Below the pieces are notes generated by a model, which saw only the letters and a list, made by a program, of their open reading frames with translations, had not been told where the DNA came from and made no database searches. Both the position numbers and the translations under genes were made by a program. Below are positions 1-64,000 of a stretch of 64,000 bases of DNA, piece after piece. Every line of letters begins with the position of its first letter. Position 1 is the first letter of the stretch. The DNA is from Paludisphaera mucosa. Lineage in GTDB: Bacteria > Planctomycetota > Planctomycetia > Isosphaerales > Isosphaeraceae. The DNA lies in NCBI RefSeq assembly GCF_029589435.1, contig NZ_JARRAG010000002.1:2914001-2978000 (forward strand), in the 5' to 3' direction.

Positions 1-1727
1 TCGCATTTGCGAGTCCCGCGCCGACGCAGACGCCGACGGCGCCGTCGGCCGTGACCCCGACCCTCTTCACAGCTCCCAAGGAGACGCCGGCTACTCCGGT
101 CGTCGCGGCGGCCCCTCCGCAGGCGTCGCCGGCGGCCTCGCTGGTCGCGGCCGCTCCCGCACCTGCGGCCGCTACGGCCACGGCACCCGAAGGACCCTCG
201 GTCGCTTCGGCCGCCGCCCCGATCAGCGAGATCGCCCGCACGGCGCAGCAGGGCTTGATCCCGTTCCTGATCGCCTCGGCTCTGGGCGGCCTGTTCGCGC
301 TGGTGATGCCCTGCGTCTGGCCGATGGTGCCGATCACCGTCAACTTCTTCCTCAAGCAGGGGAAGGAGGGCAAGTCGAAGACGACGGGCTTGGCGTTCGC
401 TTACTGCCTGGCGATCATCGGCATCTTCACGATGGTCGGCGTCTTCTTCTCGTTCTTTTTCTCGGCCGCGTTCCTCCAGAACCTGGCGAACAACCCCTGG
501 CTCAACCTGGTCGTCGCCGCGCTCTTCCTGGCGTTCGGCCTGAGCCTGCTGGGCCTGTTCGAGATCAGCCTGCCGAGCTTCCTGCTCAACGCCTCGTCGA
601 AGGGCGAGAGCCGAGGCGGGCTGATCGGCGTCATCTTCATGGCGTTGACCCTGACGATCACCTCGTTCACCTGCACCTTCCCGGTCGTGGGCGGGCTGCT
701 GGTCATGGCGGCCGGTGGCAACTTCCTCTACCCGATCATCGGCCTGGCGACCTTCGCCACGGTCCTCGCCCTGCCCTTCTTCCTGCTGGCCCTGGCTCCT
801 GGCCTGCTCTCGAAGATGCCCCGCAGCGGCGACTGGATGAACTCGGTCAAAGTCGTGGGCGGCCTGGTGGAGATCGGCGCGGCGCTCAAGTTCCTGAACA
901 CGGCCGAGCTGGGCTACGTCACCCCCGAGAACGCCTGGTTCGACGCCCAGGTCGTGCTGACCGCCTGGATCGTGCTGGCGATCGTCTGCGGCGTCTATCT
1001 CCTCGGCCTCTTCCGCACCGACCACGATTACGACGAGGTGAAGGTCGGCCCCGGCCGGATTTTGTTCGGCTGCCTATTCCTCGGCCTGGGCCTTTACATG
1101 ACGCCCGCCCTCTTCGGCCGGCCTCCCCAGGGCCTGATCTGGGACCGCATGATCGTAGGCATACTCCCCCCCGACTCGAGCGAGTTGGTCGCCGAGGTCC
1201 GATCTGCCGGGACCGGAGCCGGCGAGGCCGTCGACGAGGTCAAGGCGACGTCGACCGACCCCGCGAAGGCCGAGCGAGAGCAGAAGAACCTTCACGGCGT
1301 CCTCTGGGGCATGAGCCTCGACCAGGCGAAGGAGGAGGCCGCCGCCAAGGGGCGACCGGTGCTGATCGACTTCACGGGCGTCAACTGCGCCAACTGCCGG
1401 CTGATGGAGCGGAACGTCCTGCCCCGGCAAGACGTCGTGAAGCTCCTCAAGAAGTTCGTCACGGTCCAGCTCTACACTGACCGGGTGCCGATCGCCTCGC
1501 TCACGGCCAGGCAGCGCGAGGACCTGGCGCTCCTCAACCAGGAGCGGCAGCTCGACCTGGCCGCCGAGCAGACGAATCCGTTCTACGTCATCATGACGCC
1601 CGACGGTAAAGTCGTCTCGTCGATCGGCGGCTACAACGAGCCGGCAGTCTTCCAGGAGTTCCTGACCAAGGCTCTCGACAAGGCCCAGGGGGGGGCACGC
1701 GTCGCGCAGGTCGGCGAGCCGCGTTGA
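1..1727 (+). CDS. DsbD-like thiol:disulfide interchange protein (5' partial)
   Basis: The frame is open to the left edge, so the gene probably starts upstream; GTG 51 is the first in-window start. Counting from GTG 51, an Ala/Pro-rich stretch (1-60) precedes a polytopic membrane domain (about 68-385) of the DsbD-beta/CcdA type. It carries the expected pair of membrane cysteines, C88 in MPCVWPM and C208 in SFTCTFP. A thioredoxin-like C-terminal domain (about 425-540) has the active-site motif C446-A-N-C449. In this family the membrane domain passes electrons from cytoplasmic thioredoxin to the periplasmic thioredoxin domain, which reduces proteins or cytochrome c maturation factors. The N-terminal DsbD-alpha domain is not visible and may lie upstream. 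The protein is inferred to sit in the cytoplasmic membrane. The family call is firm; the physiological partner is unknown. Confidence 0.88.
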   Translation, partial: AFASPAPTQTPTAPSAVTPTLFTAPKETPATPVVAAAPPQASPAASLVAAAPAPAAATATAPEGPSVASAAAPISEIARTAQQGLIPFLIASALGGLFALVMPCVWPMVPITVNFFLKQGKEGKSKTTGLAFAYCLAIIGIFTMVGVFFSFFFSAAFLQNLANNPWLNLVVAALFLAFGLSLLGLFEISLPSFLLNASSKGESRGGLIGVIFMALTLTITSFTCTFPVVGGLLVMAAGGNFLYPIIGLATFATVLALPFFLLALAPGLLSKMPRSGDWMNSVKVVGGLVEIGAALKFLNTAELGYVTPENAWFDAQVVLTAWIVLAIVCGVYLLGLFRTDHDYDEVKVGPGRILFGCLFLGLGLYMTPALFGRPPQGLIWDRMIVGILPPDSSELVAEVRSAGTGAGEAVDEVKATSTDPAKAEREQKNLHGVLWGMSLDQAKEEAAAKGRPVLIDFTGVNCANCRLMERNVLPRQDVVKLLKKFVTVQLYTDRVPIASLTARQREDLALLNQERQLDLAAEQTNPFYVIMTPDGKVVSSIGGYNEPAVFQEFLTKALDKAQGGARVAQVGEPR

Positions 1728-1750
1728 GCCGACGCTTCACGGCTAGAGGA

Positions 1751-2764
1751 TCATCGATAGAGCGGTTCCAGGCCCAGCGCCGTCCGCTCCCGTTCGACCG
1801 CGAACGGGTCGTTGACGGGGTTGTCGGGCCGCCGGCCGGAGAGCACGTTGAGGACGTCGCGCGCGACCATCGTGGCCATGTTTCGCAGGCCTTCCTCGGT
1901 CTGTGCGGCGCTATGGGGCGTGAGCATGACGTCGCGACGGCCGATCAGCGGGTGGTCGAGCGGTGGCGGCTCGACGTCGAACACGTCGGCCCCGTAGCCC
2001 CAGAGCAGCCGCGCGTCGAGCGCGTCGGCGACGGCCTCCTCGTCGACAACCGGCCCCCGGCAAGTGTTGATGAGGATGCAGTCCTCCTTGATGTTCGCCA
2101 GGGACGCACGGTCCATCATCCTGCGGGTGCTTGCGTCGAGCGGGAGGTGCAGGCTCACGTAGTCGGACTGTCGCAGCAGCTCCACGTAACCCACGCGCAG
2201 GGCGCCGGCTCGCAGCTCGACCTCTTCGGGGGCCTGGACGATGTCGTGGTAGAGGACGCGCATCCCGAAACCCAGGTGGCAGGCCTCCCCCAGGCGGCGG
2301 CCGATCCGTCCGAAACCGACGATCCCCAGGGTGCGTCCCCGGATCTCGCGGCCGCGCATCGTGGTGCGAACCGCGTAGTTGCCGGCCTCCAGCTCGCGGA
2401 TCATGGTCGGGAAGTGCTTCGAAAGGCCGATCATCATGGCGATGACGTGCTCGCAGACGTCCTCGGTGTTGGCCCCCGGCGTATAGACGACCTGGACGCC
2501 GCGGGCGGTCGCCGCGGGGACGTCGATGTGGTCGAAGCCGACGCCGTGCCGTCCGACGACCCGCAGCCGCTTCGCCGCCCCCAGCAGCGGCGCGTCGATC
2601 GCGCCGGCGGTGCGGGTGATGATCGCATCGGCGTCGCGGGCCGCCGCCGCCACGGCCTCGCGGTCCTTGGGGTCGACCATGCGGACCTGGGCGGCTTCCT
2701 TGACGAGCCGCAGGCCGGCTTCATCCATACCCGTCAGCATGAGAACGATCGGCCGGTCCGGCAT
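1751..2764 (-). CDS. D-isomer-specific 2-hydroxyacid dehydrogenase (CtBP/PGDH-like)
   Basis: A 337-residue NAD-dependent dehydrogenase, normal length for the D-2-hydroxyacid dehydrogenase family. The nucleotide-binding motif GIVGFGRIGRR lies in the middle. The catalytic set is present: Arg in NTCRGPVVDEEA, Glu in DVFDVEPPP and His in TPHSAAQT. It should interconvert a 2-keto acid and a D-2-hydroxy acid with NAD(H). The substrate cannot be read from the sequence; phosphoglycerate, glyoxylate or a C-terminal-binding-protein-like role are all possible. There is no ACT regulatory domain. It converges on the DsbD-like gene with a 23-bp gap and diverges from the GT39-type gene. A paralogue of the same type lies at 12666-13649. 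Confidence 0.85.
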   Translation of the reverse strand: MPDRPIVLMLTGMDEAGLRLVKEAAQVRMVDPKDREAVAAAARDADAIITRTAGAIDAPLLGAAKRLRVVGRHGVGFDHIDVPAATARGVQVVYTPGANTEDVCEHVIAMMIGLSKHFPTMIRELEAGNYAVRTTMRGREIRGRTLGIVGFGRIGRRLGEACHLGFGMRVLYHDIVQAPEEVELRAGALRVGYVELLRQSDYVSLHLPLDASTRRMMDRASLANIKEDCILINTCRGPVVDEEAVADALDARLLWGYGADVFDVEPPPLDHPLIGRRDVMLTPHSAAQTEEGLRNMATMVARDVLNVLSGRRPDNPVNDPFAVERERTALGLEPLYR

Positions 2765-2900
2765 GGCGCGTCACCAGGGAAGCTGAGAGGAATGCGCGGG
2801 CGTCGGCGATGCGTCGCTGACGCCCGGGGCGCGAGCTACTATCATGGGGAAGATCCCGGACGTCGCCTCCGGGTTCGGTGGTCCTAGATTAAGTCCCAAC

Positions 2901-4115
2901 ATGACTCGTGACAATCCGTGGTCGCCGCCCCTGGCCGCCTGGCTCGTGGTCCTCGCGGCGGTCGCCGCCCGCCTGGCGGTCGTGATCGCCGCCGGCGGCC
3001 GCTTTGAGGATCCCGACAATTACCTGCCCCTGGCGCGCTCGGTGGCCGCGGGCGAGGGCCTGACCTTGCGTGGCCGGCCCACGGCATACCGGCCGCCGCT
3101 CTACCCCCTGATACTCGCCCCGCTGACGGCCGTCGCGGGCGATCGGCCGACCTTCGGGCTGGCGATCCTGCACATCGCCCTCGGCGCGGTGGCCGCGGGG
3201 TGCACGATCCTCGCGGCGCGTCGGATGGGGACGAGCGCCCGACGCTCCCTCGTCGCGGGACTGATCGTGGCCCTCGATCCAGTCCTGGTCTGGCAGTCGC
3301 GATCGGTGATGACCGAGACGCCGACGGCCTTCCTGATCGCCGCGGCGCTCGCCCTGGCCGCGCATGAATGTCGCTGGGCCGCTCCCGGAGCGGGCGTCGC
3401 ACTGGGTCTGGCCGCGCTCTGCCGGCCGAGCATCCTGCCGGGCGCGGGCCTGGCCGCCCTGGCCGCGGCGCTCGCAGCACCTGGGACTCACAGGGAGCGA
3501 CTGCAACGCGGGATCGGCCTCGGGGTGGCCGTCGCGGCTGTGCTGACGCCCTGGGCCGTGCGGAATAAGATCGCGCTGGGCGAGGCCGTCTGGACGACGA
3601 CCCACGGCGGCTACACTCTAGCCCTGGCGAACAACGAAGTCTACTACCGGCAGGTCCTCGACGGCCCTGCCGGCGGAGTCTGGACGGGCCGGGAGCAATG
3701 GCTCTGGTGGGACTCGGTCAATCGTCGGACCGCCGGCATGAGCGAGCCGGCGGCCGACCGGCTGATGCGCGACGAGGCCATCGAACTCGCCCGCCGCGAG
3801 CCGGCGAAGTTCGCCCACGCCTGCGCGGCGAGGCTCGCGACTTTCTGGAGCCCCACCCCGGCGGCGGGCGTGTACGGCGGGCGGGCCCGGGCCTTGACGC
3901 TCGCCTGGACCCTGCCGCTCTGGGCGGCCCTCTTGCTCGGCCTGGCGAGCCCGACGTTCCGACGCTGGCCGGGGATCGTCGCGCCCAGCCTGATCCTCGG
4001 CCTGACGGTCGTCCACTCGTTCTACTGGACCGACCTGCGCATGCGGGCCCCGATCACGCCGGCGATCGCGCTGATCGCCTCTTCGGCCACCTGGCCCCGC
4101 CGCATGGGGTCGTGA
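2901..4115 (+). CDS. Membrane glycosyltransferase, GT39/ArnT-like
   Basis: An integral membrane protein with repeated hydrophobic helices and an early acidic loop (RFEDPDNYLPLARSVAAGEG) of the type used by GT39/ArnT-like enzymes near the metal/lipid-phosphate site. Such enzymes move sugar from a polyprenyl-phosphate donor to protein or lipid on the outer face of the membrane. ATG 2901 is preferred over the in-frame ATG 2844, because the 19 extra residues are not membrane-like and the first helix follows closely after 2901 (404 aa). The 3' end lies 10 bp from the convergent GT2-GtrA gene, so the two could act in the same envelope pathway, though they are not co-transcribed. The acceptor is unknown. 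Confidence 0.7.
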   Translation: MTRDNPWSPPLAAWLVVLAAVAARLAVVIAAGGRFEDPDNYLPLARSVAAGEGLTLRGRPTAYRPPLYPLILAPLTAVAGDRPTFGLAILHIALGAVAAGCTILAARRMGTSARRSLVAGLIVALDPVLVWQSRSVMTETPTAFLIAAALALAAHECRWAAPGAGVALGLAALCRPSILPGAGLAALAAALAAPGTHRERLQRGIGLGVAVAAVLTPWAVRNKIALGEAVWTTTHGGYTLALANNEVYYRQVLDGPAGGVWTGREQWLWWDSVNRRTAGMSEPAADRLMRDEAIELARREPAKFAHACAARLATFWSPTPAAGVYGGRARALTLAWTLPLWAALLLGLASPTFRRWPGIVAPSLILGLTVVHSFYWTDLRMRAPITPAIALIASSATWPRRMGS

Positions 4116-4125
4116 GCGTCGGCCC

Positions 4126-5289
4126 TCAGACCAGGGCCTTCTCGGGATCGGAGGCGTCCGGTGTCGCTTCCTCGGCCACCGGGCCCGGCCGGCCGGGCTT
4201 GCGGCGGAAGACGATCCAGCGCGACATCGAGAAGCTGATCCCGGTCGCCACGACGATGCCGACGACGGCCGCCGCCAGGCGGTGCCGCGCGAACACGCCG
4301 AACCGGCTCGGCAGGTAGAGCCGCAAGGTCAGGCTCACCACGATCCCCAGGGCGTTCCCCAGGGCGTAGGTCAAATACTGCCGCACGATCGAGCCCGCGC
4401 GAGTGTCGTTGAACGTCAAGCGGCGGTTGAGCAGGAAGTTCCAGCTCATCGCCGCCCAGATGGAGAGCGAGCCCGCGACGAACATGGGCCAGGTGAAGCC
4501 CCGGCCCGGGTCGACGGTCCCTCCGAAGCCCACCGAAGCGAGGAACCAGAGCAGGAGGGCGTAGAGCGAGAGGTCGACGAACATCCCCGAGGCGCCGACG
4601 AGGCAGAACTGGACCAGCCGCGAGAGCGTCCCGAAGCGATGGTCGAGCACCCGCTTGAGCTGCCTCACGTCGTCGAGGCGGACCGCGTCGATCCGGCGCT
4701 GATCGTTCCGGCCCGTGTTCACCGGGACGTCTACCAGCCGGCCCGAACACCACGTGAGGACGTCCAGGAGGATCCGCGAGCCGGAGATCTTCTGGTTCTC
4801 CATGACCAGCGACCGGACCGCGGAGCGACGCAGCGCCGCGAGGCCTGAGAGCCCGTCGGACGTCCCCAGCGCCAGCCGCCCGAGGATCGACAGGGTCTTG
4901 CCGCGTACGCCGCCGGGGCTCAGCAGGCGACGGCTCGACCGGGGGACTCCGACCACCACGTCGGCCGTGCTCGTCCTCAGGGCGTTCAGGACCTGGAGAA
5001 GCGCCTCGGGGCCGTATTCGCGCGAAGGGTCGAGGATCACCAGCAGTTCGCCCTTGGCGACGGTCAGGCCCTGCCGCAGCAGGCTCACGTTGTCGGCGGC
5101 CTCGTCGACGACCTGGATCATCGGGTGGACGCCGACGATCGAGCGCTCTCCCGGCGTGGATCCGGCCCAGATCACCTCGACCCCGTCGACGCCATCCTGC
5201 TCCAGGAGAAGGCGGCGATACGTCGCCAACTCGCCGTTGCGGAACGGCTCGTCTCGGGTCCCGGGAACGATCAGGCTGATGAGGCTCAT
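4126..5289 (-). CDS. GT2 glycosyltransferase fused to a GtrA-like membrane domain
   Basis: 387 residues. The N-terminal 230 residues look like a family 2 glycosyltransferase of the dolichol-phosphate-mannose-synthase type (N-terminal SLIVPGTRDEP, then a donor-site region with LLVILDPSREYGPEAL). The C-terminal part (about 235-365) is a four-helix GtrA-like domain beginning RLVQFCLVGASGMFVDLSLY. Enzymes of this build make polyprenyl-phosphate sugars and may help flip them, which would supply a GT39-type transferase such as the one ending 10 bp away. The gene starts 31 bp downstream of mnmA on the same strand, so it probably ends the ffh-rpsP-trmD-rplS-mnmA transcription unit. The sugar is unknown. 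Confidence 0.8.
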   Translation of the reverse strand: MSLISLIVPGTRDEPFRNGELATYRRLLLEQDGVDGVEVIWAGSTPGERSIVGVHPMIQVVDEAADNVSLLRQGLTVAKGELLVILDPSREYGPEALLQVLNALRTSTADVVVGVPRSSRRLLSPGGVRGKTLSILGRLALGTSDGLSGLAALRRSAVRSLVMENQKISGSRILLDVLTWCSGRLVDVPVNTGRNDQRRIDAVRLDDVRQLKRVLDHRFGTLSRLVQFCLVGASGMFVDLSLYALLLWFLASVGFGGTVDPGRGFTWPMFVAGSLSIWAAMSWNFLLNRRLTFNDTRAGSIVRQYLTYALGNALGIVVSLTLRLYLPSRFGVFARHRLAAAVVGIVVATGISFSMSRWIVFRRKPGRPGPVAEEATPDASDPEKALV

Positions 5290-5320
5290 GAGGCGGGCGG
5301 TCCTTCAACGCGGGGCCATA

Positions 5321-6400
5321 TCACTCGGCGAGGGCTCGCTCGATCCAGCCGCCGCCGAGCACGAGGTCGTCCTGGTAGAGCGTGACGACCTGCCCGGGGG
5401 CGACCGCGGGCTGCGGGACCTCGAACCGGACGCGGACGCGACCATCCGCCAGCGGCTCCACCACGGCGGGGACGGCGTGATGCCGAGCGCGGATCTGGGC
5501 CAGGCACGACGCGGGGCCATCGGGTGTAGGGCCCTGCCAGTTGAACCGCGAGGCCTCCAGGCCGGGACGGGCCAGCGACTCCTTGCGGCCCACGGTCACC
5601 GTCCGGGAGGTCGGCTCGATCTGGACGACGTAACGGGGCGCCCCGAGCGCGACGCCCAGCCCCCGGCGTTGGCCGATGGTGAATTTCTCGATGCCGGAAT
5701 GCTCGCCGAGCACCGCGCCGTCCTCGTCGACGAGCGTCCCGGACGTCTCCTGCTCGGGCCGGCGGCGGCGGACGAATTCCAGATAGTCGTCGTCCGGGAC
5801 GAAGCAGATCTCCTGGCTCTCGGCCTTGTCATGGACGGGGAGGTCGCGTCCCTTCGCAAGGGCGCGGACCTCGGCCTTGGCGAACTGCCCGATCGGGAAG
5901 AGGATGCTCTCGAGGAGTTCGGGGGCGAGCCCCGAAAGGACGTACGATTGGTCCTTGTCCCGGTCGAGGCCGCGGCCGACGCGGGTCGAGCCGTCGGCGG
6001 CGCGGGCGATCCGGGCGTAGTGGCCGGTCGCGACGAAATCGGCCCCGACCTGCTTGGCATAGTCCCAGAGCCGGCCGAACTTGAGCCAGATGTTGCACAT
6101 GACGCAGGGGTTCGGCGTGCGCCCCGCGAAGTACTCGTCTGCGAAGTAGTCCTGGATGCGGCCGAACTCGCGTTCGAAGTCGAGGACGAAGAACGGGATC
6201 TCAAGCCGGTCGGCGACCCGGCGGGCGTCGAGCGCGTCGGCGACGCTGCAGCAGGTCTTGGAGCGTCGCTCCTCGGACTCGCCGTGCGAGCCGGTGCGCA
6301 TGAAGAGGCCGACGACGTCGTAACCGTCGGCCTTCAACAGGTGCGCGGCGACGGAGCTGTCGACTCCGCCGCTCATCGCCAGGACGACGCGCTGGGGCAT
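5321..6400 (-). CDS. mnmA: tRNA-specific 2-thiouridylase MnmA
   Basis: 359 residues, normal for MnmA. The PP-loop ATP-binding motif SGGVDSS is at 10-16. The catalytic cysteine lies in TPNPCVMCN and the second, persulfide-forming cysteine in SQEICFVPDDD. MnmA thiolates C2 of wobble uridine in tRNAs for Lys, Glu and Gln, using ATP and sulfur from a cysteine desulfurase relay; an IscS-type desulfurase is encoded at 14155-15360. The open frame extends far upstream, but ATG 6400 directly precedes the conserved PQRVVLAMSGGVDSS start. It lies 65 bp downstream of rplS on the same strand and 31 bp before the GT2-GtrA gene, so co-transcription is likely. Confidence 0.95.
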   Translation of the reverse strand: MPQRVVLAMSGGVDSSVAAHLLKADGYDVVGLFMRTGSHGESEERRSKTCCSVADALDARRVADRLEIPFFVLDFEREFGRIQDYFADEYFAGRTPNPCVMCNIWLKFGRLWDYAKQVGADFVATGHYARIARAADGSTRVGRGLDRDKDQSYVLSGLAPELLESILFPIGQFAKAEVRALAKGRDLPVHDKAESQEICFVPDDDYLEFVRRRRPEQETSGTLVDEDGAVLGEHSGIEKFTIGQRRGLGVALGAPRYVVQIEPTSRTVTVGRKESLARPGLEASRFNWQGPTPDGPASCLAQIRARHHAVPAVVEPLADGRVRVRFEVPQPAVAPGQVVTLYQDDLVLGGGWIERALAE

Positions 6401-6465
6401 GCTCGCGGGAGTCCCTGGGTCGGAGGATGCGCCGCGGGCGTCCGGGGACGCCGCGGCGCGGGGGG

Positions 6466-6918
6466 TCACTTGGCGTTGGCCGCGGCCTCGGCCTTGGCCT
6501 TCTTGGTGGCCTGCTTGGCGGCCCGGCGCTCGGCCTTGGCGGCCTTGGCGTCGGCGGCGGCGGCCCCGGTGCTGAACCGCTCCTTGAGGCGGACGGCCTT
6601 GCCCGAACGCTCGCGGAGGTAGTACAGCTTGGCGCGGCGGACCTTGCCCGAGCGCTTGACGACGATGTCGGCGATCCGCGGCGAGTGGATCGGGAACTTC
6701 CGCTCCACGCCCTCGCCCTGGACGATCCGGCGGACGACGAACATCTCGCGGGTGTTGGCCCCGGAGCGGGCGATCACCACGCCGTTGAAGAGCTGGATGC
6801 GCTCCTTGTCGCCTTCCAGGATGCGGACGTGGACGTCGACCGTGTCGCCGATCTCGAACTTGGGCAGCTTGTCTTTCATGCTGCTCTGTTCGACCGCGGT
6901 CATGAATCGATTTTGCAT
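6466..6918 (-). CDS. rplS: 50S ribosomal protein L19
   Basis: 150 residues containing the complete L19 core, with FEIGDTVDVHVRILEGDKER, the FNGVVIARSG strand and the GVERKFPIHSPRIA motif. L19 sits at the 30S-50S interface. The core ends near residue 115. It is followed by about 35 residues rich in Ala and Lys (ADAKAAKAERRAAKQ...), an extension not found in the usual 115-125-residue L19. ATG 6918 is chosen because it gives a short N-terminus before the conserved KDKLPKFEIGD; internal Met codons at residues 6 and 14 are alternatives. It lies between trmD and mnmA, the common bacterial order. Confidence 0.95.
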   Translation of the reverse strand: MQNRFMTAVEQSSMKDKLPKFEIGDTVDVHVRILEGDKERIQLFNGVVIARSGANTREMFVVRRIVQGEGVERKFPIHSPRIADIVVKRSGKVRRAKLYYLRERSGKAVRLKERFSTGAAAADAKAAKAERRAAKQATKKAKAEAAANAK

Positions 6919-7022
6919 GGCTCTGCCTTTCGAGCGGCCCGTCCGGCGGGCCGGCGTGCATCGGACTTTCGTTCGTGGGGTGTCTGGGCGTTGTCTTGGC
7001 TCGCGGCCGGCGACGGCGTCGT

Positions 7023-7688
7023 TCAGCGGCGGTGTTCGCGGCGCCAGCGGGCGATGGCCGCGTGGTCGCCGCTGAGCAGGACTTCCGGGACGGCCAGCCC
7101 GCGGTAGTCGCGGGGGCGGGTGTAGTGGGGGTATTCGAGCCCGCCGTCGGGCCCGAACGACTCGTCGACCGCGCTCTCGGCGTCGCCGAGGACGCCGGGG
7201 ACCAGTCGGGCGACCGCGTCGATCACGACCATCGCGGCCGGCTCGCCGCCCGACAGGACGAAATCGCCCACCGACAGCAACTCGGGCCTGAGGATCTCGA
7301 CGACGCGCTCGTCGAAGCCCTCGTACCGCCCGCAGACCAGGGTCAACCGTCCCTTCCCGGCCAGCTCCGCGGCCCTCGCCTGATCGAACCGCCTCCCCTG
7401 GGGGGAGAGGACGATCAACTCGCCCGGGGGCTCGACCGCGGACCGCACGGCCTCGACCGCAGCGACGACGGGGGGGGCCATCAGGACCATCCCCGGGCCG
7501 CCCCCGAAGGGCCGGTCGTCCACCTGCTTGTGCCGGCCTTCGGCCCACTCGCGGATGTCCCAAAGGTGGACCGCGACGAGTTCCTTGGCGAGCGCCCGGC
7601 CGACGATGCTCTCGCCCAGGAACCCGGCGAAGAGGCCGGGGAAGAGCGTGAGGATGTCGATCCGCAGCGGCGGCGAGGCGGGTGACAT
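7023..7688 (-). CDS. trmD: tRNA (guanine-N1)-methyltransferase TrmD
   Basis: 221 residues of the SPOUT methyltransferase TrmD, which methylates N1 of G37 next to the anticodon and prevents +1 frameshifting. Visible motifs are the N-terminal RIDILTLFPGLF, the GGGPGMVLMAPP loop, the cofactor-knot segment LVCGRYEGFDERVVE and GDFVLSGGEPAAMVVIDA. The knot and the catalytic Asp region (GRYEGFDER) look intact. The gene begins 19 bp after the rpsP stop and precedes rplS by 104 bp, the standard rpsP-trmD-rplS order. At 221 residues it is slightly shorter than the E. coli enzyme, because the C-terminal helical domain is short. Confidence 0.95.
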   Translation of the reverse strand: MSPASPPLRIDILTLFPGLFAGFLGESIVGRALAKELVAVHLWDIREWAEGRHKQVDDRPFGGGPGMVLMAPPVVAAVEAVRSAVEPPGELIVLSPQGRRFDQARAAELAGKGRLTLVCGRYEGFDERVVEILRPELLSVGDFVLSGGEPAAMVVIDAVARLVPGVLGDAESAVDESFGPDGGLEYPHYTRPRDYRGLAVPEVLLSGDHAAIARWRREHRR

Positions 7689-7707
7689 GGGCCGGCCCGT
7701 CCCGGGG

Positions 7708-8052
7708 TCAGGAAGCCTGCGGGGCGGCTTCGGCGGCGGGCGCGACGGCGGCCGGGGCCGGAGTCGGGGCCGGCTTGGGCAGCTCCCAGGGCTCGCCCGG
7801 GCCGGGCTTGGCGACCTTGAACCGGCGGAGGATCGCCGCGACCTTGTCCGAGGGCTGGGCGCCGACGCTCAGCCAGTAGCGGATGCGGTCGGCGTTCAGG
7901 ACCGTCTGGGTCTCGGGGTTCCGCGACATCGGGTCGTAGTGGCCCAGCTCCTCGATGGAGCGGCCGTCGCGCGGGCTGCGGGAGTCCATGGCGCAGATCC
8001 TGAAGAAAGGCCTGTGCCGTCGTCCCATCGACTTCATCCGGATACGAACCAC
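7708..8052 (-). CDS. rpsP: 30S ribosomal protein S16
   Basis: 114 residues. The first 80 match S16: the start VRIRMKSMGRRHRPFFRI, then the GHYDPMSRNPE turn and ADRIRYWLSVGAQPSDKV. S16 is an early-assembly protein of the 30S subunit body. The last ~30 residues form a Pro/Ala-rich tail (ELPKPAPTPAPAAVAPAAEA) beyond the usual 80-90-residue protein. It is separated from ffh by 178 bp and from trmD by 19 bp, and is probably co-transcribed with both. Confidence 0.95.
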   Translation of the reverse strand: MVRIRMKSMGRRHRPFFRICAMDSRSPRDGRSIEELGHYDPMSRNPETQTVLNADRIRYWLSVGAQPSDKVAAILRRFKVAKPGPGEPWELPKPAPTPAPAAVAPAAEAAPQAS

Positions 8053-8230
8053 TCGCGGACTCCTCTCGAACTTCCAGGTCCCCCGATCGGGCCCCGCCGG
8101 AACGACCGGCTCGGGCGTGGTCGGGGATGAACTCGGTCCTGCCGAAAATGCCCCGGGGCTCTCGCCGTGCTCGAAGTCGGCAGGGGCGGGCTGGGGCGGT
8201 TGCTTCCTCGTGTCTGGTGCGGGGCGGGGC

Positions 8231-9715
<1,485 letters not shown>

Positions 9716-9759
9716 GACTCGTCTTGGGATCCACGGGCGGAGGAGGTCGCGAATCGACC

Positions 9760-9788
9760 ATCATAACGCCCGATCTCGGGCCTGGCAA
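9760..9788 (-). promoter_or_regulatory. Sigma-70-type promoter upstream of ffh
   Basis: Read on the minus strand, TTGCCA (-35) and TATGAT (-10) are separated by 17 bp. The -10 lies about 45 bp upstream of the ffh start codon. The match is good for a planctomycete region this rich in GC. It is the only convincing promoter found for the ffh-rpsP-trmD-rplS-mnmA block. It is predicted from consensus only. Confidence 0.5.
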
Positions 9789-9844
9789 CGCGTTTTCAAG
9801 CGCGGGCCTCCGTCACCGTTCGGGCCCGTCTCAAGCCGGCGCGG

Positions 9845-10741
9845 TTACAGCCGCTTGAGGCGGCGGGCCATCGTCCGGAAGGAGAACGGGGCCTTGAACC
9901 GCTCGTCCAGTGCGGTCGCGGCCTCTTCGATCGCGTCCGCGGGCTCCGGCTTCTCGGCTGTGGAGGCGATCACCACGAAGCCGGCGCCGTTAGGCAGCTT
10001 GCAGGCGTAGGTGTTGGGGAAGGCCTTGCGGATGTCGCTCATGTCCTGCAGGACGGAGTTGTGGGGGTTGAGGTTGAAGACGACCACCCCGGCGGGGGCG
10101 AGCCGCTGCTTCACCTGCTCGTAGAAGGCCAGGGTCTTCAGGTGCAGCGGGGCACCCGTCGCGTCGGTGCCCCCCGATGGGCGGAGGAAGGCGTCCATGT
10201 AGATGATGTCGTACTTCGCGTCGGATTCTCGGAGATGTACCAGGCCGTCGCACAGCTTGACGTCGACGTTCCCGCCCGATTTCACGCCGAAGAAGCGGTC
10301 GGCGACGCTAACGATCAGGGGATCGATCTCGACGACATCCAGCTTGACCGCGGGGTCGTGGATCTTGAGGAAATGGACCATCGCCCCGCCCCCCAGTCCC
10401 ACAAGCAAGGCTCGCTTCGGCTGGGGCCTTAAGATGTAGCTGAGGAACATGTTCCTCGTGTAAGGGATTCGCAGGTCGTCGGGACGTTTGAGGTCGACCT
10501 GGCTCTCGATGACCTCCTCGCCGTTGTCGCGGACGAAGTAGAGCGTCCGCATGCTCCCCTCCCGTTTCACCTTGACGTGGGAGTAGTTCGAAACCTCGTC
10601 AAGCTCGACCGTGAGGGGGACCTGGAGGCAGGCCCCAAACGCCGAGCCTGCAGCCGTGAGCGTCGCCGCGACGGCGAGGAGCAAGGCCCAGGCGGACGTC
10701 GTCCACCGAGAGTCCGAGTGCAGCTGGCGAATGAGGCGCAT
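9845..10741 (-). CDS. Exported spermidine-synthase-fold protein
   Basis: 298 residues. Residues 10-36 form a hydrophobic signal-like segment ending near AAGSAFGA, so export or membrane anchoring is predicted, which is unusual for an aminopropyltransferase. The rest has the spermidine-synthase Rossmann fold: LLVGLGGGAMVHFLK (SAM-type glycine loop), DVVEIDPLIV (acidic residue on strand 2) and YDIIYMDAFL. The usual catalytic stretch (D-S/T-D-P) is replaced by MDAFLRPSGG, so polyamine synthesis is doubtful; a different transfer or a non-catalytic role is possible. ATG 10741 is chosen because the signal-like segment starts there. It lies 68 bp downstream of the GH10-like gene on the same strand and may be co-transcribed with it. 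Confidence 0.7.
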   Translation of the reverse strand: MRLIRQLHSDSRWTTSAWALLLAVAATLTAAGSAFGACLQVPLTVELDEVSNYSHVKVKREGSMRTLYFVRDNGEEVIESQVDLKRPDDLRIPYTRNMFLSYILRPQPKRALLVGLGGGAMVHFLKIHDPAVKLDVVEIDPLIVSVADRFFGVKSGGNVDVKLCDGLVHLRESDAKYDIIYMDAFLRPSGGTDATGAPLHLKTLAFYEQVKQRLAPAGVVVFNLNPHNSVLQDMSDIRKAFPNTYACKLPNGAGFVVIASTAEKPEPADAIEEAATALDERFKAPFSFRTMARRLKRL

Positions 10742-10809
10742 GCAAGTCTCCTGGTGCTGGACGATTCTCGCTTCCCAGACCGGTCTCGCTCGAAGTCGAA
10801 CGGCGTGCA

Positions 10810-12300
10810 TCACGCCAGCAGGTCGCCCCGGATCGTGCGGAGTCGGGCGACGGCCGCCTTGGGGGAGCCGTCGGGCCGGTGCAGGCCGCCGTGGGGGTAG
10901 AGGTGGGTGATCCCGTCGCTCGGCTGGAGCCAGTTCACCGCACGCACGAAGGGCTTGGCGACGGCCAGCGAGGTCCAGCGCGCAGCCCATTCGGCCTGGC
11001 TCGCCTCAGTGGGGGGGGCGGGCCATTGCCAGACTTCCACCTTCACGTTCGCGTCGGCGTTCGGATCCGGCGTCGCGGCCGAGGGCGCGACCAGCGTCAC
11101 GTTGAGGGGGACGTTGAGCAGCGAGTACAGGTCCAGCAGCCGTGAAAACTCGAACAGGTCGCGGCCGTCGCTCCCCGGGTTGGAGTAGCCTGGGGCGATC
11201 TCCAGCGCGACACTCGAGATCCCCACGTCCGACCGGATCAGGTAATCGCATAAGTGCAGAGGACCGAGCTGGAACCGGCTGGAGCTCATCCATTCCATCC
11301 AGGGCCGGTCGATACCCAAACAGAGCTGCGCCGCCGGATCGGCCTGGCGGGCGACCTGGAGCGCGCGGGCGGTGATTCGGATCTGGTCCTCCTCGCCGAG
11401 GCCCAGGACGTCGTGCCCGGCCGGGCGATGGGCGACGTGCCAGATGGGGACCTTGCCGCGGTAGCGGGTGACGACCTGGCGGACGTAGTCGGCGACGAAG
11501 CTGCTGATCGTGTCGACGTCGCCGTCCCAGAGCCAGATCCAGTCCGGGAGGCACGCCGCCCGGAACTCGATCAGGGGGCCGCCCTCGACGTTCAGGTGAT
11601 GCTTGCGTGCCCAGGCGACCTGGGCGTCGAGCAAGTCCCAACGGTGCTTGCCCTCGGAAGGGGCCACGTCCTTCCAGGACGCCGCCGTCTGCGCCGTGTT
11701 GAAGGTCGAGGGCCAAGTCGCCGAACCCGCGGCCTTATCGGGATCGCCCGAAAGCACGCAGCCGAGGTTGGTGGAAAGTCGGCCGGCGACGGCGAGGCGG
11801 TTCTGGAGCACCTGGGCGAGGTACGTCTCGGTCAGCTGGGCCCCGGCGAGGCTGGACGCTTCCAGGCTCTCCTGCGCCGCGGCGTAGGAGGCGTCGGGAT
11901 CGTCGGCGAGCAAGGCCGCGCGCACGAAGGCGCGGCGGGAGGTGCGCATCAGGTCGTCGAGCGTCGATTCGGTCCGAAGTCCGAGCTGGGTCCAGTCGGC
12001 CGACTGGTTTCGCACGTCGTTGAGCTTCCCGCGAGCCAGCTCCAGGGCCAGGACGTACGGGGCGGCCCGCTCGCCGAGCGTGGCGGTCCCCACGACGGGC
12101 GAGCCGAAGCCGGCGATCGGCCAGGGCGTGAACAGCCGGCCGCTCTCGCTCGAATCGCTCGTGCAGGTCATCAGGCCGTTGCGGAAATCGAGGCCCAGCC
12201 GGCCCGGGGTCCGGTCCAGGCCGGTCGTGTAGACGCGACGCTGGCTCGCCAACTTCCCGGCGATCTCGTTCGAGGGCAGCCTGAACTTGAGAACCCCCAT
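10810..12300 (-). CDS. GH10-like (endo-1,4-beta-xylanase family) protein with altered catalytic site
   Basis: 496 residues. The C-terminal two-thirds fit a GH10 TIM barrel: AASWKDVAPSEGKHRWDLLD corresponds to the family's strand with the E/P-x-G core, followed by VAWARKHHLNVEGGPLIEF and LPDWIWLWDG. The acid/base motif of active GH10 enzymes (W-D-V-x-N-E) is replaced by WHVAHRP at 287-293, so the acid/base glutamate is absent. A glutamate remains near the nucleophile position (E367 in VALEIAP). The N-terminal ~200 residues are a poorly characterised beta-rich domain. No signal peptide is visible. It may be a carbohydrate-binding or regulatory homologue instead of an active xylanase. Confidence 0.68.
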   Translation of the reverse strand: MGVLKFRLPSNEIAGKLASQRRVYTTGLDRTPGRLGLDFRNGLMTCTSDSSESGRLFTPWPIAGFGSPVVGTATLGERAAPYVLALELARGKLNDVRNQSADWTQLGLRTESTLDDLMRTSRRAFVRAALLADDPDASYAAAQESLEASSLAGAQLTETYLAQVLQNRLAVAGRLSTNLGCVLSGDPDKAAGSATWPSTFNTAQTAASWKDVAPSEGKHRWDLLDAQVAWARKHHLNVEGGPLIEFRAACLPDWIWLWDGDVDTISSFVADYVRQVVTRYRGKVPIWHVAHRPAGHDVLGLGEEDQIRITARALQVARQADPAAQLCLGIDRPWMEWMSSSRFQLGPLHLCDYLIRSDVGISSVALEIAPGYSNPGSDGRDLFEFSRLLDLYSLLNVPLNVTLVAPSAATPDPNADANVKVEVWQWPAPPTEASQAEWAARWTSLAVAKPFVRAVNWLQPSDGITHLYPHGGLHRPDGSPKAAVARLRTIRGDLLA

Positions 12301-12665
12301 GCCTTGCGTCCACCCGAGATCTTGGGCCTGCGTTCCGGGGCCGAGCGGCGGCGGCGGTCGGTCGCGACCGGGGGGCTCGCACCCTCGCGGGGATCCCGCC
12401 TCATCTACAAAAGAATATCGGCGTTCCGAGGCGTTGACCAGTCGACCGGGCTCCGTCCAGCCGCGGACCTGGGCCTACCCGACCCGTTCCCGCTCGCCTT
12501 CCCGATCGCTAATCTTCATTAGGGACGTCGACGATTCCGTGACCCGACTTGAGTCGGGTTCCCCGACCGACGCCACCACGCCGCCGATGAAGGCGAGGCC
12601 CCGCAACGTCCGGATACGTTTCTGCGACGGGTCGACCCCGCTGCACCCGCCCCCGAGCCGACGAC
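12301..12665. other. Intergenic region between divergent genes
   Basis: 365 bp between the GH10-like gene (minus) and a hydroxyacid dehydrogenase gene (plus). It contains a promoter-like element for the minus-strand gene (12412-12440) and a slightly AT-richer patch around 12505-12530. No convincing coding sequence, RNA gene or repeat was seen. Open frames crossing it are arginine- and proline-rich and look like by-products of high GC. Confidence 0.5.
12412..12440 (-). promoter_or_regulatory. Possible promoter for the GH10-like gene
   Basis: On the minus strand TGGTCA and TATTCT are separated by 17 bp, about 110 bp upstream of the GH10-like start codon. The -35 box matches the consensus at four of six positions. 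This is a weak, consensus-only prediction. Confidence 0.3.
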
Positions 12666-13649
12666 ATGCCCTCCGTGCTCATCTGCCAGTACATGCTCCG
12701 GAATCGGCCCGGCCGCTTCCGCGACATCCTCACCAATGCAGGTTTCGAGCCCATCGACGCCGTGGGCGGGAACATCCTGACCGCCGACGACCTTCGGACC
12801 TGGCTACCTCGGGTGGAAGCCGTCATCGTCGGCGGCGAACGGCTGACGCCTGAGCTGTTCGCCGTCGCGCCCCGACTCCGGGTCGCCGCGAGGACGGGCG
12901 TCGGCTACGACGGGATCAACCTGCCCGCCGCCCGCGCGCATGGGGTCGTCGTGACGATCACGCCGGGCGCGAACCATGAGAGCGTGGCAGAACATGTCTT
13001 CGCCATGTTGCTCGCACTGACCCGCGACGTCGTTTCGAACGACGCGACGATCCACGCCGGCGGCTGGGACCGTCGCGTGGGCGTCCCGATCCGCGGCAAG
13101 ATCATGGGACTTTATGGTTTAGGACGCATCGGCCGCGCCGTGGCCGTGCGAGCCCGAGCCTTTGGGATGCGCGTCGTCGCTCACGACCTCCAGCCCCCTG
13201 CCGAGGCCGACGCCCTGCTCGAAATCAAGCGCGTCACGGTCGAGGAGCTCCTGGCCGTCGCCGACGTGGTCAGTCTGCACATCCCGCTGACGGCCGAGAC
13301 ACGAAATCTCGTCGATGAACGGTTCCTGGCCGGGATGAAGCCGGGGGCGTACCTCATCAACACTGCGCGCGGCGGCATGGTCGTAGACGCAGATCTGCGA
13401 TCCGCGCTCGAATCGGGCCGACTCGCCGGGGCGGGTCTCGACGTCTTCCATCAGGAGCCGCCCGCGCCGGGATGCCCGCTGCTGGGGGCTCCGAACCTCA
13501 TCCTCAGCCCGCACGTCGGCGGGACCGACGCGGGCGCCATGGAAGAGATGGCCCAGGGGGCCGCCCAATGCATCGTCGACCTCTATCAGGGCCGGTGGCC
13601 GTCGCCGTGCGTGGTCGACGGCTCGCTGCGGGACGGCTGGACGTGGTGA
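12666..13649 (+). CDS. D-isomer-specific 2-hydroxyacid dehydrogenase (PGDH-like)
   Basis: 327 residues with the NAD-binding loop GLYGLGRIGRAV and the catalytic Arg (NTARGGMVVDADL), Glu (DVFHQEPPAPG) and His (LSPHVGGTD). The stretch GYDGINLPAARAHGVVVTITPGAN is typical of the phosphoglycerate-dehydrogenase-like subfamily. It reduces or oxidises a 2-keto/2-hydroxy acid pair with NAD(H). The protein lacks the ACT domain of full-length SerA, so serine synthesis is not certain. It is a distinct paralogue of the gene at 1751-2764. It stands alone, converging on iscA across a strong hairpin. Confidence 0.85.
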   Translation: MPSVLICQYMLRNRPGRFRDILTNAGFEPIDAVGGNILTADDLRTWLPRVEAVIVGGERLTPELFAVAPRLRVAARTGVGYDGINLPAARAHGVVVTITPGANHESVAEHVFAMLLALTRDVVSNDATIHAGGWDRRVGVPIRGKIMGLYGLGRIGRAVAVRARAFGMRVVAHDLQPPAEADALLEIKRVTVEELLAVADVVSLHIPLTAETRNLVDERFLAGMKPGAYLINTARGGMVVDADLRSALESGRLAGAGLDVFHQEPPAPGCPLLGAPNLILSPHVGGTDAGAMEEMAQGAAQCIVDLYQGRWPSPCVVDGSLRDGWTW

Positions 13650-13666
13650 TTTGGCCGTAACGCACG

Positions 13667-13701
13667 ACGGCCGGGCGGGGACGATTCCCCGCGCCGGCCG
13701 T
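13667..13701. terminator. Bidirectional hairpin terminator
   Basis: A long GC-rich inverted repeat: ACGGCCGGGCGGGGA, loop CGAT, then the complementary arm with a single bulged G. It sits between two convergent genes (stops at 13649 and 13728), where a bidirectional terminator is expected. No strong T-run follows, so its use as an intrinsic terminator is probable but not certain. Confidence 0.6.
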
Positions 13702-13727
13702 GGCGTGATCGCAAGTCGTTATCTGAA

Positions 13728-14057
13728 TTAAACCTGGAACGACGAGCCGCAGCCGCAGCTCTTGACGACGTTCGGGTTGTTGAAGACGAAACCACGCTTC
13801 TCCAGGCCGTCGAAGAAGTCGAGGACGGTGCCGTCGAGGTAGGGGTCGAACTTCTTGTCGACGGCCAGCTTGATGCCGTGCTGCTCGGCGACGCGGTCGC
13901 GCTCGCTGGTGTCCGTGTCGAAGTTCAGGCTATACGAGAAGCCGCTGCAGCCGCCGCCCTGGACGCCGATGCGGAGGACCGTCCCCTCGGGGAGGCTCTG
14001 GTCGGTGATGATCTTCTTGACTTCGTCGGCCGCCTTCTCGGTCAGCGTCACGCCCAT
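13728..14057 (-). CDS. Iron-sulfur cluster insertion/assembly protein, IscA/ErpA family
   Basis: 109 residues of the HesB/IscA A-type carrier family. All three cluster-binding cysteines are present: one in [10 protein letters not shown] and two in the C-terminal SCGCGSSF. These proteins accept Fe-S clusters from the assembly scaffold and deliver them to apo-enzymes; NadA, encoded at 39927-41039, is a typical client type. The start is ATG 14057, not an upstream in-frame start, because a strong Shine-Dalgarno (AAGGAGAT) lies 6 nt before it. It follows iscS by 97 bp on the same strand, as in many isc-type clusters. IscA, ErpA and SufA cannot be told apart from sequence alone. Confidence 0.92.
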
Positions 14058-14063
14058 CTCACG

Positions 14064-14071
14064 ATCTCCTT
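14064..14071 (-). promoter_or_regulatory. Ribosome binding site of the IscA/ErpA-family gene
   Basis: AAGGAGAT on the minus strand, 6 nt upstream of ATG 14057. It fixes the start and excludes the 24-codon N-terminal extension of the open frame. Confidence 0.75.
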
Positions 14072-14154
14072 GTTCGGTGTCTCGCTCGGAACGGCAGGGA
14101 ATCCACCCAGGGGCGGCAGGCTCCCGCACGTCGAATCATACCACGACGTCAACA

Positions 14155-15360
14155 TCAATCGTGTTCGCGGATTTTCGAGGAAGGCCCGGCAGACCAGGCG
14201 GCGCTGTGGACTCGGAGCGTCGACACGGCCTTCGCGACGACCTCGATCGCATATTCCACGTCCGCGGCCGAATTGAACCGGCCGACCCCGAATCGCAAGC
14301 TGGCCCGTGCGGAATCCTCATCGCGGCCCATCGCACGGAGGACGTGGCTGGGCTCGGGTTCGGCCGAGGTGCATGCGGCTCCCGAGCTGACGGCGACGTC
14401 GCGCATCGCCATCATGAGCGCCTCGCCGTCGACGTAGGCGAAGCTCAGGTTGAGGTTTCCGTCGAGTCGGGCCGTCGGGTGGCCGTTGAGCCGCACGTCC
14501 GACGTACGCTCGCGAATGCCCGCCTCCAGGCGATCGCGTAGGGTCCGGATCCGGGGCAGGTCCACCGCCCGCTCGGCGATCGCCAGGGCGGCCGCCTCCC
14601 CCAGGCCCACGATGAGGGGGACGGCCGGCGTGCCGCTCCGCAGCCCTCGTTCGTGACCGCCGCCGTCGAACAGGGGCTTGAGCCTCACCTGGGGATCCCG
14701 CCGTCGTACGTAGAGAGCGCCGATTCCTTTCGGGCCGTAAATTTTATGCCCCGAGAGACTGAGCAGGTCGATGTGGTCGGCTTGCACGTCCAGGTCGAGC
14801 TTGCCGACCGCCTGGGTGGCGTCGGTGTGGAAGACCACCCCGCGCTCGTGGCAGAGAGCGCCGATCTCCCGGATCGGATTAATCGTGCCCACCTCATTGT
14901 TCGCCGTCATGACCGAGACCAGGACCGTCTCGGGCCGGATCGCTTCGCGGACGGCGTCGGCCTCGACCAGGCCGTTTTCGTCGCAGGTGACGATCGAGAC
15001 GTTCCAGCCCCCTTCGCGACCGAGTCGTTCAACGACGTCCAGCACCGACTTGTGCTCGACGGCGGTCGTCACGACGTGGTCGCCGCGGCGCTTCAGGAGC
15101 GGCAGGGCCCCCTTGATCGCCAGGTTGTTCGCCTCGGTCGCCCCGGCCGTGAAGACGATCTCCTTGGGATCGGCCCCGATGGCCTCGGCGACCCGGCCGC
15201 GGGCGTGATCGACGGCCTCGGCGGCGTCCCAGCCGAATCGGTGCGAGACGCTGGCTGCGTTGCCGTAGATCTCGGTGAAATACGGCATCATCGCCGCGAC
15301 GACGCGAGGGTCGGGCTTCGTCGTCGAGTGGTTGTCGAGATAGACGGCCTGCCTGGTCAC
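14155..15360 (-). CDS. Cysteine desulfurase (IscS/NifS family)
   Basis: 401 residues of a class V PLP aminotransferase fold. The N-terminal VYLDNHSTTKPDPRV is diagnostic. The PLP lysine is in SGHKIYGPKG, and the active-site cysteine lies in the flexible loop SSGAACTSAEPEPSHVL with the long class I (IscS/NifS) spacing. It removes sulfur from cysteine as a persulfide for Fe-S assembly and tRNA thiolation (for example MnmA, also in this window). It heads a minus-strand pair with the IscA/ErpA-family gene and has a good promoter-like element about 51 bp upstream. No IscU scaffold gene is seen nearby. Confidence 0.93.
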   Translation of the reverse strand: MTRQAVYLDNHSTTKPDPRVVAAMMPYFTEIYGNAASVSHRFGWDAAEAVDHARGRVAEAIGADPKEIVFTAGATEANNLAIKGALPLLKRRGDHVVTTAVEHKSVLDVVERLGREGGWNVSIVTCDENGLVEADAVREAIRPETVLVSVMTANNEVGTINPIREIGALCHERGVVFHTDATQAVGKLDLDVQADHIDLLSLSGHKIYGPKGIGALYVRRRDPQVRLKPLFDGGGHERGLRSGTPAVPLIVGLGEAAALAIAERAVDLPRIRTLRDRLEAGIRERTSDVRLNGHPTARLDGNLNLSFAYVDGEALMMAMRDVAVSSGAACTSAEPEPSHVLRAMGRDEDSARASLRFGVGRFNSAADVEYAIEVVAKAVSTLRVHSAAWSAGPSSKIREHD

Positions 15361-15411
15361 CGGGGACGGACCTCACGAGGCGGGTTTTTCACACCTTATA
15401 CTGCACAATTG

Positions 15412-15440
15412 ATCTTAGCCGCGGGGCCTGCGGCGATCAA
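15412..15440 (-). promoter_or_regulatory. Promoter of the cysteine desulfurase-IscA pair
   Basis: On the minus strand TTGATC and TAAGAT are spaced by 17 bp, with the -10 about 51 bp upstream of the cysteine desulfurase start. No IscR-like palindrome was recognised overlapping it. It is a consensus-based prediction. Confidence 0.45.
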
Positions 15441-15605
15441 GTCGCGGGGGCTGGTCCATCGTCAATGCGGCAACTCCGGGTTGCGGCGATGCGAGTCCCG
15501 CTGTACAACGCCGATTGCCGCGACGCGCGAGGCGACCGGCGGCGTTCGCGCCGTCCTCGCCGCCCCTCAGGGATGACCAACCATACGCAACGAGCCGGGC
15601 ACGGC

Positions 15606-15611
15606 AGGAGG
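15606..15611 (+). promoter_or_regulatory. Ribosome binding site deciding a GTG start
   Basis: A perfect AGGAGG, 5 nt upstream of GTG 15617. It argues for that start over the first codon of the longer open frame (15515). Confidence 0.75.
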
Positions 15612-15616
15612 CCGAG

Positions 15617-16333
15617 GTGGCGTACGACAAGAAGCAAGCGACCGAGGAGTTCGGTCGCTGGAGCGAGAGTTACGATCGCAGCGTGCTGCAATGGCTCCTG
15701 TTCGGCCCCTCGCACCGCTCGCTGATACGGCGGATCGACGCCGTTGCTGGGGATCGGCCGATCACGATCCTGGACGTGGGCTGCGGGACCGGCGTGTTCG
15801 CCTCGCGAATCCGCACGGCGCTGCCCCAGGCGCGAGTCTTCGGGGTCGACCTGGTCTCCGACATGCTGACCCGGGGGGCCCACCGCTGGCGGGCGCTCGC
15901 CGAGGCCGTCCATCCGGTCCAAGGCGACAGCGAGCGGTTGCCGTTCGCGTCGGGGGCGTTCGACTTCGTCACCTGCGCCAACAGCTTCCACCACTATCCC
16001 AACCAGGAGCAGGCGGCTTCCGAGATGCACCGCGTGCTCAAGCCGGGCGGCCGGCTCTTGCTGATCGACGGCTATCGCGACGCCCCTTGGGGTTGGTTCA
16101 TCTACGACGTCTGCGTCACCTATCGCGAGGGGAACGTCCACCACGCCTCGGCGAAGCGGTTCCGCGAGATCCTCGACCGTGCGGGGTTCCAGGCCGTGGC
16201 CCAGAAGGTCCACCGCGGCCCGGCCCCCTTCCTGCTGAACGAGGCGATCGCCGCCGAGCCGACGCCGCTCTACCCCGCGCCCCACTTCCACCTCCGCTCC
16301 CCGGCATCCGTCGAACACGCCGCCGAGGTTTGA
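15617..16333 (+). CDS. Class I SAM-dependent methyltransferase
   Basis: 238 residues from the GTG placed behind a perfect AGGAGG. The SAM-binding loop ILDVGCGTGVFASRI (motif I) is followed by an acidic strand-2 residue (GVDLVSDM), FDFVTCANSFHHYPN (motif II/III region) and the VLKPGGRLLLIDG strand, typical of UbiE/Methyltransf_11 enzymes. The C-terminal half has no recognised substrate domain. It may methylate a quinone, lipid or other small molecule. It precedes the pfa-ole array by 288 bp on the same strand and could be linked to it, but the gap makes co-transcription uncertain. Confidence 0.8.
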   Translation: MAYDKKQATEEFGRWSESYDRSVLQWLLFGPSHRSLIRRIDAVAGDRPITILDVGCGTGVFASRIRTALPQARVFGVDLVSDMLTRGAHRWRALAEAVHPVQGDSERLPFASGAFDFVTCANSFHHYPNQEQAASEMHRVLKPGGRLLLIDGYRDAPWGWFIYDVCVTYREGNVHHASAKRFREILDRAGFQAVAQKVHRGPAPFLLNEAIAAEPTPLYPAPHFHLRSPASVEHAAEV

Positions 16334-16621
16334 GAGGACGGGACCCGCACGCTTTGCACGCCAGATCGGTTTAAGACGCCATGCGGGCCCGTCGAGGCGA
16401 GAAACGACGGGCTCGCGGTCGTCTTGAGGGACGGCCCGTCCTCGAACGAGGCGACGGATGTCCCCTGTCGGCGAGAGCCGCGCGCTGGTATATCTGCTCG
16501 TTTCCTTGATGATGCGGACGCCCTCCCGACGGCCCCCCGGGGACCGTCGCGCCCGACGCGCGACGCCCGGTCGTTCGCGCCGCCGGGCCTCGCATCACAC
16601 GGCGGAAGGCGGAGCAGGATC

Positions 16622-18196
16622 GTGCAGCGCGTCGAGGCGGATCGTGCGGGTTGGGAGGAGGCCCTCGGCCGGGTCGGCCGCGGCGTCGCCGTGACTCTGG
16701 AGGACGGCCTCGCCCGTTTCGAGGAGCCGACGCCGGACGCGACGTCCGACCGCGCCGCGTTCATCCCCCCCTGCCCGATCGACCGCCTGGGCGACGCCTC
16801 ATTCCGCCGTCTGCACGGCGTCCGCTACGCCTGCGTCGCCGGGGCCATGGCCAACGGGATCGCTTCGGTCGAGCTCGTCGAGGCGATGGCCCGGGCCGGG
16901 ATGTTGGGAATTTTCGGCGCCGCGGGCCTGGGAGTCGACGCCGTAGAGCGGGCAGTCGACCGACTTCAAAGCAGTTTGGGCGATAAAGCCCAGTACGGCT
17001 TCAATCTGATCCACAGCCCGAACGAGCCGGCGATCGAGTCGGCCGTCGTCGACCTCTACCTGCGACGCAACGTCCGGCTGGTGGAAGCCTCGGCTTTCCT
17101 GAACCTGACGCTTCCCGTGGTCCGCTACCGCGTTGCGGGGATCCACCGCGACGAGCGCGGGCGGGTCGTCGTCCCCAACCGCGTGGTCGCCAAGGCGTCG
17201 CGGGTCGAAGTGGCGCGGCGGTTCCTAGCGCCACCTCCCGAGAAGATGCTGCGAAACCTCGTCGAGCAGCAGGTCATCACGCCCGACCAGGCCGCCATGG
17301 CCGCGACGATCCCCATGGCCGAGGACCTGACGGCCGAGGCCGATTCCGGCGGTCACACCGACAACCAGCCTCTCGTCGTACTGCTGCCGACCTTCCTGGC
17401 CCTTCGCGATCGGCTCGCGGCCGAACACGACTACGACCGTCCGCTCCGCGTGGGGGCGGCCGGGGGGATCTCGACCCCCTGGGCGGCCGCCGGGGCCTTG
17501 GCGATGGGGGCCGGCTATCTCGTGACCGGCTCGGTGAACCAGGCGTGCGTCGAGGCCGGGACGTCGGACGTCGTCCGCACGATGCTCGCCCAGGCCCAGC
17601 AGGCCGATATCGCCATGGCCCCGGCGGCCGACATGTTCGAGATGGGCGTCAAGGTGCAGGTCCTGAAGCGCGGGACCATGTTCGCGATGAGGGCGGCCAA
17701 GCTCTACGAGTATTATCGGGCCTACGACGGGCTCGCGACGATCCCCGAAGCCGATCGCGCGACCCTGGAGAAGACCATTTTCCGGACGCCCCTCTCCGAG
17801 GTCTGGGAGCAGACCCGCACGTTCTTCGCACGCCGCGATCCGGGCCAGATCGCCCGCGCCGAGGCCGACCCCAAGGTCAAGATGGCCCTGGTATTCCGTT
17901 GGTATCTCGGCCGGTCCTCGCACTGGGCGAACGTCGGCGAGCCGACCCGGGCCGTCGACTACCAGATCTGGTGCGGGCCGGCCATGGCGGCGTTCAACGA
18001 CTGGACGCGAGGGACGTTCCTCCAGGAGCCCGGCAACCGCCGCGCGGCCGACGTGGCCCTGAACATCCTGTACGGCGCCGCCGTCCTGCTTCGCGCCCGG
18101 ATGGCGACGATGCAGGGCGTGCCCCTCCCGGAGGGGACGCCGCGGCTGGCCCCCATGCCCCGTGAAGAGATTGAGAAATTGGGGGCGAATCCTTAA
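16622..18196 (+). CDS. pfaD: PfaD-like enoyl reductase of a PUFA-type synthase
   Basis: 524 residues from GTG 16622; an in-frame TTG at 16424 would add a low-complexity, basic N-terminus without conservation. It is a flavin-dependent 2-nitropropane-dioxygenase-fold enzyme of the PfaD type. Visible segments include VAGAMANGIASVELVEAMARA, GFNLIHSPNEPAIE, LRVGAAGGISTPWAAAGALA and GSVNQACVEAGTSD, and the C-terminal helical region RWYLGRSSHWANVGE typical of PfaD. In PUFA synthases PfaD is the trans-acting enoyl reductase that reduces selected double bonds on the ACP-bound chain. It is the first gene of the seven-gene array. Its TAA is one base before the pfaA ATG. Confidence 0.88.
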   Translation: MQRVEADRAGWEEALGRVGRGVAVTLEDGLARFEEPTPDATSDRAAFIPPCPIDRLGDASFRRLHGVRYACVAGAMANGIASVELVEAMARAGMLGIFGAAGLGVDAVERAVDRLQSSLGDKAQYGFNLIHSPNEPAIESAVVDLYLRRNVRLVEASAFLNLTLPVVRYRVAGIHRDERGRVVVPNRVVAKASRVEVARRFLAPPPEKMLRNLVEQQVITPDQAAMAATIPMAEDLTAEADSGGHTDNQPLVVLLPTFLALRDRLAAEHDYDRPLRVGAAGGISTPWAAAGALAMGAGYLVTGSVNQACVEAGTSDVVRTMLAQAQQADIAMAPAADMFEMGVKVQVLKRGTMFAMRAAKLYEYYRAYDGLATIPEADRATLEKTIFRTPLSEVWEQTRTFFARRDPGQIARAEADPKVKMALVFRWYLGRSSHWANVGEPTRAVDYQIWCGPAMAAFNDWTRGTFLQEPGNRRAADVALNILYGAAVLLRARMATMQGVPLPEGTPRLAPMPREEIEKLGANP

Positions 18197-18197
18197 G

Positions 18198-21100
18198 ATG
18201 GACGATCGCCCCTCGCCCCCTTTGAACCGCCCAGTCGACCGAGATCCCCACCCGGCCCGCATCGACGCTCGAAAGGGAAGTGACTTGAATCAGGCCGATT
18301 CCCCGCCTCCCGTCCCGGTGGCCATCATCGGGATGGGTTGCCTGTTCCCGAAAGCGGAAGACCTCGAGCGCTACTGGTCCAACATCCGCGACCGCCTGGA
18401 CGCGATCACCGAGGTCCCGGAGACGCACTGGCGCGCCGAGGACTACTTCGACGCCGACCCCAAGGCGCCCGACCGGACCTACGCCCATCGCGGCGGCTTC
18501 CTCGCCCCGGTCGACTTCCCGCTGCTCGACTTCGGCATCGCCCCCAACGCAATCGAGGCGACCGACACGTCGCAGCTCCTGGGGCTCCTGGTGGCGCGCC
18601 AGGCGCTGGAGGACGCCGGCTACGGGGCGGGCGGACGGGAATTCTCGCGCGACCGGACGAGCGTCATCCTGGGGGTGACGGGGACTCTCGAGCTGGTGAT
18701 CCCCCTCGGCGCGCGTCTGGGCCACCCGATCTGGCGGCGGGCGCTGGCCGAGGCGGGCGTCGACCGCGACACGGCCGACGACGTCGTCCGCCGGATCGCC
18801 GGCTCGTACGTCGGCTGGCAGGAGGCGTCGTTCCCGGGCCTGCTGGGCAACGTGGCCGCCGGCCGGATCGCCAATCGGCTCGACCTGGGCGGCTCCAACT
18901 GCGTCGTCGACGCCGCCTGCGCCAGCTCTCTGGGGGCGGTGAACCTGGCGCTGCACGAGCTGGCCTCGGGCCGTTGCGACGTCGCCCTCTCCGGCGGCCT
19001 CGACACGTTCAATGACATCTTCATGTACATGTGCTTCAGCAAGACCCCGGCGCTCTCGCCCTCGGGCCACGCCCGGCCGTTCGCGGCCGAAGGCGACGGC
19101 ACGACCCTGGGCGAAGGGCTGGGGATCCTCGTCCTGAAGCGGCTCGAAGACGCCGAACGCGACGGCGACCGGATCTATGCGGTCATCCGCTCGATCGGCT
19201 CGGCCAGCGACGGCGGCGGCCAGGCGATCTACGCCCCCAAGGCCGCCGGCCAGGCCAAGGCCCTGCGGCGGGCCTATCAGCAGGCCGGCATCGCCCCCGG
19301 GACCGTCGAGCTGGTCGAGGCCCACGGCACCGGCACCCGAGTCGGCGACGGCATCGAGGTCGAGGCCCTGGAAGAAGTCTTCCGAGCGGGAGGCACCGGG
19401 GCCCGCTCGTGCGCCCTGGGGTCGGTCAAGTCGCAGATCGGCCACACGAAGGCGGCGGCCGGCGCTGCGGGGCTCGTCAAGGCGGCCCTGGCGCTCCACC
19501 ATAAGGTGTTGCCGCCGACGATCAAGGTCGACCGGCCCCTCGAACGCCTGGCGGCCGACGACTCGCCGTTCTACCTCAACACCGACATCCGGCCCTGGCT
19601 GGGCTCGGCCGACCATCCCCGCCGCGCCGCCGTCAGCGCCTTCGGCTTCGGCGGCAGCAACTTCCACTGCGTCCTCGAAGAGGCCCGGCCCGACCGGCCG
19701 GCCGTCGACTGGGGCGGCGACGTCCAGGTCCTCGCCTACGCGGCCGACGACGCCCGAGCGATCGAGGCCCTCCTGCCGGCCTGGACCGACGCCACGACCT
19801 GGGCCCAGGTCCGGACCGAGGGGGCGAGGAGCCGAGAGGCCTTCCGCGCCGACCGCCCGCTGCGACTCCTGATCGTGGCGAAGCGCGGCGAGACGACGCC
19901 GGAGGCGCTGATCGCAGAGGCCCGCGAGCGGCTCTCAGGCACCCTTGCGACGCCTACGAAGCGGATCTTCCTCGGGAAGGGCGAAGTCGCCGGTCGGCTG
20001 GCGTTCCTCTTCCCGGGCCAGGGCTCGCAGTATGTGGGAATGACGCGTGACCTGGCTTGCCGATTCCCCCGCATGCTCGCCGCCTTGGAACTCGCCGATC
20101 GCGAGACCGCGGCCGCGCTCGACGGCACCAGGCTCAGCCACCATATCTTCCCTGCGCCGTCCTTCTCGGAAGAGCGACGGGCTCGCGACGACGACGCGCT
20201 ACGCGATACTCGCCGCGCCCAGCCGGCCATCGGGGCCGTCTCGCTGGGGATGCTCGGGATCCTGGAGGACTTCGGCGTCCGGCCCGAGATGACCGGCGGC
20301 CACAGCTTCGGCGAGTTGACCGCCTTGCACGCGTCGGGGCGGATCGACGCGGCCTCGTTGATGCGGCTGGCGGCCGAACGCGGGGCTTTGATGGGCCGCT
20401 GCGCCGGCGGCGAGGACGCCGGCGCCATGCTCGCCGCGTTCGCGCCGGCCGACGTGCTCGCCGATCTGATCCGAGAGCACGCTCTGGACGTCGTCGTCGC
20501 CAACAAGAACGCCCCTCGACAGTGCGTCCTGTCCGGCCCCGCGGCGGAGATCGCCCGCGCGGAAGGCCTGCTCCGCGAGGCCAGGGTCAGCGCCCGGCGG
20601 CTCCCGGTCGCGGCCGCCTTCCACAGCCGGTTCGTCGCCGACGCCCGCCGCCCTTTCCGGGAAACGCTCGACGGCGTCGTGGTCGGCCCCGCGGCGATCC
20701 CGACCTTCGCCAACTCCACCGCCGAGCCGTATCCCGACGCGGCCGCCATCGCCCGCGACCTCCTGGCCGACCAACTCGCCCGGCCGGTCGAGTTCGAGGC
20801 CATGATCGGGGCCATGCACCGCGAAGGGGCCCGCCTGTTCGTCGAGGTGGGGCCCGACTCCAAGCTCTCCGGGCTCGTCGCCGCGATCCTTGAAGGCCGC
20901 GACCACGCCTGCGTCGCGATCGACGCCGCCCGCGAGACGAACGGCCTGGTGGGTCTGGCCGTCACGCTCGCCGCGATCGCCGCCTCGGGCCGCCCCGTCG
21001 ACCTCGCTCGCTGGGACGCGGGCCACCCCTCCGCGGCGCCCGTCGGCAAGAAGGCCGGCCTCACCGTCCCGGTCTGCGGCGCGCACCCGACCCCGAATCG

Positions 21101-24100
21101 ACCGCCCGAGCCGGCCCTTCACGCCCCGAAACCTTCGGCGACACCCCAACGAGCCAGCAAGCCGACCGTCGCGATCGACGCGGCCGAGAAACCGCCGGCG
21201 CGCAACGGGACCCTTCCCGCGCCTTCCGGGCCAACCCAGCCACGAGCCCCCTTCGAGCGGACCATGAACGCCCCCGACCGCCTGCATCTCCCCTCGTCGA
21301 ATGGCAATGGACACGCCCACGGACTCGCGCACCCCGTCGAGCCGCAGCGCGAATCGCCCCGGCCGGCGCCTGCACCCGAGTCGGCCCCCGCGCTCCAGCA
21401 CGCCCACGACCACCTGATCGCGTTCCAGCAGCTCGCGCAGCAGACGGCCCGCCTGCACCAGCAGTTTCTGGAAGGTCAGGAGACCGCCCAGCGCACCTTC
21501 CAGCTTCTCCTCGAACATCAACTCCGACCGGGATCGTTCGTCCCCTCGCCGACGGCCCCGCACCCCGTCGTCGAGCCCGTTCGCGCCGCCGCCCGAGCGG
21601 TCGAATCCGCGAAGCCCGTCGTCGTGTCCCCGCCAATCCCGGCCCGAACCACCGTCGCCGCCCCTCGCCCCGAAGCCGTGAAGGTCGAGGCCCGCCGGGT
21701 CGAGCCGACGCCGGCTCCCATGGTCTCCGTCGCGGCCCCATTTGAGGCGTCTCCGGTCGCGGCGGTACTTCTGTCGGTGGTGTCGGAGAAGACGGGGTAC
21801 CCGGAGGACATGCTGGAATTGGGCATGCGGCTCGACGCCGACCTGGGGATCGACTCGATCAAGCGGGTCGAGATCCTCTCGGCCCTGCAGGACCGCCTCC
21901 CCGACGCCCCCGCCGTCGGGCCCGACCAGCTCGGCTCCATCCACTCCCTCGGCGACATCGTCGCCCTCCTCGGCGTCGCCACGCCGGTCGCGGCCCCCGC
22001 ATCGGCCGCCGTTCCGGCCGCTGCCGGCCCCGACGTGGCGGCGGTGCTTCTGTCGGTGGTGTCGGAGAAGACGGGGTACCCGGAGGACATGCTGGAATTG
22101 GGCATGCGGCTCGACGCCGACCTGGGGATCGACTCGATCAAGCGGGTCGAGATCCTCTCGGCCCTGCAGGACCGCCTCCCCGACGCCCCCGCCGTCGGGC
22201 CCGACCAGCTCGGCTCCATCCACTCCCTCGGCGACATCGTCGCCCTCCTCGGCGTCGCCACGCCGGTCGCGGCCCCCGCATCGGCCGCCGTTCCGGCCGC
22301 TGCCGGCCCCGACGTGGCGGCGGTGCTTCTGTCGGTGGTGTCGGAGAAGACGGGGTACCCGGAGGACATGCTGGAGCTGGGCATGCGGCTCGACGCCGAC
22401 CTGGGGATCGACTCGATCAAGCGGGTCGAGATCCTCTCGGCCCTGCAGGACCGCCTCCCCGACGCCCCCGCCGTCGGGCCCGACCAGCTCGGCTCCATCC
22501 ACTCCCTCGGCGACATCGTCGCCCTCCTCCAGGTCGGTCCCATGATAGCGCCGGCACCCGCGGCCGTTCCGCGCGTGAATTCTGAGGCGGCCGAGCCCTC
22601 CCCGCAGCCGACCCGCCTGGAGCGGTTGGCCCCGAGGCCCCGGGCCGTCGCGTCGGTAGATCATCGCGAGCGGGTCGAACTCGCCGCGGGTGCCGAGATT
22701 TGGATCACCGAAGACGGCTCTCCGCTGACGCCCGCCTTGAATGCGGCCCTGAAAGAGCGTGGTTTCAAGCCGCGGGTCGTCGGGCCGGAAGGGCTCCAGG
22801 TGACGGCCGCGACTCCGAGCGGCCTCATCCTCGTCGCTCCCGACCGGGCCGATTCGGACTTTCTGAAGCAGGCGTTTCGGCTCATCCGGACGGTCGGCCC
22901 AGGGCTCCGCGGTCGTCGCGCGTCGGCCCTGCTAACGGTCTCGCGGCTGGACGGGGCGTTCGGCCTGAACGGGCTCGATCCGGCGATCGAGCCGACATCC
23001 GGCGGGCTCGCCGGCCTGGCGAAGACCGCCGGGCGCGAGTGGCCCGAGGTGAGCTGCAAGGCGGTCGACCTCGACCGCGCGACGAGCGACCACGCCGACG
23101 CCGCCCGGCGCATCGTCGAGGAGCTGATGCGGCGGGGCCCGGCCGAGATCGGCCTGTCGGCCCGGGGGACGGTCGAGATCGCGCTCGAACGGGTCGAGTG
23201 GACCTCGGGCAACCACCGCCGCCGACCGGTCCTGGATCGCGGCGACCTCGTGGTGATCACAGGCGGGGCGCGGGGCATCGCTGCGGAAGCGGCGGTCGCC
23301 CTCGCGGAGACGTACCATCCCGCCCTGCTGCTCCTGGGACGGACTCCTGCCCCGACCGGACCCGAGCCCGCCTGGCTCGCCGCCGCGGGCGACGAGGCGG
23401 CTGTCCGCTCCGCGCTGCTTCGCCACGCGACCGAACCGACGCCCCCGCCGAAGGTCAACGAGCAGGCTCGCCTGATCCTCGCCCGCCGCGAGATCGCCGT
23501 CGCGCTCGACCGCATCCGCGCGGCCGGCGCCGAGGCGGTCTACGAGGCCGTCGACGTCCGCGACCGCGAGGCCGTGCGGGCGGCGATCACCCGGGCGCAG
23601 GGCCGCTTCGGTCACGTTCGGGGCGTCATCCACGCCGCCGGCGTCCTCGCTGATCGCCGCATCGAGGACCAGACGGACGCCCAGTTCGACCTCGTCTACG
23701 ACACCAAGATCGATGGACTGCTCTCGGTCTTCGAGGCCGTCGATCCTGGGGACCTCCGCGCCATCGCGGCCTTCTCGTCGTCGACGGCCCGGCTCGGCCG
23801 CGTCGGCCAGGTGGCATACGCCGCGGCCAACGAGGTCCTCAACAAGTGGTGCCAGGCCCAGGCGCGTCGGCTGCCGGAATGCCGTGTCGTCGCCTTCAAC
23901 TGGGGCCCGTGGGAGGGGGGCATGGTGACGCCTTCCCTCCGCACCGTCTTCGAGCGGGAAGGCGTCGGCCTGATCCCCATGGCCGAGGGCGCGGCCCTCG
24001 TCGCACGCGAGCTTCAGGAATCGCGCGAGAACCCGATCGAGATCGTCGTGCTGGCCGACCCCCCGCAGCCCGGGCCGGGCCGGCCGGAAGGTCGAGCGGA

Positions 24101-25025
24101 GCCGGAGCGAGTCGCAACGTCGGGAGAGGCCGACGCCGTCGACGCCGAGCTGAGGCCCGCCTTCGAGCGGCTCGTCGACGTCCAGGCGTTCCCCGTACTT
24201 CGTTCGCACGTCATCGACGGCCATGCGGTCCTGCCCATGGCCCTGATCATGGAATGGCTCTGCGAGGCCGCCGTGCATCGACACCCCGGACTGGTGGTGG
24301 CGGGTCTCGACGACTTCCGACTATTCAAGGGTGTCGTCCTCCGCGACCACAAGGCCGTCCCCGTGTCGCTGCGGGCGGGCAAGGGCGAATTTCGCGACGG
24401 ATCGTGGGTCGTCCCCGTCGAGATGCGTGGCAGGCTCGGCGAAGGCCGCGAGGTCGTCCACGCGCGAGCCACCGTCACCCTCGCCGATCGGCACGTCGAG
24501 GGGGCCAGGACTCTCGAAGAGAGCACACTCTTCGCCATGGACGACGATCGCGAGGCGATCTACGACCGGGTCCTTTTCCACGGCCCGGCGATGCAGGCCC
24601 TGGAGCGGGTGGAAGGGTGCGACGATCGGATGATCGCGGCCCGGGCCTCGACGTCCCCCGCGCCGGCGGAATGGATCGCCCGGCCCCTCCGTCGCGAGTG
24701 GTTGACGGACCCGCTGGCGATCGATGCGGCGTTCCAGTTGATGATCCTCTGGTGCCGTCAGATGTTGAACGCCAATTCGCTGCCGACGGCCGTCGGCTCG
24801 TACCGCCAGTTCCGCCGCAGGTTCCCGGCGGAGGGGGTCCGCGTCGTGGCGGTGATCCAGCGGGCGACCGACCTGACGGCCGTCGCCGACGTCGAGTTCC
24901 TCGACGATCGAGGCGGGCTGGTGGCCCGGATCGAGTCGTACGAGTGCGTCGTCGACGCCTCGCTGAACCAGGCCTTCCGCCGCAACCGGCTGACCCACCA
25001 CCAGGCGGTTGCAAACCCCCGATGA
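18198..25025 (+). CDS. pfaA: PfaA-like PUFA synthase: KS-AT-ACP-ACP-ACP-KR-DH
   Basis: 2275 residues. Ketosynthase (39-500) with C241 in DAACASS, H376 in EAHGTGT and H416 in KSQIGH. Acyltransferase (598-905) with S703 in GHSFGE. A Pro/Ala-rich linker holding a Gln-rich helix (1066-1111). Three 93-residue carrier modules with phosphopantetheine serines S1220, S1313 and S1406 in LGIDSIKR. Ketoreductase (about 1600-1960) with VVITGGARGI and an SSS...AYAAAN active site. A C-terminal hot-dog dehydratase-like domain (from about 2000) with H-x3-G-x4-P (HVIDGHAVLP). It builds a long acyl chain from malonyl units. The start is ATG 18198, directly after the pfaD stop; TTG 18285, with a GGGAAG-type site, is an alternative. 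The stop overlaps the next ATG (ATGA). Confidence 0.92.
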   Translation: MDDRPSPPLNRPVDRDPHPARIDARKGSDLNQADSPPPVPVAIIGMGCLFPKAEDLERYWSNIRDRLDAITEVPETHWRAEDYFDADPKAPDRTYAHRGGFLAPVDFPLLDFGIAPNAIEATDTSQLLGLLVARQALEDAGYGAGGREFSRDRTSVILGVTGTLELVIPLGARLGHPIWRRALAEAGVDRDTADDVVRRIAGSYVGWQEASFPGLLGNVAAGRIANRLDLGGSNCVVDAACASSLGAVNLALHELASGRCDVALSGGLDTFNDIFMYMCFSKTPALSPSGHARPFAAEGDGTTLGEGLGILVLKRLEDAERDGDRIYAVIRSIGSASDGGGQAIYAPKAAGQAKALRRAYQQAGIAPGTVELVEAHGTGTRVGDGIEVEALEEVFRAGGTGARSCALGSVKSQIGHTKAAAGAAGLVKAALALHHKVLPPTIKVDRPLERLAADDSPFYLNTDIRPWLGSADHPRRAAVSAFGFGGSNFHCVLEEARPDRPAVDWGGDVQVLAYAADDARAIEALLPAWTDATTWAQVRTEGARSREAFRADRPLRLLIVAKRGETTPEALIAEARERLSGTLATPTKRIFLGKGEVAGRLAFLFPGQGSQYVGMTRDLACRFPRMLAALELADRETAAALDGTRLSHHIFPAPSFSEERRARDDDALRDTRRAQPAIGAVSLGMLGILEDFGVRPEMTGGHSFGELTALHASGRIDAASLMRLAAERGALMGRCAGGEDAGAMLAAFAPADVLADLIREHALDVVVANKNAPRQCVLSGPAAEIARAEGLLREARVSARRLPVAAAFHSRFVADARRPFRETLDGVVVGPAAIPTFANSTAEPYPDAAAIARDLLADQLARPVEFEAMIGAMHREGARLFVEVGPDSKLSGLVAAILEGRDHACVAIDAARETNGLVGLAVTLAAIAASGRPVDLARWDAGHPSAAPVGKKAGLTVPVCGAHPTPNRPPEPALHAPKPSATPQRASKPTVAIDAAEKPPARNGTLPAPSGPTQPRAPFERTMNAPDRLHLPSSNGNGHAHGLAHPVEPQRESPRPAPAPESAPALQHAHDHLIAFQQLAQQTARLHQQFLEGQETAQRTFQLLLEHQLRPGSFVPSPTAPHPVVEPVRAAARAVESAKPVVVSPPIPARTTVAAPRPEAVKVEARRVEPTPAPMVSVAAPFEASPVAAVLLSVVSEKTGYPEDMLELGMRLDADLGIDSIKRVEILSALQDRLPDAPAVGPDQLGSIHSLGDIVALLGVATPVAAPASAAVPAAAGPDVAAVLLSVVSEKTGYPEDMLELGMRLDADLGIDSIKRVEILSALQDRLPDAPAVGPDQLGSIHSLGDIVALLGVATPVAAPASAAVPAAAGPDVAAVLLSVVSEKTGYPEDMLELGMRLDADLGIDSIKRVEILSALQDRLPDAPAVGPDQLGSIHSLGDIVALLQVGPMIAPAPAAVPRVNSEAAEPSPQPTRLERLAPRPRAVASVDHRERVELAAGAEIWITEDGSPLTPALNAALKERGFKPRVVGPEGLQVTAATPSGLILVAPDRADSDFLKQAFRLIRTVGPGLRGRRASALLTVSRLDGAFGLNGLDPAIEPTSGGLAGLAKTAGREWPEVSCKAVDLDRATSDHADAARRIVEELMRRGPAEIGLSARGTVEIALERVEWTSGNHRRRPVLDRGDLVVITGGARGIAAEAAVALAETYHPALLLLGRTPAPTGPEPAWLAAAGDEAAVRSALLRHATEPTPPPKVNEQARLILARREIAVALDRIRAAGAEAVYEAVDVRDREAVRAAITRAQGRFGHVRGVIHAAGVLADRRIEDQTDAQFDLVYDTKIDGLLSVFEAVDPGDLRAIAAFSSSTARLGRVGQVAYAAANEVLNKWCQAQARRLPECRVVAFNWGPWEGGMVTPSLRTVFEREGVGLIPMAEGAALVARELQESRENPIEIVVLADPPQPGPGRPEGRAEPERVATSGEADAVDAELRPAFERLVDVQAFPVLRSHVIDGHAVLPMALIMEWLCEAAVHRHPGLVVAGLDDFRLFKGVVLRDHKAVPVSLRAGKGEFRDGSWVVPVEMRGRLGEGREVVHARATVTLADRHVEGARTLEESTLFAMDDDREAIYDRVLFHGPAMQALERVEGCDDRMIAARASTSPAPAEWIARPLRREWLTDPLAIDAAFQLMILWCRQMLNANSLPTAVGSYRQFRRRFPAEGVRVVAVIQRATDLTAVADVEFLDDRGGLVARIESYECVVDASLNQAFRRNRLTHHQAVANPR
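21756..22529 (+). repeat. Three near-identical 279-bp tandem repeats encoding ACP modules
   Basis: Copies begin at 21756, 22035 and 22314 with a period of exactly 279 bp (93 codons). The third ends early, at about 22529, where the sequence becomes unique. Only a few substitutions separate them (GTC/GTG and TAC/TGC near the unit start; GAATTG versus GAGCTG before GGCATGCGG). Synonymous sites and the Ala/Pro linker are also nearly identical. This points to recent duplication or ongoing gene conversion. Assembly collapse or expansion of the copy number is possible. Confidence 0.95.
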
Positions 25026-28000
25026 CCACGCGACGAACCGGCGGGGTGGCGATCGTCGGCTTCGGCGCGGCCTTCCCGGGGGCCTCGGACGCGCAGGCCT
25101 TCTGGCGGCTCGTGTCCGAGGCTCGCGACGCGGCGACCGAAGTCCCCCCGGGACGATGGTTGCTCGACCCGGCGCAAGCCTTCGACCCCGAGATCGCCCG
25201 CCCCGACCGGGTCTACACGACGCGCGGCGCGTTCCTGGCCGACGAGGCTCTTGAAGTCGACTGCGAAGGCCTCGACGTCGATCCCGCGCTGGTGGATCGC
25301 CTCGACCCCGCATTCCGGCTGGCCCTCCGCACGGCGACCGAGGCGTGGCGCTCGGCGCGGACGTCGGCCGTCGACCGCTCGCGCGTCGGCGTGATCTTCG
25401 GCCACATCGTCCTGCCGACCGAGACGACCTCGGCGTTCACGCGCGCGACGATCGGCCGGGAGATCGAGGAGGCGCTCGGCGTGGCCGCCCTCGAACCTTA
25501 TCAGTTCGAGCCCCGCAACGCCTTCCCGGCCGGGGCGCCGGCGCGGCTCGTGGCGCAGGCCCTGGGCCTGGGCGGCGCGGCGTACACGATCGACGCCGCC
25601 TGCGCGTCGTCGCTCTACGCCCTGAAGCTGGCGTGCGACGAGCTGCTCTCGGGCCGGGCCGACGCGATGCTCGCCGGCGGAGTCTCGCGGCCCGACGCGC
25701 TCTACACCCAGATGGGCTTCTCGCAGCTCCGGGCCCTATCGGCCCGCGGCCGCGCGGCTCCGTTCGACGCCGAGGGCGACGGCCTGATCGTCGGCGAGGG
25801 GGCGGGCTTGTTCGTGCTGAAACGGCTCGAAGACGCCGTCGAACAGGGCGATGCGGTCCTCGGCGTCATCCGCGGCGTCGGCCTCTCCAACGACGTCCGC
25901 GGCGACCTGCTCGCCCCCAGCAGCGAGGGCCAGTTGCGAGCCTTGCGCTCGGCTTATGAGCAGGCCGGCTGGGAGCCCGACGACGTCGACCTGATCGAAT
26001 GTCACGCCACCGGCACTCCGCTCGGCGACTCCGTCGAGCTGGAGAGCCTGAAAACCCTATGGGCCGACCTGCCCCGGCCCGTCGAGCCGGGCTTTTGCGT
26101 GCTCGGGTCGGTGAAGTCGAACGTCGGCCACATGCTCACGGCCGCCGGCGCGGCCGGACTGCTGAAGGTCTTGCTCGCGTTCCAGCACAGGACCAGGCCG
26201 CCGACCGCCAACCATCGGACATCTTCGGCCCGCGTCCCCCTGGAGGGGAGCCCGTTCCGGGTGCTCCGGGCCGCCGAACCTTGGCCCGAGCCCGCGGCAG
26301 GCCGCCCTCGACGCGCCGCGATCAGCGGCTTCGGCTTCGGCGGGATCAACGCCCACGTCCTGATCGAGGAGTGGACGGGCGAGAATGCGGGGCCGGCGAC
26401 GGCTCGCGAGGCCTCGGCGGCCGAGGCCGTCGCCATCGTCGGCCTGGCGGCCCGATTCGGCCGGGATTCCGACCTGGACGCCTTCGAGCGGCGAGTCCTG
26501 GCCGGCGAGCCGGGAGAGGTGGGGCGGGAGGCGAGGATCGAAGAACTAGGCCTCCGGCTGGGCCGCTTTCGGATCCCCCCGCGCGAACTGGAAGAGATGC
26601 TGCTCCAGCAGTCGGCGACGCTCCTGGTCACGGCCGACGCGATCGCCGACGCGAACTGGTCGCCCGAGTCCGCCCTGAGTTCGGGCGTGCTCGTCGGCCT
26701 GGGCCTCGACCTGAACGCCACCAACTTCCAGCTTCGCTGGTGGCTGGAATCGCGGGCGTCGGCATGGAACCGGGAGCAGGGCTGGGAGCTGACCGACGTC
26801 GAGCTGGCGGCGTGGGTCGCCGAGGCCTGCGACGCGATCCAGCCCGCGCTCACCGCCAACCGGACGATGGGATCGCTCGGCGGCCTCGTCGCCAGCCGGA
26901 TCGCCAGGGAGTTCCGCATCGGCGGGCCCAGCTTCACCACGTCGAGCGACGAGGGATCGGGCCTGGACGCCCTGCGGATCGCCGCCGACTGGCTGGCGCG
27001 GGGTGAGCTGGACTCGGCCATCGTCGCCGCCGTGGACCTCGCCGCCGATCCCCGCACGAGCCTCGCGGCGCGCAGGCTGGCTGCCGAATCCGGGCTGGAG
27101 GGTCTCAAGACCGGCGACTGCGTGGTGGCAATGGTCCTGAAACGCCGAAACGACGCCCTGCGCGACGGCGACCGGATCTATGCGATCCTCGGCGACCACA
27201 AGAGCGGCCTACCCGCGATCATCCTGGACGCCCCGCGCGGCTCTCTCGGCTGGACCGGCGCGGCCGAGGGCCTCGCGACGGTCGCCGCGGCGGCTCTGGC
27301 CCTAGACCGCTCGGTCGTCCCCCCTTCGGGCCGCTGGTCCGGGGGGACGGCGGACGGTCGGTCGCCGAGCTATTGGCCCCATAACCGCGACGAGGGGACA
27401 CGATCAAGTCGGGTCGAAGTGCGAGGGCTGGACGGCACGTCTCGGTCGATCGTCCTGGAGGCTGTCGAGAGCGACGGCGTCCGACCGCTCGATCCCGCCC
27501 CGATCGCCCTTTTTTCGGTGTACGGCGGCAGCGTCGAGGAGCGGCTGCGCCGGCTCGACGAGCTGGCGACCCTCGTTTCCGGAGTAGGCGAGCGGACGAT
27601 CGATCAGATGGCGGCGGCATGGTGGCGCGTGGCTTGCGAGCATGCATCCGACGGTCCGGGCCTGAGCTTCCTGGCGGCCGACGCCGCCTCCCTCGCGAGG
27701 GCCGTCGCCGAGGCTCGCGACGACCTGACGAGCGGCCATCCGGCTTCGCGGTCACGGCCGACGGCGGACGTCGAGGTTTTCGAGCCGGCCGCAGACGGTG
27801 ACGGCCCGCCGCTCGTCGCGTTCACTTATCCGGGCCTGGGCGCGGCTTATCCCCAGATGGGCGCCGAGGTTTCGGCCCTCTGGCCCGAACTGATGCGCGA
27901 CCTGGAGAAGCGCTACGCGACGCTGCGCGACCAGTTCGTCCCCGAAAGATGGTGGAACGGCCCCGGATCGATCCCGTGCGACGACCACCGGCCGGCGATC

Positions 28001-31000
28001 CTGGGGCAGATCTCGGTCGGCTCGCTGATGACGTCGCTGTTCCAGAAACTGGGCGTCCGCCCCGTCGCCGCGGTCGGCTACAGCCTGGGCGAGTCCGCCG
28101 CGCTCGTCTCGCTCGGGGCCTGGGACGATCGCGACGCCATGGTTCGGCGGCTGATGGACTCGCCGCTCTTCGCCACCGAGCTGGCCGGCCCCTGCCTGGC
28201 CGCGCGGCGAGTCTGGGGGCTCGCGGACGACGAGCCCGTCGACTGGGTCGCGGCGCTCGTCCCGCGCTCGCTCGAACAGGTGCAGTCGGCGATCGGTCTC
28301 GAAGCTCGCGTGTACGTCCTGATTCGCAACGCGGCCGACGAGGTCGTGATCGGCGGTCGGGGCGACGCCGTGCGTCGCGTGATCGAGACGATCGGGTGCC
28401 CGGTCCTGCCGCTGCCGATGGTCAGCACCGTCCACTGCCCGATCGGCCGCGACGTCGAGCCGGCCTACCGGACGCTCCACGAGCTGAAGACGTCGCCCGT
28501 GCCCGACGTCACGTTTTACAGCGGCGTCTGGGGGAGCGGCTACCATCCCGACCACGGCACCGCGACGGCCGCCGTCACCGCGCAGGCCTCGCGGATGATC
28601 GATTATCCGGCGGTCGTCGAGAAGGTCTACGCCCACGGCGTCCGCGTGTTCGTCGAGATGGGGCCCGGCGCCGGCTGCACCCGCCTCGTCGGTCGCATCC
28701 TCCAGGGCCGTCCCCACCTGGCGGTCGCCGCCGACGAGGCTGAAGGCGACGCGCTCCGATCCGTCTTACGGGCCATCGGGGCCCTGATCGCCGCGGGCGT
28801 GCCCGTCGACCTGGACTTCCTCTACGCTCGCGTAGAGGATCGCCCGGCCGCGGGCCGCGAAGAGGGCGTCCGGGAGATCGTCGTCGTGCGCCGCGACCCG
28901 CCTCTTCGGCTGCCGACGCCTCCCCGTATCGCGCGTCCCGTCGCGGCCGTCTCTACGTCCGTCGTCACTGAACCGATCTCCATCCCGGACCCTGCCGCGA
29001 GCCTCACGCCAGCCATGCCCGAACCGATCCTCACGCCGACCCTCTCGCCGTTGAGCCGCAGCTTCCTGGCCTCGCAGCAGGCGACGGCCGACGCCCACGA
29101 GGTCTTCCTGCGGCTCTCACGCTCTTATACCGATGCGCTCGGCCGGCAAGCCGGGGCCGTGCTCGACGCCATCGGCTCGGGCGAGTCGTGGAGCCCCGCG
29201 ATGGCGACGCCCGTCGCCGAAGTCACGCCCCTCGCGCCGCGGCGGTCCGACGTTGCCCTGGACCGCGACCAGTGCCTGGAATACGCCGTTGGCTCGATCG
29301 CGGCGGTTCTGGGGCCCGAGTACGCCGAGATCGACGCCCACCCTACGAGGGTGCGGTTGCCGGACGAGCCGCTCATGCTCGTCGACCGGATTATGAGCGT
29401 CGAGGGGACCCAGTTCTCGCTCGACCATGGCCGGGTCGTGACCGAGCACGACGTGCTCCACGACGGCTGGTATCTCGACGGCGGCCGAATCGCGGCCTGC
29501 GTGGCGATCGAGGCCGGGCAGGCCGACCTCTTCCTCTCGGGCTGGCTGGGGATCGATTTCGTCACCAAGGGCCACGCCGTCTACCGGCTCCTCGACGCCA
29601 CCGTGACGTTCCACGGCCCGCTGCCCGCCCCGGGCTCGGTGATCCGCTACGACATCCGGATCAGCGGCTTCTTCCGCCAGGGCGAGACCCACCTCTTCCG
29701 GTTCGAGTTCGTCGGGACCGTCGACGGCGAGCCGTTGCTGACGATGAAGGACGGCTGCGCGGGGTTCTTCTCGGCCGGAGAGCTGGCCGCCGGCAAGGGG
29801 ATCGTCCCCCGGCCGCTCGACTCCCAGCCCCGCGCGGGCAAGCGGCCCGAAGACTGGCGCGAGCTGGCCCCGACCACGCCCTGCAGGCTCGACGCCGCCC
29901 AGGTCGACGCCCTCCGCGCCGGCGACCTGGCCGCGGCGTTCGGTTCGCCCTTCGACCGGCTCGACCTCGCGGATCCGCTGACGTTGCCGGGCGGGCGGAT
30001 GACGCTCGTGCATCGCGTCGAGGCGTTGGACCCGAAGGGGGGCCGCTTCGGCCTGGGCCAGATCCGCGCCGAGGCCGACGTCCATCCCGACGACTGGTTC
30101 ATGGTCTGCCACTTCGTCGACGACCGCGTCATGCCCGGCACGCTCATGTACGAGTGCTGCCTGCACACGCTCCGCATCCTCCTGACCAGGATGGGATGGG
30201 TGGGCGCGGCCGACCGCGTCCGCTTCGAGCCGATGACGGGCGTCGCCAACCGCCTGCGATGCCGGGGCCAGGTGACGGAGTCGACCCGGGTCGTGACCTA
30301 CGAGGTGACGATCAAGGAGTTGGGCTACGGTCCCGAGCCGTTCGCGATCGCCGACGCCCTGATGTACGCCGACGGCAAGCCGGTCGTCGAGTTCACCGAC
30401 ATGGGCCTCCGCCTCGCCGGGACCGACCGCGCCGAGGTCGAGACGCTCTGGGATGCGGCCCGTTCCAAGGAAGGCGGCCCGGCCGCGTCGGCCCTGGTCT
30501 ACGGGCCCGACCAGATGGCGGCGTTCGTCGAGGGGAAGCCGTCGGAGTGCTTCGGCGATCGCTTCCGGCCGTTCGACGAGGGCCGATTCATCGCCCGCTT
30601 GCCCCGACCGCCTTACCAGTTCCTCGACCGAGCGACGATCCTCCAAGGGGCGCTGTGCGAGCAATCCGTCGGGACGACGGCCGTGGCCGAATACGCCGTA
30701 CCGCCCGACGCCTGGTACTTCGACGCCGACCGCCAGCCCCACATGCCCTACGCGGTGCTGCTCGAAGCGGCGCTCCAGCCTTGCGGCTTCGTCTCGGCCT
30801 TCATGGGCTCGGCGCTGTTGAGCGACGAGCCCATGAAGTACCGCAACCTCGGCGGCCGGGCGACGCAGCATCGGGTCATCGACCGGAGCAGCGGCCTTAT
30901 TACCACGACGGTCCGCGTGACCAAGATCAACCGCTCGGGCGGGATGATCCTCCACCATTTCGACATGAGCGTCCGCGACCGCGAGGGCGTCGTCTTCGAC

Positions 31001-31573
31001 GGCGACACCTTTTTCGGCTTCTTCCCGCTCCAGGCGCTCGAGAACCAGGTCGGGATCCGCGAGGCGTCGCCGTACGTGCTCACGCCCGAGGATCGGGCGG
31101 AGTCGCGGTCGTTCCCCCTCCCGGATCGCGCGCCGCTGCCGGAGCGGCGCTGGCGGATGGTGGACCGTATCGTCGCGCTGACCATGACCGGCGGCCCGCG
31201 CGGGCTGGGCTTCGCGGCGGGCGAGACCGACGTCGATCCCTCGGCCTGGTTCTTCCAGGCGCATTTCCTGGGCGACCCGGTCTGGCCCGGGTCATTGGGC
31301 TTGGAATCGCTGCTGCAACTCCTTAAAGTCTTTGCTGAAGCGAGATGGGGCGTCGACGCTCGCACCGTGTTCGATTCGCCCGGGATCGGCGCGGAGCACG
31401 GCTGGACCTACCGCGGCCAGATCACGCCCGGCAACCGCGTCGTGACGACCCAGGCGTGGATCACCGGCGTCGACGACGCGCGACGGCGCGTGACGGCCGA
31501 CGGCCTCCTCTCCGTCGACGGCAAGGTCATCTACCAGATGACGAACTACACGCTCGACGTCCGCCCCGAGTGA
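25022..31573 (+). CDS. pfaC: PfaC-like PUFA synthase: KS-CLF-AT-DH-DH
   Basis: 2183 residues. Ketosynthase (7-455) with C194 in DAACASS, H328 in ECHATGT and H370 in KSNVGH. Chain-length-factor-like second KS (468-830): the active-site Cys position holds E644 (TTSSDEGSG), so it cannot condense. Acyltransferase (about 930-1255) with S1021 in GYSLGES. A linker with a helix (1342-1385) resembling one in PfaA. Two FabA-like dehydratase double hot-dogs (about 1435-1800 and 1820-2183), whose second halves carry CHFVDDRVMPG and AHFLGDPVWPG. The dehydratases create and may isomerise the double bonds. There is no separate pfaB; the AT here probably serves that role. The ATG overlaps the pfaA stop by 4 bp. 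The long open frame upstream of 25022 is a shadow of pfaA. Confidence 0.92.
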   Translation: MTTRRTGGVAIVGFGAAFPGASDAQAFWRLVSEARDAATEVPPGRWLLDPAQAFDPEIARPDRVYTTRGAFLADEALEVDCEGLDVDPALVDRLDPAFRLALRTATEAWRSARTSAVDRSRVGVIFGHIVLPTETTSAFTRATIGREIEEALGVAALEPYQFEPRNAFPAGAPARLVAQALGLGGAAYTIDAACASSLYALKLACDELLSGRADAMLAGGVSRPDALYTQMGFSQLRALSARGRAAPFDAEGDGLIVGEGAGLFVLKRLEDAVEQGDAVLGVIRGVGLSNDVRGDLLAPSSEGQLRALRSAYEQAGWEPDDVDLIECHATGTPLGDSVELESLKTLWADLPRPVEPGFCVLGSVKSNVGHMLTAAGAAGLLKVLLAFQHRTRPPTANHRTSSARVPLEGSPFRVLRAAEPWPEPAAGRPRRAAISGFGFGGINAHVLIEEWTGENAGPATAREASAAEAVAIVGLAARFGRDSDLDAFERRVLAGEPGEVGREARIEELGLRLGRFRIPPRELEEMLLQQSATLLVTADAIADANWSPESALSSGVLVGLGLDLNATNFQLRWWLESRASAWNREQGWELTDVELAAWVAEACDAIQPALTANRTMGSLGGLVASRIAREFRIGGPSFTTSSDEGSGLDALRIAADWLARGELDSAIVAAVDLAADPRTSLAARRLAAESGLEGLKTGDCVVAMVLKRRNDALRDGDRIYAILGDHKSGLPAIILDAPRGSLGWTGAAEGLATVAAAALALDRSVVPPSGRWSGGTADGRSPSYWPHNRDEGTRSSRVEVRGLDGTSRSIVLEAVESDGVRPLDPAPIALFSVYGGSVEERLRRLDELATLVSGVGERTIDQMAAAWWRVACEHASDGPGLSFLAADAASLARAVAEARDDLTSGHPASRSRPTADVEVFEPAADGDGPPLVAFTYPGLGAAYPQMGAEVSALWPELMRDLEKRYATLRDQFVPERWWNGPGSIPCDDHRPAILGQISVGSLMTSLFQKLGVRPVAAVGYSLGESAALVSLGAWDDRDAMVRRLMDSPLFATELAGPCLAARRVWGLADDEPVDWVAALVPRSLEQVQSAIGLEARVYVLIRNAADEVVIGGRGDAVRRVIETIGCPVLPLPMVSTVHCPIGRDVEPAYRTLHELKTSPVPDVTFYSGVWGSGYHPDHGTATAAVTAQASRMIDYPAVVEKVYAHGVRVFVEMGPGAGCTRLVGRILQGRPHLAVAADEAEGDALRSVLRAIGALIAAGVPVDLDFLYARVEDRPAAGREEGVREIVVVRRDPPLRLPTPPRIARPVAAVSTSVVTEPISIPDPAASLTPAMPEPILTPTLSPLSRSFLASQQATADAHEVFLRLSRSYTDALGRQAGAVLDAIGSGESWSPAMATPVAEVTPLAPRRSDVALDRDQCLEYAVGSIAAVLGPEYAEIDAHPTRVRLPDEPLMLVDRIMSVEGTQFSLDHGRVVTEHDVLHDGWYLDGGRIAACVAIEAGQADLFLSGWLGIDFVTKGHAVYRLLDATVTFHGPLPAPGSVIRYDIRISGFFRQGETHLFRFEFVGTVDGEPLLTMKDGCAGFFSAGELAAGKGIVPRPLDSQPRAGKRPEDWRELAPTTPCRLDAAQVDALRAGDLAAAFGSPFDRLDLADPLTLPGGRMTLVHRVEALDPKGGRFGLGQIRAEADVHPDDWFMVCHFVDDRVMPGTLMYECCLHTLRILLTRMGWVGAADRVRFEPMTGVANRLRCRGQVTESTRVVTYEVTIKELGYGPEPFAIADALMYADGKPVVEFTDMGLRLAGTDRAEVETLWDAARSKEGGPAASALVYGPDQMAAFVEGKPSECFGDRFRPFDEGRFIARLPRPPYQFLDRATILQGALCEQSVGTTAVAEYAVPPDAWYFDADRQPHMPYAVLLEAALQPCGFVSAFMGSALLSDEPMKYRNLGGRATQHRVIDRSSGLITTTVRVTKINRSGGMILHHFDMSVRDREGVVFDGDTFFGFFPLQALENQVGIREASPYVLTPEDRAESRSFPLPDRAPLPERRWRMVDRIVALTMTGGPRGLGFAAGETDVDPSAWFFQAHFLGDPVWPGSLGLESLLQLLKVFAEARWGVDARTVFDSPGIGAEHGWTYRGQITPGNRVVTTQAWITGVDDARRRVTADGLLSVDGKVIYQMTNYTLDVRPE

Positions 31574-31616
31574 TCGACATCCTCCCAGCCAACCGGTGGC
31601 CGCCCTGATGGCATCG

Positions 31617-32669
31617 ATGAAATATCAGAACGTCTTCGTGGAGGCGTTCGGCTACGAGGTCGCCCCGGTGGTCGTCTCGTCGGCCGAGCTGGAAGAGCGG
31701 CTCGCGCCGGTGTACGACCGGCTGCACCTCAACGTCGGCCAGCTCGAGGCCCTGACCGGGATCGTCGAGCGGCGCTGGTGGGAGGTGGGCCACCGCGTCT
31801 CCGACGGCGCGGTCGTCGCGGCCTCGCGGGCGCTCGAGGCGGCCGACCTGCCGGCCGACAAGGTCGAGGCCGTGGTCTACGGCGGCGTCTGCCGCGAGCA
31901 CTACGAGCCCGCCACGGCCTGCCGGGTTGCGTCGGAGCTGTCCGTCAACCCGGGGGCCGTCGTCCACGACGTGAGCAACGCCTGCCTCGGGGTGATCGAC
32001 GGCATGATCGACGTCGCCAATCGGATCGAGCTGGGCCAGATCCGCGCGGGGCTCGTCGTGGCCTGCGAGACGGCCCGCGAGATCAACGACGTGATGATCG
32101 CGCGGATGCTCCAGAACCCCACGATGGACTTCTTCAAGCACGCCCTGGCGACGCTGACCGGCGGTTCGGGGGCCGTCGCCGTGCTGCTGACCGACGCCTC
32201 GCTCTCGCGCTCGAAGCGGCGACGGCTGCTCGGCGGCGCGGTGCGCACGGCCCCGCAGCACCACGAGCTTTGCCGCTGGGGCGTCGAGGACGCCGACCCG
32301 GCGACGCCCGGCCTGCTCCGCGCGTTCACGTCGACCGACTCCGCCGCCGTCCTGAGCCACGGAGTCGAGCTGGGGGTCAAGACCTGGCAGGCGTTCCTGG
32401 GCAGCCTGGGCTGGATCAAGGAGAAGGTCGACCGCGTGATCTGCCACCAGGTGGGGGGCTCGCACCGCGACGCCATCCTGCGGTCGATCGGGGTGCCGAT
32501 CGAGAAGGACTTCTCGACGTTCGCCTACCTCGGCAACATGGGGACCGTGGCCCTGCCCCTGACCGCCGCCATCGCCGAGGACCGCGGCGTCCTCCGCCCC
32601 GGCGATCGGACCGCGTTCCTGGGGATCGGCAGCGGTTTGAACTGCCTGATGCTGGGGTTGGAGTGGTGA
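31617..32669 (+). CDS. oleA: OleA-like acyl-CoA/acyl-ACP head-to-head condensing thiolase
   Basis: 350 residues of the FabH/OleA thiolase family. C123 lies in VSNACLGVIDG, H277 in ICHQVGGSH and N307 in YLGNMGTVALP. The N-terminus MKYQNVFVEAFGYE and the end GIGSGLNCLMLGLEW match OleA closely. OleA joins two fatty acyl thioesters head to head to give a 2-alkyl-3-ketoacid. ATG 31617 is preferred over GTG 31596 and ATG 31608, because OleA proteins usually begin a few residues before the first strand. It lies 43 bp after pfaC, the largest gap in the array. The acyl donors may be the Pfa products (inference). Confidence 0.9.
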   Translation: MKYQNVFVEAFGYEVAPVVVSSAELEERLAPVYDRLHLNVGQLEALTGIVERRWWEVGHRVSDGAVVAASRALEAADLPADKVEAVVYGGVCREHYEPATACRVASELSVNPGAVVHDVSNACLGVIDGMIDVANRIELGQIRAGLVVACETAREINDVMIARMLQNPTMDFFKHALATLTGGSGAVAVLLTDASLSRSKRRRLLGGAVRTAPQHHELCRWGVEDADPATPGLLRAFTSTDSAAVLSHGVELGVKTWQAFLGSLGWIKEKVDRVICHQVGGSHRDAILRSIGVPIEKDFSTFAYLGNMGTVALPLTAAIAEDRGVLRPGDRTAFLGIGSGLNCLMLGLEW

Positions 32670-32674
32670 TCGGG

Positions 32675-33631
32675 ATGACGACGACGGCCGCGCTTCGCAC
32701 TTCGAGCCCCGAATTGTCCGCGTTCCTCGCCGCCCACCCCGGCCGCGACTGGAAGCGCGACGGGATCCGCCAGCACTACCTCGACGAGGGCCATGGACCG
32801 CCGGTCGTGATGGTCCACGGCAACCCGACTTGGTCGTTCTATTATCGCCGGCTGGTCGAGGCGCTCAGCCCGACCCACCGCGCAATCGTCCCCGACCACA
32901 TCGGCTGCGGCCTCTCCGACAAGCCCGACGACTCGCGGTACCGCTACACCCTGGAGAGCCGCGTCGACGACCTGGAACGCCTGCTCGACCACCTTGGCGT
33001 CCGCGAACGCGTCTCGCTCGTCGTCCACGATTGGGGCGGGATGATCGGGACCGCCTACGCCGCTCGGCACCCCGAGCGGATCGCGAAGATGGTCGTCATG
33101 AACACGGCCGGCTTCCACATGCCGGCCGCCAAGTCGTTCCCCTGGGCGCTCCACGTCTGCCGCGACACGCCCCTGGGCGCCTGGACGGTCCGAGGCCTGA
33201 ACGCCTTCGCACGCGGCACGGCCTGGATCGGCTGCAAGAACGAGCGGATGCCGCGGTCGCTCCGCGACGCCTACGCCGCGCCTTACGACGACTGGTCCAA
33301 CCGCATCGCCATCCACCGTTTCGTCCAGGACATCCCGCTCCGCCCCGGCGACCGGGCGTACGACCTGGTGAGCTGGGTCCAGGACCGCCTTCCGCTGCTC
33401 GCGGAGGTCCCGATGCTCCTGGCCTGGGGTATGAAGGATTTCGTCTTCGACGAGCCGTTCCTCAAAGAGTGGGAGCGTCGCTTCCCGGCCGCCGAGGTCC
33501 ACCGCTACCCGAACGCCGGCCATTACGTCCTGGAAGACGAGGCCGCGAGCCTGGTCCCCCGGATCCGGGACTTCCTGGCCGGGACCGGAACCAGGCCGAC
33601 GGGGGGGCGAGCCGATGGCTCCGAGGGCTGA
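32675..33631 (+). CDS. oleB: OleB-like alpha/beta hydrolase (beta-lactone decarboxylase)
   Basis: 318 residues of the haloalkane-dehalogenase-like alpha/beta hydrolase branch. The oxyanion motif is VHGNPTWSF, the nucleophile is D119 in VVHDWGG and the catalytic His is in NAGHYVLEDE. An Asp nucleophile, unlike the Ser of esterases, fits OleB, which opens and decarboxylates the beta-lactone to a cis-olefin. The start is ATG 32675; GTG 32666, overlapping the oleA stop, is also possible. It is a stand-alone OleB, not the OleBC fusion of actinobacteria. It overlaps oleC by 17 bp. Confidence 0.88.
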   Translation: MTTTAALRTSSPELSAFLAAHPGRDWKRDGIRQHYLDEGHGPPVVMVHGNPTWSFYYRRLVEALSPTHRAIVPDHIGCGLSDKPDDSRYRYTLESRVDDLERLLDHLGVRERVSLVVHDWGGMIGTAYAARHPERIAKMVVMNTAGFHMPAAKSFPWALHVCRDTPLGAWTVRGLNAFARGTAWIGCKNERMPRSLRDAYAAPYDDWSNRIAIHRFVQDIPLRPGDRAYDLVSWVQDRLPLLAEVPMLLAWGMKDFVFDEPFLKEWERRFPAAEVHRYPNAGHYVLEDEAASLVPRIRDFLAGTGTRPTGGRADGSEG

Positions 33632-35339
33632 CGCGGTCGTCGAAGGCAGGCCCGGCGCCTCGACCAACATCGCGGGCCGGCTCCACGACATCGCCCTGCT
33701 CCAGCCGCACCGCGCTGCGGTCGTGGTCCCGCAGGGCCGGGGCGCGGCGGGGAAGATGCGCTACGCGCACTTCACCTTCCGCCAGCTCGACGCCGACAGC
33801 GACGCCCTCGCCGCCGGCCTGATCGCCGACGGCGTCGAGCGGGGGACGCGTGCGGCCGTGATGGTGCCCCCCGGCCTGGATTTCTTCGCCCTGGTCTTCG
33901 GCCTGTTCAAGGCGGGCGTCGTCCCGGTCCTGATCGACCCGGGGATGGGTCTCAGGAGCCTCGGCCAGTGCATGGACGAGGCCGAGCCTGCGCTCTTCAT
34001 CGGCATCGGCAAGGCCCTGGTCGCCCGCCGCCTGCTGGGATGGGGCGGCCGCACCGTGCATCGGACGATCCTCGCGGGCCGCGGCGGTCGCCTGCCGATT
34101 CTCCGCGGGCGATCGCTCGACGACCTGCGCTCGCGCGGGCGCGCCGCAATCGCCGGCGGCCACGTCGCTGCCCCGGTCATGCGGGGCGTCCGCGGCGACG
34201 AGCCGGCGGCCATCCTGTTCACCAGCGGGAGCACCGGCCCGCCCAAGGGGGCGGTCTACACGCACGCGATCTTCGAGGCCCAGGTCGCCTGTTTTCGGAA
34301 CCTCTACGACATCCGGCCCGGCGAGGTCGACCTCTGCACCTTCCCGCTCTTCGCCCTCTTCGCCCCCGCCCTGGGGATGACTTCGGTGGTGCCGCGGATG
34401 AACCCGACGCGGCCGGCGAAGGTCGAGCCCGCCAGCCTGTTCGAGGCGGTCGACGACTTCGGGCCCACGAACCTGTTCGGCTCGCCGGCGCTGCTGAAGC
34501 GAGTCGGACCGGCGGGCGTGGCCGCGGAGATGAAGCTGCCGACCTTGCGGCGGGTCGTCACGGCCGGCGCCCCGTCCTCGCCCCGGGTGCTGGAGACGTT
34601 CGCCCGGCTGCTCGCCCCCCCCGCGCAGGTCTTCACGCCCTACGGCGCGACGGAGTCGCTCCCGGTCGCCTCGATCGGCAGCGATGAGATCCTCGGCGAG
34701 ACTCGTCACGAAACCGATCGGGGCCGCGGCGTCTGCGTCGGCTTCCCCTGCTCGACGGTCCAGGTCCGCATCATCCGCATCGACGACGGCCCGATCGCGA
34801 CCTGGAGCGACGACCTGGAGACGGCCCAGGGCGAGATCGGCGAAGTCGTCGTCTCGGGCCCCGTCGTCACCCGGGAGTACTTCGGCCGCCCCGAGGCCAC
34901 CGCCCTCGCCAAGATCGCCGACCCCGAGCGTGGGACGTTCCACCACCGGATGGGGGACGTCGGCTACCTTGACGATCGCGGCCGGCTCTGGTTCTGCGGC
35001 CGGAAGTCGCATCGGGTCGTGCTGGTCGACGAGACGCTCTTCACGATCTGCTGCGAGGGGGTGTTCAACGCCCACCCCGACGTGGCCCGCACCGCGCTCG
35101 TCGGGGTCGACCGGCCTTCGGGCAGGGTCCCGGTCCTCTGCGTCGAGCCGGCCCGTCGCCTCGGCCGGAGGGATCGCGCCCGGGTCCGCGACGAACTGAC
35201 GGCCTTGGGCGCGGAGCACGAGCACACGCGGAAGATCAAGACGATCCTGTTCCACCGCTCGTTCCCGGTCGACATCCGCCACAATTCCAAGATCTTCCGC
35301 GAGAAGCTGGCGGCGTGGGCCGCGGGGAAGACGCCATGA
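33615..35339 (+). CDS. oleC: OleC-like beta-lactone synthetase (AMP-binding family)
   Basis: 574 residues of the acyl-AMP ligase superfamily. The ATP-binding P-loop is ILFTSGSTGPPKGAVYTH and the adenine motif YGATESLPVASI. The hinge region RMGDVGYLDDRGRLWFCGRKSH and the C-terminal KIKTILFHRSFPVDIRHNSKI are typical of OleC. OleC activates the 2-alkyl-3-hydroxyacid carboxylate with ATP and closes it to a beta-lactone. The start lies inside the oleB 3' end and the stop overlaps the oleD start (ATGA), so translational coupling is expected. A general fatty acyl-CoA ligase is unlikely, given the neighbours. Confidence 0.9.
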   Translation: MAPRADAVVEGRPGASTNIAGRLHDIALLQPHRAAVVVPQGRGAAGKMRYAHFTFRQLDADSDALAAGLIADGVERGTRAAVMVPPGLDFFALVFGLFKAGVVPVLIDPGMGLRSLGQCMDEAEPALFIGIGKALVARRLLGWGGRTVHRTILAGRGGRLPILRGRSLDDLRSRGRAAIAGGHVAAPVMRGVRGDEPAAILFTSGSTGPPKGAVYTHAIFEAQVACFRNLYDIRPGEVDLCTFPLFALFAPALGMTSVVPRMNPTRPAKVEPASLFEAVDDFGPTNLFGSPALLKRVGPAGVAAEMKLPTLRRVVTAGAPSSPRVLETFARLLAPPAQVFTPYGATESLPVASIGSDEILGETRHETDRGRGVCVGFPCSTVQVRIIRIDDGPIATWSDDLETAQGEIGEVVVSGPVVTREYFGRPEATALAKIADPERGTFHHRMGDVGYLDDRGRLWFCGRKSHRVVLVDETLFTICCEGVFNAHPDVARTALVGVDRPSGRVPVLCVEPARRLGRRDRARVRDELTALGAEHEHTRKIKTILFHRSFPVDIRHNSKIFREKLAAWAAGKTP

Positions 35340-36355
35340 GCCTCGATCCCGACCGGCCCGTGCTGGTCACCGGCGGCGGCGGATTCCTCGGCTCGGCCGT
35401 GGTCGCGATGCTCCGCGAACGCGGCCAGCCCGTGAGATCCCTGACGCGGAGGCATTACCCGCGCCTCGACGCCCTGGGGGCCGAGCAGGTCGAGGGCGAC
35501 GTCGCGGACGTCGCGACGGTCGACCGCGCCGCGGCAGGTTGCCAGGCCGTCTTCCACGTCGCGGCCAAGGCGGGCCTCTGGGGCCCCGAGCACGAATACC
35601 GCCGCACCAACGTCGTCGGCACCGAGAACGTCCTCGCCGCCTGCCGCAAGCACGGCGTCCGCAAGGCGGTCTACACCAGCTCGCCGAGCGTCGTCTTCCA
35701 CGGCACCGACCTCGAAGGGGTCGACGAGTCGGTCCCCTACCCCGACCATTACGAGGCCGCTTACCCCGAGACGAAGGCCATCGCCGAAAGGCTCGTGCTG
35801 GAGGCGAACGACGAGGCCCTGGCGACCGTGGTCCTCCGGCCGCATCTGATCTGGGGGCCCGGCGACAACAACATCCTGCCGCGGATCTACGCCCGCGCCC
35901 GCGCCAATCGGCTCTTCCGGATCGGCCGTCGTAACCCCCTGATCGACCTGACTTACATCGACAACGCCGCCGCGGCGCACCTGCTCGCGGCCGACAAGCT
36001 CGACGTGGGCTCGGCGATCGCCGGCAAGGTGTACTTCATCGCCCAGGGGCAGCCGGTGCCGCTCTGGGACATGGTCGACCGCTTCCTGGAGATCGCCCAC
36101 CTGCCTCCGGTGAGGCGGACCGTCCCGCGCGGCCTGGCGATCGCGATCGGCAGGGCCCTCGAGGGCGTCTACCGGACCTTCCGGCTCAAAGGCGAGCCCA
36201 GGATGACCCGGTTCCTCGCCCACGAGCTGTCCACGGCCCATTGGTACAACCTCGAAGCCGCGCGCCGAGACCTCGGCTACGCCCCCCACGTCGGCATCGA
36301 GGAAGGCCTGCGCCGGCTCGCCGCCTCGCTGCACGAAGGCCCGCCCGCGACTTGA
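35336..36355 (+). CDS. oleD: OleD-like NAD(P)-dependent 2-alkyl-3-ketoacid reductase
   Basis: 339 residues of the extended short-chain dehydrogenase family. The nucleotide motif VLVTGGGGFLGSAVV is at the N-terminus, the catalytic Ser in VYTSSPSVVFHG and the Tyr-x3-Lys in YPETKAIAE. OleD reduces the 2-alkyl-3-ketoacid made by OleA to the 3-hydroxyacid used by OleC. ATG 35336 overlaps the oleC stop. It is the last gene of the array. A 7-bp GCCCGCG/CGCGGGC hairpin spans its stop codon. Confidence 0.9.
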   Translation: MSLDPDRPVLVTGGGGFLGSAVVAMLRERGQPVRSLTRRHYPRLDALGAEQVEGDVADVATVDRAAAGCQAVFHVAAKAGLWGPEHEYRRTNVVGTENVLAACRKHGVRKAVYTSSPSVVFHGTDLEGVDESVPYPDHYEAAYPETKAIAERLVLEANDEALATVVLRPHLIWGPGDNNILPRIYARARANRLFRIGRRNPLIDLTYIDNAAAAHLLAADKLDVGSAIAGKVYFIAQGQPVPLWDMVDRFLEIAHLPPVRRTVPRGLAIAIGRALEGVYRTFRLKGEPRMTRFLAHELSTAHWYNLEAARRDLGYAPHVGIEEGLRRLAASLHEGPPAT

Positions 36356-36362
36356 CGCGGGC
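36343..36362 (+). terminator. Possible terminator at the end of the pfa-ole array
   Basis: GCCCGCG, a 6-nt loop and CGCGGGC form a hairpin over the oleD stop codon, followed by more GC-rich sequence (GGGCCCCGGGCCC). No T-run follows, so intrinsic termination is doubtful. Confidence 0.25.
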
Positions 36363-36433
36363 CCCGGGCCCGGCGATGGTTGGCGCATCATGATCTCGAC
36401 CGCGAGCCACGCCTCGACGAGGAGAGCCCCGCG

Positions 36434-37651
36434 ATGCAGCCGGCCGTCTATGCGATCGCCACGATGGACACCAAGGGCCGCGAGCTGCAGTTCGTCGCCG
36501 AGCGCCTCCGCGAGGCCGGCGTCGCGGTCCGCACCGTCGACGTCGGCACCCAGCACGAACCCCAGGCGACGCCCGACCTCTCCCTTCGCAAGCTTTTCCC
36601 CCCGCCGCACAAGGCCGAATCAGGTGGGCCTTCCAGCCGGGCCGACGCCGTCTCGGCCGCGTCGAAGGTCCTCACGGGCTTCCTCGTCGCCGAGCACGGC
36701 CTGGGACGGGTCGCGGGGGTCGTCGGGATCGGCGGCAGCGGCGGGACCGCGCTCATCACGCCGGCGATGCGGGCCCTGCCGATCGGGCTGCCGAAGCTCA
36801 TGGTCTCGACCGTCGCCAGCGGCGACGTCTCGGCCTACGTCGGCTGCAGCGACCTGGTCATGACGCCATCGGTCGTCGACGTGGCCGGCCTGAACGTCGT
36901 CTCGCGGACGGTGCTCGCCAACGCCGCGCACGCGATGGCGGGGATGGTCCGGGAATTCAGGCCCGTGAAGGTCGAACGTCCCGCACTCGGCCTCACGATG
37001 TTCGGTCTCACCACGCCGTGCGTGGACGCCGCACGCGTGGCCCTGGAGGCGCTCGGCTACGATCCCCTGGCCTTCCACGCGACCGGGGTCGGCGGCCGCG
37101 CGATGGAGAACCTCGTCGCTTCCGGGATGATTCAAGGGGTCCTCGACGTCACCACCACGGAGGTCGCGGACTACTTCATGGGCGGAATCTTCCCCTGCGT
37201 CGAGGATCGATTCGAAGCTCAGATTACGGCGGGCGTCCCCTGCGTCCTGAGCCTCGGCGCGCTCGACATGGTGAACTTCGGCGCGCTGGACACGGTCCCC
37301 GAGAAGTATCGCGGCCGGCGGCTCCATCGCCACAACGACCAGATCACGCTCATGCGGACGACGCCCGAGGAGAACCGCCGGATGGGCCGCTGGATCGGCG
37401 CCAAGTTGAACGGCTGGAAGACCCCGGTCGCGCTGCTGATCCCGGAGCATGGCCTGTCGGGCCTCGACGCTCCCGGCCAGCCATTCCACGACCCGGAAGC
37501 CGACGCCGCCCTTCTCGAGGCGATCGAGGAGGTCGTCGTGCCGACCGAAGATCGGGCGATCCAGAGGTGCCCGCGGCACATCAACGATCCGGAGTTCGCC
37601 CAGGCGCTCGTGCAAGCCTTCCTGACGCTTGCAGGCCGGGTGCGTGATTGA
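36434..37651 (+). CDS. Tm-1-like ATP-binding domain protein (UPF0261)
   Basis: 405 residues matching the UPF0261/Tm-1 N-terminal family. It has the start [19 protein letters not shown], a glycine-rich [15 protein letters not shown] loop and the C-terminal [16 protein letters not shown]. In the plant virus-resistance protein Tm-1 this domain binds ATP and forms dimers; the bacterial role is unknown. ATG 36434 fits the conserved start better than the in-frame TTG 36380. It lies 28 bp upstream of a TIM-barrel gene that corresponds to the C-terminal half of Tm-1, so the two probably act together. It follows oleD by 78 bp and may read through from the array. Confidence 0.8.
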
Positions 37652-37679
37652 GTTCGACGAGAAGGACCGGAGAGACGAC

Positions 37680-38528
37680 ATGGCCGAGTCTCGTGCGACG
37701 ATCCTGGAACGGTTCCGGAAGAAGGTGGACGCCGGCCTGCCCATCGTGGGCGGGGGCGCGGGGACGGGTCTGAGCGCCAAGTGCGAGGAGGCCGGCGGGA
37801 TCGACTTGATCGTGATCTACAACTCGGGCCGGTTCCGCATGGCCGGCCGGGGATCGCTCGCCGGCCTCATGCCGTACGGCAACGCCAACGCCATCGTCAA
37901 GGAGATGGCCTACGAGGTCCTGACCGCGGTCAAGACGACTCCGGTCGTCGCCGGCGTCTGCGCGAGCGACCCGTTCCTTTTGCTGGACCCGTTCCTCGCC
38001 GAGTTGAAGACCCTGGGCTTCGCCGGGGTGCAGAACTTCCCGACCGTCGGCCTGATCGACGGCGTCTTCCGCGCCAATCTCGAGGAGACGGGGATGGGCT
38101 TCGGCCTGGAGATCGACTGCATCCGTCGCGCCCACGAGCTGGACCTGCTCACGACCCCCTACGCCTTCGACACCGACCAGGCCCGGGCCCTGACCGAGGC
38201 CGGCGCCGACGTGATCGTCGCGCACATGGGGCTGACGACGAAGGGGAGCATCGGCGCGAAGACCGCGCGGTCGCTCGACGACTGCGTGCGCGAGGTCGAG
38301 GCGATCGTCGCCGCGTCGCGGTCGGTCCGCCCCGACGTCTTCGTCCTCTGCCACGGCGGCCCGATCGCCATGCCCGACGACGCCCGCTACGTCCTCGACC
38401 GCGTCGCCGGCCTCGACGGCTTCTACGGCGCCAGTTCGATGGAACGACTCCCGACCGAAGAGGCCGTCGCGCGGCAGACCCGCGATTTCATGAGCCTGCG
38501 GCTGCGCCGCGACCGGGAGACGGCGTGA
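37680..38528 (+). CDS. Phosphoenolpyruvate-hydrolase-family TIM-barrel protein (Tm-1 C-terminal type)
   Basis: 282 residues of the PEP-hydrolase-like TIM barrel seen at the C-terminus of plant Tm-1. Conserved stretches are [52 protein letters not shown] and [12 protein letters not shown] 37680 is chosen because a purine-rich site (GGAGAGACGAC) precedes it and conservation starts there. Paired with the UPF0261 gene 28 bp upstream, the two genes resemble a split Tm-1. The biochemical activity is not established for the family. Confidence 0.8.
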
Positions 38529-38549
38529 ACGCAGATCGGCGGCGCGACG

Positions 38550-39662
38550 TCAGACCCGTCGGCGGTCCGACTCGTCGTCGAGGTCGAGAGGCAGGAGGAC
38601 CGAGAAGCAGGCGCCGCCGCCGGGATTGTTGCAGGCCTCCAGACGCCCTCCAAGGTCGCGGACGATCTCGGAGGCGAGGTAGAGGCCGTATCCGCTGCCC
38701 CCCTCGCGGGTGGTGAAGAAAGGCTCGAAGATGCGCTGGAGGTAGACGCCCGGCACGCCGGGGCCGTCGTCGAGGACGTCGAGCCTGACCCAGTCGCGGT
38801 CGTCCTCGTGGACGTGCCGGGTCTTCAGAAGGATCGCGCCTTCCTTGCCCGTGCCGACGATCGCCTGGTGGGCGTTGGTCAGCAGGTCGAAGAGGACCTG
38901 CATCAGTCGGCCGGCGTCGCCCTGGATCTGGTAGGACGATGCGCATTCGGCCTTGACGGTCACCTGACGGTGGTTCGGCGGCAGGCCGCGGACGAACAGG
39001 TCGACGGTCTCGGTCAGCAGCGAGGAGACGTCGATCGGCTGCATCTGGATCGGGCCGGTTCGCACCGCGCCCATCAGGTGTTCGAGCCTGAGCTGCAGCA
39101 GGCTGGAGCCGCGGAGGATCGAATCGATCCATTGCAGGTCGTCGGGGCGCTCCTGAAGGCTGAGCCGCAGCAGCTCGGCGCTGCCGCGGATGACCGAGAG
39201 GGGGCCGCGGATCTCGTGCACGATGCCCGCGAGCAGGCGGCCGATCTGCACGAGCTGGCGGTCGAGCATCGCCAGCCCGGCCATCTTGCGATCCTGGATG
39301 AGCCGCCGGACTCGGGCCAGGATCAGCTCGGGCGCGGAGTCGAACACGACGTAGTCGTCGGCCCCGGCCTCCAGGCCCGCCAGCACCACCGCGTCGGCGT
39401 GCGCCGCGCTCATGATGAGGACGGGCGTGCCGGACAGGGCGGCCTCGGCCCGGATCGACCGGCAGAGCGCGGTCTCGTCGGCCTGCGAGAGGCTCAGGCC
39501 CAGGACGATCAGGTGGGGTCGGACCCGCGTCGCGTCGGCGACGGCGTTGCACGTCCCCACGGCCTCGTGGACCGTGTAACCGCCCCGCGAAAGGACCTGG
39601 CGCAGGGCCGTCCGTTCGGAGTCGACGGGGTCGACGACCAGGATTGTGGCCTCGGACTCCAC
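38550..39662 (-). CDS. Histidine kinase with degenerate N-terminal receiver domain
   Basis: 370 residues. Residues 5-125 have a response-regulator fold (ATILVVDPVDSERTALRQVL). The phosphoacceptor Asp position is Gly55 (PHLIVLGLSLS) and the conserved Lys is missing from DDYVVFDSAP, so it looks like a pseudo-receiver. Residues 138-360 are a HisKA/HATPase_c kinase: phosphorylated H149 in GIVHEIRGPLS, an N-box in LLTNAHQAIV, and G-boxes DDGPGV and GSGYGLYLASEIV. There is no membrane segment, so it is a soluble sensor. GTG 39662 is chosen from the GAGGAAA site upstream and the start of the receiver fold. It diverges from nadA. No cognate regulator is adjacent. Confidence 0.82.
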   Translation of the reverse strand: MESEATILVVDPVDSERTALRQVLSRGGYTVHEAVGTCNAVADATRVRPHLIVLGLSLSQADETALCRSIRAEAALSGTPVLIMSAAHADAVVLAGLEAGADDYVVFDSAPELILARVRRLIQDRKMAGLAMLDRQLVQIGRLLAGIVHEIRGPLSVIRGSAELLRLSLQERPDDLQWIDSILRGSSLLQLRLEHLMGAVRTGPIQMQPIDVSSLLTETVDLFVRGLPPNHRQVTVKAECASSYQIQGDAGRLMQVLFDLLTNAHQAIVGTGKEGAILLKTRHVHEDDRDWVRLDVLDDGPGVPGVYLQRIFEPFFTTREGGSGYGLYLASEIVRDLGGRLEACNNPGGGACFSVLLPLDLDDESDRRRV

Positions 39663-39774
39663 GGACGGTTTCCTCGGGGATCGCGGCAGGCGGCTCGGGA
39701 AGGCGGCTTCTCGCGGCTGCGAAAGATGCACGCCCGCATCCCCGCCCGCTCGGCGTCGCCCAGGGACGGCGACG

Positions 39775-39802
39775 CTTCCATATCCCGATCCTCGGATATA
39801 AT
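39775..39802 (+). promoter_or_regulatory. Promoter upstream of nadA
   Basis: A perfect TATAAT (39797-39802) with a weak -35 (CTTCCA) 16 bp upstream, in the divergent region between the kinase gene and nadA. The leader before the nadA ATG would be about 118 nt. Confidence 0.4.
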
Positions 39803-39926
39803 ACCTGGGCCGGTCAATGCCGGTGGCCGAAATCGCTCGGAGGCGAGAGTCGCCCCGAGTTCGGCGCAGGATTTTCATCAGGGCCACGCGTCCCCCCGCT
39901 CGCTCCCCAGGATCCGGTCTGAACCC

Positions 39927-41039
39927 ATGAGCGCCACCACCACCGCGGTCGCCGCCGAGAGCCTCCCGTTCGAGGAGTTCCGCAACGCCCCCGACGCCGA
40001 CCTGAACGCGCGGATCGAGGCGGTCCGGCGCGAACTCGGCCCGTCGCTGCTGATCCTCGGCCATCATTACCAGCAGGACGAGGTGATCCGCTTCGCGGAC
40101 CTCCGCGGCGACAGCCTCAAGCTCAGCCAGCTCGCCGCGGCCAGCACCGATTGCCGGTCGATCGTGTTCTGCGGCGTCCACTTCATGGCCGAGACCGCCG
40201 ACATCCTGTCCCGCGACGAGGTCGCGGTCTACCTGCCCGACATGACCGCCGGCTGCAGCATGGCCGACATGGCCGACCTGGACTCCGTCGAGGCGGCCTG
40301 GGCCGACCTCGCCGAGGTGATCGACGTCGAGGACGTCACGCCCGTCACCTACATCAACTCGACGGCCGAGCTGAAGGCGTTCTGCGGCCGCCACGGCGGC
40401 ATCGTCTGCACCAGCTCCAACGCCCGCCAGGTGCTCGACTGGGCCTTCGCCCGGCGGAAACGGGCCCTATTCTTCCCCGACCAGCACCTGGGCCGGAACA
40501 CGGCGCGTGCGATGGGCATCCCGCTCGACCAGATGACCGTCTGGGACCCGCGTCGCGAGTTGGGCGGCAACTCGCCCAAGGCCGTCGAGCAGAGCCGGGT
40601 CATCCTCTGGCGCGGTCATTGCTCGGTCCACCAGATGTTCAAGCCGGCGCACGTGGCGCAGTTCCGCGAGCGGGATCCGGAGGTCCGGGTCCTGGTCCAC
40701 CCCGAATGCTCGATGGAGGTCGTCGACGCGGCCGACGTCGTCGGGTCCACGGAGTTCATCCTCAAGACGATCGAACAGGCCCCGGCGGGCTCCTCGTGGG
40801 CCGTCGGCACGGAGCTGCATCTGGTCAACCGGCTGGCCGCGGCCCATCCCGACAAGAAGGTCCAGTTCCTGTCGCCGATGGTCTGCATGTGCTCCACGAT
40901 GTACCGGATCGACCTGCCCCACCTGGCCTGGTGCCTGGAGAACCTGTCGCGCGGCACGCCGGCGAACCGCGTGAGCGTCCCCGAAGACGTGAAGCGTTGG
41001 GGTCGCGAGTCGCTCCGCCGGATGCTCGAGCTGAAGTGA
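39927..41039 (+). CDS. nadA: Quinolinate synthase NadA
   Basis: 370 residues. NadA condenses iminoaspartate with dihydroxyacetone phosphate to quinolinate for NAD synthesis, using a [4Fe-4S] cluster. Features include LLILGHHYQQDEVIRFAD near the N-terminus, DMTAGCSMADM, the GRHGGIVCTSSNA segment, HPECSMEVV and the C-terminal MVCMCSTMYRI with cluster cysteines. The length fits NadA proteins with an N-terminal extension. ATG 39927 is the first start that gives a typical N-terminus; the longer open frame upstream is antisense to the kinase gene. No nadB or nadC is adjacent. Confidence 0.95.
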   Translation: MSATTTAVAAESLPFEEFRNAPDADLNARIEAVRRELGPSLLILGHHYQQDEVIRFADLRGDSLKLSQLAAASTDCRSIVFCGVHFMAETADILSRDEVAVYLPDMTAGCSMADMADLDSVEAAWADLAEVIDVEDVTPVTYINSTAELKAFCGRHGGIVCTSSNARQVLDWAFARRKRALFFPDQHLGRNTARAMGIPLDQMTVWDPRRELGGNSPKAVEQSRVILWRGHCSVHQMFKPAHVAQFRERDPEVRVLVHPECSMEVVDAADVVGSTEFILKTIEQAPAGSSWAVGTELHLVNRLAAAHPDKKVQFLSPMVCMCSTMYRIDLPHLAWCLENLSRGTPANRVSVPEDVKRWGRESLRRMLELK

Positions 41040-41102
41040 CCCGGGCGATCGGACCGGCCCGCCCCTTCGCGTGCATTCGCGAGCCCGGGCGGGGGCGCGC
41101 GG

Positions 41103-41131
41103 TTGCATGGCGTCCGAAGGACGGCTAAGTA
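41103..41131 (+). promoter_or_regulatory. Promoter upstream of glgB
   Basis: TTGCAT and TAAGTA separated by 17 bp, about 76 bp before the glgB ATG. It is a consensus-only prediction. Confidence 0.4.
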
Positions 41132-41207
41132 AGAGGGAAAGAGCATCACGGACGCCGCGTGGCCGACGTCGGAACGAGTTCCGAGAAGAAAGAGCGAGTC
41201 GCGAACC

Positions 41208-43472
41208 ATGGCCCTGATGACACGGCAGTACTCGACGGTCTCCCAGTCGGATCTCGACCTGATCACCCAGGCCCAGCACTGGAACCCGTACACGATCCTG
41301 GGGCCGCACCCGGTCACGACCAGCGACGGCAAGAAGGCCTGGACGGTCCGCGCGTTCCTGCCCGAGGCCCGCAAGGCCGGGATCGTCGACCTGTCGAAGG
41401 GCGAGCCCGGCAAGCTCGGGCCCATGGAGAAAACCCACGCCGACGGGTTCTTCGAGGCCGTTTTCCCCGACCGGACCGGCCCCTTCCCCTACCGGCTCCG
41501 CATCGAGAACCACGAAGGCCACTCGTGGGAGTCGGTCGACCCCTACGCCTTCGACCCCATCCTGACCGATTTCGACCTTCACTTGCTCGGCGAAGGGACC
41601 CACCTCCGCAACTATGAGAAGCTCGGCGCCCACCTGATCACGCATCAGGGCTTTCGGGGCGTGCTGTTCGGCGTCTGGGCCCCCAACGCCCAGCGCGTGA
41701 GCGTCGTCGGCAACTTCAACCACTGGGACGGCCGCCGCCACCCCATGCGCAGCCGAGGCGCCACCGGCATCTGGGAGATCTTCATCCCCGATCTCGCCGA
41801 GGGCGAGGTCTACAAATTCGAGATCAAGAGCCGGAACCACGGGTACACCGTGCAGAAGACCGACCCCTACGGCCTCGCCTCCGAGATGCGGCCCAAGACG
41901 GCCTCCGTCGTCTGGGACATCGACCGCCTTTCCTGGGGCGACAAAGACTGGATGGCCCGCCGCACCGAGAACCAGGCACTCGACAAGCCTATGGCCTTCT
42001 ACGAGGTCCACCTCGGCTCGTGGAAGCGCAAGGTCGAGAAGGAGAACGGCTTCCTCGGCTACCGCGAGCTGGCCAAGGACTTGGTCGAGTACCTGGACAA
42101 GACCCACTTCACGCACGTCGAGCTGATGCCGATCACCGAGCACCCCTTCGACGGCAGCTGGGGCTACCAGCCGGTCGGCTACTTCGCCCCCACGGCCCGT
42201 CACGGCACGCCCGACGACTTCGCGTTCTTCGTCGACTACCTGCACCAGCACGGCTACGGCGTGATCCTCGACTGGGTCCCGGCCCACTTCCCGTCCGACG
42301 TCCACGGCCTGGGCTACTTCGACGGCACCCACCTCTACGAGCACGCCGACCCCCGCCTGGGCGAGCACCGCGACTGGGGCACGAAGATCTTCAACTACGG
42401 CCGGCCGGAGGTCCGCAACTTCCTGCTGGGCAACGCCCTCTTCTGGCTGGACCGCTACCACATCGACGGGCTCCGCGTCGACGCCGTGGCCTCGATGCTC
42501 TACCTGGACTACTCGCGCAACCCCGGCGAGTGGATCCCCAACATCTTTGGCGGCAACGAGAACCTCGAGGCCATCGACTTCCTCAAGCAGCTGAACGAGA
42601 TCTGCCACCGCGAGCACCCCGGCATCCTCACGATGGCCGAGGAGTCGACGAGCTGGTCCGGCGTCTCGCGGCCGACGTACCTCGGCGGGCTGGGCTTCAG
42701 CCTCAAGTGGAACATGGGCTGGATGAACGACACCCTCCGCTACATCGCGAAGGATCCCGTCCACCGCAAATACGAGCACGGCGCGCTCACGTTCAGCATG
42801 ATCTACGCCTTCACCGAGAACTTCGTGCTGCCGCTCTCGCACGACGAGGTCGTCCACGGCAAGAAGTCGATCCTCGACAAGATGCCCGGCGACGTCTGGC
42901 AGAAGTTCGCCAACCTCCGCCTGCTCTACGGCTACATGTACGGCCACCCCGGCAAGAAGCTCCTGTTCATGGGCGACGAGATCGCCCAGTGGCGGGAGTG
43001 GAACCACGACGAGAGCATCGACTGGCACCTTCTCCAGTGGAAGGACCATCAGGGGGTCGCGCAGCTCGTCACCGACCTGAACGCGCTGTACAAGAGCGAG
43101 ACCGCGCTTCACCAGATCGACTTCGACTGGCAAGGCTACGAGTGGCTGGAGCTGCACGACTGGGAGAACAGCGTTCTCGCCTTCCTGCGACGCGGCAAGG
43201 ACCCCGAGGAGGCGATCGTCGTAGTCTGCAACTTCACGCCGGTCGTCCGCTACGACTACCGCGTGGGCGTGCCCGCCGGCGGCTTCTACCGCGAGCTACT
43301 GAACACCGACGCCGACATCTACAACGGCTCGAACGTCGGCAATCAGGGGGGGGTTTGGGCCGTCCGCGAGCCCCACGCCGGACGCCCGTTCCACATCTCG
43401 CTCAAGGTCCCGCCCCTGGGCGTACTCTTCCTCAAGGCCCCGAAAGCCGGCGACCCGCAGTCGCTCAGTTGA
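41208..43472 (+). CDS. glgB: 1,4-alpha-glucan branching enzyme GlgB
   Basis: 754 residues. An N1 carbohydrate module (1-125), a CBM48 domain (about 140-245; GVWAPNAQRVSVVGNFNHWD), a GH13 barrel (about 260-620) and a C-terminal beta domain. The nucleophile is D425 in GLRVDAVASMLY, the acid/base Glu in TMAEEST (E478/E479) and the transition-state Asp in PLSHDEVVHGK. It cuts alpha-1,4 chains and re-attaches them as alpha-1,6 branches in glycogen. The length is normal for the long-N-terminus GlgB group. It converges on mutS2 with a 34-bp gap. No other glg gene is nearby. Confidence 0.97.
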   Translation: MALMTRQYSTVSQSDLDLITQAQHWNPYTILGPHPVTTSDGKKAWTVRAFLPEARKAGIVDLSKGEPGKLGPMEKTHADGFFEAVFPDRTGPFPYRLRIENHEGHSWESVDPYAFDPILTDFDLHLLGEGTHLRNYEKLGAHLITHQGFRGVLFGVWAPNAQRVSVVGNFNHWDGRRHPMRSRGATGIWEIFIPDLAEGEVYKFEIKSRNHGYTVQKTDPYGLASEMRPKTASVVWDIDRLSWGDKDWMARRTENQALDKPMAFYEVHLGSWKRKVEKENGFLGYRELAKDLVEYLDKTHFTHVELMPITEHPFDGSWGYQPVGYFAPTARHGTPDDFAFFVDYLHQHGYGVILDWVPAHFPSDVHGLGYFDGTHLYEHADPRLGEHRDWGTKIFNYGRPEVRNFLLGNALFWLDRYHIDGLRVDAVASMLYLDYSRNPGEWIPNIFGGNENLEAIDFLKQLNEICHREHPGILTMAEESTSWSGVSRPTYLGGLGFSLKWNMGWMNDTLRYIAKDPVHRKYEHGALTFSMIYAFTENFVLPLSHDEVVHGKKSILDKMPGDVWQKFANLRLLYGYMYGHPGKKLLFMGDEIAQWREWNHDESIDWHLLQWKDHQGVAQLVTDLNALYKSETALHQIDFDWQGYEWLELHDWENSVLAFLRRGKDPEEAIVVVCNFTPVVRYDYRVGVPAGGFYRELLNTDADIYNGSNVGNQGGVWAVREPHAGRPFHISLKVPPLGVLFLKAPKAGDPQSLS

Positions 43473-43506
43473 TCGACGCCGCGAATCCTCCGGATCGGCC
43501 CGGCCT

Positions 43507-45555
<2,049 letters not shown>

Positions 45556-45732
45556 TTCGCCTCTCGGATGCCGACGCGCGATCGAGGCCGCGAACCGGCC
45601 GCGCGAGAATCCTCTTCGGACGATCCGGGTCGAGAGGGGGTTCGCGTCATGATTCGATTATGACGGACCGGCCCCGTCCGGGACCATCCCAGTGGCGGGC
45701 CGGGGAGCGTCGCGCGTCGCGGCGTGGCGGGT

Positions 45733-46494
45733 TCAGCGACGCGGCGCGGCGGTTTTGGCGGCGGTGGTCTTGGCGGCGGCCTCGTCGGCGGCGGACGTCA
45801 TGGTGGCCGGAGCGGCCATGTCCGAGGGGGTGGCGGCCATGATGGGCTCCAGGTCGCGCCGCCAGTCGGCGATTTCGGTGCCGAGGTCCTTGCCGGTGAT
45901 CTTCCGCAGGGCGTTGAGCGAGGCGAGTCGGATGGCCGGGTCGTCGTGCTCCATCGAGTCGAGCAGGACCTTGTAGATGCGCGGGTCGCGGCTCTTGAGG
46001 TCGGCGAGGCCCTCGATGGCGGCGATCCGCGCGTCCTCGAGGTTGTCGAGCGTCATCGTCTGGGCGAGGACCGTGGCGTCCTCGGGCCGGCCGACCTTGC
46101 CGAGCGCCCGACAGGCCTCGATCTTCACGACGGGCTCCTGATGGTGCACCGCCTTGAGGAGGACGTCGCGGGCGCGGGGGTCGCCCAGCTCGCCGAGCGT
46201 GCGGCAGATGATCGCGCGGATGGCCAGCGGCTCGTTCCCCTTCTCGTACTTCTCGATCAGGGTCGTCACGGCCTCGGCGCGCTCGGCGTCGGTGCCGTAG
46301 GCGTCCTTGGAGGCGAGCTTCGAATAGGCGACGTAGCGGACGTTGGGGTCGGGGTTGCTGCGGACGTGGCCGAGGAAGCTCCGCGCGGTGGTGCCCACGT
46401 AGGTGCTGCAGCCCGCCGCGGACGCGGCCAGGACGACGACCCATCGGGCCGCCGCGCGTCGGGTCGCGCCGTTCCTGAAAGCTCGGTCGTCCAT
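45733..46494 (-). CDS. HEAT-repeat lipoprotein
   Basis: 253 residues. A short signal peptide with a lipobox (LAASAAGC) predicts lipid attachment at C29. Residues 40-215 hold about five alpha-helical HEAT/PBS-type repeats (VRYVAYSKLASKD, AIRAIICRTLGELGDP, VVKIEACRALGKVGRP, IAAIEGLADLKSRDP, AIRLASLNALRKITG). The tail is Ala/Thr-rich. Such repeats act as protein-binding scaffolds; the partner is unknown. It lies 177 bp upstream of mutS2 on the same strand and about 290 bp downstream of the H1-like gene. Confidence 0.8.
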   Translation of the reverse strand: MDDRAFRNGATRRAAARWVVVLAASAAGCSTYVGTTARSFLGHVRSNPDPNVRYVAYSKLASKDAYGTDAERAEAVTTLIEKYEKGNEPLAIRAIICRTLGELGDPRARDVLLKAVHHQEPVVKIEACRALGKVGRPEDATVLAQTMTLDNLEDARIAAIEGLADLKSRDPRIYKVLLDSMEHDDPAIRLASLNALRKITGKDLGTEIADWRRDLEPIMAATPSDMAAPATMTSAADEAAAKTTAAKTAAPRR

Positions 46495-46684
46495 GAGCGT
46501 GGAACCATCCTTCGGGGGAGGTCGGGGTCGGTGACGTCCTCGGGTCGGGCCGCCTCGCGAGAAAGGGCGATGCGAGCGGCCGGCGTCGGTCGACGCGGCG
46601 CGGGGATCATAGCGACGATCGCCCGTCCCGCCAATAGCGGGTTTCGCCCGGGCCGAAGCCGGTCGGCGGCCGCCGCCGCGCAGG

Positions 46685-46701
46685 AAAAAGGGCCGTGGCC
46701 C
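46685..46701 (-). terminator. Intrinsic terminator after the H1-like gene
   Basis: On the minus strand GGGCC-AC-GGCCC is followed directly by five T residues, the classic layout. It lies about 85 bp downstream of the stop at 46786. A second, T-less hairpin (CCCGTCGCG/CGCGACGGG, 46759-46778) lies closer to the stop. Confidence 0.5.
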
Positions 46702-46785
46702 GTCGAGGATGCGGACCCGGCCCGTCGTTGCGGCTCGGTGCGATTCGGCTCGGCTCGCCCCGTCGCGGTCGCGACGGGCGTCGGG

Positions 46786-47187
46786 TCAGGCCGAGGCGCC
46801 CGGGGTCGAGCCGGAGCTGGAGTGGTGCTTCTCGCCGATCTTGGTGACGTGGTACTTGAAGAACTCGCCGTCCTTCTTGCCCTTCTTGATCAGCTTCTTG
46901 GACTGGAGGGAGTCGAGCTGCTTCTGGATCTTCTTGGTGGCGGTGACGCCCCCCTCGCCGGCGCCGACGATCTCCTTGAGGAGGCTCGCCTGAGGGTCGG
47001 AGAGCTTGATCGCCGGCTTCTTGGGGGCGGCCTTCTTGACGGCGCCGGCCTTGGGGGCGGCGGCCTTCTTGGGGGCGGCGGCCTTGGGGGCGGGGGCCGT
47101 GGCCTTGTCGGCCTTCTTCGGGGCGGCGGCCTTCTTGGGAGCGGCCTTGGGTGCGCTGCTCTTGGGTGTCGCTTTCTTCGTGGCCAT
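46786..47187 (-). CDS. Histone-H1-like lysine/alanine-rich DNA-binding protein
   Basis: 133 residues. Residues 1-58 are repeats of P-K-K-A-A type (KKATPKSSAPKAAPKKAAAP), like the tail of eukaryotic H1 and bacterial H1-like proteins. Residues 60-120 are a small mixed domain (LSDPQASLLKEIVGAGEGG...KLIKKGKKDGEFFKYHVTK) that could be a winged helix. Binding to DNA by charge and chromosome compaction is the likely role; planctomycetes have condensed nucleoids. ATG 47187 has a GAGGTG site upstream. The leader region (47190-47460) is much richer in A+T than its surroundings, in line with a strongly expressed gene. Confidence 0.75.
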   Translation of the reverse strand: MATKKATPKSSAPKAAPKKAAAPKKADKATAPAPKAAAPKKAAAPKAGAVKKAAPKKPAIKLSDPQASLLKEIVGAGEGGVTATKKIQKQLDSLQSKKLIKKGKKDGEFFKYHVTKIGEKHHSSSGSTPGASA

Positions 47188-48173
47188 CGAGGCACCTCGT
47201 CTCAGACATGTTCTCGTGACGGACCGTCTCTCATTGAGCGGTCCCTGCGCCAATTCATACCAAATCTTTGAAATAGTGGAAGGGGAAGATCCTCCGAAAT
47301 CGCCGTTTTTCGTGGAAATTTTCGGGTTTTTCGGCCTCGCGGCCCCTTCGCATCAGCGTAGTCTGGTACCCTTTCCTTGCATGAATTGAAGACTTCTTGA
47401 AAACTATGTACTTTCACGTATGACGCTTTCGTCGCCTGTTTTCCAGGGTTTTTGACGTGGAATCGAGTCGAGCCTCTGCGCGATGCGGCCTCGGTTCGAC
47501 CACGCGCGCGGCCTTCGAAGGGCGCGGCGCGACGCCGCGCGCAGGAATCTCTCCGATCCCGCGAGGGCGGTGAGCCGAAGGGGCGCGAGAGGCTCGTATC
47601 GATGATGGTCCTCGCCGGCCATGTGCCGACTCGACGAGCGCGAGCGCGGCCCCGACGGCCGCGCCGCGTCCATCCGCCATCGCCGATGCGTAGGCCCTCG
47701 CCGCCGATCATTCGACGGCCCGAGGGGAGGCGCGACGAGGTGGGGACGGTCGCCTCGACGTCCATCTCGAGGGGTCCGCGCGGAGGTCGTTTCGGCGCGC
47801 CGACGACCGGCGTCGACGGTGCCCGCGTTTCGACGCGACGTGACCCGAAGCGAGTGGTCTCGATCGATGCGACATGGCGCGACGACCTGGGCGGGCATCC
47901 TTCATCGCCTGGTGGAAGGTTGTCGGGACGACGGCGTCCGATCGACGCGGAGGCGTCGGGCCCGCGACGCGCCGCGACCATGATGCGGCCGGCCCTGATC
48001 CTCTCGATCGAGATGCGGCCCGACGAGGGCCTTCGTTCGTGAGGGACGACCGGACGTCGAGACTCGCGGCCCGAAAGACCCGACGTCGGCTTCTCGACGC
48101 TCCGCGAGATCGTCACAATCGACGAGGTCCTGGGGCCGCTTCGCCGGCTTTGAACGTCGATCGATTTCCCCGC
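47188..48173. other. Gene-free region with AT-rich leader and GC-rich remainder
   Basis: About 1 kb without a convincing gene. Positions 47220-47460 are unusually AT-rich and probably hold the promoter and leader of the minus-strand H1-like gene. Positions 47470-48120 are GC-rich, with several arginine-rich open frames (for example 47452-48042, plus strand) that lack recognisable domains and look random. A GCGCGGCG-CGA-CGCCGCGC hairpin lies at 47521-47539. No tRNA or known RNA was recognised. Confidence 0.5.
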
Positions 48174-48202
48174 TTGCAGGGGCGTCGATCGCGGTCTACA
48201 AT
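48174..48202 (+). promoter_or_regulatory. Sigma-70-type promoter of ruvA-ruvB
   Basis: TTGCAG and TACAAT separated by exactly 17 bp, with the -10 about 45 bp before the ruvA GTG. It is one of the best consensus matches in the window. No LexA box was recognised around it. Confidence 0.6.
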
Positions 48203-48246
48203 GACTGAACAAAACCACACGACCGTCGAGAGATCGAGGGGTTCCG

Positions 48247-48897
48247 GTGATCACCCAGATTCGAGGCGTCATACGCGCGGTGGGAGAAGAGAGTTTGACC
48301 CTGGCGGTCGACCCCTTCGAACTCGAGGTGCTGATCCCCGAGCACACGCGGCGGCAGGTCCAGGGGAAGGTGGGCGAGGCGGTCACGCTGCACACGACCT
48401 TCTACATCGAGGGCCAGGCGATGGGCGCGCGGATGACGCCGCGGCTGATCGGCTTCCTCTCGACGGTCGACCGCGAGTTCTTCGACACCTTCTGCTCGGT
48501 CGACGGCGTAGGGATGCGGAAGGCCCTGCGGGCCATGGTCCGGCCGGTGCGCGAAATCGCGCGGACGATCCAGGAGCAGGACGTGAAGATGCTGGCCACC
48601 TTCCCCGGCATCGGCGAGGCGATGGCCGAGCGGATCGTGGCCAAGCTGAGGCGCAAGGTCGGCATCTTCGCCCTGATCGTCAATCCCGACGGGACCGCTA
48701 CGGCCCCCGCGGCGACCAACGGCGAGGCCCGCCACGCCGAGCCCGACGTGGTGAGCGACGCCTACGCTGCGCTCCTGGCCGTGGGCCACACCGAGATGCA
48801 GGCCCGCGCGGCCATCGATCGGGTCCTGGCCGGTCGGAAGAAATTCAAGTCGGTGGCCGATTTGATCGAAGCGATCTACCAGCAGGAGAAGTCCTGA
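48247..48897 (+). CDS. ruvA: Holliday junction branch migration protein RuvA
   Basis: 216 residues in three domains. An OB fold (1-64; start ITQIRGVIRAVGEESL), tandem helix-hairpin-helix motifs (about 70-140; FDTFCSVDGVGMRKALRAM and LATFPGIGEAMAERIVAKL) and a C-terminal three-helix domain (about 168-216) that contacts RuvB, with a flexible linker between. RuvA tetramers bind four-way junctions and load RuvB. The start is GTG 48247. It is 40 bp upstream of ruvB and behind a good promoter. No ruvC is adjacent. Confidence 0.95.
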   Translation: MITQIRGVIRAVGEESLTLAVDPFELEVLIPEHTRRQVQGKVGEAVTLHTTFYIEGQAMGARMTPRLIGFLSTVDREFFDTFCSVDGVGMRKALRAMVRPVREIARTIQEQDVKMLATFPGIGEAMAERIVAKLRRKVGIFALIVNPDGTATAPAATNGEARHAEPDVVSDAYAALLAVGHTEMQARAAIDRVLAGRKKFKSVADLIEAIYQQEKS

Positions 48898-48937
48898 GCC
48901 GACGTCCGGTCTTGACGCCGCACGGGAGGACGACGCC

Positions 48938-50032
48938 ATGGCGCGAGAAGTGAAGATCAAGGGGAAGCCGGACGACGACCGCGAGCCCGGGGCCGGGGAG
49001 GACCGGCACGCCCCGCCGCCGCCCCCCGACGCGGTCGAGGAGAAGCTGCGTCCGCAGCGGCTCTCCGAGATCATCGGCCAGCGCGCGGTCGCCGAGCGGC
49101 TTTCGATCGCGCTGGCCGCGGCCAAGAAGCGCAACGAGCCCCTGCCCCACATCCTGTTCGACGGCCCCCCGGGCCTGGGCAAGACGACCTTCGCGGGCGT
49201 CCTGCACAACGAGCTGGGCGTCGAGCTGAACCTGACCAGCGGGGCCTCGCTCGACAAGAAGATGGACGTGATGCCCTACCTGACCAACGCGGCCGAGGGC
49301 TCAATCCTCTTCATCGACGAGATCCACCGCCTGCCCCGGGCGGTCGAGGAGTTCATCTATCCGGTGATGGAGGACTTCCGCGTCGACGTCGTGCTCGGCG
49401 AGGGGATGGCGGCCCGGACGATCAACCTGCCGCTCAAGAAGTTCACCATCATCGGCGCGACGACCCGCAGCGGCATGCTCTCGGCGCCGCTCCGCGAGCG
49501 GTTCCATATGCACGAGCACCTGGAGTTCTACGACCCCGAGGACCTCGCGCGGATCATCACCATCAACGCCGCCAAGCTGCGGGCGACGATCAGCGACGAG
49601 GCCGCCTGGGAGCTGGCCGGCCGCAGCCGGGGCACCCCGCGGATCGCCAACTCCCGTCTCCGCTGGGTCCGCGACTACGCCATCGCCCGCGCCGACGGTG
49701 CCATCGACCTCTCGATCTCGCGCGACGCCCTGGCGATGCAGGAGATCGATTCCGAGGGGATGGACAAGCAGGACCGCCGCTACCTGGACACCCTGATCCG
49801 CGTGTTCAAGGGCGGCCCCACCGGGGCCGAGGCGCTCGCGGCCACGATGACCCTCTCGGTCGACACCATCCGCGACGAGGTCGAGCCCTACCTCCTCCGT
49901 CGCGAGTTCGTGGTGCGGACCCCTCGCGGTCGCGTGGCCACCGCAGCCGCCTACCGCCACCTCGGCCTGGCCCAACCCGAAGTCGACCCCGAGGACGACC
50001 TCCTCAATCCTCAGCGCCGGCTGTTCCTCTGA
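48938..50032 (+). CDS. ruvB: Holliday junction branch migration helicase RuvB
   Basis: 364 residues of the AAA+ motor that drives branch migration with RuvA. Walker A is FDGPPGLGKTTFA, Walker B ILFIDEIHRLP, sensor 1 GATTRSGML and the arginine-finger region RSRGTPRIANSRLRWVRDYA. A winged-helix DNA-binding domain ends the protein (EPYLLRREFVVRTPRGRVAT). The first ~30 residues are a charged, Pro-rich extension not found in all RuvB. The 3' end overlaps the convergent Sua5-type gene by 22 bp. Confidence 0.96.
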   Translation: MAREVKIKGKPDDDREPGAGEDRHAPPPPPDAVEEKLRPQRLSEIIGQRAVAERLSIALAAAKKRNEPLPHILFDGPPGLGKTTFAGVLHNELGVELNLTSGASLDKKMDVMPYLTNAAEGSILFIDEIHRLPRAVEEFIYPVMEDFRVDVVLGEGMAARTINLPLKKFTIIGATTRSGMLSAPLRERFHMHEHLEFYDPEDLARIITINAAKLRATISDEAAWELAGRSRGTPRIANSRLRWVRDYAIARADGAIDLSISRDALAMQEIDSEGMDKQDRRYLDTLIRVFKGGPTGAEALAATMTLSVDTIRDEVEPYLLRREFVVRTPRGRVATAAAYRHLGLAQPEVDPEDDLLNPQRRLFL

Positions 50033-51039
50033 TACGGAGTCGTCGCCCGCCTCAGCCGATCCCGAAGCGCATCCCACGCCGGACCGGCCGGCGGCTCGAC
50101 GGCCACGATCAGTTCCAGACGACGGCCGTCGAGGTCGTGCAAGGCCTCGTAGAATCCCCGCGCCGCGACTTCTGGGTCCGGCAGCACGATCCGGACCACG
50201 TCCGGCGGAGTGATCTCCGCCCCGATCGGCTCGAAGGCGAGCAAGCCGGAGCCCCCGGGCCATGCGATCCCGGCCAGGTGTTCGATCGATTCGACGCGCA
50301 CCGCCGGGGTCTGCGGCGCGTAGTGCACGGCGAGCATCCCCGGGCTCTGCGGTCGGCCCGATTCCGCCACCTCGGTCGAGGCGCGTCGGCACACGGTTCC
50401 GAACTGTAGCGCCTCGGAGAGTTCCTCTGGGCGGATCGGCCCCGGTCGCAGGACCTCGGGCGGGTCGGTCGTCAGGTTCAGGACGGTCGACTCCAGGCCG
50501 ACTCTCGTGGGGCCGCTGTCGAGGATGAGGTGGACGCGTCCGTCCAGGTCGGCCACGACGTGTTCCGCCCGGGTGGGCGAGATTCGATTCGACCGGTTCG
50601 CGCTCGGCGCGGCGAGCGGGAGCCCGACGCGCTCGATCAACCGTCGCGCGACCGTCGGGGCGGGGACGCGCAGGCCGACGGTGGGCCCGCCGCCGGTGAC
50701 GACGTCCGGGACGGCCTCGGTCTTCCTGAGGATGAGCGTCAGTGGACCCGGCCAGAATCTCCGGGCGAGGCGTTCCGCCTCGTCGGTCCACTCGGCGGTG
50801 AACGAGCGAGCCTGGTCGATCCCGGCGACGTGGACGATCAGCGGGTTGGACGAGGGCCTCCCCTTGGCCTCGAAGATCCCCCGCACGGCGTTGGCGTCGG
50901 TCGCGACGGCCCCGAGTCCGTACACGGTCTCGGTGGCGAAAGCGACGAGGCCGCCGCCGAGCAGGACGGCGGCGGCCTCGTCGAGGGCTTCCGGTTCGGG
51001 CTCGTCGCGAGCCACGGCGATCACCCGCGTGTGGATCAC
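50011..51039 (-). CDS. L-threonylcarbamoyladenylate synthase, Sua5 type
   Basis: 342 residues. The N-terminal YrdC domain (1-205) has GGLVAFATETVYGLGA, KGRPSSNPLIVHV and PLAAPSANRSNRISPT, the binding site for threonine, bicarbonate and ATP. The C-terminal Sua5 domain (about 225-340; SPGMLAVHYAPQTP) distinguishes it from short TsaC. It makes threonylcarbamoyl-AMP, the donor for t6A37 in tRNAs reading ANN codons. It overlaps the ruvB 3' end by 22 bp. It follows the arginine decarboxylase gene by 46 bp on the same strand, so co-transcription is possible. Confidence 0.92.
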   Translation of the reverse strand: MIHTRVIAVARDEPEPEALDEAAAVLLGGGLVAFATETVYGLGAVATDANAVRGIFEAKGRPSSNPLIVHVAGIDQARSFTAEWTDEAERLARRFWPGPLTLILRKTEAVPDVVTGGGPTVGLRVPAPTVARRLIERVGLPLAAPSANRSNRISPTRAEHVVADLDGRVHLILDSGPTRVGLESTVLNLTTDPPEVLRPGPIRPEELSEALQFGTVCRRASTEVAESGRPQSPGMLAVHYAPQTPAVRVESIEHLAGIAWPGGSGLLAFEPIGAEITPPDVVRIVLPDPEVAARGFYEALHDLDGRRLELIVAVEPPAGPAWDALRDRLRRATTPYQRNSRR

Positions 51040-51085
51040 GACGATCTCGGCCTGGGCTGGGGCGGGGTTCCGGAAAAGTGGACGA

Positions 51086-51667
51086 TCAGGGGAGCAGGAT
51101 GGAGGCGGCGATGACGGTCGTCCAGAGGCCGTCCTTGTGGCCGACGGCCGTCTGCGTGACTTCCTTCGTCTTGTAGATGACGTCGGCGATCTTCCACAGC
51201 TCGCGCTTCTCGTCCCACGAGCTGTTGGGGTTGAACTCGACGCCCAGGATCGTCGCCAGCATCTCGGCGGCGAGATCCTCGGCGTAGTCGGCGGCCGACT
51301 TGGCGGTCTGGCCGTAGGCGTGGTGTTCGGACAGGTAGCCGAACTGGTCGCGATCGCGCGGGATGGCGACGCCGACGCTGGCCGCGACCAGCCGGTTGGG
51401 CTCGGCCGTGGCGCACTCGCTGATGACGACGTGGACGATCTGGCCGGGCTGGAGTTCCTTCAGGCCCTGTTCGATCGAGACTTCCTTGCAGCGCGGCGGG
51501 AAGATGCTGGAAACCCGCACCAGGTTGTAGCAGGCGATCCGGGCGTCCCGGAGGGCCAACTCGAAGCTGGTCAATTTTTCGCGGTGCGTGCCGACTCCCT
51601 TGGTGAAGAACAGCTTCGCTGGTACGTACATCTCTGGCTTGAGTCCTCCCGCGCCGGCCGGGTCCAT
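51086..51667 (-). CDS. Pyruvoyl-dependent arginine decarboxylase
   Basis: 193 residues. The self-cleavage site is visible as S53-S54 in LVRVSSIFPPRCK; cleavage between the two serines converts S54 into the pyruvoyl cofactor, as in the Methanocaldococcus enzyme. Other family segments are KLFFTKGVGTHREKL and VVISECATAEPNRLVAAS. It decarboxylates arginine to agmatine, the first step of a polyamine route. The length fits the family (160-200). It is upstream of the Sua5-type gene. No agmatinase or agmatine deiminase is nearby; the only polyamine-related fold in the window is the doubtful exported protein at 9845-10741. Confidence 0.9.
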   Translation of the reverse strand: MDPAGAGGLKPEMYVPAKLFFTKGVGTHREKLTSFELALRDARIACYNLVRVSSIFPPRCKEVSIEQGLKELQPGQIVHVVISECATAEPNRLVAASVGVAIPRDRDQFGYLSEHHAYGQTAKSAADYAEDLAAEMLATILGVEFNPNSSWDEKRELWKIADVIYKTKEVTQTAVGHKDGLWTTVIAASILLP

Positions 51668-52057
51668 GGTGGGACCTCGACCGACCCGCTACATGCGATG
51701 GGCCCGCGTCGTCTCCGCACGCCGCGCTCGATCTGATGAAGTGTGGATTATCGTGCGTGGGTCGTCCCGCATCAAGGCCACCCACGCCGAGTCCATTCGG
51801 ATCGTGCCCGCCCGTTCCCTTTGCCATTACGACCGGCCCGCGCGCCCGTCGAACCTTCACGCCGGCCTGGCGGCTGCGACGGAATGTCGGCGCGAGTCGA
51901 TCTGCGTGATCGGTACGAGGGGCGATCCGGCCGACCGTAGGGGCGTGCGGACGAGAAGCCCCTTCGAACGGGCGAGCACCGATCCGGGTTTGCAAGTCAA
52001 CCGCGATGGTTGAAACCTACCGGCCCGGGGAAGGCGCGGCAGGGAGATCGAGAAAAG
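51668..52057. other. Intergenic region without recognisable features
   Basis: About 390 bp between the arginine decarboxylase start and the tRNA-Asp 3' end. Open frames crossing it are short and unlike any family. It likely holds the promoter of the decarboxylase gene, but no clear -35/-10 pair was found. Confidence 0.4.
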
Positions 52058-52131
52058 CGAGGATGACGGGATTCGAACCCGCAACCTCCGGCGTGACAGG
52101 CCGGTGCTCTAACCAGTTGAGCTACATCCCC
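52058..52131 (-). tRNA. tRNA-Asp (anticodon GTC)
   Basis: On the minus strand the sequence folds into a full cloverleaf. The acceptor stem GGGGATG pairs with CATCCTC (one G-T pair), followed by a D arm with GCTC/GAGC, the anticodon stem CCGGC/GCCGG with loop CTGTCAC (anticodon GTC) and a T arm with GCGGG-TTCGAAT-CCCGT. The discriminator base is G73, as required for aspartate tRNA. CCA is not encoded and must be added enzymatically. Confidence 0.95.
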
Positions 52132-52225
52132 AGAGCGTTCATCGTCGGCTTATGCGTCGATCGTTTTGGCCCGTGGGGCGGGGCGTCGATCGCGTCTCAG
52201 GTCGCACGTGCCAACGACGAGAGGA

Positions 52226-52255
52226 AGTATAACGCCGCGGGCGGTCGCGGTTCAA
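52226..52255 (-). promoter_or_regulatory. Promoter upstream of tRNA-Asp
   Basis: On the minus strand TTGAAC and TATACT are separated by 18 bp. The -10 ends about 95 bp before the tRNA 5' end. No other gene follows on this strand before the tRNA. Confidence 0.45.
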
Positions 52256-52370
52256 GACCGATGACGATCGACTCCGGAGAAATTCGGCAGAGTCGCTCGG
52301 GCGGGTGGATCTCATCGAAGAGCGCGGCCGACGGGATCTTGCGAGATCGGCCACGGGGCCCGAAACGAAC

Positions 52371-52400
52371 GCAGGCCCCCGGTGCGGTCCGGGGGCCTGC
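52371..52400 (-). terminator. Hairpin terminator after the DUF1559 gene
   Basis: A perfect 12-bp stem GCAGGCCCCCGG/CCGGGGGCCTGC with a 6-nt loop, 37 bp downstream of the DUF1559 stop. The minus-strand sequence after it is GTTCGTTTCGG, a weak T-rich tail. It could also stop transcription from the plus strand. Confidence 0.6.
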
Positions 52401-52437
52401 AGTGTATCGATTGCAAGGGCGCCGGGCCTCGGCAGGC

Positions 52438-53538
52438 TCAGTAGGAATCCGAGCTGACGACCTCGCCGCCGGCGCGGGTGCCGAGGCCCCAGTAGGTGGG
52501 CATGGCGACGGAATTCTTCAGGAACCGGACGCTGCCGTCCGCCAGCAGGGCGTTCACGCCGCCCGGGTGGTAACTCTGGGCGTTGGAATAGTCCATACTC
52601 GCCCCGTCGCAGCCGCCGTTGCAGTCGGTCCGGCAGGCGGACCAGGTGTACTGGGTGCTGTTGGGCGGGACGATCGTGTTGAAGAGCGTGGCCCCCATGC
52701 CGCCGATGCCCCAGTCGTGCCCGTGGCCGACCGAGATGTTGCCCGAGTTCGAGGCGACGTACTTCGCCGAGCAGGTCTGCAGGTCGGCGATCACCAGCGC
52801 CGGGTTCTGGTTCGCGTCCAGGTAGTAGGCGTTGCCCGAAAGCCCTGCGGACATGATCATGTTGCCCGGGGCGACGATCTGGGTCTGGGCCCCCGCCTGG
52901 CCCTCGGAGAAGGCGATCGTGTTCGCCGACCCGTCGGTGATGTCGCGGATGCCATAGGCCAGCCGGAATCCGAAGACGCCCGAGGTGGGGTCGGAGAAAT
53001 TGGGGGCCGATGCGCCTCCCGTGCGGGGCGGGACGTCGCCGCCGGCGTTGGTCGAGGTCCCGACGCTGCCGAAGTAGCAGTTGTCGTTCACCCGGCCGCC
53101 GTTGGGATCCGACGGGCAGAGGAACATGGCGACCTTGGCGTTATAGGGCGTGGAGTTCGCGGAGCTGGCGTAATCGCTGCCGCGGCCTTCGAGGCTGAAG
53201 TTGATCGAGTTGTAGAGCGGGCCCTGCTCCATGTAGTTGAGTAGCGCGGCGTGGGCCGACCAGTTGTTCCAGGTCGTGTACACGCCCCCGCCGTAATTGT
53301 AGTTGCACAACGACGCCCCCATCGGGAAGACCTCGTTGGACGAGTGGTAGTTGTGCATCCCGAGGCCGAACTGCTTGAGGTTGTTGGTGCACTGGATCCG
53401 CCGCGCGGCCTCGCGGGCCGATTGTACGGCCGGGAGGAGCAGGGCGATGAGGACCGCGATGATGGCGATGACCACGAGCAATTCGATCAGGGTGAAGCCT
53501 CGACGCCTGGGCTGATTCACACCGCAGGAACCTGTCAT
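52438..53538 (-). CDS. DUF1559 prepilin-like protein with N-terminal methylation motif
   Basis: 366 residues. The start has a type IV prepilin/pseudopilin cleavage motif, [20 protein letters not shown], with cleavage expected before F15 and E19 at mature position +5. The region after the helix ([32 protein letters not shown]) and the C-terminal signature [17 protein letters not shown] are diagnostic of the large planctomycete DUF1559 family. These proteins are thought to be exported through a type II/IV pilus-like system; their role is unknown. A terminator hairpin lies downstream and a promoter-like element upstream. Confidence 0.92.
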
Positions 53539-53875
53539 GAGAGGGGACTCCTCGGAAAACTAGGACGACGCGAGAGATCGAGCGCGACACGCTCGCCGAA
53601 CTCCGAAGTGATTAATCCTAGATAAGATTTACCAGATTTAATTTTGCAAGTAAAGGAGATCCGGGAGTCACTCTCGCGGTGCTTAAGCATCCCGGACCGG
53701 ACCGCGGCGCGAGAAGGCGGGCGACCGAGGGTCGTGGGGGGGCCGGCGAGGATCGGCGCCGACGGGTTCGCGGGCCGGGAGGCGGAGGCTCCTCGCGTCG
53801 AGTATCATGTGGGGACGATCCGCCGATCGCGGCCGGGCGTCGTCGAGCGGTACTTTCGGTTGAGGGGAATGCGAC
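53539..53875. other. Divergent intergenic region
   Basis: 337 bp between the DUF1559 gene (minus) and the GalU-like gene (plus). Positions 53605-53655 are AT-rich and hold a minus-strand promoter candidate. A perfect 10-bp palindrome TGCTTAAGCA lies near 53680 and could be an operator, but there is no support beyond symmetry. No gene was seen. Confidence 0.45.
53620..53649 (-). promoter_or_regulatory. Promoter of the DUF1559 gene
   Basis: On the minus strand TTGCAA and TTATCT are separated by 18 bp within an AT-rich patch, about 82 bp upstream of the start codon. The -10 box is imperfect. Confidence 0.35.
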
Positions 53876-54832
53876 GTGTTCATCACGAAGGCCGTCATCA
53901 CCGCCGCGGGCCGGGGCGCGCGGCAGTATCCCGCTTCGGACACCGTGCAGAAGGCCATGCTGCCGATCGTCGACCGCGACGGCCTGACCAAGCCGGTCCT
54001 CCAGATCATCGCCGAGGAGGCGCTCGAGAGCGGCGTCGAACAGGTCTGCGTCGTCGTCGCCCCCGGCGACGAGGCCGTCTATCGCAACCATTTCCGGAAT
54101 TACGCGAACACGCTGCGGACCGGCTTTCGCGACGTGGACTGGGCCGACGAGCAGGCGAAGCGGCTGCTCCACCTGGAGGAACGGCTCACCTTCGCCGTGC
54201 AGGACGAGCCCCAGGGCTACGGCCACGCCGTCTGGTGCGCCCGCGAGTTCGCGGGCGGCGACCCCTTCCTGCTCTTGCTCGGCGACCACCTCTACGTCTC
54301 GTCGGATCCCCGCCGCTGCGCCCGCCAGTTGCTCGACCTGGCGACGGCCGAGGGCTGCGCGGTCTCCGCCGTACAGGCGACCCGCGAGCACCTGATCCAC
54401 CAGTACGGCACGCTCGCCGGCCGCCGCCTGGCCGATCGGCCCGACGTCTACGCGATCGACGAGATCATCGAGAAGCCCAACCCGACCCTCGCCGAGCTGC
54501 GGCTGCACGTCCCCGGCCTCCGCGCGGGGCACTACCTCTGCTTCTTCGGCATGCACGTCCTGACCCCGACCATCTTCGAGCTGCTCGACGAGGCCGTGCG
54601 GCGGGACGACCGCGAGAACGGGGCGATCCAGCTCACCCCGGCCCTCAACGTCCTCGCCCGGCGCGAGAAGTACCTGGCCCTGGAGACGCGCGGCCAGCGG
54701 TTCAACCTGGGGGTCAAGTTCGGCACCATCGAGGCCCAGGTCGCGCTGGCGATGTCGGGCGTCGACCGCGAGCGGATCCTGGCCGTCCTGCTCGACGCCG
54801 CCGCGCGGATCGAGCAGGCCTCCCCGCGCTGA
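53876..54832 (+). CDS. galU: GalU-like nucleotidyltransferase (UTP-glucose-1-phosphate uridylyltransferase family)
   Basis: 318 residues. The nucleotide-binding signature is at the N-terminus: AVITAAGRGARQYPASDTVQ followed by KAMLPIVDRDGLTKPVLQ. The metal/sugar region is DEPQGYGHAVWCAREF and LLLLGDHLYVSS; later ones are EKPNPTLAEL and a GVKFGT end as in GalU. It should make UDP-glucose, or another NDP-sugar, from the sugar-1-phosphate. GTG 53876 has a GAGGGGA site upstream. It is followed after 57 bp by a kinase/UDP-sugar-pyrophosphorylase fusion, which suggests a nucleotide-sugar pathway. The exact sugar is not readable. Confidence 0.82.
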   Translation: MFITKAVITAAGRGARQYPASDTVQKAMLPIVDRDGLTKPVLQIIAEEALESGVEQVCVVVAPGDEAVYRNHFRNYANTLRTGFRDVDWADEQAKRLLHLEERLTFAVQDEPQGYGHAVWCAREFAGGDPFLLLLGDHLYVSSDPRRCARQLLDLATAEGCAVSAVQATREHLIHQYGTLAGRRLADRPDVYAIDEIIEKPNPTLAELRLHVPGLRAGHYLCFFGMHVLTPTIFELLDEAVRRDDRENGAIQLTPALNVLARREKYLALETRGQRFNLGVKFGTIEAQVALAMSGVDRERILAVLLDAAARIEQASPR

Positions 54833-54889
54833 GACCCGCTCGGCGCCGCGCGTCTCCCCCGAACCACCCTCCGGAACCCGCGAACGACC

Positions 54890-57800
54890 ATGGCTCCACT
54901 CGGCCCCACCCTCATCGAGACCATCACCGCCGCGGACCCCGCGCTCCGCGACCGCTCCGTCCGCGCGATCGTCGCCGGCGCCAGCCTCGCCGAGAAGCTG
55001 CAGGCCTGCGAGGACCTCGAGCACTTCCGGCGGCGGGCCGACAACCTCTACGAGCGCGTGCGGGCGTCGTTGTTCCTGCACGCGATCTACCGCTACGACA
55101 TCCAGGAAGACCCCTCGGTGCGTCGCAGCGGGCTGATCCCGTTCGACGGTTACATGGACCTGATGGGCCGCCGCTACGAGCAGGCGGTGACGGCGTTCCG
55201 CGCCGTGCTCAAGGCGGACCGTCCCAACGGGGCGATCTGCAGCGCCCTGGCCCAGGCCTACGACCAGATCGCCTTCCAGACCCTCGCCGACCAGGTGAGG
55301 CGGTCGGTGCGGAGCTGTCCCGGCAACCGCTGGATGTTCCGCGTCGGCGGCGTCGACGAGCACCCGCTCCGGCTCGACGGTCGGCTCCTGGAACGCGCCT
55401 CGGCCGACGATCTATTCCCGATCCTGACCGAACAGACGCCGGTGCGGCTCGACCTCTCGCACAGCGGCTGGTCGGACATCTTCTTCCTCGGGATGGACTT
55501 CCCCGAGGGGGCCCGGGTTATGAACATCTCGGTCGACCTGGGCGTCCACGGCCGCGACGACGCGCCGACGCCGCCGATCGAGTGCCGCCTGCGGGTGATC
55601 GCCGAGCCCATCCTCCGGCTCACGAGCATCGACCTCGACGCCACCAAGGACGTCGACACGCTCGCCGAGCTGTTCAACTTCGGCAACGACTATCTCGGCC
55701 TGGTGAAGGCCGGCGTGATCGCCTCGGGCCTCGTGCCGCCGTCGCTGGAGGGGACGTCCGCGTCGCTCGCGGACCTGCTGGCGAGGGTCGTCCGCCCGGG
55801 GCACGGCCTGGAGATCGTCAGCAAGGTCAACGACATCCCCAAGGGTTCGCGGCTGGCCGTGTCGACGAACCTGCTCGCCTCGCTGATCGCGATGCTGATG
55901 CGCGCGACCGGCCAGGCGAAGAACCTGACCGGCGCCCTGGAGCTGGAGGAGGCGCGGGTGGTCGTCGCGCGGGCCATCCTGGGCGAGTGGATCGGCGGCT
56001 CGGGCGGCGGCTGGCAGGATTCGGGCGGCGTCTTCCCGGGCGTGAAGCTGATCATGGGCGTGCCGGCCGGCGAGGCCGACCCCGAGTGGGGCGTCAGCCG
56101 GGGCCGCCTGCTCCCCGAGCATCGCCTGGTCGACGTCCAGCCCAAGGCCGAGGGGACGCCCGGCGCCTCGTTCGCCGAGGCCCTCGCGAGCAGCATGGTG
56201 CTCGTCCACGGCGGCATGGCCCAGAACGTGGGCCCGATCCTGAACATGGTGACCGCCAAATACCTCCTGCGCGACGAGGCCGAATGGCGGGCCCGCGGGG
56301 AGGCCCTGCGGATCTTCGAGGGCGTCGCTCAGGCCGTCGAGCAGGCCGACGTCCGGGCCCTGGGCGGCTGGACCACCCAGAACTGGGAAGGGCCCCTGAA
56401 GGGCATCATCCCCTGGATCACCAGCGCCTTCACCGAGGGAATCATCCGCGAGGCCCGCGAGGCGATGGGCGAGGATTTCTGGGGCTTCCTCATGCTGGGA
56501 GGGATGTCCGGCGGCGGCATGGCCTTCATGGTCGACCCCGCGCGGCACGAGGAGTTCCAGGCCCGGATCGGCGAGATCATGGGCCGGGTCAAGCGGTCGC
56601 TCGACGACGCCCTGCCGTTCGCGATGGAGCCGGTCGTCTACGACTTCCGGATCAATCCCCGCGGCACCTGGGCCACTCTGCAAGGCGACGGGGCCCTGAT
56701 GCCCCCGCGCTACTACACCTTGCAGATCCCCCGGATGATCGCCGGCGGGACGGCGGGCCTGGCCTCCCTGCGAATGGCCGACGTCGACGCCTTCGCCAAC
56801 CGCTGCGACGAGACGCCCGAGCTGCTCCGCGTCTTCCGGACGATGGTCAACAAGCTCTTCCCCGTCGCGCGCGGCGCCGCGGCCGACTCGTCCACCTCCC
56901 GATGGGACGAGGAGGCCGAGACGATCCGCCGCGAGAACGGCTTCGACCCCGTCCAGCACGAGTCGCTCCGCGAGGACCTGATCCGCGGCCGGATCGGCCT
57001 GGCGCGGAACCGGCTGCCGGTCGACATGCAGATCCAGGACGTCGACGACACCGACCTGGTCGACGCCCACGACCAAATCCCCCGCGCGACCGTCGCAATC
57101 GGCGATCGGATGATCCGCAAAGGCGAGGTCGCCGTGGTCTCGCTCGCAGCGGGCGTCGGCAGCCGCTGGACCAGCGGCGCGGGGGTCGTGAAGGCGATCA
57201 ACCCGTTCGTCATGCTGGAGGGCCGTCACCGCTCGTTCCTGGAGGTCCACCTCGCCAAGACGAAGGCCGTCCAGGACGCCCTGGGGGCGACGATCCCCCA
57301 CATCGTCACGACCAGCTACCTGACCCACGAGGCCATCGAACGCCGGTTGAGGTCGACGGCGAACTACGGCCACGACGGCCCGGTGTACCTGTCGCGCGGC
57401 CAGTCGATCGGCCAGCGACTGGTGCCGATGGCCCGCGACCTGACGTTCCTCTGGGAAGAGTCGACGCACGAGACGCTCGACGAGAACAAGCAGAAGGTCC
57501 GCGAGGCCGGCCGCCGCGCCATCCTCGAATGGGCGAAGGCGCAGGGCGAGGGGAGCGACTACACCGACAACGTGCCGCTCCAGCGCTTCACCCCGCCGGG
57601 GCACTTCTACGAGGTCCCCAACCTCCTGCGCAACGGCCTGCTGGCGAAGATGCTGGAGAAGCACCCGGACCTGAAATGGCTGATGGTCCACAACATCGAC
57701 ACCCTGGGCGCGACCGTCGATCCGGGCGTGCTCGGGCTGGTCGTCGAGGCCGGCTCGACGCTGAGCTTCGAGGTCATCCCCCGGCGCATCGAGGACCGCG

Positions 57801-58258
57801 GCGGCGGCCTGGCCCGCGTCGGCGGCCGCCTGCGGCTGCTCGAAGGCCTGGCCCAGCCCCGCGAGGATTCCGAATTCGCGCTGCGGTACTACAACTCGAT
57901 GACGACCTGGGTCCGCATCGACGGCCTGCTCCAGGCCCTCCACCTCACGCGCGACGACCTCGGCCGCTCGCCCGCGAAGGTCGCCGCCGCGGTACGGTCG
58001 CTGGCAGCACGGGTGCCGACCTACGTCACCATCAAGGACGTCAAGCGGCGCTGGGGGCACGGCCAGGAGGACGTTCTGCCGGTGGCCCAGTTCGAGAAGC
58101 TCTGGAGCGACCTGACGTCGCTGCCGGACCTTCCTTGTTCATACCTCTCCGTCGATCGTCGCCGCGGCCAGCAGCTCAAGGACGCCGCCCAGCTCGACGG
58201 CTGGGTCACCGACGGCGGCCGGGACCACGTGGCTTCGCTCTGCAAGTTCCCGGGCTGA
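54890..58258 (+). CDS. Fucokinase-like GHMP kinase fused to a UDP-sugar pyrophosphorylase
   Basis: 1122 residues in two parts. Residues 175-650 resemble a fucokinase-like GHMP sugar kinase: VRLDLSHSGWSD corresponds to the sugar-binding GGWSD motif, NDIPKGSRLAVSTNLLASL to the phosphate loop, and SGGGWQDSGGVFPGVKLI and GGMSGGGMAFMV to later motifs. Residues 740-1122 are a UTP-glucose/UDPGP-type nucleotidyltransferase, with VVSLAAGVGSRWTSGAGVVK binding the nucleotide and LKWLMVHNIDTLGATVDPG as the metal-binding stretch. Together they could phosphorylate a free sugar at C1 and convert it to a UDP-sugar, a salvage route. The order is opposite to Bacteroides FKP, and UTP replaces GTP specificity. 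The sugar is unknown. Confidence 0.75.
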   Translation: MAPLGPTLIETITAADPALRDRSVRAIVAGASLAEKLQACEDLEHFRRRADNLYERVRASLFLHAIYRYDIQEDPSVRRSGLIPFDGYMDLMGRRYEQAVTAFRAVLKADRPNGAICSALAQAYDQIAFQTLADQVRRSVRSCPGNRWMFRVGGVDEHPLRLDGRLLERASADDLFPILTEQTPVRLDLSHSGWSDIFFLGMDFPEGARVMNISVDLGVHGRDDAPTPPIECRLRVIAEPILRLTSIDLDATKDVDTLAELFNFGNDYLGLVKAGVIASGLVPPSLEGTSASLADLLARVVRPGHGLEIVSKVNDIPKGSRLAVSTNLLASLIAMLMRATGQAKNLTGALELEEARVVVARAILGEWIGGSGGGWQDSGGVFPGVKLIMGVPAGEADPEWGVSRGRLLPEHRLVDVQPKAEGTPGASFAEALASSMVLVHGGMAQNVGPILNMVTAKYLLRDEAEWRARGEALRIFEGVAQAVEQADVRALGGWTTQNWEGPLKGIIPWITSAFTEGIIREAREAMGEDFWGFLMLGGMSGGGMAFMVDPARHEEFQARIGEIMGRVKRSLDDALPFAMEPVVYDFRINPRGTWATLQGDGALMPPRYYTLQIPRMIAGGTAGLASLRMADVDAFANRCDETPELLRVFRTMVNKLFPVARGAAADSSTSRWDEEAETIRRENGFDPVQHESLREDLIRGRIGLARNRLPVDMQIQDVDDTDLVDAHDQIPRATVAIGDRMIRKGEVAVVSLAAGVGSRWTSGAGVVKAINPFVMLEGRHRSFLEVHLAKTKAVQDALGATIPHIVTTSYLTHEAIERRLRSTANYGHDGPVYLSRGQSIGQRLVPMARDLTFLWEESTHETLDENKQKVREAGRRAILEWAKAQGEGSDYTDNVPLQRFTPPGHFYEVPNLLRNGLLAKMLEKHPDLKWLMVHNIDTLGATVDPGVLGLVVEAGSTLSFEVIPRRIEDRGGGLARVGGRLRLLEGLAQPREDSEFALRYYNSMTTWVRIDGLLQALHLTRDDLGRSPAKVAAAVRSLAARVPTYVTIKDVKRRWGHGQEDVLPVAQFEKLWSDLTSLPDLPCSYLSVDRRRGQQLKDAAQLDGWVTDGGRDHVASLCKFPG

Positions 58259-58347
58259 CCGGCGGCGGGACTATGTCGGGGTGCTCCGGCGCGCGTTACG
58301 ATCCCGCCAGTCGAGGATTGACTGATGGCGGTCGGAGCAAGCCTGTC

Positions 58348-61347
58348 ATGTCCGGTGTCATGGTGCTCGTCGCGGCGTTGGGGATCGGCGGCTTTCCGGG
58401 CGAGGTAGCGGGGCCGAAGCACGGGCCTCCGGGCGTGACGGCTCCCGGCTCGCCCATGACCCCCTCGCTCGACCCCGCGAAGGATGGCGGCCCGGCCGTC
58501 TTCGAGAACGGCGGCGAGGCCGGGCCCGACGAGACCTTCCTGATCGTGGGCGAGGGCCTGACGAAGGACCTGTCGGTCTGGGGCCCTTCGGCCGACGAAC
58601 CGCTGGGAAGGGCGTGGACGCCGAAGGTCCAGTTCCTCAAGGACGGCTTGCTCGCCGCGACCCTGCCCGAATCGGCCCCGGACGGCGTCTTCGTCGCGCA
58701 GGTGAAAGGCCCGAGCGGCGCGTCGTCGCCGGTGGTCCTCAACGCACCTCAGCCCTGGTGGTGCGCGCCGGACGATCGCGTGGCCCCCGGCTCGACGGTA
58801 CGGGTCTTCGGCCGGAACCTGGCGCGTCGGCCCGACTTCGTCCGGGCGTTCGTATACCTGAAGCCTGCCGGCGGCACCCTGGGAAACTGGGCCGCAATCG
58901 CCTCGGCGGGCAAGTACGAGGTCCAGTTCGTCGTCCCCGCCGCGACCGAACCGGGACGGTACGAAGTCTGGCTGCACGCCGGTTCGGGCGGCGAATACGG
59001 ATGGGGCGGGCCGCTCGTGATCGAGATCGCACCTCCGCCGGCCGCGCCTGCGAAGGTGATCGACGTGGCCCCCGGCCACCCGCTCCAGGAGGCCGTCGAC
59101 GCGACGGCCGCGGCGGGGGGGGGGACCGTCCGGCTCGCGGCGGGCTATTACGACATCGCGACCACGCTGCGAATCCCGACGAACGTCACCGTGGCCGGGG
59201 CGGGCCGCGACCGGACCGTGGTGCAGATCGTCCGCGACCCGACCGCGCGATTCCCCCGGCTGGCCGGTGCGGGCTGGGACCAGGCCCCGGGCGCCATCCA
59301 CACGGTGGGCGACCGGATCGAGTACACCGTCGACGTCCCGACGGCGGGCAAATGGTCGCTCTGGGCCCGTTATGCGACCGACATGGCCCCCTGGAACCAG
59401 CCGGGTGTGACCGGCAACCACACGATGGCCGTCGCCGACGGGCCCGGAGTCCCGCTCGTCGACATGGACAACACCGGCGGTTTCGGCAAGTTCCGCTGGA
59501 CGAAGGCGGCCGCGCTCGACCTGCCGGCCGGCCGCTCGAAGCTCACCTGGGCGAACGTGAAGGGGGGCGGCGTGTCGCTCGACGCCTTCGCGCTCGCCGC
59601 CGATCCGGCGTATGTCCCGCCGGCCCCGCCCGCGCCGTTCCCCGCCAGCGGGCCCGGCCTCGTCGTCTGGCAGGGCGAGGACTGCGACGCCTTCCGGACG
59701 ACCTCCGGCACTCTGCCCGGCGGCGACCGCGCCATCGCCTGGCTCCAGGGCGATCACGCCGCGCTCCTGGACCTGACCTTGCTCGGCGACGCCCGCACGA
59801 GCCTGGGAGCGGCGATCCGGTCGCCCGATCCCCTGACCTGGCTGGACGGCGTCCGGATCGAGCGAGTGCGCGTCGCCGATCTCGACGGCAAGCAGGGCGA
59901 GAACTGCGCGGTGCACGTGCGAAAGGCGGAGCGGGCGACGGTGCGCGGCTGCGTCTTGCAGGGCCGAGCCCCGCTGTTCCTCTCGGGTGTGCGACGCTGC
60001 ACGATCGCCGACAACCGCCTGGTCTCCGTGACCCGTTTCGGCGGCAACGCCGAGGCCGCGATCCTGGCCCGGACCGAGACGGTCGACCGCTGCCTCATCG
60101 AGGGCAACGTCGTCGCCTCGCCCGTCGGGGCCGAGGCCGGCGGCGCGACCGCGCGGCGCTTGATCTGGCTGTCGACCGGGCACGGATCGGTGACGAACAA
60201 CTGGATCGCCCGCAACGGCCCAGCGCCGCCGGCGGTCGCCTCGGCGGACCGCGTCGCGGGGCCGCCCCGATTCAGCGGCGTGGCCGGCACCGACCAGAAC
60301 GTCGGCGAGATGATCCTTTTCGAGGGCAACCACCGCACGGCCTACTTCGGCCCGATCGCGACCGGCGACCCCTCGGGCGTGACCCTCCCCGAGACCGTCC
60401 CCGACACGCCCGACGACCGACTCGGCAAGGTCAAGCGCGAGCAGCTCGCACACGACGCGCAAGGCCGCGAAACACCTTTCCAGCCCCCCGCGGCCGACGA
60501 CGGCGGCGAGGAGCCGCCGCTGGGCGAATACTTCGTCACCGTGATGTCGGGGCGAGGCTGCGGGCAGACCCGTCGGGTCGTGGGCCGCGAGGGCCGTCGG
60601 CTGACGCTCGACCGCCCCTGGGCCGTCGCGCCCGGGGCCGGATCGGTCGTGGCCGTGGGCGTCATGTTCCATCGGAACCTGATCGTCGGCAACGCCACGC
60701 CCGACGGCATGACCGGCGTGCAGCTCTGGATCTCGTGCGTCGAGAACGTCGTCGCCGGCAACTCCATCCACCGCCAACGCAAGGCGGGTGTCTTCATCTA
60801 CGCGACCGCCACCAACCTGGCGTCGTCGATGCCGCGGACATGGAACGAGGGAATCGCGCCGACGTCGTGGAACGTGGCCGAGGGAAACCTCGCCGACGAG
60901 TGCAGCCCCGGCCTGCTCGTCATCAGCGGCGAATCGGGCCGGCTGCCGGTGGACTTCCCGCGGGCGCTCGGCAACGTCGTGCGCCGCAATTCGCTGATCC
61001 GCAGCCGGACCGACGGCGTGATCCTCCAGGGCCGGGGGCCGACCGAGGGCGTCGTCGACGCGGCGGCGGGCGTCGCGGGCACGATCGTCGAGTTCAACGT
61101 GGTCCGCGACGCTCGGGTCGGCTACCACGCGGGCGCCGGGGCCGACGGCGTCGTCTTCCGCCGCAACCACGCCTATTTCTGGGGCCCGGTCGACGCCGAC
61201 CCCGGCCCGGCGACGGCCTTCCAGGTGGATCGCCGCGACGCGGCGACGGCGATCGAGCTGAACTCCGTCGAGGGCCCCAACGGCACGCCCGACGGGAAGA
61301 CGATCGAGCTGAAGACGCCCGAGGGCGACCGCAAGCTCCCCGAATGA
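58348..61347 (+). CDS. Secreted right-handed beta-helix protein
   Basis: 999 residues from ATG 58348, where a signal-like segment (SGVMVLVAALGIGGFPGEVA) begins; ATG 58273 is an in-frame alternative. Two Ig/IPT-like segments (about 40-230) precede a pectate-lyase-like beta-helix that opens with GHPLQEAVDATAAAGGGTVRLAAGYYDI. A CBM-like beta-sandwich insert lies around 310-430 (RIEYTVDVPTAGKWSLWARY...). The C-terminal half returns to beta-helix rungs (ENVVAGNSIHRQRKAGVFIY, VRRNSLIRSRTDGVILQGRG). It is probably a polysaccharide-binding or lyase protein of the cell surface. No catalytic residues can be assigned. Confidence 0.72.
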   Translation: MSGVMVLVAALGIGGFPGEVAGPKHGPPGVTAPGSPMTPSLDPAKDGGPAVFENGGEAGPDETFLIVGEGLTKDLSVWGPSADEPLGRAWTPKVQFLKDGLLAATLPESAPDGVFVAQVKGPSGASSPVVLNAPQPWWCAPDDRVAPGSTVRVFGRNLARRPDFVRAFVYLKPAGGTLGNWAAIASAGKYEVQFVVPAATEPGRYEVWLHAGSGGEYGWGGPLVIEIAPPPAAPAKVIDVAPGHPLQEAVDATAAAGGGTVRLAAGYYDIATTLRIPTNVTVAGAGRDRTVVQIVRDPTARFPRLAGAGWDQAPGAIHTVGDRIEYTVDVPTAGKWSLWARYATDMAPWNQPGVTGNHTMAVADGPGVPLVDMDNTGGFGKFRWTKAAALDLPAGRSKLTWANVKGGGVSLDAFALAADPAYVPPAPPAPFPASGPGLVVWQGEDCDAFRTTSGTLPGGDRAIAWLQGDHAALLDLTLLGDARTSLGAAIRSPDPLTWLDGVRIERVRVADLDGKQGENCAVHVRKAERATVRGCVLQGRAPLFLSGVRRCTIADNRLVSVTRFGGNAEAAILARTETVDRCLIEGNVVASPVGAEAGGATARRLIWLSTGHGSVTNNWIARNGPAPPAVASADRVAGPPRFSGVAGTDQNVGEMILFEGNHRTAYFGPIATGDPSGVTLPETVPDTPDDRLGKVKREQLAHDAQGRETPFQPPAADDGGEEPPLGEYFVTVMSGRGCGQTRRVVGREGRRLTLDRPWAVAPGAGSVVAVGVMFHRNLIVGNATPDGMTGVQLWISCVENVVAGNSIHRQRKAGVFIYATATNLASSMPRTWNEGIAPTSWNVAEGNLADECSPGLLVISGESGRLPVDFPRALGNVVRRNSLIRSRTDGVILQGRGPTEGVVDAAAGVAGTIVEFNVVRDARVGYHAGAGADGVVFRRNHAYFWGPVDADPGPATAFQVDRRDAATAIELNSVEGPNGTPDGKTIELKTPEGDRKLPE

Positions 61348-61357
61348 CCGGCTCGCT

Positions 61358-62464
61358 TCAGGCCGGGCAGAGCCCCGCCAGGTCGCGGATGGCCGCCTGG
61401 GCGATCGGCGAGGGGCACGACCAGACGAGGAAGAAGAGGGCCTGGCGCGCCCAGCGCTGGGCGGGGTCGGTGCGGAGGAATCCGCTCCCCCGACGGGCGG
61501 TCAGGAAGGCCTGCGTCGACCGCAAGGCCAGCGCGTTCGCCTGGGCGCGGAGCGATGCGGCCGTCGCCGCGTCGCCGTGTCCTTCGGCGCAGGTCGTCAG
61601 CGTGGCCCAGGCCTGGTCCCAGTTCTCACGAAGCTGATCGACGGGGTGGACGAGGTCCGCGCGTTCGGCCGTCAGGCCCGCCAGCCCGCCGATCGCGGCG
61701 GCGGCCTGGCCGAGGGCCAGCGCCGAGGTCTCCAGGCCGGCCGTCCCGACCGCCCCCGGCTGGGCGGCGATCTCCGTCGTCGGGCCCATGAGGACGTCGT
61801 CGGCCTCGATCTCGACGCCCGTCACGACGACCTCGGCCGTGCGCGAAGCCTGAAGCGCGGCCAGCTCGAACGCCGGCTCCACGACCAGGCCGGTGCGGTC
61901 CCCGGGCAGGGTGATCAGGAGCTGGCGGCCGTCTTCCAGCAAGGCCCCGGTGACGAACACGTCGGCGCGTTCGGCCCCCGTCACCCAGGGCATGCTCCCG
62001 TCGAGCCGATAGCGGCCGGAGCCGATCTCGGTCGCGACCAGGGCCCGCGCCCCGAGCCGTCGCGAGGTCGTGAGCTGCGAGATCCCGACCGTCGCCATCG
62101 CCCGGCCGTCGGCGATCGCCCGCAGCCATTCGGCCGCCTTGGGGCGCTCGGCCACGGTCGTCAACCGCCGGACGGCCGCGTCGTGCTGCGACAGGATGAA
62201 GACCGACGTCAGGCTCGCCTCGGCCAGCCGCGCGTAGCGCTCGACCAGCAGCGGCCGCGGGCAGGCCTCCCCCCCCTGCCCCTCGGCGACCGACCAGCGC
62301 ATCGCGCCGGCGTCCTTGAGCAGGCCCCACAGCGTCGCCGGCCAGCCGCCGTCGAGGTCCGCCGGCCCGTCGGCCGCGCGGAGGGCGTCGCTGAGCGCGA
62401 GGATCCGGGATTCCTCGGGGTCGCGTCCGGTCCAGAAGCCTTCGTGCACCGCCGCTTCGCCCAT
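61358..62464 (-). CDS. Acyl-CoA-dehydrogenase-fold flavoprotein
   Basis: 368 residues of the acyl-CoA dehydrogenase superfamily. Visible segments are MATVGISQLTTSRR (flavin/substrate loop), GSMPWVTGAERADVFVTGA (middle beta domain) and the C-terminal GSGFLRTDPAQRWARQALFFLVWSCP. The ending resembles the DszC/monooxygenase-like branch instead of true dehydrogenases, and no catalytic Glu is obvious. It may be a flavin-dependent oxygenase or an inactive relative. It converges on the beta-helix gene (10-bp gap) and diverges from the NUDIX gene (67-bp gap). Confidence 0.7.
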   Translation of the reverse strand: MGEAAVHEGFWTGRDPEESRILALSDALRAADGPADLDGGWPATLWGLLKDAGAMRWSVAEGQGGEACPRPLLVERYARLAEASLTSVFILSQHDAAVRRLTTVAERPKAAEWLRAIADGRAMATVGISQLTTSRRLGARALVATEIGSGRYRLDGSMPWVTGAERADVFVTGALLEDGRQLLITLPGDRTGLVVEPAFELAALQASRTAEVVVTGVEIEADDVLMGPTTEIAAQPGAVGTAGLETSALALGQAAAAIGGLAGLTAERADLVHPVDQLRENWDQAWATLTTCAEGHGDAATAASLRAQANALALRSTQAFLTARRGSGFLRTDPAQRWARQALFFLVWSCPSPIAQAAIRDLAGLCPA

Positions 62465-62531
62465 GCTAACCTCGACCTCGTCGGTCCGGACGCGCCTATC
62501 CTCACGTCATCGTCGCACAAGGCCGCGAACC

Positions 62532-63110
62532 ATGTCATCCCCGTATTGCTACAAGTACCCGCGCCCGGCCGTCACGACCGACCTGGTGGTCTTCGCCTGG
62601 ATCGACCGCGCCCTGCAGGTGCTGCTGATCCTCCGCAAGCACGACCCGTTCGAAGGCCGGTGGGCGATCCCCGGCGGCTTCCTCGACATGGACGAGGCCG
62701 CCGAGACCGGCGCGCGTCGCGAACTTGAGGAGGAGACCGGGCTGGTCGTCCCCGGGGCCGTCGAGCCCCTGGGCTTCTTCGCCGCGCCCGGCCGCGATCC
62801 GAGGGGACGGACCGTCACCCTCGCCCACGTCGCCGTGCTCCCGGCAGGCGATCACGCGATCCGGGGGGGCGACGACGCGGCCGAGGCGGCCTGGCGGGCC
62901 GTCGATCAGGCTCGGGACCTGGCGTTCGACCACGACGAGGTCCTGGCCCTGGCGGTCTCCTGGCTGCGCCGGAAGGTCCTCGCGAGGTCTCCCGAGGCCG
63001 TGGCGTTGTTCCCGCGGCCCGCCGCCGCGTCGGACGTCCGCATCCTCTTCAAAGCCCTCGGCATCCCCGCGCAGGCCGCACCGGCCTGGATCGCCGCGGC
63101 CGGCCGGTAA
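62532..63110 (+). CDS. NUDIX hydrolase
   Basis: 192 residues. The Nudix box is complete: GGFLDMDEAAETGARRELEE followed by ETGL (G-x5-E-x7-R-E-x2-E-E). It opens with DLVVFAWIDRALQVLLILRK and DPFEGRWAIPGG, typical of ADP-ribose/NAD-type NUDIX enzymes and NrtR-like proteins. It hydrolyses a nucleoside diphosphate linked to another moiety; the substrate is unknown. ATG 62532 is preferred because the frame upstream lies inside the divergent gene. There is no winged-helix domain as in NrtR, so a regulator role is unlikely. Confidence 0.85.
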   Translation: MSSPYCYKYPRPAVTTDLVVFAWIDRALQVLLILRKHDPFEGRWAIPGGFLDMDEAAETGARRELEEETGLVVPGAVEPLGFFAAPGRDPRGRTVTLAHVAVLPAGDHAIRGGDDAAEAAWRAVDQARDLAFDHDEVLALAVSWLRRKVLARSPEAVALFPRPAAASDVRILFKALGIPAQAAPAWIAAAGR

Positions 63111-63226
63111 GCTTCGGATCGGTCCGCCTTGCCGGATCGTCGACCAGGCGATACATTCCCGGCGCGTTCCGGGCGCCCTAGCGAGCGTGCGCCCTCCGCC
63201 GACGTCGCGCCAGGAAGGATCGACCG

Positions 63227-64000
63227 ATGAGCATTCTCGGACTGAAGGCGACCCGGCCCCGCGCGGCGGACGGGACCATCCCGATCCGGCCCGACCACCA
63301 GGCCGAGGCCGCCCTCATCCGCGAGCTTTGGGCGCGTCAGAAGGCTTCCGCGGCCGCGGACGTGCTCGACGAGGAAGAGCAAGGCTACCTCGACGCCCAT
63401 TTCGCCATGCCGCTCACGCTCCGCCGTCGTCTGGCGATGATCGACTGGCTGGCCCGCGAGATCCGGCCCGGCGACCGCGTCCTCGAATGGGGATGCCGGC
63501 ACGGCGTCGACTCGTGCATCTACCGACGCCGCTTCGGAAGCTCGTTGGAACTCCACGGCTGCGACTACGTCGAGCCCGAAGCCTATCGACCGTTCCACGA
63601 ATACAGCGGCCTGCAGTACCAGACGGTCCGCCACCCCTATCAGCTCGACTATCGCGACGGCTTCTTCGACGTCGTCACCAGCAACGGCGTGTGGGAACAC
63701 GTCCTGGACGAGGCCAATTCGCTCCCCGAGCTGTTCCGGGTGCTCCGGCCCGGCGGGCTCTTCCTCGTCGCCTGCCTGCCGAACCGCTACAGCTACACCG
63801 AGGCCCTCCAGCGCCGGCTGGGCCACGCCGCCCACGACCGCCTGTACACGATCGGCTCGGCGTCGGACCAGTTGCGGGCCTCGGGGTTCGAGGTGCTCGC
63901 GTGGGAGCGCCGGCTGCTCGTTCCGACGATGCTCAACGGCTTCCCCCGCCTCGTCAAGTCGGCCTACGGCAAGCTGCACGGGGCGGTCTGGGGCCTCAAC
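63227..64000 (+). CDS. Class I SAM-dependent methyltransferase (3' partial)
   Basis: 258 codons are open to the right edge, so the gene continues outside the window. ATG 63227 has an AGGAAGGAT site upstream. The SAM-binding loop is VLEWGCRHGVDSCIY, with DVVTSNGVWEHVLDEANSLP (motif II region) and ELFRVLRPGGLFLVACLPN (strand after motif III). The fold resembles Methyltransf_11/23 enzymes that act on sugars, lipids or quinones. It starts 116 bp after the NUDIX gene on the same strand. The substrate is unknown. Confidence 0.75.
   Translation, partial: MSILGLKATRPRAADGTIPIRPDHQAEAALIRELWARQKASAAADVLDEEEQGYLDAHFAMPLTLRRRLAMIDWLAREIRPGDRVLEWGCRHGVDSCIYRRRFGSSLELHGCDYVEPEAYRPFHEYSGLQYQTVRHPYQLDYRDGFFDVVTSNGVWEHVLDEANSLPELFRVLRPGGLFLVACLPNRYSYTEALQRRLGHAAHDRLYTIGSASDQLRASGFEVLAWERRLLVPTMLNGFPRLVKSAYGKLHGAVWGLN

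Follow-up and report, generated by a model that had tools for sequence, protein, structure and literature searches.

Tandem, near-identical acyl carrier protein domains in a planctomycete PfaA-type lipid synthase and their probable turnover as a block

The pfa genes and their ole-like neighbours

The window analysed here, by which we mean the whole 64,000-nucleotide stretch of DNA from the soil planctomycete Paludisphaera mucosa, carries pfa genes and ole-like genes side by side on the forward strand. A pfaD-like enoyl reductase gene (16424..18196, +; TIGR02814 pfaD_fam, 633.1 bits, cut-off 449.25) is followed by pfaA (18162..25025, +), whose product is 2287 residues long if translation starts at the GTG at 18162. 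The first-pass annotation had identified this gene as PfaA, and the whole-protein score of 1535.7 bits against TIGR02813 (cut-off 1010.1 bits) bears the name out. Pfam matches occur in the order ketoacyl-synt, Acyl_transf_1, PP-binding (three stretches), KR and, at the C-terminus, PS-DH; this corresponds to the layout KS–AT–3 ACP–KR–DH and includes the KS–AT–tandem ACP–KR order of the TIGR02813 family.

The end of pfaA overlaps, through the sequence ATGA, the start of a pfaBC-like fusion gene (25022..31573, +), a single open reading frame that encodes a KS, a second KS-like domain, an AT and FabA-like dehydratases in that order. Pfam finds four stretches of FabA and two of ketoacyl-synt, with Acyl_transf_1 below its cut-off, and the pfaB_fam model reaches 71.4 bits, under its cut-off of 144.3. 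The second KS-like domain is without the active Cys and, when read by eye, would be a chain-length factor. In marine gamma-proteobacteria pfaB and pfaC are separate genes, unlike the fusion seen here. Two phosphopantetheinyl transferase matches (PF01648) lie over the cut-off in the genome, both outside the window.

Directly 3′ of the pfa genes, and in the same orientation, are four genes (31596-36355) whose families and order fit oleABCD. The oleA-like condensing enzyme gene (31596..32669, +) matches NF006720 (3-oxoacyl-ACP synthase III) with 469.7 bits (cut-off 285), and the oleB-like alpha/beta hydrolase gene (32675..33631, +) matches Pfam Abhydrolase_1, with haloalkane-dehalogenase models below their cut-offs; both are named from such general models and from their place in the block. 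The oleC-like olefin beta-lactone synthetase gene (33615..35339, +) scores 706.5 bits with NF006754 (cut-off 478), and the oleD-like 2-alkyl-3-oxoalkanoate reductase gene (35315..36355, +) matches Pfam 3Beta_HSD. The specific models for these two genes give strong scores that nevertheless remain below the cut-offs: 631.9 and 631.4 bits for two olefin beta-lactone synthetase models (850 and 900 required) and 432.5 bits for NF042422 (580 required).

The same arrangement recurs in relatives. Among 20 stretches downstream of pfaA that were searched at E ≤ 1e-20, 14 contain all four ole-like genes and three contain partial sets, in G011 (where the contig ends), G010 (where the stretch ends early) and G024 (OleA and OleB only). 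No ole-like genes were found in the stretches from G009 and G012, both of which are short and end with the contig, nor within 15 kb downstream of pfaA in G039, which belongs to another family. On the evidence of gene order and published work on Shewanella, the synthase most probably supplies polyunsaturated acyl chains to the OleABCD-like pathway encoded beside it; there they would be joined head to head to give a long polyunsaturated hydrocarbon. This places a planctomycete lipid synthase beside a pathway that probably uses its product.

Structure of the ACP array

Tandem Repeats Finder detects one array in pfaA, at 21759-22529, with a period of 279, 2.8 copies, 99% matches, 0% indels and a score of 1521; the remaining 12 rows that it returns for the window have a top score of 118. 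The 279-bp unit consists of a 216-bp ACP and a 63-bp linker, read in the frame of PfaA. ACP domain 1 (21756..21971, +), linker 1 (21972..22034, +), ACP domain 2 (22035..22250, +), linker 2 (22251..22313, +) and ACP domain 3 (22314..22529, +) follow one another, and the sequence 3′ of ACP 3 is unique, being unlike the linker at 36 of 63 positions, so that the array comprises three ACPs and two linkers, with only two full 279-bp units.

Linker 1 and linker 2 match over all 63 nt. A direct base count gives 2 differences in 279 positions for copy 1 against copy 2; within the 216 positions of the ACP, copy 2 differs from copy 3 at 2 and copy 1 from copy 3 at 4. Four columns, all silent (three third codon positions and one first position, TTG/CTG), account for the whole of this variation, and the three 72-residue ACPs are identical in protein sequence. 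These counts, like the Tandem Repeats Finder result, agree with the original observation that the three modules are nearly identical in DNA, linkers included. Chance is not credible as a source of the array; the rest of the genome holds a single further match to it at E ≤ 0.001, of 59 nt at 78%. Each of the three ACPs retains the motif LGIDSIK, whose serine we take to be the carrier site, and the best explanation of the domains, which we consider likely as a whole, is that they serve an iterative lipid synthase of the PfaA type as phosphopantetheine carriers, each able to stand in for the others. A search of solved structures gave two distant matches only (PigH and SDAP2).

Copy number and divergence in relatives

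The first-pass annotation had recommended a comparison of copy number in related genomes. In the planctomycete relatives examined, drawn from a set with one genome per species, the ACP count is 2, 3 or 5, with a single ACP in one genome (G023). A motif search covered 79 loci from named genomes, a set from which the genome of the window itself and its closest relatives may be missing; 41 of these loci offered two or more full ACPs for comparison. All ACP pairs are at least 0.95 identical at just one of the 41, that of P. soli (G003), and arrays diverged to 0.64-0.85 identity are found in G006, G009, G019, G021, G025 and G035. Homogenisation of the arrays is not universal, many related arrays being diverged, and those of the genus Paludisphaera form the homogeneous end of a range. 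G006 has two separate long open reading frames (on contigs C79 and C63), each with three PfaA-like ACPs.

Concerted evolution of the ACP and linker units

Silent sites distinguish sharply between comparisons within and between species. Within the array the mean pS is 0.046 in this species and 0.000-0.086 in four congeners, whereas between this species and the same four congeners it is 0.378-0.454 for KS-AT, 0.440-0.519 for KR-DH and 0.266-0.473 for ACP against ACP. The ACP value falls below that of KS-AT in some pairs, as in G001-G003 (0.155 against 0.344). Since silent sites have diverged between congeners and hardly at all within the array, constraint does not account for the identity.

In a maximum-likelihood tree built from 56 ACPs in 21 genomes, the ACPs split by genome in 18 of the 21 (ultrafast bootstrap 84-100), and FastTree recovers the same grouping in 16 of 21, with the rooting genome G039 scored as a failure. 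The genomes whose ACPs do not group in this way, and which on the trees do not show greater likeness within than between species, are G009 and G021, each with three diverged ACPs, and G014, whose ACPs intermix with those of its relative G031.

The linkers behave similarly in the genus, with a mixed picture outside it. Their length within the genus is 63 (G000), 63 (G003), 96 (G001), 66 (G005) or 69 nt (G002); in the three-copy arrays of the genus (n = 3) both linkers are identical within each array, and between species the linkers are unlike in length or sequence. Among all 12 arrays with at least two linkers, the linkers are of equal length and 95-100% identical in five (G000, G001, G002, G028 and G039) and of unequal length in the other seven. 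Strong homogenisation takes whole ACP+linker units, and in the genus Paludisphaera likeness is greater within than between species at both silent sites and linkers. The earlier proposal that such identity means recent expansion or gene conversion is thus backed by pS, by the linkers and by the splits of the tree. We interpret the pattern as concerted evolution through turnover of ACP+linker units, which would most simply proceed by unequal crossing-over or slippage.

A mosaic middle copy and a possible history

The middle copy of the array has the character of a mosaic. At zero-based unit positions 2 and 11 ACP domain 2 has the base of copy 3, and at positions 62 and 63 that of copy 1, with no private base over 279 bp; only four columns carry this pattern, and two of these lie no more than 12 nt from the edge of the array. 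G001 and G002 likewise have middle copies without a private base. In G001, however, all 10 variable columns fall within the first 15 nt, so that its middle copy is little informative, and in G002 one column of 10 departs from the simple order. The middle copy of G028 carries three private changes.

In the simplest history there would have been two copies at first, distinguished by four silent bases. One misaligned exchange would then have added a unit, leaving a middle copy that is copy 3 in its 5′ part and copy 1 in its 3′ part, which is the order of the variants observed in copy 2. More generally, we think it likely that each ACP together with its linker undergoes turnover as one block within the gene, through recombination between copies of the unit, and that the last such event in this array was recent; such block turnover would account for the near-identity of the ACPs. 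Unequal crossing-over and replication slippage are the candidate modes, to which gene conversion may have contributed. The identity of the copies, the mosaic, the grouping by genome, and the contrast in the genus between linkers that resemble each other within a species and differ from one species to another are direct observations, from which we infer the exchange event itself.

Alternative explanations

Conversion and crossing-over would be expected to leave similar marks in these arrays, and conversion likewise homogenises copies. A history of conversion alone, in which the number of copies stayed fixed and units were neither gained nor lost recently, also fits the presence of three units in all three contiguous genomes of the genus and in G014, G025, G028 and G031. 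In contiguous assemblies of other genera, however, the count is 2 (G024, G047, G053) or 5 (G039), and between species of the genus the length of the linker shifts together with the array. Because genera differ in the number of units, for which contiguous assemblies give 2, 3 or 5, we rank crossing-over or slippage first and regard conversion alone as rather unlikely. A further alternative, which we consider extremely improbable, is that the identity is held not by recombination but by selection on DNA or RNA, through codon usage, structure or an overlapping gene. It draws on the first half of the unit, where G-ending codons dominate (17 G against 3 C at fourfold sites), a G-richness matched nowhere else in pfaA among 1991 overlapping stretches, and where only 2 of 17 and 3 of 17 fourfold sites differ from G001 and P. 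soli, compared with 10 of 21 and 10 of 22 in the second half. It draws also on a long antisense open frame over the array, which is likewise long in G028 and in all four further Paludisphaera-genus genomes that were tested. When 15 pairs of six species are pooled, though, fourfold divergence is equal in both halves (96/229 and 122/290), a pattern that fails for G000 against its two nearest congeners, and silent-site constraint on the G-rich half was rejected on this basis. The linkers, moreover, are the same within but not between species, and the longest run of the antisense frame is just 138-427 residues in 5 of 11 genomes (G006, G014, G024, G025 and G047). Selection of this kind is already disfavoured by the silent divergence between species.

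The remaining alternative is that the assembler collapsed or expanded the array, so that the true copy number is different; for this genome we think it very unlikely. The exact repeat runs at offset 279 are 329 and 152 nt long and equal or exceed common short reads, and in six relatives (G004, G015, G033, G038, G056 and G061) the array lies at a contig end. Among near-identical arrays (lowest pair identity at least 0.90), three or more copies are seen in 7 of 10 contiguous assemblies (10 contigs or fewer) and in none of 6 fragmented ones (about 30 contigs or more; Fisher p 0.011). Within fragmented assemblies the same 0 of 6 compares with 9 of 13 diverged arrays (p 0.011; G006, G009, G010, G018, G019, G021, G032, G035, G036, G060, G062, G063 and G064). 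Excluded from the copy-number comparison were G023 (one ACP), the second array of G006 and the six arrays cut by a contig end, and G025, which is contiguous and diverged, entered neither comparison. The identity threshold and the split by contiguity were both chosen after the data had been seen and the genomes are related and not independent, so we treat the association as a lead; it suggests that ACP counts for near-identical arrays in fragmented assemblies are unreliable. The present assembly is of another kind, with 9 contigs, 8.2 Mb and three 16S genes inside contigs. Its three rRNA loci share exact runs of 6,073-6,101 bp and are placed at least 112 kb from a contig end, with no N bases there or at the array; repeats of this length inside contigs make it very probable that the assembly was built from reads spanning the 771-bp array. 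Three copies are also seen in the two remaining genomes of the genus that have contiguous assemblies. The warning in the first-pass annotation that short reads might have miscounted the units therefore fits the fragmented relatives and probably does not apply to this assembly, where the rRNA repeats, judged from the assembly itself, speak against it.

Comparison with known systems

The nearest known systems, on the published passages available, are the Type I cluster that Shulse and Allen describe (PMC3098273) and the connection of Pfa with OleA (PMC6463001). The former includes Gemmata obscuriglobus and relatives of Geobacter, with a proposed role in supplying olefin precursors, and shares with the present locus a pfa-like cluster and a pfaBC fusion. 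As described in part of that paper, ole genes are often linked to Type I clusters and can lie elsewhere; here they directly adjoin the pfa genes. Several of the nearest matches outside Planctomycetota are Geomonas and relatives. In Shewanella, OleA connects the Pfa and Ole pathways to the 31:9 hydrocarbon (Allemann et al. 2019, PMC6463001, in the passages available). In the present locus both gene sets make up one co-oriented block; a difference is that its ole-like genes fall below two specific model cut-offs.

Tandem near-identical ACPs are also found in the Pfa synthase of Photobacterium profundum, in which only 13 positions vary among five ACPs that behave as beads on a string (PMC3585217, in extract). 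The three ACPs seen here compare with four in S. oneidensis PfaA and nine in Schizochytrium OrfA (PMC5067506, as excerpted). According to the same excerpts, yield rises with ACP number and the product profile is unchanged when Schizochytrium and Shewanella synthases are expressed in E. coli, so that the earlier remark on copy number and yield has a published basis; by analogy, carrier number may set flux in this PfaA. The array is fairly ordinary for the PfaA family. Near-identity of ACPs in protein is already known; the present analysis adds evidence for turnover from the DNA and the linkers. Homogenisation of these arrays was not encountered in the titles and passages of the literature searched, which mostly excludes subscription journals. 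The available passages of a paper on assembly-line biosynthesis (PMC9205934) make no mention of PUFA, the main text of a review of planctomycete metabolites (PMC12078418) contains none of the terms PUFA, pfa and polyunsaturated, and the passages of PMC10308959 have nothing on planctomycete arrays.

The locus offers a clean example, from nature, of concerted evolution within a megasynthase gene, with in-frame turnover of a unit that is known to determine product yield in other systems. Because the unit is in frame (93 codons), gain or loss keeps PfaA intact and alters only the number of carriers. A bolder reading, to which we give little credence, is that the array acts as a recombination-driven rheostat, with units gained and lost so frequently that carrier number varies within one population. 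If so, polyunsaturated lipid or hydrocarbon output would differ between cells and could be tuned by selection without regulatory change.

Other sequence features

Codon choice switches inside the unit (22035-22250), the second half having 4 G against 21 C at fourfold sites. The G-rich first half is common to P. soli, G001 and G005 and is not seen in G002. The antisense open frame extends over 20199-22664 on the minus strand (821 codons) and covers the array; an overlapping gene was considered there and rejected, the frame being much shorter in G006, G014 and G024, and it is probably a by-product of GC-rich codons. Elsewhere in the window, at 47017-47148, short tandem repeats of 15-33 bp overlap one another, and their units resemble GGCGGCCTTCTTGGGGGC.
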